This document shows, piece after piece, positions 1 to 64,000 of a stretch of DNA of 64,000 nucleotides. The notes beneath the pieces are model-generated. The model saw nothing but the letters and a program-made list of their open reading frames with translations. It was not told where the DNA came from and did not search any database. The stretch comes from Sipunculus nudus (Eukaryota > Annelida > Sipuncula > Golfingiida > Sipunculidae): contig CM049306.1 of assembly GCA_026874595.1 (NCBI GenBank), positions 8,612,519 to 8,676,518 on the forward strand. The letters run 5' to 3'. Both the position numbers and the translations under genes were made by a program. How positions within the stretch are numbered: the stretch's first letter is position 1; each line of letters starts with the position of its first letter.

Positions 1-3000
1 ATGTCTATGTATATGCATAATATGAAAGAAATCTGTCCGTTTTGTCTGACTCATAATGCTCACAATACTGTTTAGTGGCAATGATGGGGGTATCAAACGG
101 CATGAAAAGAAAAGGATAACAGGGGGCGCCACCAGTTTTCGGTACATGACAAACATTTTTTAAGTTATTGCGTCCAAACAAAATCTCTGCGGCGGCGCGA
201 CCGTGCTTAAACCATAGTATCCCGACTTTGTCTGGGGATACAGTTAATGATCATCCATAGCATCCATGCTACCCAGCCTTACTTCTACTTACTGCACGGC
301 ATTCATATCCGTTTTGGCCTTCCAAATACCCATACACATTTTGAGAAAACGATCGAGTAGAGTTCCTGTTAGACCCCACGCTGGAGCCAAAAGGCAGAGC
401 GATGCTGTTGTGACCAGCTGATGGCGCTTAAATTGCCAAGCTGGAGGGTGATTTATAACACTGGTAAAAGTGAGTACAGGGGACCTGATCTGCTGTCAGT
501 CGCTGCCACGTTGTCAAAATCTATTATAATTATCATTGCCTCCACCAGGAGGGCATGTGTTCATTCTCGTTTGTGTGTGTGTTTGTACACAACATAACTC
601 ACAAAATCATGAATGGAATCCCATGATTTTTTTCAAGGGACCTAATCATGCACAAAGCATGTTGAATTAACACGAAAAATAGCGTCTTCTCTTTGAAATA
701 AAATGGTACCTGCCAAAATAATGTACTGTAATGGTTGGATTACTCCCGTGCTTGAGTCAGATTAACATAGCGCAAACGCCTCTTGTGTTTTCCGTTTTGT
801 TTTCAGGTTTAAAACCGGTGTTTCAGTTTCACATTTATGTTTGGACTACGTGAACTTGTTTGGGATCACACGGTTGCGCATAACAAAATCGGTACTCCGG
901 TTCTTTTTATGGTAATCAGACACACGTGGGCCATAACAAGGTGTTAGGCAACTGAGGGGGAGGTCCTGAGATCGTGTGCTATGATGGGTTTCCTTAGAAA
1001 ATTTTGCCAAACTGAATTGATAGTTTGAAAGTACATGCATAATACTGCACCTGATTATGTCCCTTTAAGGATCCTCGGGAATGGGCCAATGCAGAATCGA
1101 TTAGATTTTGGTGTGGATCAAGAATATGATCCGGATTCGGGAGCATCATCAAGGAATATTTCCAAATGTATACATGCGAGAATTTTGCACGGACGAACCT
1201 CGGAATATTACGCCTCGGGAGCGTACGGAATATGGGCTGAATAAGTTGACGCAAACACGGTTTTTGGGGCCTCCCTCAATAGGGACCCCGCACCCCCCCC
1301 CCCCTCCCGCCCACACACACACACACATGGCGGAGGCTTAAATCCCTTAGAATGCAGATAACTTGTAAGTTATTGTTCTTTTTAATTTTCGACACATTCG
1401 GCACTGTACGAGATATCTCATTTGATTTTGCTCTCCTTTTTTCACCTGTGCAGGCTTACGATTTAGCCGTCGTGATATACAGAATCCCTACATTTGTAGG
1501 ATTGTAATTTTCCGACTCTCAACAAAGGTCAGTTTCGTATGTCTATAGCCTTTAATACAGAACCGCCATCGCTAATTGGTCTTCAGTCTGTCTCATGCAC
1601 AGCTTTTTTTTCTGATAGAGCAAACTCATAAATACGCCGCTCAGAGAAAAAAAATACCCATCGACAATTGAGTTATGACTCAATGACGCCATAAGCGCAT
1701 TATCCCGATGGCGGTTTCAACCGTGCGAGGCTTGCTGAATAACCATGGTAACATCACCTGATCACACCTGCGTGATCACTTAAAACTCTGAGTCAACCGG
1801 CTTTGTAGAGGGTGATGTTAGAATACAGGACGGAATATCTACAAGACTTGTGTGATCTTGTTAAATTAATTACTATGGCACCCTGCATATAACCCATTTA
1901 CTATGGTGATTAAACTAACGCTAAACTATACTCTGAATCCTGAACTGAACCAACACCAGTTTCGATTCAATGATGATTTTTGTTATAAACATTAATGCAA
2001 GGATTTTATGACATTTTATTCCTGTTAAAACGCATATTTTTATCATTTTTAAGGAGCGTCATTCCTGAGTCATCCTCTTCTGGTCCAAGTGTCGTTAAAA
2101 CTGCCCTGGTTCAATTTAGATTTTGATTACTTATTGCACTTAATTTTAACCCGAATGATATAAACATATTTTGGAATCCCCAGAATATCCTAAATTTGAT
2201 CAGCTATTTAAAAATAAAGGTTTAGTTAGTGGTCTGTTCATAAGTTCAAAATGTAAAGCAAAATTTTCATTTTTTACAAAAAAAGATCGATATATCTTGC
2301 CTCTGGCAATAAGTATACAATCAGCGGTAACATATCTTCAAATGATTACAAACATCTCCAGTTGGTTTTTTTTGTGTATATATATATATGTCTTCTTTCC
2401 TTCTTCTTAAATATTACTTTAAAAATTTTGACAAATTGACCCATAATACTTTATTTTAAAATGGCCTGTAGCTGCCTTGTTAATAAGATCTAAAATTGCA
2501 TCCTTTAATTACATATTCATTATTGCAAACGTACTTGCAAAATCGAACATCTTTTTTCCCGATGGTTTGCGAGAAATATTCCTTTAAATATGGTGTGAGT
2601 GACTCAACTGTTTGGGAAGTCATTTTGGTCTAGCTGGCTAAATGAAATGTGAATGGAAGTGTAAGTTGCATGACATGAAGCCGTATTATGATCTCACTTT
2701 GTTCATTTCCTTTTGAATAACTCTTAACCATTTATCATGTTACTTTCAAGTTGAAAGTGTTTTTAATGCCACACCTGTCAAGTCTGCAAGTGTAAACCTC
2801 TGGAGGGGGCGGAGCTTATGATCCCAGCACTAATTACGCTTCAATAAACAGATACACTAGTAATTAGGTCACTTTGATACCCTGGCTTGTACTAATTAAG
2901 GGCCAATAAACAGGGCTCAGCTTATCAACTAAAGGAGTGCTGCTCTAAGGACATCCTACTGAAGGGCTAAATCCTAGATGTTAATTAAAGTGTTTCACTC

Positions 3001-3258
3001 CATTTGCCAGCAAATCAGCAATTGAAGAATGTGGTATATATATTTGTGTATACCATGCGTGGGGCTGACTTGTCAAGTCAAATGCTACTTTTTCTAAATG
3101 ATGAACTTTTTTGTCGATAACACTTTTTTGTCACAAGGTGGATATAACCATGATCTAGTAGTTCAAACAATTTGAAAAATGGACGTATTAAGATTTTAGA
3201 AAATACTTACACCTTGACATATCTAGTACGTCACCTTCAAGTTCCCGTAGCTCACCTC
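1..3258. other. Gene-free flank, with a possible degenerate repeat element
   Basis: No exon-like pattern was found. About 538-1338 may be one dispersed element: it opens with GCCTCCACCAGGAGG and closes with TGGCGGAGGC, which are inverted relative to each other, and contains GT-rich and C/CA-rich tracts (1292-1326). The remaining ORFs here are short and do not resemble known proteins. Confidence 0.4.
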
Positions 3259-4888
3259 AGTCACAATGATGCTACCTGTCATCACAGTCTACCTGGTCCA
3301 GTCACAATGATGCTACCTGTCATCACACTCTACCTGGTCCAGTCACAATGATGCTACCTGTCATCACAGTCTACCTGGTCCAGTTACGATGCTGCGACCT
3401 GTCATCACAGTCTACCTGGTCCAGTCACAATGATGCTACCTGTCATCACACTCTACCTGGTCCAGTCACAATGATGCTACCTGTCATCACAGTCTACCTG
3501 GTCCAGTCACAATGATGCTACCTGTCATCACAGTCTACCTGGTCCAGTTACAATGGTGCTACCTGTCATCACACTCTACCTGGTCCAGTTACAATGGTGC
3601 TACCTGTCATCACAGTCTACCTGGTCCAGTGACAATACTGCGACCTGTCATCACAGTCTTCCTGGTCCAGTCACAATGGTGGTACCTGTCATCACAGTCT
3701 ACCTGGTCCAGTTACAATGCTTTCTACCTGTCATCACAGTCTACCTGGTCCAGTCACAATGGTGCGACCTGTCATCACAGTCTACCTGGTCCAGTCACAA
3801 TGGTGCTACCTGGTCCAGTCACAATCATGCTACCTGTCATCACAGTCTACCTGGTCAAGTCGCAATGGTGCTACCTGTCATCACAGTCTACCTGGTCCAG
3901 TTACAAAGATGCTACCTGTCATCACAGTCTACCTGGTCCGGTTACAATGGTGCTACCTGTCATCACACTCTACCTGGTCCAGTCACAATGGTGCTACCTG
4001 TCATCACACTCTACCTGGTCCAGTCGCAATGATGCTACCTGTCATCACAGTCTACCTGGTCCAGTTACAATACTGCGAACTGTCATCACAGTCTACCTGG
4101 TCCAGTCACAATGATGCTACCTGTCATCACACTCATCCTGGTCCAGTTACAATGCTGCGACCTGTCATCACAGTCTACCTGGTCCAGTCACAATGGTGCG
4201 ACCTGTCATCACACTCTACCTGGTCCAGTCACAATGATGCGACCTGTCATCAAAGTCTACCTGGTCCAGTCGCAATGGTGCTACCTGTCATCACAGTCTA
4301 CCTGGTCCAGTCACAATGGTGCTACCTGTCATCACAGTCTACCTGGTCCAGTTACAATGATGCTACCTGTCATCACTGTCTACCTGGTCCAGTCACAATG
4401 GTGCGACCTGTCATCACAGTCTACCTGGTCCAGTCGCAATGGTGCTACCTGTCATCACAGTCTACCTGGTCCAGTCACAATGGTGCTACCTGTCATCACA
4501 GTCTACCTGGTCCAGTTACAATGCTGCGACCTGTCATCACAGTCTACCTGGTCCAGTCACAATGCTGCGACCTGTCATCACACTCTACCTGGTCCAGTCA
4601 CAATGATGCGACCTGTCATCAAAGTCTACCTGGTCCAGTCGCAATGGTGCTACCTGTCATCACAGTCTACCTGGTCCAGTCACAATGGTGCTACCTGTCA
4701 TCACAGTCTACCTGGTCCAGTTACAATGATGCTACCTGTCATCACAGTCTACCTTGTCCAGTCACAATGATGCTACCTGTCATCACAGTCTACCTGTTCT
4801 AGTTACAATAGTGCTACCTGTCATCACAGTCTACCTGGTCCAGTCACAAAGACACAACCTGTCATTACAGTCTGCTTCAACCAGTCAA
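3259..4888. repeat. 41-bp minisatellite, about 39 copies
   Basis: The unit reads CTACCTGTCATCACAGTCTA followed by CCTGGTCCAGTCACAATGATG, with point variants (GGTGC, CTGCG, TTACAA). Because 41 is not a multiple of three and no frame has a stop, all three plus frames are open, producing long but spurious ORFs (up to 361 codons) with a 41-residue period. It lies about 0.2 kb beyond the likely poly(A) site of the KY-like gene. Confidence 0.95.
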
Positions 4889-5059
4889 AAGGATATTAAT
4901 CACCATCACAGTAAAATAAAAGTTGACATAAAGCATTTGATGGACTTTCCATTTATGGTTACGGTATATTTGGTCACAAAATTCACATTTTAACAAATGC
5001 TTGGTATAATTTATTTTCATTCAATCTGTAGCATCAAGGAATCATGACTTAAAACAAGC

Positions 5060-6329
5060 AGATACTGACAGCAAAGCCTTTATTCAAATGTTTTCAAGAT
5101 CATTCATATAATACAATCATAATGCTAAGTCCAAGCTCTCAAGCACTATCTCTTGTCCCAAAGCAAAATCATATATTAAAATATAATGCTTTTCTTTTAA
5201 AGAATTTAAAGCATGCTGTGTGTAAAATCTGATTATACAGAACAATCCAAGCTCTCAACTTTCAACGCTGGTTATAATTCATAAATTTATTCAGTAACTT
5301 TAAACCTCAGCAAATTTAGTATCAGTAAAAACATCTAGCACAGTATAAGACAGATAACTTTTAAGTTTGCATAACCAATGTTAATATTTCTGGTACATAT
5401 TTACATAACTGAGGCCTAAGGTTTTTGTTTGCACCTGTAGAATGCTCAATTGTGCCACTAGAATACTTCTCTTATGAAGACACCTCTTGACTGGTAACAA
5501 CAAAGCTAGCTTTCACATGATGCTAATATAATAATAAGCTCTAATATCCTAGTCCCTGTCAACTCTCTCGCCTGGAGATGTTCACAGTATTATGCAAGAA
5601 CAGATAACATGATTTCAGACAACTGTATGTGACTGCAACTTCTTTATAATTGTAACTCTTTAAAATCATTAACAAGAACTTCTTATTAAAACCTAACACT
5701 TTTTGAACTGGGATAACAGCTCCCTATTTTGCAATATTTTCTTAAACCTTTTGACCTTTGACACTGTGACTTCCACAGCTACAACAAACTTTGTTTAAAG
5801 CAATTTATACCAACCCTGTATTACAAAGCAGAATGAAGCAAACCACAGGTATATAAAAATAAATGTGAAGCTTTATGCACATCTGTTGCCCAACCCCTCC
5901 TTGTGCACATGGACAGCAGAGTAAAAAGGTTTGTGTGGTGACATCTTCACATGACAATTATGTGAAACCTTGCTCAATGGTCTTCACATGACAAAGATGT
6001 GAAACTTTACTCTGTGGTCATCACATTACAAATATGTGAAGCCCTACACAATGGTCTCTACATGACTCATTTTATCTCTGATAACAAAACTCACCATCCC
6101 TTCAATGAGAGAAGCTGCTTAAAGCAATTTCCCCTTTCTGAGCTACACAGAAAAAGAATGGCACAGCATCCCCACACGTTATCTCAGGTTCAGGTTATCT
6201 ACATCTCAGCAAGAACACACTGGTCACCAGTCTGGCTGTACTCTCACTGCTACGTGTTAGTGTAATCTCTATGTTATAACGATCACTTAAAGTGTTATGA
6301 AACAAGTCTGTCTTTTCTCCCATTCATAT
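5060..6329 (-). other. Probable 3' UTR with two AATAAA signals
   Basis: Below the stop codon no further exon is apparent. AATAAA hexamers on the minus strand occur at 5291-5286 and 5084-5079, suggesting ends near 5265 or 5060 and a UTR of about 1.05-1.27 kb. Extent inferred from the signals only. Confidence 0.5.
5944..6054. repeat. Three 37-bp hairpin-forming repeats in the 3' UTR
   Basis: Units at 5944-5980, 5981-6017 and 6018-6054. The first carries TTCACAT...ATGTGAA arms (7 bp, 7-nt loop); the others keep most of the pairing despite loop changes. Each could fold as a short stem in the mRNA. Confidence 0.75.
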
Positions 6330-8079
6330 TTACAAGGCAAATTCTAATAGTGTGCTGTAACTGGCTTTGACTGAGCCATAATTGGCACATAATGCAGCCT
6401 TGCTCTCTTTGCCCCAGTGCTTTTCCATAGGAACTTCACCTTCCCACGAGCCTGATGGTTTCTGGTCCAGCTGCGTCCAGTCATCACCGACTACAATCGC
6501 CACAGCCTTGGCATTTGGGATATCAGCTTTAAAGTAGACATTCTGGAAAGATGAGGCACTTCCTTTAGATGGCCGGTTGGCAGTGATTTGACCATCAAGA
6601 GGTTCGTAGAGGTAGCAGCCTTCCTTCCATTGACCATATTGCTTGGGGAAGGGCACAAGTGTGGCATATGTGTTGGTACAGTTGATCAGGTAGTTGTACA
6701 CTCCTGGCAGACTCTCGCTGGTATCTGAATATGGCAGGGCATACAGCTGGAACTTGTACATGCCTACCTTTGGAAGCTTCAGCATAAAGGTGACATTATT
6801 CCCCTGTGCCTGTTGGAGGATGTAGTCAGAGTAGTCGTCACTTCTACCGCCTGAGATGTAGATGAGCTGGGAGGTCATCCTCAGTGGTTCGCTCTGCGTG
6901 AACGTGCACTGAACATCCCCACTCTCAGTGGCAACATAGGGATCTGGGTGGGACGTGGTACCAAGGCCCAGGTTCTTGAAGCTTGGTTGAGGGCCCAGAT
7001 AACCTGGTGGCAGCACTGGTAGTGGTTCCACCACACCTTTGACTTCTGTGCAGATGATGAGGTACTGGAAGGCGTGGTAGAGGGAGTTACCATCAACCTC
7101 TGGGTCATTGGCGTAAATCTCCAGACCAAACTCTCCGCTGGTTGGAGCTGTAATTGTGAACACTGCCAGATCTGCCACCACACGGTGCATGATGAAGCCC
7201 TGTAGTGCTTTCTCGTCTTTTGTGTTGCTCTTTAACTTGGCTGTAAAACGAAGATCTTTTGGTAGCCTGAAACGGACTTCAGCCTGACCGTTGACCGTGC
7301 TGAATATGGCTCCTTTCTGTACGGCAACCAGGTTGTATTTGGAAGCGCTGTCCCCAGGACCCCAGCTGGTGTGGACACAAGGTGGGAAGGGGTTAGGAGC
7401 TGGGGGTGATGACTGGCAGACCAGCTCGTATTCACATACACCACCATACACCCCCTCCTTGGTGGTCTGCTCGAGATCCTTGGCATAGATAATCAGCCTG
7501 TATGAGCCCTTGACCGGAGGCCTGATTGTGAAGAATGACACATTATCAACCATCTCTTGCATACCAAACCTGTTCAGCTTGGTACCTTCATATTCCTCCT
7601 TGCCATCATCAAAGGTCAAGGTGAAGGTGAAGGCCAGACTCTTGGCCTTGACTGGAGGACAACCTATCCTGATTGTGGTCTCCGTGTTGGTGCGGATCAC
7701 AGCCTCTTTGTGACTGAGGATCTGGAGGCCATATTTAAAGAATGCTGATTTCACCGGTACCAAGTTCTCAAAGTCTGCCAGGCTGATGCTACGTTCAAGC
7801 AGCTGCCAACTGATGTCATCAGGGAAGTGTGTGAAGATCAGCTGGTGAGGGTCGGGCATGAAGTAGTATTCATCCAGCTCATACCGGACATTTTCTGGAG
7901 TCACCTTCTTGCCTACAAGACGTCTTGCTGCCCAGTGGCAGTCAACCAATCTCCAGGCACCGTTAACGAGCACAGCATTCCAGGAGTGCTGGCCCTGCTC
8001 CCCAGTAAACTTCATGCCCGGCTTGTACTCCGCACCCTTTGCATAACCACTGATGGTCTTACAGTGGAGACCAGCATAG
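6330..8079 (-). CDS. Exon 17: KY module 2, core end and C-terminal repeats (terminal exon)
   Basis: Acceptor CCCTTCAG, phase 2; ends at TAA 6332-6330 after 583 codons including the stop. It starts [20 protein letters not shown], then [20 protein letters not shown] with the conserved His and Asp. Four C-terminal units follow. The first three carry a P-x-x-G-x-(Y/F)-x-(L/F)-x-(I/L)YA motif ([27 protein letters not shown]); the second contains [14 protein letters not shown] as in E4. The last unit ends [10 protein letters not shown]. Module 1 has only the first two of these units, so module 2 looks like the complete ancestral form. High similarity to hillarin/KY proteins is expected; I have not run a search. 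Confidence 0.93.
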
Positions 8080-11000
8080 CTGAAGGGAAACACAATATTT
8101 TATTGCAGAAATAATGTTATAATTAACACATTAACACTAGATAAGAATTAGACCTCTAACAAAAGATTTTCATTTACTGATTACACACTAGCACAATTCC
8201 CATTCTGTACTCTTTAATGAGTATTTTAAAAATTACATTAGTTTAATATGCATCTATTTCCTGTCATTGTTAAAAGTTAATAAAGTGACTGATATTTACA
8301 ATTAAAAGGGATTAGAGGTCACTTTTTCTACACCCAAAAGCACATCATGGTTGAAATAAGCATCTCTAGAAAGTTTCAAAGGACAAACATAAAATGATGA
8401 CTTGCTGAAAATGAGAGTCATCACGTGCCTTTCTAACCTACCTGCATAGTGTCTCATACACAACAGCGTAAGTTGTCTGTCCTTTCTTCAAACTCATCAA
8501 AATCTCCTCAGGCGAGTCTTTTGGTAGGTTCTCAAAGTTGAGCTTTGTCAAATCCTTGGAGCACAGCCACAGGAAGATAGCTCTGAATAATTTATAATAA
8601 TGATGAGGAATAATATGCTAGTATTTATACAATAATATAACATATTTATCTCTCAACACTAGATGGCTAAGAAACTGTATTTAGTGTGATAAAAAACAAA
8701 ACTATATGGAAGTCTTACGAAAGTATCACAAACAAACTTCACTAAAGCCTAAATAAATGAATTATATGTTTCTCAAGCACATTTTTTCAAAAATGATGCA
8801 GGCAAGTGGCTTTTTAAATATTTTTTTATTATGAAAATAGCATAAAATGTCATTATTTCTCATGCACTGACATAGAATTGACAACAAATGCTTAAAATAT
8901 GAGATAATAAATGACGTATAGGACAAACAAGTCAAACATTTTCCAGGATATTCTAATATATAAGGATAATTCAAATACATAATATTTTTATTTCATGTAA
9001 TATTAACATGCACACCAGATTATATGGGACTACAGGTGTCAAAATCGCGCTGTTAACTATGCAACATGCAGAACCCCTGACGGTCATCACATGGGGGATT
9101 CGCCGTCAAAAATGCATGATGACCATACATTGTCAAAAACAAGATCCAGGATTGTTTAATAATGAAATTATGTAATCTTTATTGATATTTCTTATTTTAA
9201 TTTTGATTCCTAAAGAATGGAAGAAACATAATGGAAGTTCATTTTAAAAATGATCTCTGCCAACTGGCCACAATGGCAGCAATGCTCACGCACGGTTACA
9301 AAGCATGAAAATAGTGAAAACAAAAATAATTTCTCTTTGTGGGACTAAATTTTACATTTTTATTCTATCACACATCAATTAGTCTGATTCCAAGTGTTTA
9401 TTTAAAGATTTATATAGGTTTTTGAGGAAACCAAGCATATTAACATACCATTAGCTATGAACACTGGCACTGCTACACTAAAGAAAATAGTTCTTAAAGA
9501 CAGATATATGAGATAATAAACAATATTCAGACCTATTTGGTCAAAAGTTTTAGAGGAATTATCAGTGTATCAAAGTACATTCGTTGATAAAAAATGAAGG
9601 TATCAGAAGGAGGGGTAACTGGCCAATGACTCTACAATTAGTCTTAGATTTTTTTAGTAGCACTCAAGTGCTTGGGCAATAAAAATGTTTGATGTGGGTG
9701 TGTGTTTAAATGATGCCTGAGAAACATAATTTATTTTGGCTTAAACAAAATCTGCTCTGAATTAAGCAAAACACTTTTATACTGATATATAGCTTTTTAA
9801 TTTGATTTTTCTATCAAATAAAACTAGTGACATTGTAAATAAGGTAATACAAATGGAAGAGTAATTAATTTACCAGTATATTTCCATTTTTCCTGGTATC
9901 TTCATATTGCCACTAGCTACCAATATGGGTATGCCACTTGAGTGGTGCTTACCTTGCCTTTTCCAGCTCATTAGAGATATCTCTGGCATAGATCAAATGC
10001 CACACCAAGTCACGGAAGCTCTTATGTTCTTCTTTAGACACCTAAAATGTAATATCAGTAATATAATACAAGAGAGGATTCATGTAAATCACAAAATCAC
10101 CAATGTTAATTTTTTTGATTGACTCACCCTGTAGGAATATTAGTAGTGTATCTTAAACGAAATGAGTTACATAACCTGCATGTATATAGATACAGGATAT
10201 TCACTTTATACGGGATATAGCCAATGCAGTCTCTCGTATAAATGGAGGAGAAAAACCACTGGCTGGCACAGCCAGAAGCCCATTAATGCAGGCAAAAGTG
10301 ATTCAGCCAGATGGTCATTAGCACTGCTATATCTGACCATCCCCACTATATCAGCTAATATATGCTATTGACTCTGTTTACTTAATATGATCATTGAACA
10401 AATATGAGGCTATAATTAATTGTTAATAAGGAATATTAAATGAAACTTGCAAAACCTGACATTTATCAGTATATGAGAGACCATGTGTAGCTTTGCCCTG
10501 AATTATCAAGCAAGTCCGTTGATACAAGATAAAGTTCTAATGCAAATATGTCATATCTAAGCTTTTTTCACTTTCATGCTACTTTTTGATTACAACTCAA
10601 CAATAGACTATGAAGACAAGATCATATTAAATTTCAGGATAATTTGTAAAGAAAAATACTTTGCTCAGTGCACATACAGCTGTTTTTAATAAATGAGTGG
10701 ACAGGCTGTCTGCCAGGGGCACTAGTTGTTTGCCTGCAATTTTTTCAGGCAGGCAGGCATATTTCGCCTCCACACAGGAGAGTATCAGCATTAGTGATAA
10801 CCTGTATTCAACAGTTCTTGCAGGATAATAAAAAAGTTCATTCACAATTACTGAATATTTAGAAATGGACAGACAGACTGAAGACCACCAATGATGGAAT
10901 GACTGGAGTTACAACATATCTGTATATACATACAGTGCATACAGGAAAAAAAAAGTTCATTCATAATTACTGAATATTTAACAAGTGATCCATGGGTCAT

Positions 11001-14000
11001 GACCCTCAGCTGACAAGGAAGAAATTCTAGAAGGAATTTTATCATATGATTATGAATGCCAAATTTTGTAGGTGGTATCCCCATTCAACTGTAGCAATTA
11101 AAGGGAAATAATAAGGAGCAATATTATGCATATTCTTTCACACTATCAGTTCAGTTTTGCTTTAGATTAAAGTTTCCCTGGAAAAACCATCCCAGTCCAC
11201 AGTCTTAGTACCTCACAAACGGCTGTTTAACACCATGTTATGGCTCTGTGTGTTGGTAAACACAGTCCACGTGTGTCAGTTTCCCATAACAAGGCCACGT
11301 GATCAGAAGTATGAATATGAGCTGCAACTGGTGCTGTTTCAGACAGCAGGAACATGTATTACATTTTTGGGCCAAGTCATTCAGGGCATCTCCGGATTGA
11401 CATGTGCCAGGTTTATGTTGACACCTGTGATTGCACAAGGTCCACTGTCTCAACACTAGTTTACAGGAGTAAGCATTTTCAAGGCAATATTTTGGCAGGT
11501 ACAAATTTATTTTAAAGAAGCTATTTTTGTGTTAATTCAACAGCTACATAGATTATTATGCTCCTTTAAATTTACTTCAAAATCAACAAGAAGAAAATGT
11601 TTCATGGTAATATGTCCAGCCATTTCCATGAAATCTAGCCTTTTTGTATGCAGTCGGCTGAGCTAAAAATGACCATGCACAATTGTGAAGGATATCCCTA
11701 AATGTCAAGACAGAAGATTCTAGGTCCAACAGTGAAGGTTTGTACCCTGACTGACTGTCTGGGTGCTTTAAATGTTTTTGGCCAATAATATACGTCACCA
11801 TGACCTAATTTCAGGTTTCCATGGAGATTGCCCTAGACTTCCCTGTATACTGCACTGGAACATTCAAAGGCTAGCAGACACAATTTGTGCCCATCTGATT
11901 TTCAGGGTGCTAAAACCATGCTCTTGGCTCAGAGTACATAGAATTGTCACCATGACCTAAATTCAGGTTTCCATAATGGACCATGGACAATGGACCATAA
12001 CTACAGCTCAGATGACTTATAGTCAGCTGAGCTAATAACGGGTGTTTAGCCAAAGGCAGAATGTGTTTGGAGTACCACCAGGATTATCATTGCTTGATGC
12101 TGCTTGAAACAATCATACTACAACCATGTTACTGTAGCAACACTGATAGATCTAAAGAGTGGGTGATCTAAGGGATATGACATATGATACCTGTATTTAA
12201 AAGTTGACAATACTGAAAATGTCCTCTCACCTCAACTGCGTGAGCATCAACATCCTTGAACACCTGCACGTTCTTGAAGGGTTTGGGTGGTACAGGGGGT
12301 GGAGCAGGTTTAGGGGCTTGTTGTGGCTCAATTTTTCCTGGTTCGAAGGTCTCTGGGGCAGCAATTGTGATGGAACTAGTGTACGTCTTGTGTGAGTGTG
12401 GCTGGTATTCCATCTCTGGTTCTGTCGGGCGCTGAGGCTGGAACGGCTGTTCTGACTGCTCCTGGGAGCCAAATGGGTAAGCAGGTCTTGCATGCTGAAC
12501 TACCATGGTGGCTGGAGTTAAAGATAATATATATATATATGTGTGTGTGTGTGTGTATATATATATTAGACTGTATAAATAATAACCACCGTATATCACT
12601 GCACATAATGAGAGATTTAGTCTTTTATTAGTCATGCTAGGGGAAGAAAAAGTTTCCAGCTGATGTACCTTAAAGGGTCATATATCACCTCTGACCTCTT
12701 CAGTAACATTATAGCTGCTTCAAGCTAAGACAGTGTTATTTTGTACCATGGTTACAAAATTGATGGATCATTATAGTTTATAATGAACTTTGCTGATTAA
12801 GTGTTCAAAGGAAAATTTGTTTTCTACAAAAATTAAACAAAAATATATCTCTCTTACAATTATGATATTATGATGATGGCTCTAATAGCTTGAATATACT
12901 TTAGCATATGTACAAATAGCTTGATTATACATACTAACAAATCCACAAATCTGCTAAAGTCAAAATTTATTAATGAGAGGTCCGTAGGCTACTACATACT
13001 GTGGTTGGCTTCATATTTGCGAGGTAAAATTTTTTGAATTTCTAGTAAAACAAGAATTCAATTTTTTTGTGGGATTTCCACTTGTGCAGTATTTCACAAG
13101 GGTTCAAATTCTGCAATATCAACATACTGTGAATTTCACCAAGTCAATCTAATATTTAATGAATTATTTGGTACGCTTGTAAAATTCTTAACAACTTTAG
13201 AAGGACCCCAGGAACATTAAATGGGTGGAAATTCTTGTTTTATAAGCACATAATGCAAAAGGTCTAATATAATTCTTAATATCAATCTGAGATTTACGGA
13301 TAACATTAACATTTGTGACATTAATTTTTGTGACAATGCTACCAAACAAGCTTTGATAATGTATATGTATATGAGATACCAATGAGGGTATATTAAAATT
13401 TATGTATAAAATTGTTCAAGAAGGTTTTAATTTGCAATAATTTCCTTTCACAAGTATCACAAATTTTAAAACTCGGGAAAAAGCAAACAATGTATTGACT
13501 ATGTAGTAAGCTTTGTGTGATCACACTATGTAGTAAGCTTTGTATGATCACACTATGTAGTAAGATCAGACTATGTAGTAAGCTTTGTGTGATCAGACTA
13601 TGTAGTAAGCTTTGTGATCAGACTATGAAGTAAGCTTTGTGTGATCAGACTATGTAGTAAGCTTTGTGTGATCAGTCTATGTACTAAGCTTTGTGTGATC
13701 TGACTATGTAGTTAGCTTTATGTGATAAGACTACGTAGTGAGCTTTCTGTGTTTTTAAATTTCTGACTTTGGATATATGACCATATATCTGTATATTCTG
13801 TGACTTACTCTGTTGTGTGACTGGCTGCTCAGGGTGACCTAGGTTAAGACCTTGACCATATATTTGTATATTCTGTGACTTACTTTGTTGCGTGACTGGC
13901 TGCTCAGGGTGACCCAAGTTAGGACCTTGACCATATATTTGTATATTCTGTGACTTACTGTGTTGTGTGAATGGCTGCTCAGGTTGACCTAGGTTAGGAC

Positions 14001-17000
14001 TTGACCATATATCTGTATCTTCTGTGACTTACTGTGTTGTGTGACTGGCTGCTCAGGGTGACCTAGGTTAGGACCTTGACCATATATCTGTATATTCTGT
14101 GACTTACTTTGTTGTGTGACTGGCTGCTCAGGGCGACCTAGGTTAGGAACTTGACCATATATCTGTATATTCTGTGACTTACTCTGTTGTGCGACAGGCT
14201 GCTCAGGGTGACCTAGGTTAGGACCTTGACCATATATTTGTATATTCTGTGACTTAATTTGTTGTGTGACTGGCTGCTCAGGGTGACCTAGGTTAGGACC
14301 TTGACCATATATCTGTATATTCTGTGACTTACTCTGTTGTGTGACTGGCTGCTCAGGGTGACCTAGGTAAGGACCTTGACCATATATCTGTATATTCTGT
14401 GACTTACTCTGTTGTGTGACTGACTGTTCAGGGTGACCTAGGTTAGGACCTTGACCATATATCTGTATATTCTGTGACTTACTCTGTTGTGTGACTGGCT
14501 GCTCAGGATGACCTAGGTTAGGACCTTGACCATATATTTGTACATTCTGTGACTTACATTGTAGTGTGACTGGCTGCTCAGGGTGACCTAGGTAAGGATC
14601 TTGACCATATATTTGTATATTCTGTGACTTACACTCTTGTGTGACTGGCTGCTCAGGGTGACCTAGGTTAGGACCTTGACCATATATCTGTATATTCTGT
14701 GACTTACATTGTTGTGTGACTGGCTGCTCAGGGTGACCTAGGTTGGGAACTTGACCATATATCTGTATATACTGTGACCTACTTTGTTGTGTGACTGGCT
14801 GCTCAGGGTGACCTAGGTTAGGACCTTGACCATATATTTGTATATTCTGTTACTTACTTTGTGTGTGACTGGCTGCTCAGGGTGACCTAGGTTAGGACCT
14901 TGACCATATATTTGTATATTCTGTGACTTACTTTGTTGTGTGACTGGCTGCTCAGGGTGACCTAGGTTAGGACCTTGACCATATATCTGTATATACTGGG
15001 ACTTACTTTGTTGTGTGACTGGCTGCTCAGGGCGACCTACGTTAGGACCTTGACCATATATTTGTATATACTGTGACTTACTTTGTTGTGTGACTGGCTG
15101 CTCAGGGTGACCTAGGTTAGGACCTTGACCATATATCTGTATATACTGTGACTTACTTTGTTGTGTGACTGGCTGCTCAGGGTGACCTAGGTTAGGACCT
15201 TGACCATATATCTGTATATACTGTGACTTACTTTGTTGTGTGACTGGCTGCTCAGGGTGACCTACGTTAGGACCTTGACCATATATCTGTATATACTGGG
15301 ACTTACTTTGTTGTGTGACTGGCTGCTCAGGGTGACCTAGGTTAGGACCTTGACCATATATTTGTATATACTGTGACTTACTTTGTTGTGTGACTGGCTG
15401 CTCAGGGTGACCTAAGTTAGGACCTTGACCATATATCTGTATATACTGTGACTTACTTTGTTGTGTGACTGGCTGCTCAGGGCGACCTAGGTTAGGACCT
15501 TGACCATATATCTGTATATACTGTGACTTACTTTGTTGTGTGACTGGCTGCTCAGGGTGACCTAAGTTAGGACCTTGACCATATATCTGTATATACTGTG
15601 ACTTACTTTGTTGTGTGACTGGCTGCTCAGGGCGACCTAGGTTAGGACCTTGACCATATATCTGTATATACTGTGACTTACTTTGTTGTGTGACTGGCTG
15701 CTCAGGGTGACCTAAGTTAGGACCTTGACCATATATCTGTATATACTGTGACTTACTTTGTTGTGTGACTGGCTGCTCCGGGCGACCTACGTTAGGACCT
15801 TGACCATATATCTGTATATTCTGTGACTTACATTGTTGTGTGATAGGCTGCTCAGCATGACCTAAGTTAGGACCTTGACCATATATCTGTATATACTGTG
15901 ACTTACTTTGTTGTGTGACTGGCTGCTCAGGGTGACCTAGGTTAGGACCTTGACCATATGGAGCTCCTCCTCTGGAGGCCTGAACTTGTACCGGGATAAT
16001 CCTAGATCCTTGATCCTGGGGTTGTTGGCCGTACTGTTGTCCATATGGTTGCTGGCCATAAGGTTGCTGTCCAGAAGGTTGTTGACCATATGGCTGTTTC
16101 CCATATGGCTGTTGTCCATATGGCTGTTGTCCGTAAGGCTGTTGTCCATATGGCTGTTGTCCAGAAGGCTGTTTTTGTTGGCCATATGGATAATCTGCAA
16201 GGTATTTTTTGTTATTTATTTACCAGTATATGGAATTCTTTTCTTGCTTGTATAATTCATTTGGTAAGTATAAATTAAATTTAAAATACATTCCTTATTA
16301 AAAGATTCCATGCAAACTTTTTCTGACCATGCAAAATAAACATATTTTGCACACAATTTTAGGAACATTCAATATCCAAAACTTTGGAACATGTCAAATA
16401 AATGTTACACTTCACAACACTCTCTAATGGTATGAGCAGCTATTTGGTGTAAAATATATCCTTTGTAAATGGTCACCATGCTATCAAACATAACTAATTT
16501 AATTTGTATAATGCATGAGCTCATATCTGAGATTTTATTATATCAAAGAATTTAAATCCAATGAGTATTATTGTACCTGTTTCACTTCATTAATGACTGA
16601 ATAGACAAATTTTAAAATATATTTAAGGTAAAAAAGCCAAAGATTTAGGAGAGGTAACTCAAATAAATTATGCAAAGCCCATTAATGACCATACTGCCAT
16701 GGTAACAGAGCTCTGGAATGGTGAACATTGACTAAATAAAAGTATACAAGCCAACTAAACAGAATTAATCATAAAAGTAACCCAAGAAACAAAGGCAAAT
16801 AAACAGCACTATGTACATAAGTAAATTAAAATAACTTTCACAGAGCAGCAAATCAACCATGAGAAAAGCAGTTAGCCATGCCTGATGAAGATCTGTATGG
16901 GTGAGCCTGAAAGGTGATGTCACCCCGTGCCCCCACTAGAGGGCGCTGATTGTCTTGTCCTCTGCCTACAGGTGGGTAACCATGGCCACCACGACCTGTT

Positions 17001-20000
17001 GTTATATATATATACATACATAATCACAACACTGTGGAAAGAAAATTGAACTTAAAGCACTACAATATATGAAAATGTGGTGAAAACAATTTAAAAGTAC
17101 TACAGTATATGAAACTACAAGCATTCACACACCATATCACCGTCATCTGTTCATACATTAAAGGACAGCTTAATATCAACAAATTTATTGCAATGTCCCC
17201 ATTCAATTAAACACTCTGATGTAAAATGAGAATGTGACAATTTATAACATGCTATGTGCATCGTGTGCTCAAGTCATGCATGTCACTCAACTTAAACTCC
17301 ATGCTCTTATTGTGCTGAAGATCTCATTGTTATTCTTATTGTTCTAAAATACAGCACACAGAAGATTTTTCATCAAATGGAATTAAAGGAGAACATCTGT
17401 GAATTAATTTCATTGAAATCACACAATTTTTGTGTTTGTAGAAATTAAAGGAAAACTTTAAACCTTTGTGTCTGCATCTAAAACACTCTCAGTACAGCTT
17501 ATACATATCTACATTTATTTTAAGTATACTTAACTGGCTTTGGAAACCCTTCATATCCGATATGAACCCATCTGCATACATTTATGATCTTTCTCAAGAA
17601 CATCTTTTGATAATTATTTTTGCAAATGATCAGGCAATCAAGAGAAGCAGATGTTGAATCAAATAAAACTTCATTAATTTGGGTACAGAATATGCCTAGT
17701 TATACAAAGCCCTTTTAAATGAGACCATTCAACCATGGCTGGGATAAAGATCATTGATATCTTCCAAGCACCAGATTTTGTGACAGAATATAATTTTCTA
17801 TGAAGCATACATCTAAGTTCTAAGAGGAAACAATGACAGAATGCAAGAACTACAAATGATACCAGCTAAAGCTCTACTCAATACAAACAGTTAGACTGGT
17901 AAAGAGGTAAACATCATGCAACATGCCTTCAGATCGCTCGATCTGGCCGGGTTTTCCGTCACCCTGACCGTGCCTCTCAACATGCTCGGTGTTAGCATCA
18001 GGTCCCCTGTTGGTGTCTGAATCCTCAGAATCTGTGCGAGCATATACACGTGACATGTCAACCTGTGCCAGTATATACATGTTGTGTCAAGACCTGACAT
18101 GTCAATCTATGTGAGCATACACACGACAGGTGATTTGGTGCATGTAGTCATGGCATCAGTTTACGTATGCATACACACATGACATGTCAATTGATGCAGG
18201 CAGCACCCATCACAATGTCAGTCTATATATGTGTATACATATGACATGGCAAGTTAACCTAAGTGCATTGTATACATAAGGTGACAGGGATTGTCAGTGT
18301 ACACTCATATACAAACTACATGTGTATGTGCAAGCATCCATGAATGGCATGCCATAATGTAAAAGCACATATAATCATGATATGTTAACCTGTGCAGGTG
18401 CATATAGAAAACTTTCTGTGAGTGCATGGTGTGATTAAGTGTTTGTGTAATGAAGTTAAAAGTGTCATAAATAATTCACATACAATAATATCAATACTAC
18501 ATGAACAACAAAACCACGCACATGCAACACTCAAGTAACAAGTCCTGCTGTTTAGGTAAAAAAAAATAAACGGTATGGTTCTCTGGCACTGCCGGCGTCA
18601 ATTTTAATCCCCATTTTTATTTTGATTTTCATCTTTCAAGAAGATAAAATAATACAATTTAGATACAATTTCCTTTGTTATTTAGTGGTTTTACCTGTTA
18701 AGCATAAAAATATTTTTTTTATTTTCCCTGATCATAGATTTTTATCGAAACATACCAAAAAATTCAAAAATAAAATACCGCCCGCCCGCAGTGATTTTTT
18801 TAAAAAGTGCCTGAGAACCAAACCTTTTAATTTTTTTGGCCTTAGACATCATTCCCTGATGGTTCAAACTTAAATAAACCAGCTGTGACTGTGACAGATC
18901 ATTGTTCCCTTACACAGAACCTTGTTTAGTACTACTGGGACCTCTTTAACCTGTGTGACCAAGAATTTCCATAATCATCTAAGGTTACTTGAGTACTTTC
19001 TTCAAATTACTGAAACTTTGTTTCTCTTCCTAAAATATTATCAGTTTGATTATTAAATTATGAAACCATTTTTAGATTAAGCAATAAAATGTTGTCTTTG
19101 AATTATGATACTCAATGTTTTAATTGTTCATAATGAAGATTTAATATAACAAGACCCCAATATTTCAAAGTTTAACATATACTATCATATTTCATATATG
19201 ATCTAAATATTACTGCCAACTACAAATGACAACTGAAGAATGAAGTGCATGATATCTCTTGAAGTTACAGTTCAAACATTTTTACTTTGCCAAAGTTTAC
19301 TTCCTTTTTATCAATGATGTATCTATCGTTTACATATGGGGTCCAGAAAACCTCTCTATATATCTTATTACATATTAAATTATACCTTCCATATTTAGAG
19401 CCCAAGAGATTAAGAACCATTAATACTAAATTGGGTAACATGTCATTTTTTTACATTCTATGTTGTACTACCATAAAGACCAACTGTTCTTGTGGCAGTG
19501 AATTATAATGCTGAAGGCAGAGAACTACTAAGCACTCCTAATTTTTCCTTTGATCCTACACTGTTTAGCAAAAGCTGCAGCATTTACTATGGAGGCTTTC
19601 AACATACATCAGAACAAAACCAGAGTGTTGTAGAAAACATTCCCAACAAACATTCATCAGCCAAACCCTTATATCTATTCTAATTTTGGAAACTAGTCCT
19701 AAAAAGTTTTGCTGCTTAACTTTCTTGGTGAATTACGGGGGCATCTATTATTCAGGAATGTTATAACAAACACAGTTCCATTTAGATAATTAACAGAATG
19801 ATGGATTGATGTACCAAACTGGTCAGCATGAAGCTATACTTGACATGATGCTGGGGCCATAATCTAACAACCACTAATGTATGATTTAATGATGGTGTTC
19901 TGACATGCCCCTTGACACCACAGAATTTGTAACCTTTCTTTCTATCAACAATCCTTCAGAGTAACAAACAAAGCAGTGTATGGAGCCTTGATTTATAATT

Positions 20001-20152
20001 TGGGTGTGTACTGTAAGTCTAAATTAAGCATGATAAAATAAACCCAAATTACTTCCATTCTTCCTTCTAACTAATTCTTAGATTTATTTTATAAAAGGTA
20101 CTTCATTTTAAGGTCTCACAACAGTTAGTTATATGTATTATAAATACTGTAT

Positions 20153-20189
<37 letters not shown>

Positions 20190-23100
20190 GTATACCAACC
20201 ATTACAGCACATATTAATCTCTAAATGATTTTTATCAACTAAATGTTGAGTAACAATTACTGTCATACACTGAACTATAATTACAGTTACCATGGAAACG
20301 CTTAATGAAATTTGAATAAAAAATACAATTATGAATGAAAATGATATAAAAATTAAAATGAACAGAAAGCATAAGAAACAGGAAAAAGAAAGAGTGACAT
20401 GCCTGAAGCTTCCCCTTTGGGTGCCTTTGATCCCATCAGCGCGGCCATGCGTGCAGCGTGCTTCTTGTCTGCTACAGCTATCACAACACATCCACATGCA
20501 CATGTAACAAAGACCTCGCTGACTCACACTAAAACAGCTCAGGTGGCACCAGTAAAGCCAAGCCTCAAAATCAATATGCAAATTATTTCAAGGACAACCG
20601 ATTAAGCCTGACCCCTGGGAATTAGTTTTTACCCTCATTCACATTGTCCCTATCTGCTGAGCTCAGTTCCTATTGTTTTCACAAAACACTTAGAAATGTC
20701 CCCTTTGTGTATTTTTTTTCTTTCAGTGACATTCTCAAAAATATGATATCTTATCCATTGTTTTTGTTACAATTTTATTTTTTATTCACTGTAAGAAATA
20801 CAATTGATTTTTGTTTTGATTTCTGTAATAATTTTCTGATCAATATAGACTGATCTGAACAGAGAATACACCTGGATCCTGTTTTATATGGCTTGACATG
20901 ATATTAAAATAAGGGAATAAGAATAATTATGATTACGTATTAATTACTGATGCCACCTGAGTTAAGCAAATCATGCAAGAATCACTGACTGACAAAATCA
21001 ATACATATGTGTCTGTTTCTTAACCAGATGATATGCTTGGTAAAATGGACATTAACAAACAAGACCTAGTTCTACAGAAGAACCTGACTTAATTTACAAG
21101 AAGTTCAGTGTCAATATCATTGGTAGACGATAAAATAAACATATGTTTTAGATTATACAGATTTTAATTGCTGTTCAGGATAATATATACTGATATGGCT
21201 AATTATTACTCAACTGAAATCCTGGTAAAATCAACTTAGCTCTTAAAAACAATTTTCCATTTTACATTGTAAATCACTGAGAACTGATTAATAAATGATC
21301 AGTTAATTAAGGCAGCATCACTAGCATAACAATTTTCACAAAATACATCATTTTCCATTCATGAGTTCTTGGCAACAGATGAGGTAAAAATAAATTAAGT
21401 GCCAAATCACTAAAACCAATAAACATAACAATGACATAAATGAAATTTATTTTGTATTCTGTCAATAATTCTCCAGGGACAACATACTCTTAAATATTTG
21501 AAGGGTGATAAATCAATCCGAGGATTCAAACCATATTTTTCATTATTAGACAATTAATTGGTTTTAAAAATGACATACATTAATATAAGTGTTAACAATA
21601 TTTTCCCCTGTATAATCGTTCTTTAGTGACAATCAACTGAGAGTGGAATCTGTAAATTTTTAGGGGAGTTGTCTGTAATATTCTGTTCTTCTTATGTGTT
21701 TTAATTAATTAATTAGCAAAATGTCCTTACCACTCCTGATCCTATAAATCTCAAATTAATTCTCAGCTAATTATAACTGAGCTATGATGAAATCATTAAC
21801 TTGATTGACAGATGATTTTATAAATACTATTCAGCAGTTCATCTGATGGCTGGGCAGGGATGCTATTATTACATGAATACAATTTATGCACATGAGCATG
21901 ACACCATAGAAACCAATAGAACAAAGACTGAGAGGAAGAGGATATAAACACATGCCTGGCGCTCTCTTCTGTGTGCCTGGTGAACCTTTGTCTCCTGAAT
22001 ACACAATCTCCACTTTACCCTGACCAGTGGTGCCATCTGATGACAAGCAAATGAACAAAAGCACATGCATCAAAATAAAAAGGTGGAGAATTATTAAATG
22101 TTAATAAAAACAGAAGATCTTCAGTTATATATCATAAGTAAAAGCAGACATTACTTAATATTAGTACAGAGAAGAAAACTAGTAAAAATTTTCATGTATA
22201 AAGAAATTTAGATGACAAACTTAAAAGTTTAATCCTGAGGATACATATGCAAATAACTGTTTTTGGAAAAGTTACTTCAACAGACTAACTTGTGAATGCT
22301 GCCTTACACTTTGTTAATGTATTTCTCAGACAAAATATGTGTAAATAGTATGTTTCACTGGGTAAAGTATTACTGTGTAGGTAACTGGTCATCCAACATA
22401 TAAAAACGCAAGTGTTATAGAAGCCAATACAATAATTTGTATCACAGCAAGCTGATCAGCAAGCTACTCCTCGAGAGGCAAATAGCCCCTGACCTCTGTC
22501 TTGTAAAATCTGGAGTAAATAACAGATATTCAACATATTTTCACTGTTAAAAATATTATGGCACAGCAAAAGTAAACCATATTGTATGACAAGGGGAATG
22601 TGTGTATGTATGGGGAAGAGGGTGTTTGGCTGTGTGCTTGTGAGTGGAAGAGGGCATATATTTTTTTAAGTGGCATTAAAAATTAAAATAATAATTTGAT
22701 TAAGAAACAGAAATCAATTATGCATGCCTTTACGACCAAGCCTAGGAGACCGTCCTCCGGGCACATACACTACTTCCACAGGGGGTTGTTTAGGCTCCTC
22801 TGGTTCTGCAGCATGCAAATAAAGCAGAGTTAGGTCACACAGCATCAACTTGTCACCCCCACACAGCAATGGACAAGTCCAGCTGAATTTCAACACACAG
22901 ACTCTGCTGTCAAATCTCCCTGTAACACAACCTTCTGGTCCAAACCATCACATGCAAGAGATCATGTGTTCACTTAAAATATTAAATACTTCATATCCAG
23001 CTATTTAGATACTGACTATATTAACTCTGCATGTACAACTTGATGTGCTTAAGGTCTCAGAACTGATCATGGGCATGTAAAAACATTGTTTAAGATTTTC

Positions 23101-24539
23101 CTTACTGGTCTGGGACCACTTGATGTGTATATATTCTAATAGCTGAGAATATGCTCAACATATTGGTATATGGCACATATAAATGTCTCTTACACTAGTG
23201 GATATTATCTAGATTTCAAAATATTTTAATGTATTTCATGTATTTGACTAAAAATCATTTTTTATGCATACATGTAACAGCTCCAGACTATCTCATATCT
23301 GAGAATTATTGATTAATAATTAAAATGTATAAAACTACTGGTACCGGTATTCAATGTTTTAGTATGTTCTTGTAGAAAGTTTTTGGAAAAATGCAAAGTT
23401 TCACACATAAAATATTATAGAGAATTATTTACATGTCAAGTGGTTAGCTTATATTAAGGAAAAATGAACCACTGTGTAGACAGACCCCTTGGACAGTTCT
23501 GGGACCTCAATAAATCACACCAGCAAATGCATATTGTCACCTTTGCATTTGATGCAGACATCCCATTACCATGAGTATCATATATTATGGTGAGTTATAT
23601 CACAACCACAAGAAGTAGAGGATGTCTATTTTTAGTTTTGGGATATGAACAAATAATAAAGCATTTATTCTTGATAGTGTTACAAATATGTGATTAAGCT
23701 TTGTAATCCTGAAAGATAAACTCTGTCAGCAAAACCCCATGCCTGTAAATCTTTCAACCCATGTGCACATATATGCCTATATGCATAATAAATAACCTCA
23801 AAACCTGTGAGTGTGAATGTATATATGAGTAAACTAGCTTGTGACTGTAGTTTTTGGTAAAATCAGCCTGTGAATCTGATAGGCCATCCAGAAGGTTGCA
23901 GGACTGATTTCATTTTATGAGGATTCCCTCAAGAGCTCAAATCACATGTCCTCTGAGTGACCATCACCATTATTTTATAGTATCTATACTAGAGCCCTGC
24001 AGGCTGCAAGTAAGAGCCTGCATCCACTCCACAGGAAAAGCCTTTAGCCCGAAACCGCCCTTTGATGCAGATGGCACTGCCCTGCAGTTGAGAAAACACG
24101 CCCCACACTTAAAAGAAAATCGACCTGCAAATTTAGGTTTCACATCTGACCTGCCATGCATATTTATCAAAATACAGCCAGGATTCAACCCGTAAATATA
24201 AACCTGCAGGACAGGCTTTGGCTGGCACAGGGTTCTATTGTATATGTCGAGGGAAGAATGAGAATCTGGGAAAGTCCGGAATCGAAAAATAAGAATCCAG
24301 AGATGTTATGAAGGGATTCCCATTCTTCTGGGAAGAATGAGAATTCTCATTCTTCCTGAGACAAATGAGAATTCCAGTCTCTCCTGGGAAAATCAAACTT
24401 TGATTGTCTTTCTTTCACATTAATTCTGAACTGTTCAAGTACTAAAAAAAGAAATAAATAGTACACTCACACAAAATAGAAATATGTGAATAAAATATGA
24501 ACCTAAGAAAAAGTGTTATATAATATATATATATATGTG

Positions 24540-24599
<60 letters not shown>

Positions 24600-27500
24600 G
24601 TGTTAGTCAATCTAACGTAAGATGTTTATCTTCACTGAATTGTAGATTAAAAATATTCATATCTAGAAATCTTTATAATTGAATCATGTGTTTTCAACTA
24701 ACATGTATTTGATGGGTTTAGTACTATCATGTGTGAACAAAACTGATTTTAACAGAAATGTGTTTTCTACTTTTTTTCATGACAAAAAATGTTACTGTTC
24801 TTTTAGCAATGGTCAGTTAATAACATTAAAGTTTGGTTATAATACTGTTGTAAAATATGCAAACTTAACCCACCTTAACTATTAAAAGGATATCATTTAA
24901 CAAATTGGAGCTGGCTGGGAAAAAAAAAGAATTCTGGTTTTTACCAAGAAAAATCAGAATTCTCATTCTTCCCGGAAAAAATCAGAATCAAATCATAGTA
25001 TGAAATGATTCTCATTTTTCCCAGGAAAATTGGGAATTCCCATTATTCCCTGGGAAAATCAGAATTCTCATTTTTCCTGGGAAAAATCAGAATTCTCATT
25101 TTTCCCGGGAGGATTCCCGATCTTCCCAGATTCTCATTCTTCCCTCGACATATACATCCTGATGAATATATGGTCATTACACAGAACTTTACAAATTCAC
25201 ATGACTGATTTTTTATGCATATACATTCATATTTGTGCACATTGGTTTTAAGTTTAATCACACAATATTCAATCATTAGCTGAACACAAAGTAACACTTC
25301 AGATGAGACATGCATTGCATTGTTAAATTGTCACATTTTTTCTTAAATCACTTCAAAATATGTAGATTTCCTTTTTCATTACACCAATAAAGACAGGGGG
25401 GGGGGGGGGGGGCTGAATTTCATATTCAAACCTGCAAAGTTTGAAGCTGAGAAAATATATTATATTAGAACATTGGTCACAAAAACCTGAAAAATATAAA
25501 ATTCTCACAAAATTTGTTTCCAGCAATAATAAAATATACTGCAAAAATTATATTGGTTTTGGTCACCCAAGCAGGTATAGGCAGGTATAAGCCTGTATGT
25601 TGCTATGGTAACAATCAATACTATGGTCAGTACCATATTGGTTATATTATAAAGACAAACAAAGTAAACACAAATCTAAAGAAATCTACGGAAAAGCAAA
25701 ACAAAACGGTTCACAACAAAATTCATAACTGTACCCTGAGGCAGCTTTACACCAGTAGTGCAACATTTCTCCACCAGATGGAGACATCTATCCTACACCT
25801 GCTTTTGTTTTGACAAGTGTCTGAAAACTTTTTTCACTAAGAAGGGCCCTCAATAGGAAGAAAATTTGGAGATTCTGGGACGCTCAGAATAAATATTTGG
25901 AGTCACATGGGATTTTGGAGTGTTCCATGGGGAGGGGATCTATGCCCAAGTTTGAAGGGTTATGAAAATCAGGTTTTTTTTTTAATTTATATCATTTTTA
26001 ACATATCATTTTAATGACTGGGTACTGTGATATTATATATTTCATTATAATGAAGTTTAAGGGTCCTAGGTGATGCACAGTATATACACAATTCCCTGGT
26101 TTGTGTGAGATAGTCACAAATGGTCAGTGACTACTACATGAGCTAGCTTTTACACTCTCTGCTTTACATCAAGAAATTTGCGTGGCCCATCAGATTCTTG
26201 GCCCTCATAAATGAGTGTCTGAATGATGCTAACCCCAACATCCCTGACAGCCCAGAATTAGGGGTGTCACCATGCTCCATACAGAGACAGAATCTGAGCA
26301 AAACTAAGATTATTAAAATTAAGACACAAAGATCTAATGAATGATTACATGACATGTATATGTTAAATATTTGAGAGATTTTCATTCTTTTCATTATTGT
26401 TCTTGTTATTACCATCATTATTAAGATTACCATAATACATAAAATTTCAAGTGAGGTCACTAAACTGTTAGTCATTCTATATAGACAGACATTCATTTTA
26501 TATGATAGATATAGCCTATAGGCAACAGTGATAATTTATCTATTTTCAAATACTTCTCTTGACTGGTTCCCCTTCAGTTAGCAGGCCTTTAGAACTGGTA
26601 CCCAAAGGAAACATCAGCTCATACCTGACAACTCTCTGGGAGGTGTCTTGCAATGGTATGAATTTATTTTGTACTGTTAATTTTTTTTTAAATCTATACA
26701 AAATATTTTTAAATAATATGTCTATATATGTGGCACAGAGCACAGAGTGAATAACTCCCTTTTACATTGTATGTAACATATGTAGTCATATTCTAAATTA
26801 TTTTCAGTGGATTAAAACGAAGCAGTGCAGAATTCATGCTGGTCATGACTGTAAAACACAGCCGACTAAAACAACAACAGAACAACAGTGCATGTATAAT
26901 GAATGAACAATTTAAAGCTGTAAACAGTGGAGTAAATTCTTAGCAATTTACATAAAGCAGGACTGGCATGAGGCTTTGTAAACATGTTTAAACGCAAAGG
27001 TTCAAAATGGTTAGGGTCAGGGGTCATACACGAATTCAAAACATCTCAGCCGCATGACAGATATGAGAAATTCCTAGCCTTGGTGTGTAGGCTGGCTGGG
27101 GGCTTTGGACACTGTTATGGTGAGTGGTGGACCTGTTCCTCCTTTAGGCACCTTTATTTGTATCCCTACAAATTACCATATGCAAATCATATGCAAATTT
27201 CACTGCAAAAGTCAAATAGACAAAACAGCCTATATACAAATGTTTTCTATGAAATTGTATGCACAAGCTTGTAAATACACCATACACCACCCATGTCAAT
27301 AATACTGCAATAAACAGATATAAGCAAATCAGTTGTGAAAACCTATGCTTAAGTCTGCAATATTCACAACACAAGCTTAATACCCTTCATCACTTCAGAT
27401 GATCACAAATCACAAACCTCAAGTTCAAACTATAGACCCTTCTGTCAAACATTTCAGTTAATATTCATGAAACTTGAAAGGAACAACTAAAACAAAGCCA

Positions 27501-30500
27501 ATATCATTTTATTATTCATTATAACTATAGCCCTTCCTGAAATTTATTTGATCAATCATTGTGTATTAAATATTTTAAACAAACTAGCAATGCAGTTCAA
27601 CTTTTATCTTAAATGATGTTTAGGGTACCACAATTGTTTCATGACCTTGACCTAAGATTTCATGACCTTGACCTTGGAACTGATACAAACAATCAAATAT
27701 TACAGGGTGAAGGGTGTCAAAACAGGGTAAAATGAGTGTAAAGTGCAAGCATCAAATAAAAGACGACAATGGAAAATAAAACATGCCTGGGGGGTGTAGA
27801 CTGGCCCCGTGTTGCTGACCAATGAGCTCTGCTGGTGGTGATGGGAATTCACTTCCACCTGATAGATACATGCATGCATTTACATAACAGCAAAATGAAA
27901 AACAATTTCATGCATGTAAGAAATGAATGTAAACAAAACTGACACATGCTGTGCAGGAGATAATTCTAACACTTAAAATAGGTTCTGGTGAGTGATAACT
28001 AAGTTAAAATTTTATGATAATCAACAGGTTGGTTAACTTAGTAAATCATGTCAACAAAGTTAGTCAGACTTGCATATTACTCTATATATTACCTGTAAAC
28101 TAATCTGTTTGTATGCACCATGGATTCTGGTCAAACATTATTCAAGTCTATTTCCATTTTACATGGAAAAAAGGATGTTACCTTAGAATGCATTATTATA
28201 TTAATAATTAATCATATGCATGTTCAACAATTCAACAATCAATGAACTATTCTCAAAGAGTTTCTGCAAACTGTCAGCATTTATGTCCGGGGAGGACAAT
28301 GTATGAAACAAAATGAAGAGTGTCACATAAACATAATTAAACAATTAAAGGTGTACAGCATGAGACCCAGGAGAGAATGCAGAATGTGTTTACATGCATC
28401 AGAAGGGTGCATACACATACACACATGTACATGCAGATCTTTCATCCAGAAAACTATGCACTGGCCACTGTGCAAGGAAAATGTAAAGTTCACTTTTAAC
28501 AGAAATTAAAAACATATTAAAAGAAAAGTGAAAATGACAAAGCAGATGATGCATGGGTGTAACCCTTGACTGTTATCACAAATAGTCACGTATAGAAAGT
28601 AGTACTTTTTCACTAGTCTTTTTGCATAATGCGGTACCAGTGATATGAAAAAAAATTATGCCTTATCTTTCATTCCTTTCAGCAAGCACAAGTGCAAAGC
28701 TGTTAGTCATGCATTTCTGGAGTTGGTGGCAAGAAGGTGAGACCAATAACCAACATCCAACAGAAATTAAGGATTTTCTTTTGTGAATGTTCTGATATTA
28801 TTTATGACTTGGGTATTTGAGAATCTTATCTTTGATGAACTCTAATATTTAACCTTGACAAAAATATGTCTGGTGCATTAATAAAATTTACACAATTTTA
28901 CATTGTACTTCTAATGACTTAATGTTCCATATGAACAAAATAATAACTGCTTGGCTTTTTGTTTTATTCTTTTACTTTGATCTGTGTGCATATGAAAACA
29001 GGAACATCATAGTTGGTACATGAATCATATAATCCTGTTGTCAATGACGGGATTTTACTCAGTTATACTATGTACACTTACCTGTTAAAGGATGGTAAGA
29101 TTAAAATACGGCAGAAATATCACACATATGAAGACCAGTAATATTATAATTTATATGAACTGGAAACTGACCAAGTAAGCTAAAGAAGAATTTATAAAAC
29201 TAAAGTTAGAGACTAAAGTTAGAGGACTTCTGGAAACATCTGAGATGAAAGAGCTCTGGTTATTCTACAATTATAGACCAACTACAGTAGAAATGAGGCT
29301 GCACCAGGACTTCTACAGTTCTGTATACACTTACTGGGTGCCTGTCCCTGCTGGTAAGCCTGTTGGTCCATCAGCTCAGGGGGTGGGGGAGGCAACTCAT
29401 CGCCCCCGTACCCTGGTTGACCTGGGCGCCCCCCTCCTGGTTTTGGTGCTACTGCCGGTGGCTGACGCTGTCCAGGGATACCATAAGGACCTCCCTCCAC
29501 ACGAGTCGTCATCTAAAAAATAATCTAAAAAATTATTATTGTTTCCAAACATAACTAATGGTAGGGGGAAAAAATTCTTTGGGAAGTCTTCCATATCTAA
29601 GATTTGCTGCAAAAGATAAAATCCAAGCAAAGCATAGGTCATTATAAACAACATTGACAACAATGACCCTCAGCAAATCTTAAGCAAACTTAACTATAAC
29701 CTTGACCTTTACTTTATGGTAAGCAGTCATGCTGGGGACTTAAGCAATGAAAATAATTTCATTTGATCTCTTTTTTTGGAATTAGCATACATAAGGGTGA
29801 AACAAAATAAAGTGTAACAAAACATGATGTGACAAAACACGAAATATTACAGCTTGATCATTAAACTTTGAGTAAAATGACAATGAGCACTGAGTAGCTA
29901 CTCACATGAGGATCCTGAGCACCAGGCTGAGCAGGGCGATTGAGAGTATCCCCCTACAACACTCGTAATGTTAGTGATCACATCATGCACTTCACAATCA
30001 CTAGTCCATTACTTCTCTGACTCATTAACTATCAGTATATTAGTTAACTTAAGCCAGAAGACTGTTGCCTTCCTGCATGCATGTAACAGCGCACAAAAGC
30101 TTGGGATATCAGCCAATATATACAGTTAAATTGTAATTCATAGAATCACACCTAGGCTATACAAAATATTCATAAATTCATAGGGTCTACTGTCTTTTGG
30201 ATATGGTGTGTACTGTATTAATTCTGACTACCTGATTAGTATAGAAATGAAAATACAAACTCTGAAAAATAACATACTGTTTCAAGTCTACTCAAAGAGA
30301 AATAACTACTTTTTGCTTTATACAAGACATTAACACAGGTAATCTGCATCTTACAATAAAAGTTTCCCAGATTAATTAATAGCCTAAGCCCTTTTCTTGT
30401 TCTATCAGCTTTTTGGACTGGATGCAAATTTTTCAGGAGCACTCTACACATGCTGCCCCCTGGTGGACACTAGAGACACCACTGAGGGTGAATACTCTCT

Positions 30501-33500
30501 GCTTGAATCAATGTTCTGCACAGCAACAGCTGAGGGCTTGCCATGCACTGAGTGTGATCTGTGTACTCAATCACATCCTAAAATAACTCTTAGCTTAACT
30601 CATGTATGGTGCTCATCACGTTATAACGCAGACAAACAGAGAGTTGTTTCTATGCTATGACAGACAAATCAAATAGGATGCATCTACTGACCACTAAAGA
30701 CCACTTACAACACCAGATTTGCAAGACAAGAATACATGAAGTATTGAAACATTCAAATATTAATGTTACTACACACAGAAATCAACTTTCATTGGGTTAA
30801 TTGTAGTACAAATTTAACTGAATATACCATTGTGAACTGAACACAATCGTACTAACAAAGGTTAACTCACTATTTTCCAAGAATCTGTTTCATTTCTCTT
30901 ATATTTTACATTTATTTTTTCTTTTTGTTTGCAAAAGTTAAACCAATAAGAATTCGAGCTGGGAACTGGCATCATTTGCAGTGATTGCTTCTTACCAGAT
31001 CTTTCAATGTTCAATTCCCCAAAGCATTTTTATTATACTTAAAACAAAACAAAAAATGAAAATTGCATGTTTTCCCTATGAATGACACAGAAGCAAAATC
31101 TATATAGTAATATATGACAAATTACCACAAAATACTTAAAATTTGTATATCTAATAATTTCAAAAAGTTAATAGAAATACTGGTAAATTTTTAAATATTT
31201 ATTCATACCCAGTAATAGGATTTGCAGATTGTGACATGTTCACATGTTATATTCAGTTACCTGAAAAAAATATATTGCAAATCTGGATTCCAACAGAAAA
31301 TTCTTAACTCACTGAAACATGCAATTAATACACAATACCAATCATGAATATTCCAGCAGGTAGTCCTGGTGCACTTTGTAATATTGTTCATGTGGGAAAC
31401 ATATTCATCTGAAAACTACTTCAAGATCAGCAGAAAAAAAAATATTCTTATTTAACAGTCAGATGAAATCAAATAATTAAAAATGGAAAATACAGTTTAT
31501 CTATTTGCTTTTTGGGTTGACTGAAAATGGTAAAGGTGATCTTTGACCAAAAAAGTTATCCATTTTGATAAAATAAATAAATCATTATATCTAAGTACCA
31601 GCATATGATAAATGTATGATTTTTATGAAAATAAGGTAAATTCTAATTGTTTAAAATGAAGTGTTCTAATACAAAACTGTTCCTACATGGTGCTAGTTTT
31701 TCAATAGCCACTTTTTAAGAGACTTGAAAACAGCTGTTGTTTTATTCTGCCATAGAAGTTAAGTTCATGTGACTGATAAAAGAGGGCAGCACCTGAAGGT
31801 TAATGCCAGAGAACTCCGAGCTGGATTTTATAAATAGCTGTAAAGTTTATGCTGTATCAGGTGCCAGCCACATGTTGTAGCTACGGTTCTCACTCTAATC
31901 ACTCCAGCTTGTGCTGGCTCAGATACTGCAAAAAGGGCTGGGACTTGATGAAATGTTAAAGAGCAGAGCTTTGACCTGATTCCCCCCCCCCCCCTCCCCC
32001 AATCCAGCCAGTGGTGAAGAGTTTTTATGAGGATAAATGTACAGGTCCTAGTTTAATATTAAAGGTAGATTTACATACAGTTTCTGATGTGGAATTATAA
32101 TCTGTGACAGGTCTGAAGACTACTCAATCTCTATTTTGAGATTTAAGGGTAAGGTGCGGGGGTCTGGGTACAAATGCTACCATGCCACAACAGAACCCAA
32201 AAACAGCATACCACCATGCTGGCTGCATGAATCATTGGAGAAGAAGGTAGAAATGGTGGGTGTACCTGTGTGGTTTGATGGCGAATAACTCTGGTGCTAC
32301 TGCCATCATCAGACGATTGTGTTTCTTCACGGAACGTGCGCTGGGTGAAGGTAGATCCATCCCAGTCCTGTGAGGAGGTTTTGTACACCTGAGTGCCCCC
32401 TGGGTACTGAGGCTGTCCTCCGCCTGGTGCCTGCATGGTCTGTGACTGGCCTGGCCCTGCGTACTGTACTGGCTGAGAGCTGAGGTACTGCTGAGCTGGA
32501 GCCTGGCCGGAAGTCTTGTGCACCTGGTCATATACCTGTGGGTACATGTTACGGAGGTCCCGATCTGAGTAAACAGTCAGGTATTGGCAGATGTGCGTGA
32601 ATGTGTCACCCTCACGGGCTGGCTCATTAGCATAAACTTCCAAGCCATATTCCCCCCTGGCTGGCAGGTTTGTAGTGATGAAGATTTGATCGTTTTGTTC
32701 TCTGATGGAGACGCATGCCTCCAGTTGGTCTTCATACATCCCATCCTTGGTCAGCCGGGCAAAAAGCCGCACGTCCCTCGTCTTCTGAAAGGAAATTTCT
32801 GCCTTTCCATTAGGAGCCTGCAGCAGCGCCTCCCTGTGGCTTGGTACAAGACCATACTGTCGTACCGGAGCCCCAGGACCCCAGTTTGAGTCAGAGCATT
32901 GTGGGTATGGTCTAATATCACCTGCTGCCGTGTCACATACGATCTTGTACTCACATGCCGCCTTGAACACATTCTCAACTTTGATTTTATCACCTACGAA
33001 TTGTGCAAAAATTGTGAGGAAATAAATCCCCTCACGAGGGGCCCTGAAATAAAAACAGACCCGGTTCTCTGTGGTCTCCTGAATGATGTAGCGTTTTAGC
33101 TGGACTCCCTGGACTGACTCCAGCATTTTATCACCGTATGTCAACTTGAAGGTGAAGGCTGTTGGGTTAATGTATCCCAGGGCAAGTCCCAGCATGCCGT
33201 TCTTTGTGTAAATGATTCCATTTGGCACATTTAGAAAATGCATCCCTACAGTAAAGAAAAATGATTTCACAAGCGGGTATTCCTCAAACTCTGCCCTTGA
33301 CCTTGAGGGGTGGACAAGTTGCCAGGCAGGATCTTCTGGACAATGGCTGAAGATGAGTTGTCCGGGCTCAGGAAGAAAGTAGAAATCATCGTATTCATAC
33401 ACCAGATTGTCTGGGGTGTTACGCTCAGATTGCAGATACCGAGTTGCCCAGTGACTGTCCACTAACTGCCATATTCCATCGATTAGCACGGCGTTCCAGC

Positions 33501-36500
33501 TGTGGTTGATTGGGCCGCTGGTGATGGGGGCGCCGGGGCGATAGTCTACCCCCTTTGCCCAACCAGAGATGGTCACACAGTGCAGACCTGAAAAGCTGAA
33601 ACATGAACACAGGCCGATGTCAGAGACATGAAACAAAAATTAGGTCATCTCTGCCCCATTTATCTTCAGCCAATTAAATTACTAATGTCCCTGGAGAAAA
33701 TGTCTGAATATAGGTAAACACAATGAAAAACAGTTTTAATTTTAATGAAAAGCCTTTGATTTAGAAAGATATAAACATAATATGCTATTATATTTATTAT
33801 ATCAATCAGACTGTTTTTGTTATCCCTTCAAGTTTCCTTTCAATAGTATTAGAGTCCAGGCATGTGGAAATTAGAAATTCTGCGTAACCACGTAACCCAC
33901 TGGTTTTGTGTAACCCGTTTAAGAAAATGTTTAAAAAGTATATAAAATGAAACTTTCATTTGTATATCCTAATTAGCATTCACCAGTGAAAGGGGCATTT
34001 GCAGAAGGTAATTGATGTTATATTAGGTTAACCATAAAGTCTATAAGCATCAACAAATCAGCTGGCAAGTCTGATAAATTAAAAAGAAACTTAGGCCTAA
34101 ATACACCTAAGAATTTAAGATTATTTCATTGCAAAGTTAATAATAATTCAGTTATTCCTTTACTGATCTTTATGCTAAGTTGTTGAAGGAAAATAAACCA
34201 AATGTAGAACACCCCATGTTGAAGTACCTTTTTAACAAAGGGCAACCATAAACGATAAAGGAAACACCTTGTCAAAATGGGTTAACAGAATGTAGGAATT
34301 AAAACTGAAAATGCCTGTCTGTTAAACAGACCATAATTTAGGCACCCTGACAATAAAATTACACTGTCAACATTTCATTTGTAAAAAAATCTCGTTAAAA
34401 AAATCTTTTGTGGCCTTTACTTGGAAAACCCCTTGTTTCACACTAACAGATGTCAGTGATGATATAAAATTATCTAGATAGTGTGAAACCTTTTTTTAGT
34501 GTTGCACAATTTTTGTTAAATGTTAATTTATTTAAATATTTAAAGCATAAATCTTTAAGACACTTTCACCCTTTGCTGAAACTTTTAAAATGCATGACTT
34601 ATTTGGAGAAATGTGCGATGTGACATCGATCACGGTACATCTGCATCAAGAACCGATGTTCAGATATACCCGCGAAAACGGTGTGGACGGTCATGCATGA
34701 GCAGGTTCATCAGCTGAGAACGAAGTTCTGCGCAACAAATTTTTATTATGAGTGATTCATAATTTATAGAAAGCGGATACATATCAACAGTGTTCAACTG
34801 GAAAAATTACCGGCTCCTTTCAGGCTATGAATGTGGCCTCTTCTGCAAATGTCTGACAGCAGTATTCCATCTGAGAACTGATTAGAGATCTTCAAACTTG
34901 CCCTGAGCCCTGAAAAATTTGCATTTTCTGTAAGGCCTCATTTATGGCCAACTTGTATGCACGGTCGCTAGTCAGCAATATTCTGAAGAGAGTGCCATCT
35001 CAGGCTATGCAAATGAGTTGAAATGAACCAATGACATGATGTTTTGTCACTGCATGTAAGCATGGTTACCTATTTGGGTACATATGTACCTGTATTTGTT
35101 CTGTCACCTGAACCAGCGCTCGGGCGCTGGCAGGAGTAAAAACAAACAATCTAATGAACGTTGGCCGGTCATTTAATGAAAAGTTCAACGCAAATTTGGT
35201 GGTACCAAGTGGTGATCCATTTTTGGAGATGATTTTTTTTTATACAACAGCAGTAAATGATGAGACCATGTTCATAACTGCGATGTCAAATTTGACACCG
35301 GCACACTGCCGATGTACATTTCATTTTTTAAATAAATATACCAATGTTATGATCACTTTATTTCCTGAGCTTAATGCGTGCGTACTACATAATGGTTCAA
35401 TGGTGTATTCGCAATTTTTGAGGGCAAATGAATGGCCAGCCTCTCATGTTAGCCTATAAAGGTAAATCTGCCTGATCGCCAACTTTAATTATTTCTCAGC
35501 GAATGGTCATTCCTTGAAAGTTACTTACTTCTCTTAACTTTTAATAAGAGATTGAACACACACCTATTTCTACAAGAGAAAAATTAAGCAAACAGAAAAA
35601 TGTTCGCGCCAGTTTCCATTTGCGTAACCTCCGCGTAACTTGAACAATCGTTTGCGCAATTTCCACATGCCTGTGAGTCTGTAAGAACCTTTTTAAATTC
35701 GAAGAAGTATTTTTAAGAAAGTGAAGCTTTGCATTCTGGACATACATGTAAGAGAAGACTTACTGGCACAGACATTCAAAGATTCGAGCGTAGGTGGTCT
35801 TCCCATCCTTGAACCCTCCAATGACCTGTTCAGGTGACCCTGGCAGTTCACTGTCAAACATGATCGTGTACATGTTCTTGGTGGTCATCCAACGAAAAAT
35901 AACCCTGAAAATGTTTATGGTCATATATATAAAAAGAACATTTTGCACATGACAAAATATGCAAATGAATATAATTTTCTAAAAGGTCTAGATAATACTT
36001 ACTACATAACTAACATTCATTTATTTGTAGCAAATTTATTTAACCTCTTATATTATTTGGCAGAATTAAGAAATACACTTTTTAAAAAGTATGCCTATTT
36101 TAAATAAAAGATTTTTAAGTCTTATTCTCTAATCAACTGTAATATACTGTGAAGTGGCATTATATGATGGTGAACATTTCTTGTGGTTCAGACCCATGGT
36201 GACATCTTGAATAAGAGCCACATTATACTTGGCTCAGATAAGGAGAATGGACAATATGACTTTCTTAATAGCAGCCAAAAATCTATCTGAGGCTTGACAC
36301 ATTGCTACAAAGTTTTCTTAAAAAAGAACAGAATTATTTACATTTTCCTAAAAACTAAACCATTTAATTATCTAACATAACTTACCACTAGAAATCATTT
36401 AAAAATATTTGGTAAGTAGCAGAAGGGCATAACCTTCAGGTAATTATATTTTACAGGGTTCAGAACAACATGAACATAAACTAATCATAATGGGGACATT

Positions 36501-39500
36501 GTGTCAGGAATATGGTATAATCTGCCAGAAGCATGTCAAAAATGTTATGAAAAGATTATACATGTTTTCATTTGATATTGTCTGTGTTTACACAATGTTA
36601 GAACTTTACATTCTTTTGTCCTGCTAAGCATGCAACCCTTTTGCACAAATGAAATCAATACTCCATCATCCTCAGTTAATTTTGTCGTTCTCAATATCTT
36701 TGCTCATGTGTAACAGCACTTCCTAATACAAATATTTTAACACTAATACATATATTAAGCTATTATATCAGTTCTATATTTTACATCCAGTACTGCATGC
36801 TTAGTTTGTGTATGACCTTGACCTTTACTTACCTGGCCTTCTCAAGATCATTGTAATTGTTCTTGTAGCACAGGTTCCAGATAAGATCCCTAAAGTTTCT
36901 GTAGTTGGTTCTTGCTTCCTGTAAATGAAAGGGTTAAAATCAGTTTCACAATTTAACAATTCAATTATCAAATATCAATATTTTTTATTGACTCTCCAAA
37001 ACATATTATGTTTCAGACATGGTCTGAGCACTCTGAAGGGGCAGACTCTTCATATTGTGGTTTTCACTGAGTGATTATGCTTTTTGTGGTTTGCACTGAG
37101 TGATTTTCAGAAACCTGAAAGAAACCTCCATCCTTCCCTCTGCATACATGTCATAAACAATAATTATTTATAGGTTACAAATGAATAATCACATAATTGT
37201 AATAAATGATGAACATATCACATAATAAGTATAATCATATAAATGCAGCATCATCTCTGGCACCTGCCATGCAGTACCCATAAAACAGAAATAGATAATA
37301 ATGCATTTAATCAAATAAACTAGAGTTCGGACAGTTTCCAGTATTCAGTATTTTCATGATATCTGACAGCTATGGTAATCGTACCGGCAACTTTCCTATT
37401 ATTGCAATTACATGTCCATGATTTTCGTTCACAAGCAAGCCCTTGAAATGTATCTTCTGGGGAAACTGACATCATTAGGGTCTATCCATGTTCAAAATAA
37501 CATTTCTTTTCAAGAATCATAATAATTTTTATAAAACACATGCATCTGGACACCTGTGTGTGGGTAGAACCTTGTGCTCACTGTTTCTGGATTAGTTGGA
37601 AATGTCCAGAAGTAGCAGGATGAATCAGAGAGGGTAAAAGCCCGAGAATTCCAGGATAAAATAATATTATAAATAAAGAACAATAAATTATCATATTCAT
37701 CCTTTTATTACTACGATGGGTTGCATATTTTGCCATATAAAATGGGGGGTTGAAATATTTAGACATGATGGTTATGACACGCTCTCCAAAAACTCTCTTG
37801 AACTATCCAGCTTTTATGTAGTTATGAGATTAGGTGGAAAGTTCAGACAAGTGTGATTTGACAATGAGGGCAGGAGTTCCTGTACCTAAAGCTCACAAAC
37901 CTGCAGCACCTTCATGCAAATTACATCACTTAATGAGTGATCCTGTGATACTGACACAATGGGTATAAATGATATTAATTGTTAACCCCTTGTCTGAAGT
38001 CAAGACTGTAAAGGTGGCTGATACTTCTATTGATGCATGGCTCATTTATGACATTAAATATTAATAACAATATCGTGATATCACAGTATATCGCGATTAA
38101 ATTTAAATAATTATCATGATATAAAAACTCATTACTGTCCCAACACTAAAACAAACCATAACATTCGCATAAAGACCACACAAAAGATGATTGTAAACCA
38201 CACTAAAGTGGCTCATGGTAAAGCAAGTTAGTGCCATATACCAGTACATAGAACAGAGTGAACTGGCCTACAGCAGAGAGTTGGGAATGGAAAGTGTCTA
38301 GTGATGGCAGATTGTCTTACAGGCAGGTTATACTCTACAACATTAATACCAGTGGCAGTTGTATAATAAGTAAAAATATGGTTGAATATATGCTGTGTAC
38401 TTCAGTTTGGTGCACACATGCACACCAATTTTACTGTTTACAGTTTTACACACAAGTTGTTGGCATAACTGGAGAACAGCCCCAATTTCAGAAAATGATC
38501 TACCATAAATACGGGTTATTTAGCATCTGCTTACCAAACAGTTGACTACTGGTTTGCATCTAAACCCTGTCACAAAAAATTGTGCTAGCAAAACTGGGAT
38601 AATTGTGCTTGACAGCGGGATTTGATTTTAAAGAGCCAATGTTTGATCACAAAATATTGCTCAGTGAACAAACACTTGTGTCTGTGGTCTGGAGTATCTA
38701 TCATTTGGTAAATATTTAGTCAATGTTAGGATCAAATATATTCAACACAGCCTCATTTAAAAAAAAAGATTAAGGAAGTTTAAAGAACCTATTGGGACTT
38801 TTATTTGACAGATAAAATATAGCAGTTAATTTACAATAAATTAAAAAAATTCAGAGTGTAGTGGCCTGGTGTGTACCGTGACATTGGCTTATGTTACAAC
38901 AACACAAATTGTAGGAATTTTTCTGAGATAAATATTTCTGGAGAAGCTAAACTCTTGTTTGAGGTAAATTATTTAGAAAAGAGGTTAAATTGTGAGATAA
39001 CTTTATCTTCCATAAAATAAAATGGATGTAGAAGTTTGGTGTTTGCTGTGAATGAGGTATCAGCTACAATTACAGGAAGATACATAGACTGTTTGATTGT
39101 TCCTGTAACCTGACCCTGAAGGCCTGCTGGGTCTGTTAAACAGACTCCATGTACAACTAGACCATACAGCTGCAGGGCTGTGGTCTGAAGGTTGGAGGGT
39201 AACCACCCTCTGCTCAGCCAGGATCTGTTAAATAACTACCTATGATTACCCGGAGTACTGAGAAATAACAAACCATCCATCACAAACACCACTCCACTCA
39301 GACTGAGGCACAAAAACCTGTATGATGATGTATTATTGTAGATGTCAGGCATTCACCTTAATGTTCAGTGTGTGATTCTTACCGTAGACACACAAAATAC
39401 TTCAATACTGCTTTCTATACCATAATTACACTAAGGGCATCAACAAATGTATATTACCGTAATGTCTACTTGAATTCGTACAGGAAAAAATAATTATTTT

Positions 39501-42500
39501 TCTCAGTGTGTGAATTATTATATGTAAAATATGAAAAATTAGAATATTGCAGGAGGGAAGATCGTCAGACACAGAACCGGCGATGGGCGATAATAGAGGA
39601 TGCACGGCAACTCATGTTAATTATTATTTAACACTTGTTCGGGAATATATGTGAGCGCTGCTGGTGACGAAAAAGATATCCCATATATCCTGTAACTGGC
39701 ATTTTATAATCTGGTGTTTTATATATATATATATAATATACAGTATTTTAGCCGCGCCGGTCGGGGGTTACCGGGACGGCCTGTACTGCCGGCCGGAACA
39801 AACTAAACATTCGTATCCCACAGACCGGCACAAAAGATCATAAAGATCGTCAAAAATCCAGCTACCGGCAATAGAACTTAAATAATTTATTACCCCAAAC
39901 TGTTAAATTTGTACCTCATTATAGTATGTTTACAAATTTATTTGATCATGGCTGTGGTGCAAACAAAAGTTACAGGAGTCACTGATCAAATTAATATACA
40001 TCAAATAAATTATTGGTAAAAAAACAAGCAATGAAGTGTTCACAGTTTGGACATGAAAGGAAAACATCATTAGCCAGGGGTCTCTCACGGCGTACAGCGG
40101 TGCGTGGCATCATTAGCGGTAAGAAAATGGGCTATTGTTTTGTAATACTTCATGGCAACATTTAATTCATTTACGAACATTATTTGTATAAATTGCAGAA
40201 TACGCCTTAAAAAATGGTAATGGTGATTTTCTTAGTGCGTTAATGAAATTTATTCGGGGTGCCACCTGGCGGCAAGTGAACTTATTACAGCCGTGAATAT
40301 GTAATCTCACCAGATTTTATTAATATATTTCAATAAATTAAATGTTTATTTTACCCGTTTGGTAATTTCAGTGGAAAGAAATAAATGAAAAAAAATTTAT
40401 GTTAATCATATTTTTAAACTGGGACGGGGGAATAACATAAAAGGGGGGAAAAATTGATAGGTTTGAACCTGGGTCACATACGGTTCACGCTGTCACTGTT
40501 CATGCGCCTCTAACCAAATGGCCACAGCAACGAACGTGCTTGGCGGGAGTTTTTATTTGGGAGATTCTAATAAGATTCATTCAGCGGGGAAAAAAATAAA
40601 TTATTTGACGGACATTACCGGTATTTATCAAATAAAAACTCTTGAAGACAGCGGTATATCCTTTGTAGCTGCGGTTCAAAGCACTCAGACGATCTCCATT
40701 TAACCTTTGATGTCTTGTAGCACCAGGTCCTGCCTGTGATCAGTGGTCCGTGCGAGGTTTGTCCCAAGTGGATTACTAGTATATAATCATCAGCAAATGT
40801 TATTTTTGTCCCACTTAAAAAACCTTCTTATTCTATTATTAAGTAAAAAAATATTATTGATTAAAACAATTTTTACATCGAGTTCTATTGTTCAAATCAC
40901 ATTCATGTTGTAACAAGTCTGAAGCAAAGATGGCCGATCAGTATCGGTTAAGCGACAGTTTTTTCTATTTGCATACATGAAGTCGCAAATCTGATAAAAT
41001 TGTTCCGATAAATTATCATGTTACTGCCACGCACTTGGACATAAAGATGCGTTATTATTATGTGAACAGCGTAGACATTTGATTCATCTCTGCAAGCAAA
41101 GCCGTTTTAATCATAGCTACAATTATTGTTCATACGGACCGCCGGTGGTTACGAATTCATATATGTATTATAGAAAAATATGATTCAGGAAATTTATAGT
41201 GTGCGAACTAATGAAGGATACGAAATGATGTACACATTACGGTATATATAATTTATATATGATTATTTCAACAATTCTATGCTGTGTTACCTCTAGTCTG
41301 ATACATCTGATGGTGTTACCATGGATGACTGGTAGCCCTAGTTTTTAAGTTATATATTAATTGTATAAATGCTGTCTCTAATTTTCTTTTCTTCATATTT
41401 TTATCTTTATATTCATCTCTATATTCCTAAGCTGTCAAAATCTGAATGTTGTTCCTGATGTTTTCTAATTTTCCTTAAGGTACTGTTATCAGTGGTAGAA
41501 AGGGCATGTGGCAACATTATATTTTAATGGAGTGCTGGTAATTTAAACAGATAAGATGATTAACAACTAAAATGCATGAACGGATAAGTAATTTACTGAT
41601 CTGATAAACAACTACTTATTGAGTGCCAAATAAAAGAGACACTTTCTGAATAATAAAATAAGATATAACAGGTGAACTTCATAAAGTAACCAGTGTTTGG
41701 TAATATGATGCCAAAGTTTGTTTATTGGATAAGTCCACAAGTATTCTGGAGTATGGTTTAACATTTTTAAAGTCAAAAGGATATATGAAGATACACTGTC
41801 TTCTGTTAATCCCATATAAAGTCTTCAGTCTTCTATCTCTGAATGTTTATTCCTTCAATATTATTAGGTAAGTCCACAAGCAATGAATAGTATGTTTTAA
41901 AGATTTTAAGTAATAGTGAAACATAGAGAAATATTGTCTTCAGTTAATGTCCTCAGTATAACCTATCCTTGAATAAGATATAGTGATAAATATGCCAGCA
42001 TTACACTTGAGATCATCATCACCTGCTAAGTACCAACTTCCTGAGGGTATGAGTAACTTTACAGGCATCTGATCCATCAACTACCTGCCTGGCAGTGTTT
42101 GAAAAATATTCAACAGCTGAACAGAAAGGGAATGAAAGGCACAGGAATACCTGAGACCTTTATATAACACCAGAATCAATATTTAATATCAATATTCTTT
42201 CTCTTTTTCATGTTTTCCACAGACCTGAAATACTTTTAGTTTTCAACAGCAATATCAAAGATCATTTATGCAATGATCACCAACAAATTCCTCCAATACC
42301 TCATGCACCAGAACCAAATTTTCTTTGCCCGCCATTGGGTTTTTAAGGCACAACACTAAATATAGACACAGGAGTTGTCTGGCATATTGTATATGCTATC
42401 TCATACAACATAAAGTACACTAGTTTTGGGGTTGGCTGGACTGGCAGGGTTGGTTTTACCACACAGGAGACACATCTATTCCGGTACCATCAATCATTCT

Positions 42501-43283
42501 TTACAGATCCTTTTAATGCCAAACCACAACAGTTGCTCCTTTCTGGCCTCTGATCCTCCTAGCCAGGTCCACCATTGGCCTATTACCTTAATGGCTTTTA
42601 GAAGCAAACATTGTCCTTCTACTGGATATGAAGATGAATGAGAAAAGATTTACTCCTATCAATGATACGGACATAAATCTCTATTCTTTCTGCTCCTGTG
42701 CAAAAATAAACCCTACAACAAGCCGAGGGAGCCCTATACATGATCTCCTGATGGAAAGCTATTTCACACAATATTGGTAAATGGTCACATTGGAAAATCA
42801 CCCAAATCTATAATTTATTGGTTTAATTTCCTTTTTCTTTTGTGTATAAACACTACACAAATTTATCTTTGTTGCAATGTAATTTCCTTTTGTTCTGATA
42901 TTCTGTATATTAATAAAATCTTTTAAAATTTCATAAAAATCTGATACTTTAACACAAAATATTATGACTGAATCAATCTATTTATTTATACTCTCATATT
43001 AATGATTCATCAGTGTTATTAGTAGTACAAACACATGCATCAATATTCACCATATGATAAAGTATTTTTTATAAAACATTTACTTACATTGACACCATGT
43101 GTATCTATTGTCTTGAAGACACTGGGATCCAGATAAATCTGTTTCTTCAGATATCGAGGTGGGAGGGGTGGGGGGCGTGTCTGAAGAGACACAGGCTCGG
43201 GGTTGAAGCTTGCTGGAGTCGACATGGTTGATGGCTCTTGGTGTTCCCACCCCTCAACAAAACTTTCCTCTCTCAACCTTTAG
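6330..43283 (-). CDS. Two-module KY/hillarin-like protein gene (composite model, 17 coding exons)
   Basis: Composite model. Exons on the minus strand (high to low coordinates): E1 43283-43088 (ATG 43225), E2 36918-36833, E3 35904-35764, E4 33595-32266, E5 29953-29906, E6 29512-29335, E7 27858-27787, E8 22805-22728, E9 22036-21956, E10 20471-20403, E11 18031-17927, E12 16995-16882, E13 16194-15907 (or further), E14 12511-12231, E15 10041-9953, E16 8582-8442, E17 8079-6330. Every junction agrees in phase; the shortest product is 1662 aa. It has two KY/transglutaminase-like modules (about 1-540 and 990-1662) joined by a disordered Pro/Gly/Gln-rich linker. KY and hillarin proteins are cytoskeletal, in muscle or neural cells; that role here is inferred from the family. 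No signal peptide is seen. The model could instead be two overlapping genes: a transcript starting at the E14 ATG and one ending after E4 are both possible. Confidence 0.8.
8442..8582 (-). CDS. Exon 16: KY module 2, first part of transglutaminase-like core
   Basis: 141 nt, phase 2 to 2. Acceptor TTATTCAG, donor GCAG|GTAGGT. It encodes [20 protein letters not shown], then [14 protein letters not shown] and [12 protein letters not shown]. Paralogue of E3. As there, the nucleophile segment reads QTTYA with no Cys at the expected position. Confidence 0.92.
8583..9952. other. Intron 15 of the KY-like gene
   Basis: AT-rich intron between E15 and E16. No additional exon seen. About 9030-9130 is more GC-rich than its surroundings and may be a small inserted repeat, but I could not define termini. 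Confidence 0.7.
9953..10041 (-). CDS. Exon 15: KY module 2, helix preceding core
   Basis: 89 nt, phase 0 to 2. Acceptor ATTTTAG, donor CAAG|GTAAGC. It encodes [20 protein letters not shown], then DISNELEKA. Paralogue of E2 with one extra codon and the same phases. Confidence 0.92.
10042..12230. other. Intron 14 of the KY-like gene with two short direct repeats
   Basis: No exon seen. Direct repeats of about 35 bp occur at about 10829-10863 and 10946-10982 (AAAGTTCATTCA-AATTACTG core), and of about 33 bp at about 11792-11823 and 11948-11975 (CACCATGACCTAA core). Confidence 0.6.
12231..12511 (-). CDS. Exon 14: linker end and start of KY module 2
   Basis: 281 nt, phase 1 to 0. Acceptor AACTCCAG, donor GAG|GTGAGA. 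After two residues the frame has an ATG at 12506 in a near-perfect Kozak context (CCACCATGG), giving [20 protein letters not shown], then a Pro-rich stretch ([12 protein letters not shown]) and [11 protein letters not shown], homologous to the end of E1. The exon can act as an internal exon or as the first coding exon of a module-2-only transcript. A TA/CA dinucleotide tract lies just upstream of the acceptor. Confidence 0.85.
12526..12567. repeat. TA/TG microsatellite next to the E14 acceptor
   Basis: (TA)n-(GT)8-(TA)n on the plus strand, read as (CA)8 in the minus-strand pre-mRNA, 30-45 nt upstream of the E14 3' splice site. Intronic CA repeats are known binding sites for hnRNP L-type splicing regulators; that this one acts so is inference. 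Confidence 0.9.
13497..13745. repeat. 27-bp tandem repeat next to the 75-bp array
   Basis: About nine imperfect units built on CTATGTAGTAAGCTTTGTG followed by TGATCAGA, with some truncated copies. It begins where the 75-bp array decays and lies in the E13-E14 intron. Confidence 0.85.
13775..15960 (-). repeat. 75-bp tandem array, 29 units (25-codon unit with embedded 5' splice site)
   Basis: Counting the TTGACC anchor on the plus strand gives 29 units at 13852-15950, each 75 bp apart except two 74-bp steps (13927-14001 and 14826-14900). On the minus strand the unit encodes QSKSQ(N/Y)[11 protein letters not shown] then HPEQPVTQ with no stop. Nearly every unit holds GTAAGT at phase 1; one near 14265 has lost it. 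The single-base deletion near 14861 throws lower-coordinate units out of frame, with a TAG soon after, so units below about 14.9 kb are intronic in that frame. The array seems to span the original exon 13/intron boundary. Confidence 0.92.
15907..16194 (-). CDS. Exon 13: PYGQQ-repeat exon running into the 75-bp array (shortest form)
   Basis: Acceptor TTGCAG, phase 1. It encodes about ten tandem PYGQQ-type pentads ([18 protein letters not shown]...), then a unique stretch [16 protein letters not shown], then the first 25-residue unit ([17 protein letters not shown]). The first donor in phase is AAA|GTAAGT after 15907. Reading on through the array adds 25 residues per unit, up to the unit-14 donor at 14932 (1263-nt exon). 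Without an ATG it does not appear as a conventional ORF. Pro/Tyr/Gly/Gln low-complexity sequence like this is usually disordered and can be elastic or phase-separating (inference). Confidence 0.75.
16882..16995 (-). CDS. Exon 12: cassette 6 of GC-donor block (38 aa)
   Basis: 114 nt, phase 1 to 1. Acceptor ATAACAACAG, donor TCAG|GCATGG (no GT present). It encodes [20 protein letters not shown], then [18 protein letters not shown]. The other two frames contain stops, which supports this reading. No TGCATG was noticed next to this exon beyond the GCATG in the donor itself. Confidence 0.75.
17915..17920 (-). promoter_or_regulatory. Putative RBFOX site downstream of E11
   Basis: TGCATG on the transcribed strand, 7-12 nt after the end of E11, adjoining its GC donor. 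In vertebrates a downstream position tends to favour exon inclusion and an upstream one skipping. Confidence 0.45.
17927..18031 (-). CDS. Exon 11: cassette 5 of GC-donor block (35 aa)
   Basis: 105 nt, phase 1 to 1. Acceptor CTCGCACAG, donor GAAG|GCATGT. It encodes [20 protein letters not shown], then [15 protein letters not shown]; acidic and polar. TGCATG lies 7-12 nt downstream of the exon end, immediately after the donor, instead of upstream as in E7-E10. No hydrophobic core; likely disordered. Confidence 0.74.
18572..18832. mobile_element. Possible MITE in intron 10 (E10-E11)
   Basis: Left end GGTATGGTTCTCTGGCACTG and the reverse complement of the right end GGTTTGGTTCTCAGGCACTT match at 17 of 20 positions. 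About 260 bp, with a T/A-rich interior and a CCGCCCGCCCG tract. No clear target duplication. Confidence 0.4.
20155..20186. repeat. (TA)n microsatellite in intron 10
   Basis: Uninterrupted TA dinucleotides between E10 and E11. Confidence 0.9.
20403..20471 (-). CDS. Exon 10: cassette 4 of GC-donor block (23 aa)
   Basis: 69 nt, phase 1 to 1. Acceptor GCTGTAG, donor TCAG|GCATGT. It encodes [20 protein letters not shown] and EAS: basic and Ala/Met-rich, possibly helical, unlike the Pro-rich neighbours. TGCATG lies 24-29 nt upstream. The exon is clearly more GC-rich than the flanking introns. Confidence 0.74.
20495..20500 (-). promoter_or_regulatory. Putative RBFOX site upstream of E10
   Basis: TGCATG on the transcribed strand, 24-29 nt before E10. 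Confidence 0.5.
21956..22036 (-). CDS. Exon 9: cassette 3 of GC-donor block (27 aa)
   Basis: 81 nt, phase 1 to 1. Acceptor TCATCAG, donor CCAG|GCATGT. It encodes [20 protein letters not shown] and GTQKRAP. TGCATG lies 28-33 nt upstream. It shares its core with E8. The Lys/Gly/Ser-rich composition suggests a flexible spacer. Confidence 0.76.
22064..22069 (-). promoter_or_regulatory. Putative RBFOX site upstream of E9
   Basis: TGCATG on the transcribed strand, 28-33 nt before E9. Confidence 0.5.
22728..22805 (-). CDS. Exon 8: cassette 2 of GC-donor block (26 aa)
   Basis: 78 nt, phase 1 to 1. Acceptor GCTGCAG, donor AAAG|GCATGC. It encodes [20 protein letters not shown] and PRLGRK. TGCATG lies 7-12 nt upstream of the exon, inside the acceptor tract. 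No GT is available near the 3' end at a usable phase, which argues for a genuine GC donor. The core [11 protein letters not shown] resembles E9 ([12 protein letters not shown]), so the two probably arose by exon duplication. Confidence 0.78.
22812..22817 (-). promoter_or_regulatory. Putative RBFOX site upstream of E8
   Basis: TGCATG on the transcribed strand, 7-12 nt before the E8 3' splice site, overlapping the acceptor tract. Confidence 0.5.
23991..24236. mobile_element. Possible short TIR element abutting the 24.24-kb element
   Basis: Starts TAGAGCCCTGCAGGCTG; the right end reverse-complements to TAGAACCCTGTGCCAGCC, a 10-bp terminal match with one mismatch. The interior is GC-richer than the intron and has an apparent minus ORF that matches no linker cassette. 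Target duplication not evident. Confidence 0.35.
24241..25154. mobile_element. Non-autonomous palindromic-TIR element, copy 1 (intron between E7 and E8)
   Basis: Ends are inverted: TATATGTCGAGGGAAGAATG at the left, and CATTCTTCCCTCGACATATA at the right. Each subterminal region holds several near-palindromic 25-30-bp units (AGAATTCTCATTTTTCCCGG type). The unique centre shares long identity with copy 2 at 46.8 kb (GTGTTAGTCAATCTAACGTA). No coding capacity. Copy 1 holds a long (TA)n tract at 24513-24598. The TA at the ends may be the target dinucleotide. Confidence 0.8.
24513..24598. repeat. (TA)n microsatellite inside element copy 1
   Basis: Nearly pure TA for about 85 bp, absent from the sister copy at 46.8 kb, so it expanded after or during insertion. 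Confidence 0.9.
26554..26646 (-). CDS. Candidate extra linker cassette (31 aa), unconfirmed
   Basis: A 93-nt segment that would be phase 1 to 1, with a poor acceptor (CATTGCAAG) and a moderate GT donor (AGAA|GTATTT). It would encode [20 protein letters not shown] and [11 protein letters not shown]. The composition and V-V-Y-x-P-G spacing loosely resemble E8 and E9. No GCATG donor is present. It may be chance, so it is left out of the main model. Confidence 0.28.
27079..27165 (-). CDS. Candidate extra linker cassette (29 aa), unconfirmed
   Basis: An 87-nt segment that would be phase 1 to 1, after acceptor AATTTGTAG and before a possible GC donor (CAAG|GCTAGG); a TAG stop follows at once in frame. 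It would encode [20 protein letters not shown] and KAPSQPTHQ, similar in Pro/Gly/Lys content to E8 and E9. The donor lacks the GCATG seen in the six confident cassettes. Left out of the main model. Confidence 0.33.
27787..27858 (-). CDS. Exon 7: cassette 1 of GC-donor block (24 aa)
   Basis: 72 nt, phase 1 to 1. Acceptor CTATCAG, donor CCAG|GCATGT. It encodes [20 protein letters not shown] and LHPP. Two overlapping TGCATG elements sit at 27878-27869 on the minus strand, 11-20 nt upstream of the exon. A GT donor four bases later (GGCAT|GT) would give phase 2 and break the frame into E8, so the GC donor is preferred. Confidence 0.75.
27869..27878 (-). promoter_or_regulatory. Putative RBFOX sites upstream of E7
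   Basis: Plus-strand TGCATGCA context gives two overlapping TGCATG on the transcribed strand, 11-20 nt before the exon. TGCATG is the established RBFOX (Fox-1 family) recognition hexamer; function here is inferred from position. Confidence 0.5.
28000..29300. other. Intron 6 of the KY-like gene
   Basis: AT-rich; no exon or repeat structure that I can support between E6 and E7 in this stretch. Confidence 0.6.
29335..29512 (-). CDS. Exon 6: Pro/Gly-rich linker exon (59 aa)
   Basis: The acceptor is a T-rich tract ending TTTTTTAG and the donor is CCCA|GTAAGT. Phase 0 to 1, 178 nt. The encoded segment starts [19 protein letters not shown], continues through Gly/Pro-rich sequence and includes [14 protein letters not shown]. 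The internal polyproline could bind SH3 or EVH1 domains (inference). This exon shifts the junction to phase 1, in which all following cassettes are joined. Confidence 0.8.
29906..29953 (-). CDS. Exon 5: short linker exon (16 aa)
   Basis: A 48-nt exon with acceptor GTTGTAG and donor CAT|GTGAGT, phase 0 to 0. It encodes [16 protein letters not shown]. It is Pro/Gln/Ala-rich like its neighbours, and its phase agrees with both E4 and E6. As a symmetric exon it can be skipped without a frameshift. Confidence 0.72.
31741..32265 (-). other. Possible alternative 3' end after module 1 (read-through of E4 donor)
   Basis: The E4 frame stays open past its weak donor for 40 residues and stops at 32145-32143, adding a hydrophobic tail ([13 protein letters not shown]). 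An AATAAA hexamer lies on the minus strand at 31746-31741. A short single-module isoform ending here is possible. A C-rich run at about 31982-31999 lies between. Inference only. Confidence 0.3.
32266..33595 (-). CDS. Exon 4: KY module 1, core end, two C-terminal repeats and linker start
   Basis: The acceptor TTTCAG at 33597-33596 is chosen over the CAG eight bases downstream because only it keeps phase 2. The product continues [20 protein letters not shown], then [20 protein letters not shown] with the catalytic-type His and Asp. Two beta-sandwich-like repeats follow, each ending in a P-x-x-G-x-Y-x-L-x-x-(Y/F)A pattern and the second containing [14 protein letters not shown]. The last 100 residues are Gln/Gly/Ser/Thr-rich linker ([19 protein letters not shown]). 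The donor CAG|GTACAC is phase 0 and rather weak. If it is not used, the frame stops at 32143. Confidence 0.88.
33857..35673. mobile_element. Putative TIR transposon in intron 3 (E3-E4), 1.8 kb
   Basis: Left end CAGGCATGTGGAAATT and right end AATTTCCACATGCCTG are exact 16-bp inverted repeats. Both subterminal zones also contain GCGTAAC-type repeats in opposite orientation. Terminal CAG/CTG suggests hAT-like ends; the flanks share GAGTC but no clean 8-bp duplication. The internal ORF (35154-35459, plus) is not recognised. Confidence 0.6.
35764..35904 (-). CDS. Exon 3: KY module 1, first part of transglutaminase-like core
   Basis: A 141-nt exon, phase 2 to 2, with acceptor TTTTCAG and donor CCA|GTAAGT. 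It encodes [11 protein letters not shown], a middle region with [12 protein letters not shown], and then [12 protein letters not shown]. The paralogous exon E16 has the same length and phases. The KTTYA segment lies where active transglutaminase-like and KY proteins have the nucleophile motif (Cys-x-Gly-Tyr type); no Cys is present there. Confidence 0.9.
36833..36918 (-). CDS. Exon 2: KY module 1, helix preceding core
   Basis: Acceptor TTTACAG and donor CCAG|GTAAGT bound an 86-nt exon, phase 0 to 2. It encodes [20 protein letters not shown] then NYNDLEKA, with an Arg completed across the junction. It aligns with E15 ([23 protein letters not shown]), including FRDL, W-L-Y and LEKAR. In this family the segment leads into the W-containing strand of the transglutaminase-like core. 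Confidence 0.9.
36919..43087. other. Intron 1 of the KY-like gene (6.2 kb)
   Basis: No supported exon. About 39740-39870 and 40070-40700 are more CpG-rich than the surroundings (CGCGCCGGTCGGG at about 39752) and might be an inserted element or regulatory region; I cannot tell. A tRNA-like segment lies at about 40440-40525. Confidence 0.5.
40440..40525 (-). repeat. tRNA-derived fragment or SINE head
   Basis: On the minus strand an A-box-like TTGGTTAGAGGCGC and a B-box GGTTCAAACC occur at the right order and spacing, but the acceptor stem does not pair. A degenerate tRNA-derived retroelement is more likely than a functional tRNA. Confidence 0.4.
43088..43283 (-). CDS. Exon 1: 5' UTR end and N-terminus of KY module 1
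   Basis: A strong acceptor (pyrimidine-rich TTGTTGTTGTTGCAG) precedes 43283, so at least one non-coding exon lies upstream. An in-frame TAA at 43282-43280 blocks extension and fixes the start at ATG 43225 in context ACCATGT ([11 protein letters not shown]). The exon encodes 46 residues: a short Pro-rich stretch (RPPPLPPRY), then a motif [10 protein letters not shown] that opens KY-family domains. The donor is AAT|GTAAGT, phase 0. E14 ends in a homologous motif ([10 protein letters not shown]), marking the same position in module 2. Confidence 0.8.
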
Positions 43284-44049
43284 CTGCAACAACAACAAAC
43301 AAACAGTGGTCATTTCTTTGTCATTTAAAAATCTGTTTTCTATGTATGCAGACCATATTGAATCACCTGTAAGAGTGAACAATGTATGGAACAAATCCTG
43401 ATTCACAGGTGAAAGCTATCTAAAGGGACCTTTTCACTTACAGTATGTTCACGTACAGGAAGTTAAGTGTTTTTTCATAAAACTATTTTTTGTTCCTGCC
43501 AACAGTTCATTCTAAAGAAAATAAACTTATACTGGGCACAATCAGTGGTGTAAAACATACACATAGCACACATGCCACCTGGAATCACAAATCAAGATTT
43601 GTGTATGCTTTGAACGGGTGTTTCTTGTGTTTCTTCATTTATGATTTATCTCCTTGTTTTAGAGTTATTACACATGCACAAGATCATGCAGTCTCTTCTG
43701 GTAACCGGACACATGGACTGCGTTTAATCATTTCCAGAACCATAACAATGTACATAAAACAGGTGAATTGGACTAAGTTTTGTGGGGATGGTATTGTTAG
43801 TAACATTTTTTATTCAGTCTAAATGAACTTAAAGCATGAGATAATACACATACTATTGGAAATGTTTATGTTCCTTTACATTAGGTAAACATTTTTTATC
43901 ATACAAGATTGATGACAAATATATACAGTATATACTCATTCTGTTGCACACAACATGACCACATTTATTTGCACTGTGGCCTGGAGAGTGGTGGTTTATC
44001 AAAGTCAAATAACACATCCACTCAGTGGTTTGCAGATAGTGACAGACTG
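43284..44049. other. Sequence upstream of E1
   Basis: Since E1 starts with a splice acceptor, this is intron or, less likely, promoter. No upstream exon or TATA-type promoter could be assigned. A 110-codon plus-strand ORF (43490-43822) does not look like a protein. Confidence 0.4.
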
Positions 44050-44054
44050 ACCAA

Positions 44055-44502
44055 GTTAAATATAAAGGACACAGCACATTAAGGTATCAGCATCTGCTGA
44101 TGTTAGGCAAGTTAAATATAAAGGACACAGCACATTAAGGTATCAGCATCTGCTGATGTTAGGCAAGTTAAATATAAAGGACACAGCACATTATGGTATC
44201 AGCATCTGCTGATGTTAGGCAAGTTAAATATAAAGGACACAGCACATTAAGGTATCAGCATCTGCTGATGTTAGGCAAGTTAAATATAAAGGACACAGCA
44301 CATTAAGGTATCAGCATCTGCTGATGTTAGGCAAGTTAAACATAAAGGACACAGCACATTAAGGTATCAGCATCTGCTGATGTTAGGCAAGTTAAATATA
44401 AAGGACACAGCACATTAAGGTATCAGCATCTGCTGATGTGAGGCAAGTTAAATATAAAGAACACAGCACATTAAGGTATCAGCATCTGCTGATGTTAGGC
44501 AA
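44055..44502. repeat. 56-bp tandem repeat, 8 copies
   Basis: Eight near-identical units (AAGTTAAATATAAAGGACAC start; contains CAGCATCTGCTGATG, a short palindrome). High identity implies recent expansion. It ends about 80 bp before the hAT element. Confidence 0.93.
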
Positions 44503-44579
44503 ATTTGGTGGGTGAATGTGTGGCAAATGGGTGAGGCTCTACGGTACATAGTTTCAAATAGATTTTAATCACAAGACAA

Positions 44580-45843
44580 CAGGGTTGGCAGGTTTCTACC
44601 CTATACGGTAATTACCCGGGTAATTACTGGGTAATTACTGATACGGTAAAAATACTTTCTAGAAATGGTGGATATGGTAGAAACTCTCATGGGAATTTAA
44701 AAAAATATATATTATCATTTCTTTAATGGCATAAAAGATGAATAAAAGTATCACTGATATAAAGGTAACAAGTAAGTACCTTTATGAAGTTAATTAAACC
44801 ATCATCAGGATTTGTTAAGCTTAGCTGGGCACAATGAAACCTGAATTCATTTATGTATCACACAACACCCTGCATGTTTCATGGTTTCGGAAACCCTCCA
44901 AGTAATATATGTTGGTTTGCCTAATTATTCACTTGAGCACAAATTTATGATAAAATTAATTTAAATGACGTGCATCACTGCATATTGGAAACCCTGCTTA
45001 GGCTGGTATAGGTTTCAGAAACCCAGCTGGGGACATATTTCTAAGGGAGTTATAGTTGATTAACTTATATGCCTCACTGAGCTCTTGCATAACATCATAT
45101 TTCAGAATGTTTTTTATATATATCCATCACTAAAAAGACAAAGGCATATACTGAACCATCTGTTCTTATCTAGTGCTACACCTGACTCTTCAATTAAATC
45201 TGCATAATACAGTGAAAGTCATGTATAAGAAAGGAAGACCTAAAGAATATGGCAAATGTAAGCTATGTGGTAATCAACAACTTGCCAAAGCTAACAGACT
45301 AAAAATACATCATGCCAAATGTGCCTCTATAAATCAACCCTGTGCTCCTCTTCTGCTTTTGGATGTTAAAGGGACAGACAGAGCTGGACTACTGAAGAAC
45401 CTGATGTTCAAACAAACATGAGAGTAACCTAAATCATCATGATTATATTGCACAAATCTGTACATTCACAATTAGTGAAGTAAGATTTTAGGATTCAACA
45501 AAGAATCAAAGAAAAAACTGTACATACATGTGTACATACCAAGGATATTATTTGGCATGCAGAACACTTGTGTTAAAAAACTTCATTTTTGGGTTTAAAT
45601 CGTAGTTTTTTATGTTTTTATTAAAATGTTTTTTTTTATCTTGTTTGCTGACTGGTTATACTTTCATTATTTCTAAATTCACTAAAATGTGCCATATAAA
45701 CATATTTCAGTCAGGTCAGCTGAGGTTTCAACCCATTTCTACCCTATTTCTACCCAGTAGAAATGTATTTCTACCATTTTTTCCCTAGTTTCTGCCTATG
45801 GTAAGGTAGAAATACCTTTCTACCGGGTAGAAACCCAACCCTG
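44580..45843. mobile_element. hAT-type DNA transposon, degenerate or non-autonomous
   Basis: Begins CAGGGTTGGCAGGTTTCTAC and ends GTAGAAACCCAACCCTG. Exact 8-bp duplications CAAGACAA flank both sides (44572-44579 and 45844-45851), the hallmark of hAT insertion. The interior is about 1.2 kb, too short for a full transposase, but encodes a BED-like zinc finger. Subterminal repeats of the TTTCTACC type occur at both ends. Confidence 0.85.
45173..45421 (+). pseudogene. BED-like zinc-finger fragment of a hAT transposase
   Basis: An 82-codon ORF inside the hAT element. It contains CKLCGNQQLAKANRLKIHHA followed by KC, fitting C-x2-C-x13-H-x3/4-C of BED-type fingers that bind transposon ends at the N-terminus of hAT transposases. 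No RNase H-like catalytic domain follows, so it is a remnant or a separate exon of a lost gene. Confidence 0.55.
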
Positions 45844-46432
45844 CAAGACAAAGCTTTTATCATACATGTCAACAGTTAATCCAGATACTCTAAACAATCC
45901 AGGTTAAGGAAGTTTAATATAACATTATGTGTGTAAGCCTTTCATAATCCTGTTTCCTTTTCTGGGAAGAATACAGGCAATTTATCAATGCTGGTTGCAT
46001 GTTAATACATAAGATCTGTCAAATATGGATCCAAATCACAAATGCAGGCTGGGCTATTCACTGAATGTTAAAATACTGTAGTATATGTGTCTTGATGTAA
46101 GCTCAGTGTGTATGATAAAAGTCACATGGATGATATTATACTGTATATGATCAGTATTTGTGATTAAGTTTATCAGATATCAACCATGCACACTGCCTCT
46201 GTCACAATCATTCCTCATAAGAAATCTAACAATCTCAGATAAGAATTATTACTGTGAAAAGTCTTCAACTTTCAAAATGTTCCATTCTTTTCACTCTGTA
46301 TATTTATTTGATTTAGTCTTTAATTTACATGGATTTATTTTCATAATGCCTGTCATTTTCTCATATTGATTTCATTATAATAACTAGACATTTCTTGGCA
46401 CCGCAGGTACCAGAGTATCCCCAGACATAGTA

Positions 46433-46448
46433 GGCCCCCCCCCCCCCT
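46433..46448. repeat. Poly-C run
   Basis: About 15 C in a row; similar homopolymer tracts occur at 25397-25412 (G), 31982-31995 (C) and at the window's right edge. Confidence 0.9.
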
Positions 46449-46827
46449 TTAAGAATAGACCCCCATTTTTAGCAGCATATACTGACACTTGGCATATTTA
46501 TTGTTTCTTTCAGCTAACAATCCACTATCTTGTTGAAGATATTGGTCCTGTAACCTTGATCTTTTTAAAGATGTGTCCTGTGACCTTGACCTTTGACCTC
46601 ATGACCCCAAAATCAATTGGGGTCTTGCTTTTCCAATGGGACATATTAAGTTATTAGATCATCCTTGGAAGCTAGCTATACTATTTTTGACAACAGATCC
46701 AGTAAAACTAACAGGATTTGTAACTCATATTAAATTGGCCGCAAAGACCACATGGTTATTATTAATTATCCAGTACTTTCTATATGGCCCCTGCCACCCT
46801 TGCTATGATGTATACAAGATTCTCATG

Positions 46828-47738
46828 TATATGTCGAGGGAAGAATGAGAATCTGGGAAGATCCAGAATCCTCCTGGGAAAAATTAGAATTCTGATTTTT
46901 CCCGGGAAAAATGAGAATCCAGAGATGGTATGAAGGGATTCACATTCTTCCTGGGAAGAATGAGAATTCTCATTCTTCCCGGGACAAATGAGAATTCCAG
47001 CCTCTCCCGGGAAAATTGAGAATTCTCATTTTTCCGGGGAGAGATTGGAATTCAGTTTTGAAGTGTTAGAGATTAAAATTATTTTACCCCAGTTACACTC
47101 TATTGTTTAGCATATAAAATAACAGGTATATGTTTTTCATTGTTGAACTTAACATGCATAGATGTCAGAAGCTCACTGACAGCTTGTCAGATGTGTTAGT
47201 CAATCTAACATAGATGTTTATCTTCACTGAATTGTAGATTAAAAATATTCACATCTAGAAATCTTTATAATTGAATCATGTGTGCTAAGAACTAATATGT
47301 AAATATCATGTGTGCTTGTTTTCAGCTTACATGTATGTGATGGGTTAAGTACTATCATGTGTGAATAAAACTGCTGTTAACAGAAATGTGTTTTCTACTT
47401 TTTTCATGACAAAAAATGTTACTGTTCTTTTAGCAATGGTCAGTTAATAACATTAAAGTTTGGTTATAATACTGTAGTAAAATATGCAAACTTAACACAT
47501 CCTAACTATTAAAAGGATATGGAGCTGGCTGGGAAAAATAAGAATTCTGGTTTTCCCGGGAAAAATCAGAATTCTCATTCTTCCCGGGAAAAACGAGAAT
47601 CAAATCATAGTATGAAATGATTCTCATTTTTCCTGGGAAGAATGGGAATTCCCATTATTCCCAGGAAAAATCAGAATTCTCATTTTTCCTGGGAGGATTC
47701 CAGATCTTCCCAGATTCTCATTCTTCCCTTGACATATA
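46828..47738. mobile_element. Non-autonomous palindromic-TIR element, copy 2
   Basis: Same termini and orientation as copy 1 at 24.24 kb (TATATGTCGAGGGAAGAATG at left; CATTCTTCCCTTGACATATA at right, one mismatch). The central block (AGATGTTTATCTTCACTGAA onward) is shared, but this copy lacks the long TA tract. A short ORF at its right end (47617-47868) is just the palindromic units read through. Confidence 0.8.
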
Positions 47739-50324
47739 CATCCTTCATTGTCGAAGCTCATGTTGTTACCTGGACACAATATATTTTTACTTCATGAGTT
47801 TTTGTCGGTGGTACAATACAGTATCATTGTCTAAAGTGGATATTGCAAAATGCTTAAATTCATTTTAATAGATGCATTTGATGATGCAATTTTTTAAAAC
47901 AAGTGTCATATGGGTCATGGGACTCTGCTGATCCATGACACTATGACCTGATCAGAACTTTTACATCTGACAGAAAATAACAGTGACATATTTGTAGCAG
48001 TGACTGATTATACATATAGAAATCCTAAAATCTATGAATAGATTTCTTTTACTGAAAGTATAAAGAAAACTTGTAATACAAGTATTTCCAGAAAATGCAT
48101 TAATGAAGCAACACTGGGTGGCAAAATTCTCTTCTTATGCACAATACCAATAAACCTACCACCATTAGAAGAATATCAAGTTTTAAAAGAATCCCTGCAG
48201 TATATTATTTTTCCACAGAATGGACGAATTTCAAAACTGTCTGTAACGTTCTGGATAGAACAAATGACCTGACATTTTTAGTATTTTTTCTTGAGAAAAA
48301 AATTCCAATTTATGGTTCAATTGAAAAAAAAAGATTTGATTGCTAAGCTACAACTGTCGCAAATGTTTCAATATTAAGAGTGTAATATACTGAAGCCAGA
48401 AAGATCTAAATACAAAGAATTATTGCTATACATTTTATATTTGGACAAAATGATTTTACTACAGAATAAGGACATGACAATTTGATTAAACTGATATATT
48501 TTGCAATTCTATCATTGATGAAAATAGCAACAAACAGGAAAATTTATGATTTAATAATTGCACAAAACAGTGTCATTATAATAGAATTAATTACACGCTC
48601 ATTTCCTTTTTATCCTAACTGTTTAAGTAATAGATTTAAGTAAAAGATTAAGTAATACCAGATTTCAATAATTAATTACCTGATCTCCAATCTAGACCAT
48701 GGCAAGATAACAGCATTAAAACAGCGCTGTGACATCCCACAGAGCTGATGGCTGCCCTTCTTTTGCATATGATGCCATTATAATATGCACCACATGAACT
48801 AACAATGACATGATTTTATTAATCTGCAGGTTTTCACTTACAATCAGTCTGCCCTACAACCCATTTTCAGACATTACTAATCAATGGAGAATAATTTACA
48901 GCCTTGAAAAACCTGTGTACCTGGAATTTATGTTTCCATCATATAGCATGAATCTGAGTGCCCTAATTGTACTCAGGACTGGACTGGATTTTTTATCATT
49001 TAAGTTTAGAGCCTCATTCACCATGTACTGACAACTGATGACACACTGGATCCTATGTGGGCATGTTTACTGCCAGGTTGTAGTGGCTGGCATCATCATG
49101 GGATGTGATTATCAATCAACTATGAAAGGTTACACTTCTGATTACTGGCAGAAAGAACTATTAAGCTACATGAGCAAACAAATCATACTAAATATCCCAA
49201 ATATATTGTATGTCAAAATATTTCCTATAAACAGGAGATGGGATTTAATCTGTTTTAGGCATCTGGTACCTGGCTCAATTCTAATCATTTATATGAACAA
49301 TAACATTTAGACAAGGATTCACAGTTATGATACTTGGTCACACACAACTAACAAAAAACATGATACTTTATTGATTTCATTAAAGCATATAACATACATT
49401 GTCAAAACTTCATTCACAAATGAGTTTTCTGGTTATAATCTAATTAACCCCAGTAAGACGGAATATCTTCTTTTTTTCTATATTTGGTGATGTTTCAATA
49501 GTTTATATATATAACCGGAGTGTATTAATTAGATAAGGAATTTCTTATCATAAATCCTACATGTTTCACGCCATGTGGCAATGGTCTGCATTATACATGA
49601 ATATGATCTGAAAATACAACCATATTTAATGCTAGTCTGACTTATAAATAAGCTTATAGCATTTTCAGCCAGGTGTTCAAGCTTGAAGTAATTGGGACCA
49701 ACAATTGTGCAGTGATTGCTAGTGCTTGTCACCATGGCAGCAAAAAACATGAGATACTGAAGAGAAGTGGTCCCGCGTAATTTGGAATGTGGTAAAAAAA
49801 AACATGATATATTACAAATAAGAAAATCAACTCTGCATTAGGTTAAAAATACTTAATTTGTCACCCAAAAGAAGAGCCATATATGATATTAACAACACAG
49901 GAACATGCTGGACTGTATGCGGTGACTGTATGCTGTATCTGTGAAGGCTGTAGCGATACAGAAGTACCACAAGCACCCTTGATGTAGCCTGATCATAAAC
50001 ACAGCACTGCTGGTTTTACTTCTAACCAGCCTTGGTGGATAATAAATTGTGAACCATGAAGACTGCCAACAATAATAATGAGTTAAACCCAAGTCTTTTT
50101 ATAACATATAACTTCAGCTGAGCTTTGCATGTACTAAGCCTGAGTACAGTACTGCAGTACCTCTTGGTCACCACCCTCAAGTCATGATTTAGATAATGGG
50201 ATGGATATAATTAAAGTAATTGGAAATCTTTTGATCAAAGACAGAGAGACCTGGGCAGAACAACAGAACTGCTGAGCCAATCAACTTATAGAAGCAGCAA
50301 GTAACTAAACAGTCATATGACTCA
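47739..50324. other. Gene-free sequence
   Basis: AT-rich, no splice-linked coding pattern. ORFs at 48137-48346, 48810-49031, 49038-49310 and 49529-49750 have no recognisable motifs and skewed composition; treated as chance. Confidence 0.6.
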
Positions 50325-51168
50325 TTACCAGTACTCATTGCTACTCATCATATAACTCTACACCCAGACTACTCATTGCTACTCATCATATAACTCTAAA
50401 CCCAGACCACTCATTGCTATTTTGTCATATAACTCTTACCCAGACTACTCACTGCTACTCTGTCATATAACTCTACACCCACACTACTCATTGCTACTCC
50501 GTCATATAACTCTACACCCATACTTCTCATTGCTACTCTGTCATATAACTCTACACCCAGACTACTCATTGCTACTCTTGTCATATAACTCCACACCCAG
50601 ACTACTCATTGCTACTCTGTCATATAACTCTATACCCAGACTACTCATTGCTACCCGTCATATAACTCTACACCCAGACATCACATTGCTACTCTGTCAT
50701 ATAACTCTACACCCAGACTTCTCATTGCTACTCTTGTCATATAACTCCACACCCAGACTACTCATTGCTACTCTGTCATATAACTCTATATCCAGACTAC
50801 TCATTGCTACCCGTCATATAACTCTACACCCAGACATCACATTGCTACTCTGTCATATAACTCTACACCCAGACTACTCATTGCTACTCTGTCATATAAC
50901 TCTACACTCAGACTACCAGTACTCATTGCTACTCATCATATAACTGTACACCCAGACTACTCATTGCTACTCTGTCATATAACTGTACACCCAGACTACT
51001 CATTACTATTCTGTCATATAACTCTACACCCAGACTACTCATTGCCACTCTGTCATATAACTCTACACCCAGACTACTCATTGCTACTCTGTCATTTAAC
51101 TCTACACCCAGACTACTCATTGCTACTCTGTCATATAACTTTACACCCAGACTACTCATTGCACCTCT
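50325..51168. repeat. 39-bp minisatellite, about 21 copies
   Basis: The unit starts ACTCATTGCTACTCTGTCAT and ends ATAACTCTACACCCAGACT, with 36-40-bp variants. At 13 codons it keeps frames open (a 173-codon ORF at 50422-50943 with a 13-residue period), which is not evidence of coding. Confidence 0.94.
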
Positions 51169-51789
51169 TATGAGTATTACAACACATTTGTGTAAATTAC
51201 TAAATTTGTCAATGCCACAAGAACATTTTGAAGAAATTTACCATTTGGTATGTACTGTATTTTAAGACATGCTCTGTCTGTACTATTACACCTGTTTGTC
51301 TTTCCAGTAATTCTGACATATATCAACCTGACATGATATCTACAGGTATAATATGGTACTCCAGTCTGACCAGTTTTATTATGGTACAAGATATAAACTA
51401 GTATGATGCTGAGGTAATCAAGAAAATTCTGTAACAGGACAGCCATAAATTCTGAATAACTGTTATTCAGCTTCATCATCCAAATCATCGACTTTGACTG
51501 AAGCTCGATGGGGTCATATCATGACCTTGGAAGTTGGGCTGAACAAAATCACTCGTTTGAATGAGGCAAAACATCAAAGCCCTTGATGGTCCGATTGGGG
51601 AGGCTGGCTGACTGGCTGGACCACAGGAGATGAAGCATTGCAGCACTGTGTGGAAACTAGGTGACCCCTACCTGATCTGACAGCGATGTTTTTGTGCTGT
51701 TGACTGCACCAGAACTACCGCAGTCTTCACTGACTGGTCTTGAAAATGGATTTTCACCTTGAAAATGCAAGGCAAGCAGTATTGCTCAC

Positions 51790-51920
51790 ATGGAACTTCT
51801 GTTTTCCAGACCAACCAAATTAACACTAGCTGTAATGTTTTCCAACTGACAACTGCTCTTGACATTTGATATTGAGTTTCCAAGGGAATTAAAACTAATT
51901 GGGGATTCATTTGAACTCAT
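51790..51920 (-). CDS. Weak candidate first exon (43 aa), unconfirmed
   Basis: From ATG 51920 the frame reads MSSNESPISFNSLGNSISNV and on to GLENRSS before a possible donor CCAT|GTGAGC, phase 2; a TGA follows. It is Ser/Asn-rich like a disordered N-terminus. It cannot join E1 as coding because E1 has an in-frame stop. May be chance. Confidence 0.2.
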
Positions 51921-54900
51921 ATTAAGCAAGAAAACATAAATAATAATTACAATACTCAAACAATTTTATTGGTATAATTAACATACCACTTCAGCCAAAA
52001 CAAGATGCTGAAACATTTTAAAACTTATTATCTGAGTAAATCGGTACAAGTGTGTAAATAATTAACATCAAACGTTTCATCAGTTTATCTGATCTTTTAT
52101 CCATATATTATGGATTTTCCTTCCAATGAAAAATGTGCCAAGCCAAACTCTTTGTGTCAGTCAGGATCTTAAAATAATTCAAACATACTCAAAAAAATTT
52201 ATTTCAATACATTCATGCCTAACTTAATGAAAATCTGTGTTAATCTGGCCAAATTCTTATTTGTTGTTTCAATGGTCCAATGAAGGTCAAAATTATATGA
52301 GATGTCAAGATCCAACATCACATCCAATAAGACTGGTCATGCAGTTGAAATTTTTTACAGAGGTATAACTTGTCACAGAACTGAGTGTAACTTAATGAAT
52401 TAATAATTAAAACAAATATTAACTCAAAAAAACTTGTTTCCTGTGGAAAATTTCAAAAGCTGGAAGATGTTCACCCCAAGAATTTGACAGAAAACAGACT
52501 CCACATCCAGTGAAGATCTAATGTTTAACTATTCATGGAATCTGAGAGAGATGCTTCCTTTCCCACAGAGTCTCTCACAAATAAACACTATCAAATATCC
52601 CTGGACAAACAATACCAGTGGTCTGCTATTAGTGTGGGGTGTTCCCTCCATATCTGAGCACTTCTTCAGTCTTTCAGCACAGCTCAGATCTTTATCCAAC
52701 ATCAGTCAAAAGCTCTCTTGACTTTTCAGGGCATCTCAGGTTTATTTACTTTAATTTGGAGGCCAAAGGGGTGGGGTTACTGTTTACTCTGCATGTGAGA
52801 AATCCAATAACTTGGAGACAGAGCTTGTAGGTGCTGGAAAATCATCCACCAGGCCCTTCTATCCCAGAGTTCCTGGCATCCATCTGCTTCCTGTTATGAC
52901 TTTGCTACTTCTGGGATATCAAATGAACACCTGGCCTCCTGTGCAATCTTAAACCTAACTATGTGAAAACAGATATATCAAAAAGTGTCCGTTTGCTTCA
53001 AAACTATTTACTCTAAATGTGCAGGCCTCAACTGATTTTGCATGCTTTTTGTATACCATGTATGTTCAGCAAAATGTTCCAAAAGGAATGAATGAAAACA
53101 TCAAAGGAATAAAGTTTATATTATCTAGACATTTTTTCGTCAAAATATTATTACATTGGCAGAAGGATATGTTACAACTATTTCTAATAAATATCAATTA
53201 AAAAAACATTTTAATGAACCTTCAAAATAAGTACAAAACAGGAAAATATAAATAAATGTTAAAATCTCAGAATTATTAAATTAATTATGTTCTAGTCCTG
53301 AACAATTTATATAATGAATATAAGTTTGGTCTCTAAGGCCATCAACATTTGCAAACAAATGACTGCCCTATAGCAGGATTTAAAGATGTGATACATGCAT
53401 GCTGTATAGTGGGCAGAGTTCACAGGGTTAAAACCTTTCAGGCCTGAGGGGCTCTAAACAACAAGGGGTCATTCACCTCAGCATTTAACCCAAGCAAGGT
53501 ATCAGACTCTGCTCTTAATGGGAACATTCAATGCTACTCTGTCTCTTTTAGGTGAAATTTTCTGTAACAACGCTTATACTTATTCAATGAAACCAATGAA
53601 TATTCAGGTATCATATCACAAATTACAAAATCCCTAAATAAAACCTGTTTTGACTGATAAATTGTATGGAACCTTTATTACTTGTAGAAAGAAGGTTATG
53701 TTCACAAACAAGAGTGTCTCTTCTGTTTGTTTCAATGTTAGCAAGATTAGGTGAAACAACAGAACCAGTTTCCACAATCTTTGTGGTGTATTTGGACATG
53801 GATCAGGGTAGACCCCATTAGGATGAAGAGGCAGAGAAAGTTTACTGTTTTGTCATGGCAGAGGTATGCACTCTATAGTGTACAAATCTATTTTTTCTGG
53901 AGTGTCAGAGGAATCTACACACATGTTCTCCACATTCCTGACTTTTCCTGTATTCTTACATTCAAAACCATATTGCCTTCCTGTACATACTTCTGCTACT
54001 AAACCAGTTTAGGCAACCTTTCTGGCATTAAACACAACCATACATATGAAGTGATCTTAAGAGGCTCATTCATGACTAAGACCTCAATATATAAACTCCC
54101 AGTGGTCTACCCTGGAGCTCTGGTGTAAATGTGACCAGGACAGAGCCCCATTGTTTCTTAGCCAGTAAGCATATTACAGGGTGAGCCACAAATATGGAAC
54201 AGAACCCTGGCCTGACCACCCCTCTTCCTTGCTTCTGAAGGATAATGTGCAGAGAATATTTGTGTCATGAAAAATTTTGCATTTTGCATTTTGAGTCCAG
54301 ATGTCTCAATCAATTACTACATTTAATTCTTTACAAATCGGGTGCCCCAAACCCTGCTCATAGTTTTAAGGAAACAGGATTCATGGTTCACCATCTGTGT
54401 GTGCATCCAGAAAATTAAACATATCACATGTCATCAAGTCTGAAACTGAAGATCAGTTTATACAATATGGATACTGAAACACTTATTGATTCAAAATGTA
54501 ACCTGATATAATAGTTTACACAGAAAACTACCAGTGCAAAAATATATAAACCAAAATATGTTTATTTTTTGCATCTCTGGCTGAAACTTTATCAACAATG
54601 ATCTTACATACCTCTATACAAATTTATTTCAGCAAAGAATTATGGAAATGACAAAAGTCATGGCATTTCTTTCAAAACATCATTTGATTGTTTGCTAAAA
54701 CTCAAGATTTTTCAATATCCTACTGAATTTTTTGTTTAAGACTAAAAGTGGTATATCTACCATTCATGTGCCCAAGGAAAACAGAAATATATCCTGAAAA
54801 AGTAATAATAATGAATCAATAGAGGACTTTGGAGGTCAAATTATGAATTAATGTCTTCCTGTTAACATGTTAAACCTCAATGAGCTGTACTTTCAGTGAC

Positions 54901-56845
54901 TGACAGTCTGTGTGATGTATTGATGTTTTTCATTGCTTCACAGAGGATGGCTATTCCAAATATTTACCATTTGTTTGATTTTTTTTGGCTAGTCCTCAAT
55001 AAGTTTGGTAATAACAGCATAAAACTAACAAAGATCAATCAGAAGCAAATAAGAAGATAAAACAATTTTTTTTCTTCTGTAATATTATGACAAACTTTTT
55101 AATTTGCCAGCAAAAAATAACGGAAAATCATATCTGAGGCAGACAACTGACTGATGAAAATATCCTGGCACAGTCACATGGCTATGAATATGATTATGGA
55201 TTATACACTCTAGTTATAAAACCCGCATCATGTATGTGCCATATCTATATCCATGAATAACTGTAAATAAACAATTTAGAAGTTGGCAAGGCTTCAAAAG
55301 CATTTGGCTCCAGAGGAAGCAAAGCATGTGGACTATATCATAACATGAACGAGGTGCTGTAACATTGATTGTTGTTCCTCCAAGCATTAGCCCTAAATAT
55401 ATCAATGTCAAGGGACAACATAAAGCTTTTTTTATGTTTGTACATATTTCAGATTGATTCAAACATTTAGTGATTGGGGTTCCCCATGTTCTACTACTAG
55501 TCCAGGGTCTTTTGTGTTTATTAAAAATCTACAGAAGTTACATATGTACTAGTAACACAACCACTGGATATTGTATTACTAATATTAAATTTTTCCTGAC
55601 TAAAATCCATTTGTAAAAGTACAAATCTTATTTTTGTGGTAGGCATTATTATAGAATTTTGCATATGACTCAATAACTCAAAAAAAAAATACTAGAGTTA
55701 AATGAAAGATCCCAGCAAATCAATTTGTATTTAGCATATGAGAGAAAATAAGAATCAGACAAAACAAAATTGCGCATTCAGAATGGTATAAACTTCTAAA
55801 TAACTACAAGATATTAAAGGTAACTGCTAAAGATAAATGAGACATACTGAAAGTATATAATCAAGAATTATGTGTAAAATGAAAATACAAGAATTTGATT
55901 ATTCTTAACATTTTGGGGACTGACGATCTGGATGGTTGAGTGTGACTAACTAATATCTAATGAACTGCCAGGGGGTTCCCAACCTTAACAGCTTCATCTG
56001 AGCCTGTGTTGCCCATCCCTCAGCCTGCCAACCAAGAAACCACCTCTCCTGGTGGACCTTATGACCAAACTACAATCACATTTGATCTAATGTCCAAGAC
56101 TAAGCCTACTAGCATACAAACAGGACCCGTATTTCTCTGTAAATTGATTTTTCTGCCACAAAGTCATGGGGATATGATAGTTCCTGTGCTGCTTTGCTAA
56201 CCTTCAGCAGAGAACAGCAGCAACGAGACCAGCCTCATGGCTTGTCCTGTATCTATACTGAGACCGCCCTTTTTGCCTCTAATAAATAACATATAGGCAC
56301 CAAGTAAGGGTTATAAATTACATAAGGAAATGTATCTTAATTGTGATCCCTGTCAGCTGACTGAAATTGAGAGATACCATCAAAGGCAATTTAAGAGGCC
56401 AGAAACCTTAACAATGCATTGCTGTTTGACAATATGGTGACATGCAAATATCTTGCATGGAACAATATTCATTCATATGGATAGAATATCTGTACTTCTT
56501 AAAAACTGTTTTAAAAAAGTCAATATGGCTCATTTCAAGGCAGCTCATAATACTGGTTTAAGCAATCATTCTGAATTTCTGAAAACCTACAAATTATTAA
56601 CAAACAGATATCAAGATGTCAAAATATTCCATGAAGTCCTTTTTTTTCTAAATTTAGCTAAAAACATATTAGGGTGTATGTAATTGGGTTTATCTTCATA
56701 TATTCTGGTTAAAGGGTGCACCTTTGCAGATAAGATAGTGGTTTACATATTCATGATGTTGAATGACTGCAAGGAATGTCAACCTGTAACCATGGCAACC
56801 TCTAGGCCTGCAGTTTTCCTCCAGAAATCATAAATATAATATCTT
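51921..56845. other. Gene-free sequence
   Basis: No feature that I can support. Short ORFs (for example 53751-54002, 55214-55462) have no recognisable domains, and no GC-rich exon-like islands with matching splice sites were seen. Confidence 0.55.
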
Positions 56846-57250
56846 GTATGTGGAAACAAATATCTGTGAAGTCTGTAGATAGTGTCCAGGGTATCAAGAA
56901 ATGATTATAAACAACAGCCATGTATGTATATTTATATGTGTTCATCATATTTATGAAATATATAGCATGCTGTTATATAAGAGTAAGACATCCAGATATT
57001 TAAATGGGAGACAGATTTATCTTGAGATCAGATCAAGACATGTCTGTATGTTGTAGAAACAAATACCTATGAAGTTTGTAGATAGTGTCAAAAATAACAA
57101 GGAAAAATAATAAACAACCATTTTTTATGTAAATTTAAGCATATTCATCATATTATTGTAATATGCAGTATGGATCTGGCATTATATCAATATATTTTAG
57201 CTGGCATACAGATTTATCTTGAGATAAGATCAAGACGTCTTGTCTGTATT
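56846..57250. repeat. Diverged tandem duplication, two copies of about 200 bp
   Basis: The sequence around GAAGTCTGTAGATAGTGTC (about 56870) recurs as GAAGTTTGTAGATAGTGTC (about 57070), and CAGATTTATCTTGAGATCAG (about 57010) recurs near 57209. Copies differ by substitutions and small indels. Confidence 0.75.
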
Positions 57251-58216
57251 TGGCCAAAATCCAGTTACTTGCTCAGATTTTCTCCTCTGATATACTGCAG
57301 CCTATATCACAAATTGGCATCACAGCAGACACAGAGCCTGTATTATAATTTGATAATTCCAATATCCATTTATTTTTCATTTAATAACCAATTATTCAGA
57401 ATAAACTCTTCCCACAATAATACTGAGTATGGAATACACCTGGAATAGGACCTGACTTTTCTCTGTAGTGAGAAGACTATCTTCTGAACCACTGGAAAGG
57501 ATGTGCCAAATGAGAAGCTAACAAAATTTCAGGAATTAATTGTTATTCCAAGACTCAACCTTCAAACCTAGTTGGGTCCAGTCTGTGCCATATGACATAG
57601 CAATGATTTCCCTTACAAGGAAGTGCTTTCAAAATGTAAGCATAGTATGTAACTTGAGTGTTTCAGGCTATATCTAAGTCAAACAGTAGGCTTATTAATA
57701 GTAAATTTGCAAGGGACACAGAACAATTTTCAAGAATTGGTAGGTGATGTAGGGAATTAGGGAGTTATCCCTGCAGAGAAGTTCTATTATACATTTTGTA
57801 ACAGAAGCATGTACACCTAGAGCCTCAATGGAACCCACTAGATTGATTGGGAATAGTGGTGTAGAGCCCCTGTCTATGAATATTGCAGCAGACCGTGTGT
57901 GTGATACTATTCTGTATTTTTATTAGGCTGATAGCTGGGGTGAATCCTACATAAACTACATTTGTCCTGGCTCTCTAAATATTTTCTGCTGATTTCTCAA
58001 TCAGTTTTATCTTCAGATTTTAAGTGTTTATCTCAAAGATATTTTAATGAAAATTACTAATGTTATTAAGAGAGCTTTTCCTTCTGTACCATTTTCTTTC
58101 TTTTGCTCTTATCTGCATCAGTATTTATCCACAATTACCCTTGTTTCATATATTACAGTGCATGTATGATCTGGTAATTTTTAACTAGAATACGGGTAGT
58201 CGACAAGCGACTACGT

Positions 58217-59672
58217 GTATCCGCCAAAATCAGAGAAGGACGGGTGAAGTGAGGCATGGATTGAGTGGCAAGGGGATATAGAGTTACATATGTAAAATAT
58301 TAGTATTGGATCTCTGCCACATAAACATGATTGTAGGTGGCGCCACCTGTTATTTGAACGAGAAACTATCCAAGATATATACACATGCAAAATTTCAAGT
58401 GGAAAAGTCAAACCACTGCAGAGATATGAGTGATTTTATCCCACAGCAGACAAACAGATGGACGCTGTGCAAACATGGTTGCAGGTGGCGCCACCTTTTG
58501 TTGTGTATGTTATAAAGCTATCCCAGGGCTACATTTGTGTAAAAAATTTTTCCGGATCGGTCAAACGGTTCCCGAGATATATGGGTTTATGTGTGGAGCG
58601 TTAACGTGAATGTAGGTGGCGCCACCTGTCATAAAATCAAGGAAGCTATCTAGGATGTATACGCATGCCGAATTTTAGGTGAATTAGTCAAACGGTTGCA
58701 GAGATATGAGTGATTTTAACCCCAGGCAGATGAACAAATGGACACTGTGCAAACATGGTTGCAGGTGGCGCCATCTTTTGTTGTGTATGTTATAAAGCTA
58801 TCCCAGGGCTACATTTGTGTAAAATTTTTTTCCGGATCGGTCAAACGGTTCCCGAGATATATGGGTTTATGTGTGGAGCGTTAACGTGAATGTAGGTGGC
58901 GCCACCTGTCATAAAATCAAGAAAGCTATCTAGGATGTATATGCATGCCGATTTTTAGGTGAATTAGTCAAACCACTGCAGAGATATGAGTGATTTTAAC
59001 CCCAGGCAGATGAACAAATGGACACCGTGCAAACATGGTTGCAGGTGGCGCCACCTTTTGTTGTGTATGTTATAAAGCTATCCCAGGGCTACATTTGTGT
59101 AAAAATTTTTTCCGGATCGGTCAAACGGTTCCCCAGATATATGGGTTTATGTGTGGAGTGTTAACGTGAATGTAGGTGGCGCCACCTGTCATAAAATTGA
59201 GAAAGCTATCTAGGATGTATATGCATGCCAAATTTTAGGTGAATTAGTCAAACCACTGCAGAGATATGAGTGATTTTAACCCCAGGCAGATGAACAGATG
59301 GACACTGTGCAAACATGGTTGCAGGTGGCGCCACCTTTTGTTGTGTATGTTATAAAGCTATCCCAGGGCTACATTTGTGTAAAAAAATTTTCCGGATCGG
59401 TCAAACGGTTCCCGAGATATATGGGTTTATGTGTGTAAACAGACGCACAAACGGACGCTGGGCAGAGACGAAAGGTCAGAGGTCAAGGTCACTTGGTTAG
59501 GCACCAGTTCACATGTGACCCGATAATTAGTGTAAGTTTCGGAAAAATCTGTCCAGTAGTCTCAGAGGAGTTCTCCGGAAACGAACGCGGCGGCGGCGGC
59601 GGGCGGCGGCGGCGGCGGCGGCGGAACCCGGTCAAAAACATAGTATCCGCAAAACTTCGTTTTGGCGGATAC
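58217..59672. mobile_element. TIR-bounded element built of about 281-bp tandem repeats
   Basis: GTATCCGCCAAAA at 58217-58229 is exactly inverted at 59660-59672. Inside, about four copies of a 280-282-bp unit (anchor TATGTTATAAAGCTATCCCA near 58506, 58788, 59068 and 59348) each carry GGTGGCGCCA blocks twice, one of them the 12-bp palindrome GGTGGCGCCACC. A (CGG)n tract lies at 59587-59625. No coding capacity; non-autonomous. Confidence 0.72.
59587..59625. repeat. (CGG)n trinucleotide repeat
   Basis: CGG units with one interruption, within the right arm of the 58.2-59.7-kb element; extremely GC-rich against an AT-rich background. Confidence 0.92.
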
Positions 59673-60361
59673 AATAAAATATGGTCCACAAATGGGTCAA
59701 GGTTGTTGTATATCATGTAACAAGATCATATCATCAACACAAAACATAGACACAAAAGGGGTGCATAATATGCCCATCATGAGTCTTGCAAGTTCTGATC
59801 TCATTAAATCTGCACAACTATTGCCCATCATAAGTCTTCTTACCTCTGAACTCATTAAATATGCACAGATTCTGCTGAAAATCAAACTCATGTAGGATAA
59901 TGAATTAGTGTATATTGGTAAATATTAAAAGTGAGTTTCATAAAAATCCATCATATTCCTTGAAATTTTATTAGGGCGGCAACACCATAAAAGACAGCTG
60001 ATCTCTGATTTAATAAAATATTTTGCCTTGAATCTAACCCACGGGATTTACTTATTTGATAAATATTCATAGTATCTCAAAAATCCATTAACTCCTGGTT
60101 AGTTATCCCAGCAACACCAATGACAGCCATATATTTGCAAACACTGCCTGTACTTAAACAGAGCCTGTTTATCAGACATACAAGCATTTAATATAAACAA
60201 CCCCCTTTTTCATTTTAAGTAACTAAGTTAAGCTGAAATATTGTTTTATGTTTAAAGTGGTGGCAATGTTGCCAAAAAAGGACATTATTTCAAAGGTTAT
60301 TCTTAAATATGAATTTATTCATTTTACATGGACTATACAAATAATTACAATAACTAATGTA

Positions 60362-60560
60362 AGGCACTCTCCATGGCTCAGATGGTGGTGGTCAATAGTC
60401 GACAGGGGTGGAGAAAACCCTGACAATCAGGGACCTTGGTTGGACAACTACAACCAGATCTCATGACCACGCAAGGAATTGAACCATGGGTCACCAGCAT
60501 AGAGCCCGGAGCATTAGAATACCGAGCTTTAGAGCCCCAAGCATTAAAGCCCCATGGGTT
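60362..60560 (-). repeat. Probable tRNA-derived SINE
   Basis: The minus strand has a perfect B-box GGTTCAATTCC at about 60475-60485, with tRNA-like sequence upstream (GCTCAGAGCTCTAACCC) and a body containing GGGTTTTCTCCACCCC, like the conserved bodies of many invertebrate SINEs. Ends are not precisely defined. Confidence 0.45.
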
Positions 60561-61148
60561 AGAGCTCTGAGCATCCAGTGGAAATAAAGAGAGAGGTTAT
60601 TTTTACAGATAATACAGTTGAACCTGTCTCAAAGACTGACCATCCCATAAGACCAATTGTCTCAGAAGACAACCTGTGTATTAAGACCACTTTTGCTAGC
60701 ACAATGGGTGGTCTAATAAAACTGGTTTTACTGTACAGTTAAAACTGATATAACCATGTGGGTTAGGAGCACTGAGTAACTCAGGAAGCCCACATTAAGG
60801 ACAGACAATGTCACAGACATCAGCTTGTTACGCTGTACCATTAGATGTCTGAAAGGAAAGCCTCATGACAGGGGCGTAACCAAAAAAGGAGTTAAATTAG
60901 AACCATAGCAAGCCCTGCTACAGTTCTCTTACTCAGTATATATAGCAACTTCCTTGAAGTGTTCAGCTCCCGCACAACTCCCACATGTTACTGATATTCC
61001 TAAACAGACATTGACATAAATATAGATATTCATTCATATTAAAGTTTTTTCTTAATTTGAATATATGTCTTTACTCTGTTTCCACATCTTATCTTATAAT
61101 ACCAGCTCATAAACACTGACAGCAGTTCATTTTGACTCATGTCAGCCT

Positions 61149-61151
<3 letters not shown>

Positions 61152-61195
<44 letters not shown>
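61152..61195. repeat. (TA)n microsatellite
   Basis: About 21 uninterrupted TA dinucleotides. Confidence 0.93.
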
Positions 61196-61197
<2 letters not shown>

Positions 61198-61619
61198 TGT
61201 ATTTAGTGTGTATGTATGTATGTTATATAACAAGCTCTCATGATCAATTTTCAGACCAGTCAGCCTAAAGTTTGTCTTATAAATCCATTGTTAAACCAGT
61301 ATCTCACAGTAAACTGCTCTGTCCCTTGTTTTGCTGATCAATCACATATTCCAGTTCCCTGCAGCGCATGTACATAAACTAGATGCTGAGGAGCAAAACA
61401 CTTAATAAACTGGGAATGTTGTAGGACTGCCAGGAGCTGACTGGCCATACAAGTGCTTATGCTGTAATCTGCAGCCCTGATCCATGATCATGCAGTCTTC
61501 ATGGTAACAGTTACTCAGTCTGCCCCCTGACCAGCTGCTGTCAGCCTCTGCATCAACAGACTGGCTGTCAGGAGCAAGTCATTAATACTGCCTGGTTGGT
61601 CAGGACTGTAACAAATGAC

Positions 61620-61731
61620 ATCAATGCATAGAGAGGAGGGAAGAGAGGCAGGAATGGAAGTGAAAAGAGGTGGGTGTGTGTGGGAGCGAGTGACCATGAG
61701 AGAGAGAAAAAGAATGAGTGAGAAAGAGTAC

Positions 61732-61771
<40 letters not shown>

Positions 61772-62060
61772 GTGAAGGAGAGCATGAGAATGAGAACTAA
61801 AGAGAATGAGAAATGAGAAAAATAGAGTGAAGAAGAGAAAACAATCATAGCAAGGGAGGGTGAGGGAAGAGAGAAACCAGTTGACAGAAAGATACAGAAA
61901 CAAAGTGAAAAAGAGCACGAGAGCTTAAAGGGGGAAAGAAAAAAAGAGAGAAAGCAAGAGAGAATATGATAAAATGAGCAAAATGGACAAAAAGGGAAAA
62001 GAGAGACAGAAAGGGAATGATAAACTGAGGGTTACTGGGAGAAGGATGGAGCTAGAGAGA
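61620..62060. repeat. Purine-rich GA tract
   Basis: A strongly strand-asymmetric purine-rich region with a (GA)n core at about 61737-61770. ORFs on either strand (Arg/Glu- or Ser/Leu-rich) are products of the repeat, not genes. Confidence 0.85.
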
Positions 62061-62399
62061 GAGCTCCCACTGGAGAAAAGCAATAAAGGATAAAGGTTTA
62101 TTTTATTTCAGTTAAAAATGAATGGTTACAGGCCATTAAGTTCAACGTAAAATTAAACTTAGTCATGCAAAAAAAATCAATACAGAGCTGATTCTTAAGT
62201 TTAATTGATTTATGCCTGTCCAATAGATTTACATTATCTGAAGAACTGAATCCAACTAAAAGGTGATGGAACCACACAACCATGAAATTCAACATGAAAA
62301 TTAATAATTAATCACAGCTGATTATCTCATGAAATGAATTAAAACCCTGAAATATCCACACTGTGTATCTATCCTATCATTCACATGCAGGATAATGAC

Positions 62400-62575
62400 C
62401 AGATGCTGGCAGTGCAGTGGTTCAGACTGCATAACAACCAGAGTCTGGCTGTGCAGTGGTACAGACTGCATAACGACCAGAGTCTGGCTGTGCAGTGGTA
62501 CAGACTGCATAACGACCAGAGTCTGGCTGTGCAGTGGTTCAGACTGCATAACAACCAGACAGTGGCTGTGCAGTG
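62400..62575. repeat. 39-bp tandem repeat, about 4.5 copies
   Basis: Unit AGTCTGGCTGTGCAGTGGTA followed by CAGACTGCATAACGACCAG. Its 13-codon period makes short ORFs on both strands; not coding. Confidence 0.9.
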
Positions 62576-64000
62576 TTACATACTGCTGTATCCTGGTTAA
62601 AGGTTGTTTTTAACATTAAGATCCCACTAGGATCAATTATCCATAAAGCAGCAGCCACTGATCACTGCTTTCCTAACAGCATTAACTGATTACCACAGAG
62701 AGCAATTCTATTATATCAGTTTTTCACATGTTTATCATCAGGAAGTTTTTGTCTCATGTTATTCATGAATGATTAATTAGCGTATTAATACTAATGATGG
62801 TGGTTGAACTTTTTGAGATGGAGTGTCTATACTGCCCAGGTTTTCTATTATATGCCCTAAAATATGCTTTAAACAGAGTGACAGGGAATTAAAAGGGGTA
62901 TATACTGTAGGCCTACACAGGTAGACAATATTGGTACTGGACTGATGACAGAACAGCCCTATGGCAGCCACATTAAAGGTTTTTTGGTTATTCTACTAGT
63001 GTCATGAGTACATATAAGACATTTCCATCACCAAAATAATTGTCCATGAATCTTCAATCTTCTGTAACTCTGGTGTATATATAGACAGACAGTAAATTTC
63101 AAACAACTTACCTTTTTATTTTAATAGACTTACTATAAAATCAGTAATGCATGCATCTTGTATCTTTTTTTTATTAATTTTTCCAGTGGCTTGTTTTCAT
63201 AAACATGAAGGCAAGGGCATAAATGCTTGAGTGGTGTTATTGATAAGGCAAATATTTAAATATTCATAGTACACTGGAGCTTTATTCCCTTGTTATGTGG
63301 TACAACATACAGTTTGCAACTGATGAGGCCTCTATAAATTAACAAGCCAGTAATCTCTGGTGAGAAGCTTGGTAAATTTCTGAATCTTGATAGACAGGAG
63401 ATGAATAAGTGTGCTGCAGCTTTGGTAGGACAGCAATGAAGCTCAGCAAGGCCACAACAAAAACTCTTGGGACAAAAATATGATGCACACAGGCACATTT
63501 TTTTTTCTTTACCATCTGAGATAATACATGGTACTTGACTTTCAAGATTGCCAGTAAATTACAAAAATTTGCTCCTGTCCTTGAAATGGTGCAGTGCATA
63601 TAATCAACAAAAAATTTCAACAATTTTCTTTACTTTATAAGAACAATTTTTAGGAATTTAACAAAGAGCACAAATTTGCAACTTCACTGGGCACCTAGTC
63701 CTTATTTGCAAACCCCCAAAAAATTAACGAAAAATTGGAGTGGCGATTAATTAAAACATTTTTTGAGTGTGTGGCCTAAGAAGCAAGGAAGCTTGGTAAG
63801 TTAACATGACAGGTCCTGCTATCTCTGGCAACCTTGCCGATGCTTCTAGTGGTTTTTTATCATATACCCTACTCTGAGGTGTGGATCAGAGGTTCATAAT
63901 GATGGCTGACAACTGACAGCACCTGCATCAGATACACTTTCACTGCAGTTACACCATCTTATGAATTCATGAGGTCACCACCCATGAACATCCCCCCCCC
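62576..64000. other. Gene-free right flank
   Basis: AT-rich; no supported exon, RNA gene or repeat apart from a terminal C run. ORFs at 63256-63623 on the minus strand lack recognisable motifs. Confidence 0.55.

Follow-up and report, generated by a model that had tools for sequence, protein, structure and literature searches.

The analysed stretch of the Sipunculus nudus genome, here called the window, comprises 64,000 nucleotides. According to an exon model deduced from the DNA, its minus strand carries a gene for one protein with two KY modules, A and B, and a linker joining them. The exons E7 to E12 are located in this predicted linker. The features of the gene are as follows (the slash marks the splice cut).

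32266..43225, minus strand, KY module A: Ig-like_KY 145.1 bits, frame continuous, all donors GT
43088-43225, 36833-36918, 35764-35904 and 32266-33595, minus strand, coding exons A1, A2, A3 and A4 of KY module A
29906..29953, minus strand, A5: 48 nt, phase 0-0, donor CAT/GTGAGT, UGCAUG upstream
29335..29512, minus strand, E6: upstream neighbour of the run, donor CCA/GTAAGT, phase 1
27787..27858, minus strand, E7: 72 nt, donor CAG/GCATGT
22728..22805, minus strand, E8: 78 nt, donor AAG/GCATGC
21956..22036, minus strand, E9: 81 nt, donor CAG/GCATGT
20403..20471, minus strand, E10: 69 nt, donor CAG/GCATGT
17927..18031, minus strand, E11: 105 nt, donor AAG/GCATGT, in-phase GT inside at nt 69 (AGG/GTGACG)
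16882..16995, minus strand, E12: 114 nt, donor CAG/GCATGG, in-phase GT inside at nt 72 (GGG/GTGACA)
15907..16194, minus strand, E13 up to its first possible donor (AAA/GTAAGT, phase 1)
6330..12511, minus strand, KY module B: Ig-like_KY 267.5 bits, all donors GT
12231-12511, 9953-10041, 8442-8582 and 6330-8079, minus strand, exons E14, B2, B3 and B4 of KY module B

Both modules scored above the curated Ig-like_KY cut-off of 27 bits, and the segments GLHC and HSWNAVL, candidate parts of the transglutaminase-like core with catalytic triad of KY-type proteins, are visible in the translations of modules A and B alike. The protein resembles KY-type proteins in the Ig-like_KY domains of both modules. 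It differs from them by possessing two modules with a long low-complexity linker between them in one open frame. Hillarin is a fly relative of the KY-type proteins; a literature search for kyphoscoliosis peptidase and hillarin together gave no match.

The original prediction of six successive exons with AG/GCATG ends was confirmed for the minus strand, including the claimed lengths and donors. In the exon model each of the exons E7 to E12 ends in MAG/GCATG at the positions listed above. The joined frame also verified that all six are multiples of three in length, have phase 1-1 and lie in one open frame from E6 to E13. The run is flanked by the phase 1 donor of E6 (CCA/GTAAGT) and the phase 1 acceptor of E13. 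The frame remains open either way and encodes 1662 amino acids with all six exons and 1489 amino acids without them. This phase symmetry suggests that E7 to E12 are probably optional (cassette) exons. A5, whose donor is ordinary, possibly represents another optional exon.

All six introns following E7 to E12 begin with GC and end with AG in the exon model, whereas the remaining ten donors of the same gene are GT. At the myosin junctions of the same genome 20 of 22 donors were GT, and the other two gave no call. GC-AG introns of the major spliceosome follow a consensus of (C/A)AG before the cut and strong positions +3 to +6 after it (GCAAGT). The (C/A)AG precedes the cut in each of the six donors. 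The strong positions +3 to +6, a preference of the GC-AG class and no requirement, are absent: T occupies +4 in 6/6 donors. As far as the sequence goes, it supports a run of GC donors after phase-symmetric exons and a likely link of this run with alternative splicing.

The coding potential of the six segments was evaluated independently of their splice sites. Every exon of the run had a higher coding score per codon than any of the 337 open phase-1-1 candidates located in introns of the gene. A splice-blind scan with windows of 22 codons yielded sense-strand peaks outside E6 and E13 at E11, E12, E7, E10, E8, 24015-24080 and E9, the best one first. The GC-rich peak at 24015-24080, ranking just above E9, matches no exon of the model. 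It scored on both strands (0.52 and 0.45), lies in a stretch that by eye resembles a transposon and was not considered further. The 75-bp units beside E13 could each have consisted of an exon and a mini-intron, but this reading was dropped because the phases, judged by eye, do not fit. A haplotype copy or a repeat was rejected as well: in a genome search that covered the E8-E9 and E11-E12 stretches, these stretches matched only themselves and thus offered no second copy for comparison.

The segments might be coding but spliced through internal GT donors, or might be relics which are no longer spliced in; AG/GCATG would then be incidental. The original prediction held that a GT four bases further on gives the wrong phase. 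This is correct wherever such a GT exists, but in-phase GT sites are found inside five of the exons (two each in E7, E8 and E11, one each in E9 and E12). E10, in contrast, was scanned for in-phase internal GT sites and contains none. Three of the exons harbour an internal site that pairs with U1 no worse than the GC donor, with values of -3.4 versus -3.0 for the best site of E8, -6.0 versus -3.0 for AGG/GTGACG in E11 and -6.3 versus -4.5 for GGG/GTGACA in E12. However, the candidate donors in E11 and E12 carry C at +5. Furthermore, high GC content reaches the AG/GC boundary in E7 to E11, where it amounts to 0.53-0.64 in the last 36 exon bases and to 0.14-0.36 in the following intron bases; the values for E12 are 0.47 at the exon end and 0.42 at the intron start.

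The placement of the motif also argues against incidental AG/GCATG ends. The whole window contains 13 copies of AGGCATG compared to 8.96 ± 3.32 expected, and at least 13 copies occurred in 16 of 100 shuffles. AGGCATG itself is therefore not rare in the window, and the signal is its placement. Between 12.6 and 43 kb the sense strand contains 67 AGGC sites. Nine of them read AGGCATG, and these nine include all six exon ends (hypergeometric probability 8.4e-7). Such a coincidence of six exon ends is improbable by chance, and we consider splicing through internal GT sites, or a relic nature of the segments, quite unlikely.

The GC donors of E7 to E12 showed U1 pairing values of -3.0 to -6.1, compared to -5.6 to -13.7 for the ten GT donors of the same gene. 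All six would pair better with U1 as GCAAG, since T at +4 weakens the pairing. This T was found in none of the ten GT donors of the gene and in 4 of 20 GT donors of the myosins. Thus, T at +4 both weakens U1 pairing and is rare in GT donors, and splice strength does not explain it. The weak pairing is consistent with GC donors that are real and exons that are optional simply through donor weakness, without any role of Rbfox at the donor. A precedent is intron 10 of C. elegans let-2, where, according to an excerpt of PMC7242645 (citing Farrer 2002), regulated alternative splicing depends on a weak GC donor; it differs from the present case in being a single site, and the excerpt mentions no connection to Rbfox. 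Donor weakness leaves unexplained why T at +4 completes GCATG in all six donors and why UGCAUG is found at the acceptors (see below). As a sufficient explanation it appears rather unlikely.

Alternatively, a variant U1 snRNA pairing with GCAUG could recognise these donors. In two other animals, GA donors have been proposed to rely on a U1 variant (PMC7072748). Here, the canonical U1 5' end was detected 88 times in the genome, whereas a 5' end with G opposite the C at +2 and any base opposite +4 was detected 0 times in a search that would miss more divergent variants. The 42 U1 genes that were scored, from 18832 first-look candidates, all reached 162 bits. A variant U1 was consequently rejected as hardly credible.

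A further explanation assumes that one duplicated exon gave rise to all six and that the GCATG donor was inherited. The peptides of E8 and E9 resemble one another (P 0.016), but this is the one of 15 pairs below 0.05, uncorrected, and the other 14 pairs show nothing. Beyond MAG/GCATG the six donors have no bases in common. An old duplication would still need selection that kept GCATG while all else diverged. Exon duplication as the origin of the run was rejected and is regarded as very improbable.

GCATG (GCAUG in the RNA) is the core pentamer recognised by Rbfox, and UGCAUG is the full hexamer. The original interpretation is borne out in part; it read GCATG as an unusual form of the GC donor sequence. 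UGCAUG was found at the following positions near the exons of the run.

27869..27914, minus strand, three UGCAUG upstream of E7, starting at -16, -20 and -56
22812..22817, minus strand, UGCAUG at -12 of E8
22064..22069, minus strand, UGCAUG at -33 of E9
20495..20500, minus strand, UGCAUG at -29 of E10
17915..17920, minus strand, UGCAUG at intron position +7 downstream of E11

No UGCAUG occurs within 100 nt of E12. The motif tests for UGCAUG and GCATG are post hoc, as they were run after the motif had been noticed; in these tests UGCAUG occurred in the 50 nt preceding the acceptor for 4/6 cassettes versus 1/11 other exons of the gene. Random intron windows gave a mean of 0.21 UGCAUG-positive, and none of 20000 trials reached the observed number. 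With dinucleotide-shuffled flanks, at least four UGCAUG-positive segments were obtained with P 0.004 for 50 nt and P 0.007 for 100 nt. UGCAUG was the sole hexamer present in at least four of the six cassettes within 50 nt upstream; at 100 nt TGTTTT, too, occurred in four of six. All six cassettes and 1/11 other exons had GCATG either in the 40 nt before the exon or among the first 20 bases of the following intron. GCATG is also found within 100 nt downstream of A1 to A4, and TGCATG is in excess across the whole window (89 versus 61 ± 8). The identity of GCATG with the RbFox core, together with the concentration of UGCAUG at the acceptors in this run, offers a more specific explanation than an odd GC variant. 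GCAUG is bound by RbFox with low nanomolar affinity, as given in an excerpt of PMC9911399; this affinity concerns GCAUG, and the donors of E7 to E12 read GGCAUG with G in place of the U of the full hexamer.

An Rbfox gene is present in this genome, found by a single pattern match and an RRM exon; its nearest solved relatives are RBFOX1. The 93-nt RRM exon exhibits TGCATG from -32, GCATG at -8 and the donor GAG/GTGCATGG, i.e., the GCATG motif at both splice sites. This exon, the counterpart of the autoregulated Rbfox RRM exon treated in part of PMC3126832, is two-ended in motifs like E7 to E10. It differs from them in its GT donor, with the motif shifted one base later. The same source describes the mammalian counterpart as repressed by Fox proteins and, by analogy, the exon found here would be optional and repressed as well.

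From the observed architecture, the placement of the motifs and the presence of the Rbfox gene we infer site use, Rbfox binding, its direction and its effect on the linker. We propose, with a probability of roughly 0.55, that E7 to E12 are optional linker exons with composite U1/Rbfox donors and that Rbfox sets the length of the linker. MAG/GCAUG would act both as a weak GC donor and as the core pentamer of Rbfox, and U1 and Rbfox would compete for it. An Rbfox core starting at the first intron base requires GC and not GU; thus, the GC donors of the run would arise as a side effect of an Rbfox site positioned exactly on the cut. The UGCAUG motifs near the acceptors of E7 to E10 and the one just past the donor of E11 may serve as further Rbfox sites. 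Rbfox at both exon ends would keep U1 as well as the 3' splice-site factors away; Rbfox-rich cells would therefore skip E7 to E12 and produce a short linker. Rbfox-poor cells would include these exons and gain up to 173 residues in the linker. Concerning the direction, we lean slightly towards repression by Rbfox over activation, in which Rbfox would help U1 onto a site that is too weak. Two vertebrate cases speak against repression, since RbFox raises inclusion there at a GC donor or a weak donor (PMC12064062, PMC13158602).

The first of these, the Snap23 microexon, is likewise a small in-frame optional exon with a weak GC donor and Rbfox-type regulation. The excerpt of PMC12064062 names RBFOX2, QKI and MBNL as regulators and reports full inclusion after a C to T change in the donor. 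In that system a single exon is concerned, and inclusion is promoted by RBFOX2 and QKI sites within the downstream intron. In contrast, GCAUG is the donor itself in the gene described here, for six exons in a row. The second case, MYH9 exon A2, is a weak optional exon, and RbFox has been proposed to act on its 5' splice site. That exon differs by its GT donor, the proposed motif GUGACU and activation, and no UGCAUG was found there, according to the part of PMC13158602 dealing with it. Among the literature matches listed on GC-AG introns and Rbfox, as far as their excerpts extend, GCAUG is not described as a GC donor itself.

More tentatively, E7 to E12 may exemplify a composite class of 5' splice sites whose first five intron bases are the Rbfox word. 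Its GC donors would result from selection for this word, the run would form an Rbfox-tuned ladder of linker lengths, and the Rbfox RRM exon would be a second two-ended clamp. GC donors are usually regarded as tolerated weak sites. If the proposed composite donors are real, the non-canonical C may instead be required, completing the binding word of a regulator. Regulated GC introns would then be findable by sequence alone, from AG/GCAUG together with UGCAUG at the acceptor, and the donor would switch between U1 and Rbfox in a simple either/or manner. The arrangement of E7 to E12 makes a disputed point testable, namely whether splicing is blocked or helped when Rbfox occupies a splice site.

All six segments of the original prediction, E7-E12, were re-found, with lengths of 72, 78, 81, 69, 105 and 114 nt, phase 1-1 and donors reading MAG|GCATG. 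The joined frame is open over 1662 residues with the six segments and over 1489 residues without them; thus, E7-E12 add 173 residues. The remaining coding exons were placed by hand with consistent phases:

43.2 to 29.3 kb, minus strand: coding exons A1-A5 and E6, preceding E7-E12
16.2 to 6.3 kb, minus strand: coding exons E13, E14 and B2-B4, following E7-E12

The genome searched comprised 1.43 Gb in 153 contigs, with the window on contig C1. The Ig-like_KY domain was recognized in the frames of A4 (145.1 bits) and B4 (267.5 bits; cut-off 27), which are about 40% identical on alignment. In the joined frame KY module A is followed by a linker and KY module B. Because the frame continues across both modules, we infer a single gene rather than a neighbouring pair; bearing on this question, E14 itself includes a possible start codon. 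The modules (6330-12511 and 32266-43225) lie in tandem with matching exon structure, A3 and B3 each having 141 nt, and judged by sequence they are a tandem duplication, fused or neighbouring. A further Ig-like_KY match at G000:C1:72565754-72566122 contains two internal stops and is possibly a decayed copy.

Coding potential was scored by codon log-odds trained on the KY exons. E7-E12 reached 0.47 to 0.61 bits per codon, each above all 337 open phase-1-1 intron candidates (best 0.41). When 22-codon windows were scanned with splice sites ignored, the highest peaks on the sense strand, E6 and E13 excepted, were E11 (0.71), E12 (0.67), E7 (0.64), E10 (0.60) and E8 (0.54), followed by 24015-24080 (0.52), E9 (0.44) and 27089-27154 (0.42), the first and last of these three lying outside the exon model. 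Against the coding signal, the antisense strand also scored for E10 (0.52) and E11 (0.59), and E10 can also be read in an incorrect open frame that scores 0.48. The exons are richer in GC (0.52-0.59) than their flanks (0.29-0.40); consequently, the signal is partly one of composition. The 27-kb peak may represent a further exon: a candidate at 27079-27165 (87 nt, phase 1-1, donor AAG|GCTAGG, 29-residue peptide) overlies it and also has an internal in-phase CAG|GTCCAC.

The GC donors are confined to E7-E12 (6/6), all ten remaining donors in the gene being GT; by counting, the probability of this distribution is 1 in 8008. GC-AG introns are reported at below 1% in model organisms (PMC7072748) and at 0.8% in human protein-coding genes (PMC7242645). 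For comparison within this genome, 22 junctions in myosin genes were tried and two gave no resolution; the other 20 were all GT, by a method that favours strong U1 pairing and could miss a weak GC site, and one of them also had an AG|GC join as a rival. Four of these 20 are similar exons with a common acceptor; they match a single stretch in one gene and are presumably alternatives.

MAG|GCATG is the sole sequence common to the six donors, as the preceding and following bases differ. Their U1 duplex energies (-3.0 to -6.1 kcal/mol; ten GT donors, -5.6 to -13.7) would also be expected of weak GC donors without any Rbfox role. A GCAAG version would pair better with U1 in each of the six. Since the T at +4 weakens pairing and is rare in the GT donors of the gene (0/10; 4/20 in the myosins), selection for a strong splice site does not account for it. 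Internal GT donors might be used in place of AG|GC, and candidates in E8, E11 and E12 pair better with U1 than the GC sites, but the E11 and E12 candidates carry C at +5. Reading by a variant U1 snRNA is improbable, with no genome match against 88 copies of the canonical 5' end. These copies lie on contigs C6 and C12 and at single sites elsewhere, most of them arrayed at intervals of about 2.8-2.9 kb. Descent of the six exons from one duplicated exon agrees with one of 15 exon pairs, and its support is limited to that pair. A genome search for a second copy of the E8-E9 and E11-E12 stretches returned only themselves.

Next to E13 on its intron side, a 75-bp unit is repeated about 29 times (13778-15959). 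GTAAGT recurs 27 times within this array; its first 14 occurrences are in phase 1, the frame being open from E13 onwards, which leaves E13 with many possible donors of equal quality. Both 24235-25150 and 46860-47700 hold related repeats, 28 bp long, around GGGAAGAATGAGAAT; each is likely a copy of the same repeat family. Further tandem arrays lie at 3258-4873, 50332-51162 and 58324-59435 (periods 41, 39 and 280 bp), the first keeping long open frames on the plus strand.

The run of GC donors is supported at the sequence level. GCATG, taken in the original prediction as a variant of the donor consensus, corresponds to GCAUG, the RbFox consensus, reported to be bound at low nanomolar affinity, with single changes weakening binding strongly (PMC9911399). 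On the six donors the preceding base is G, not U. Full UGCAUG hexamers were located as follows, relative to each minus-strand exon:

E7: starts at -16, -20 and -56
E8: start at -12
E9: start at -33
E10: start at -29
E11: at +7 of the following intron

E12 has no UGCAUG within 100 nt, which counts against an Rbfox reading. Within 50 nt upstream the hexamer was found at four of the six cassettes (five motifs) and at one of 11 other exons. This exception, A5 (29906-29953), has 48 nt, phase 0-0 and an ordinary GT donor. The motif tests were post hoc, run after the motif had been sighted: random windows from the introns of the gene gave a mean of 0.21 UGCAUG per six windows and never reached the observed number in 20000 trials, and dinucleotide-shuffled flanks gave at least four positive segments with P 0.004 (50 nt) and P 0.007 (100 nt). 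UGCAUG was the only hexamer present in at least four of six cassettes at 50 nt, joined by TGTTTT at 100 nt. When the donors themselves are counted, 6/6 cassettes vs 1/11 others have GCATG either in the 40 nt before the exon or in intron bases 1-20 after it. Against specificity, TGCATG is in excess over the whole window (89 vs 61 ± 8), and A1-A4 too have GCATG within 100 nt downstream.

The whole genome has a single match to a degenerate pattern of 29 bases representing the Rbfox RRM. At 1.6 kb from it lies a 93-nt exon encoding an Rbfox-type RRM peptide, to which RBFOX1 chains are the closest solved structures. This exon is preceded by TGCATG from -32 and GCATG at -8, with more GCATG copies 88 to 215 nt upstream, and has the donor GAG|GTGCATGG. 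Its mammalian Rbfox2 counterpart is described as repressed by Rbfox3, the Rbfox3 counterpart as encoding 31 residues, and the fly as having an equivalent optional exon (PMC3126832). Like E7-E10, this exon has motifs at both ends; unlike them, it keeps a GT donor, with the motif one base later. The two-ended comparison covers this one Rbfox exon, which in Sipunculus nudus is a candidate optional exon.

U1 and Rbfox would be unlikely to occupy bases +1 to +5 simultaneously, and the upstream UGCAUG copies would overlie the region bound by 3' splice-site factors. The positions of donor and upstream motifs, together with the Rbfox exon, favour repression of E7-E12 inclusion by Rbfox over activation, at roughly 60:40. 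Two vertebrate cases point in the opposite direction. RBFOX2 is reported to increase inclusion of a Snap23 microexon that has a GC donor (PMC12064062), acting from downstream sites, whereas in E7-E12 GCAUG lies on the donor itself; in MYH9 A2, whose donor is weak, RbFox is likewise reported to act at that donor and raise inclusion (PMC13158602). In the fly, several genes for structural muscle components are reported to be spliced under Rbfox1 control (PMC8742874). For this KY gene we propose that the six GC sites would be used as donors and that Rbfox would act at them.
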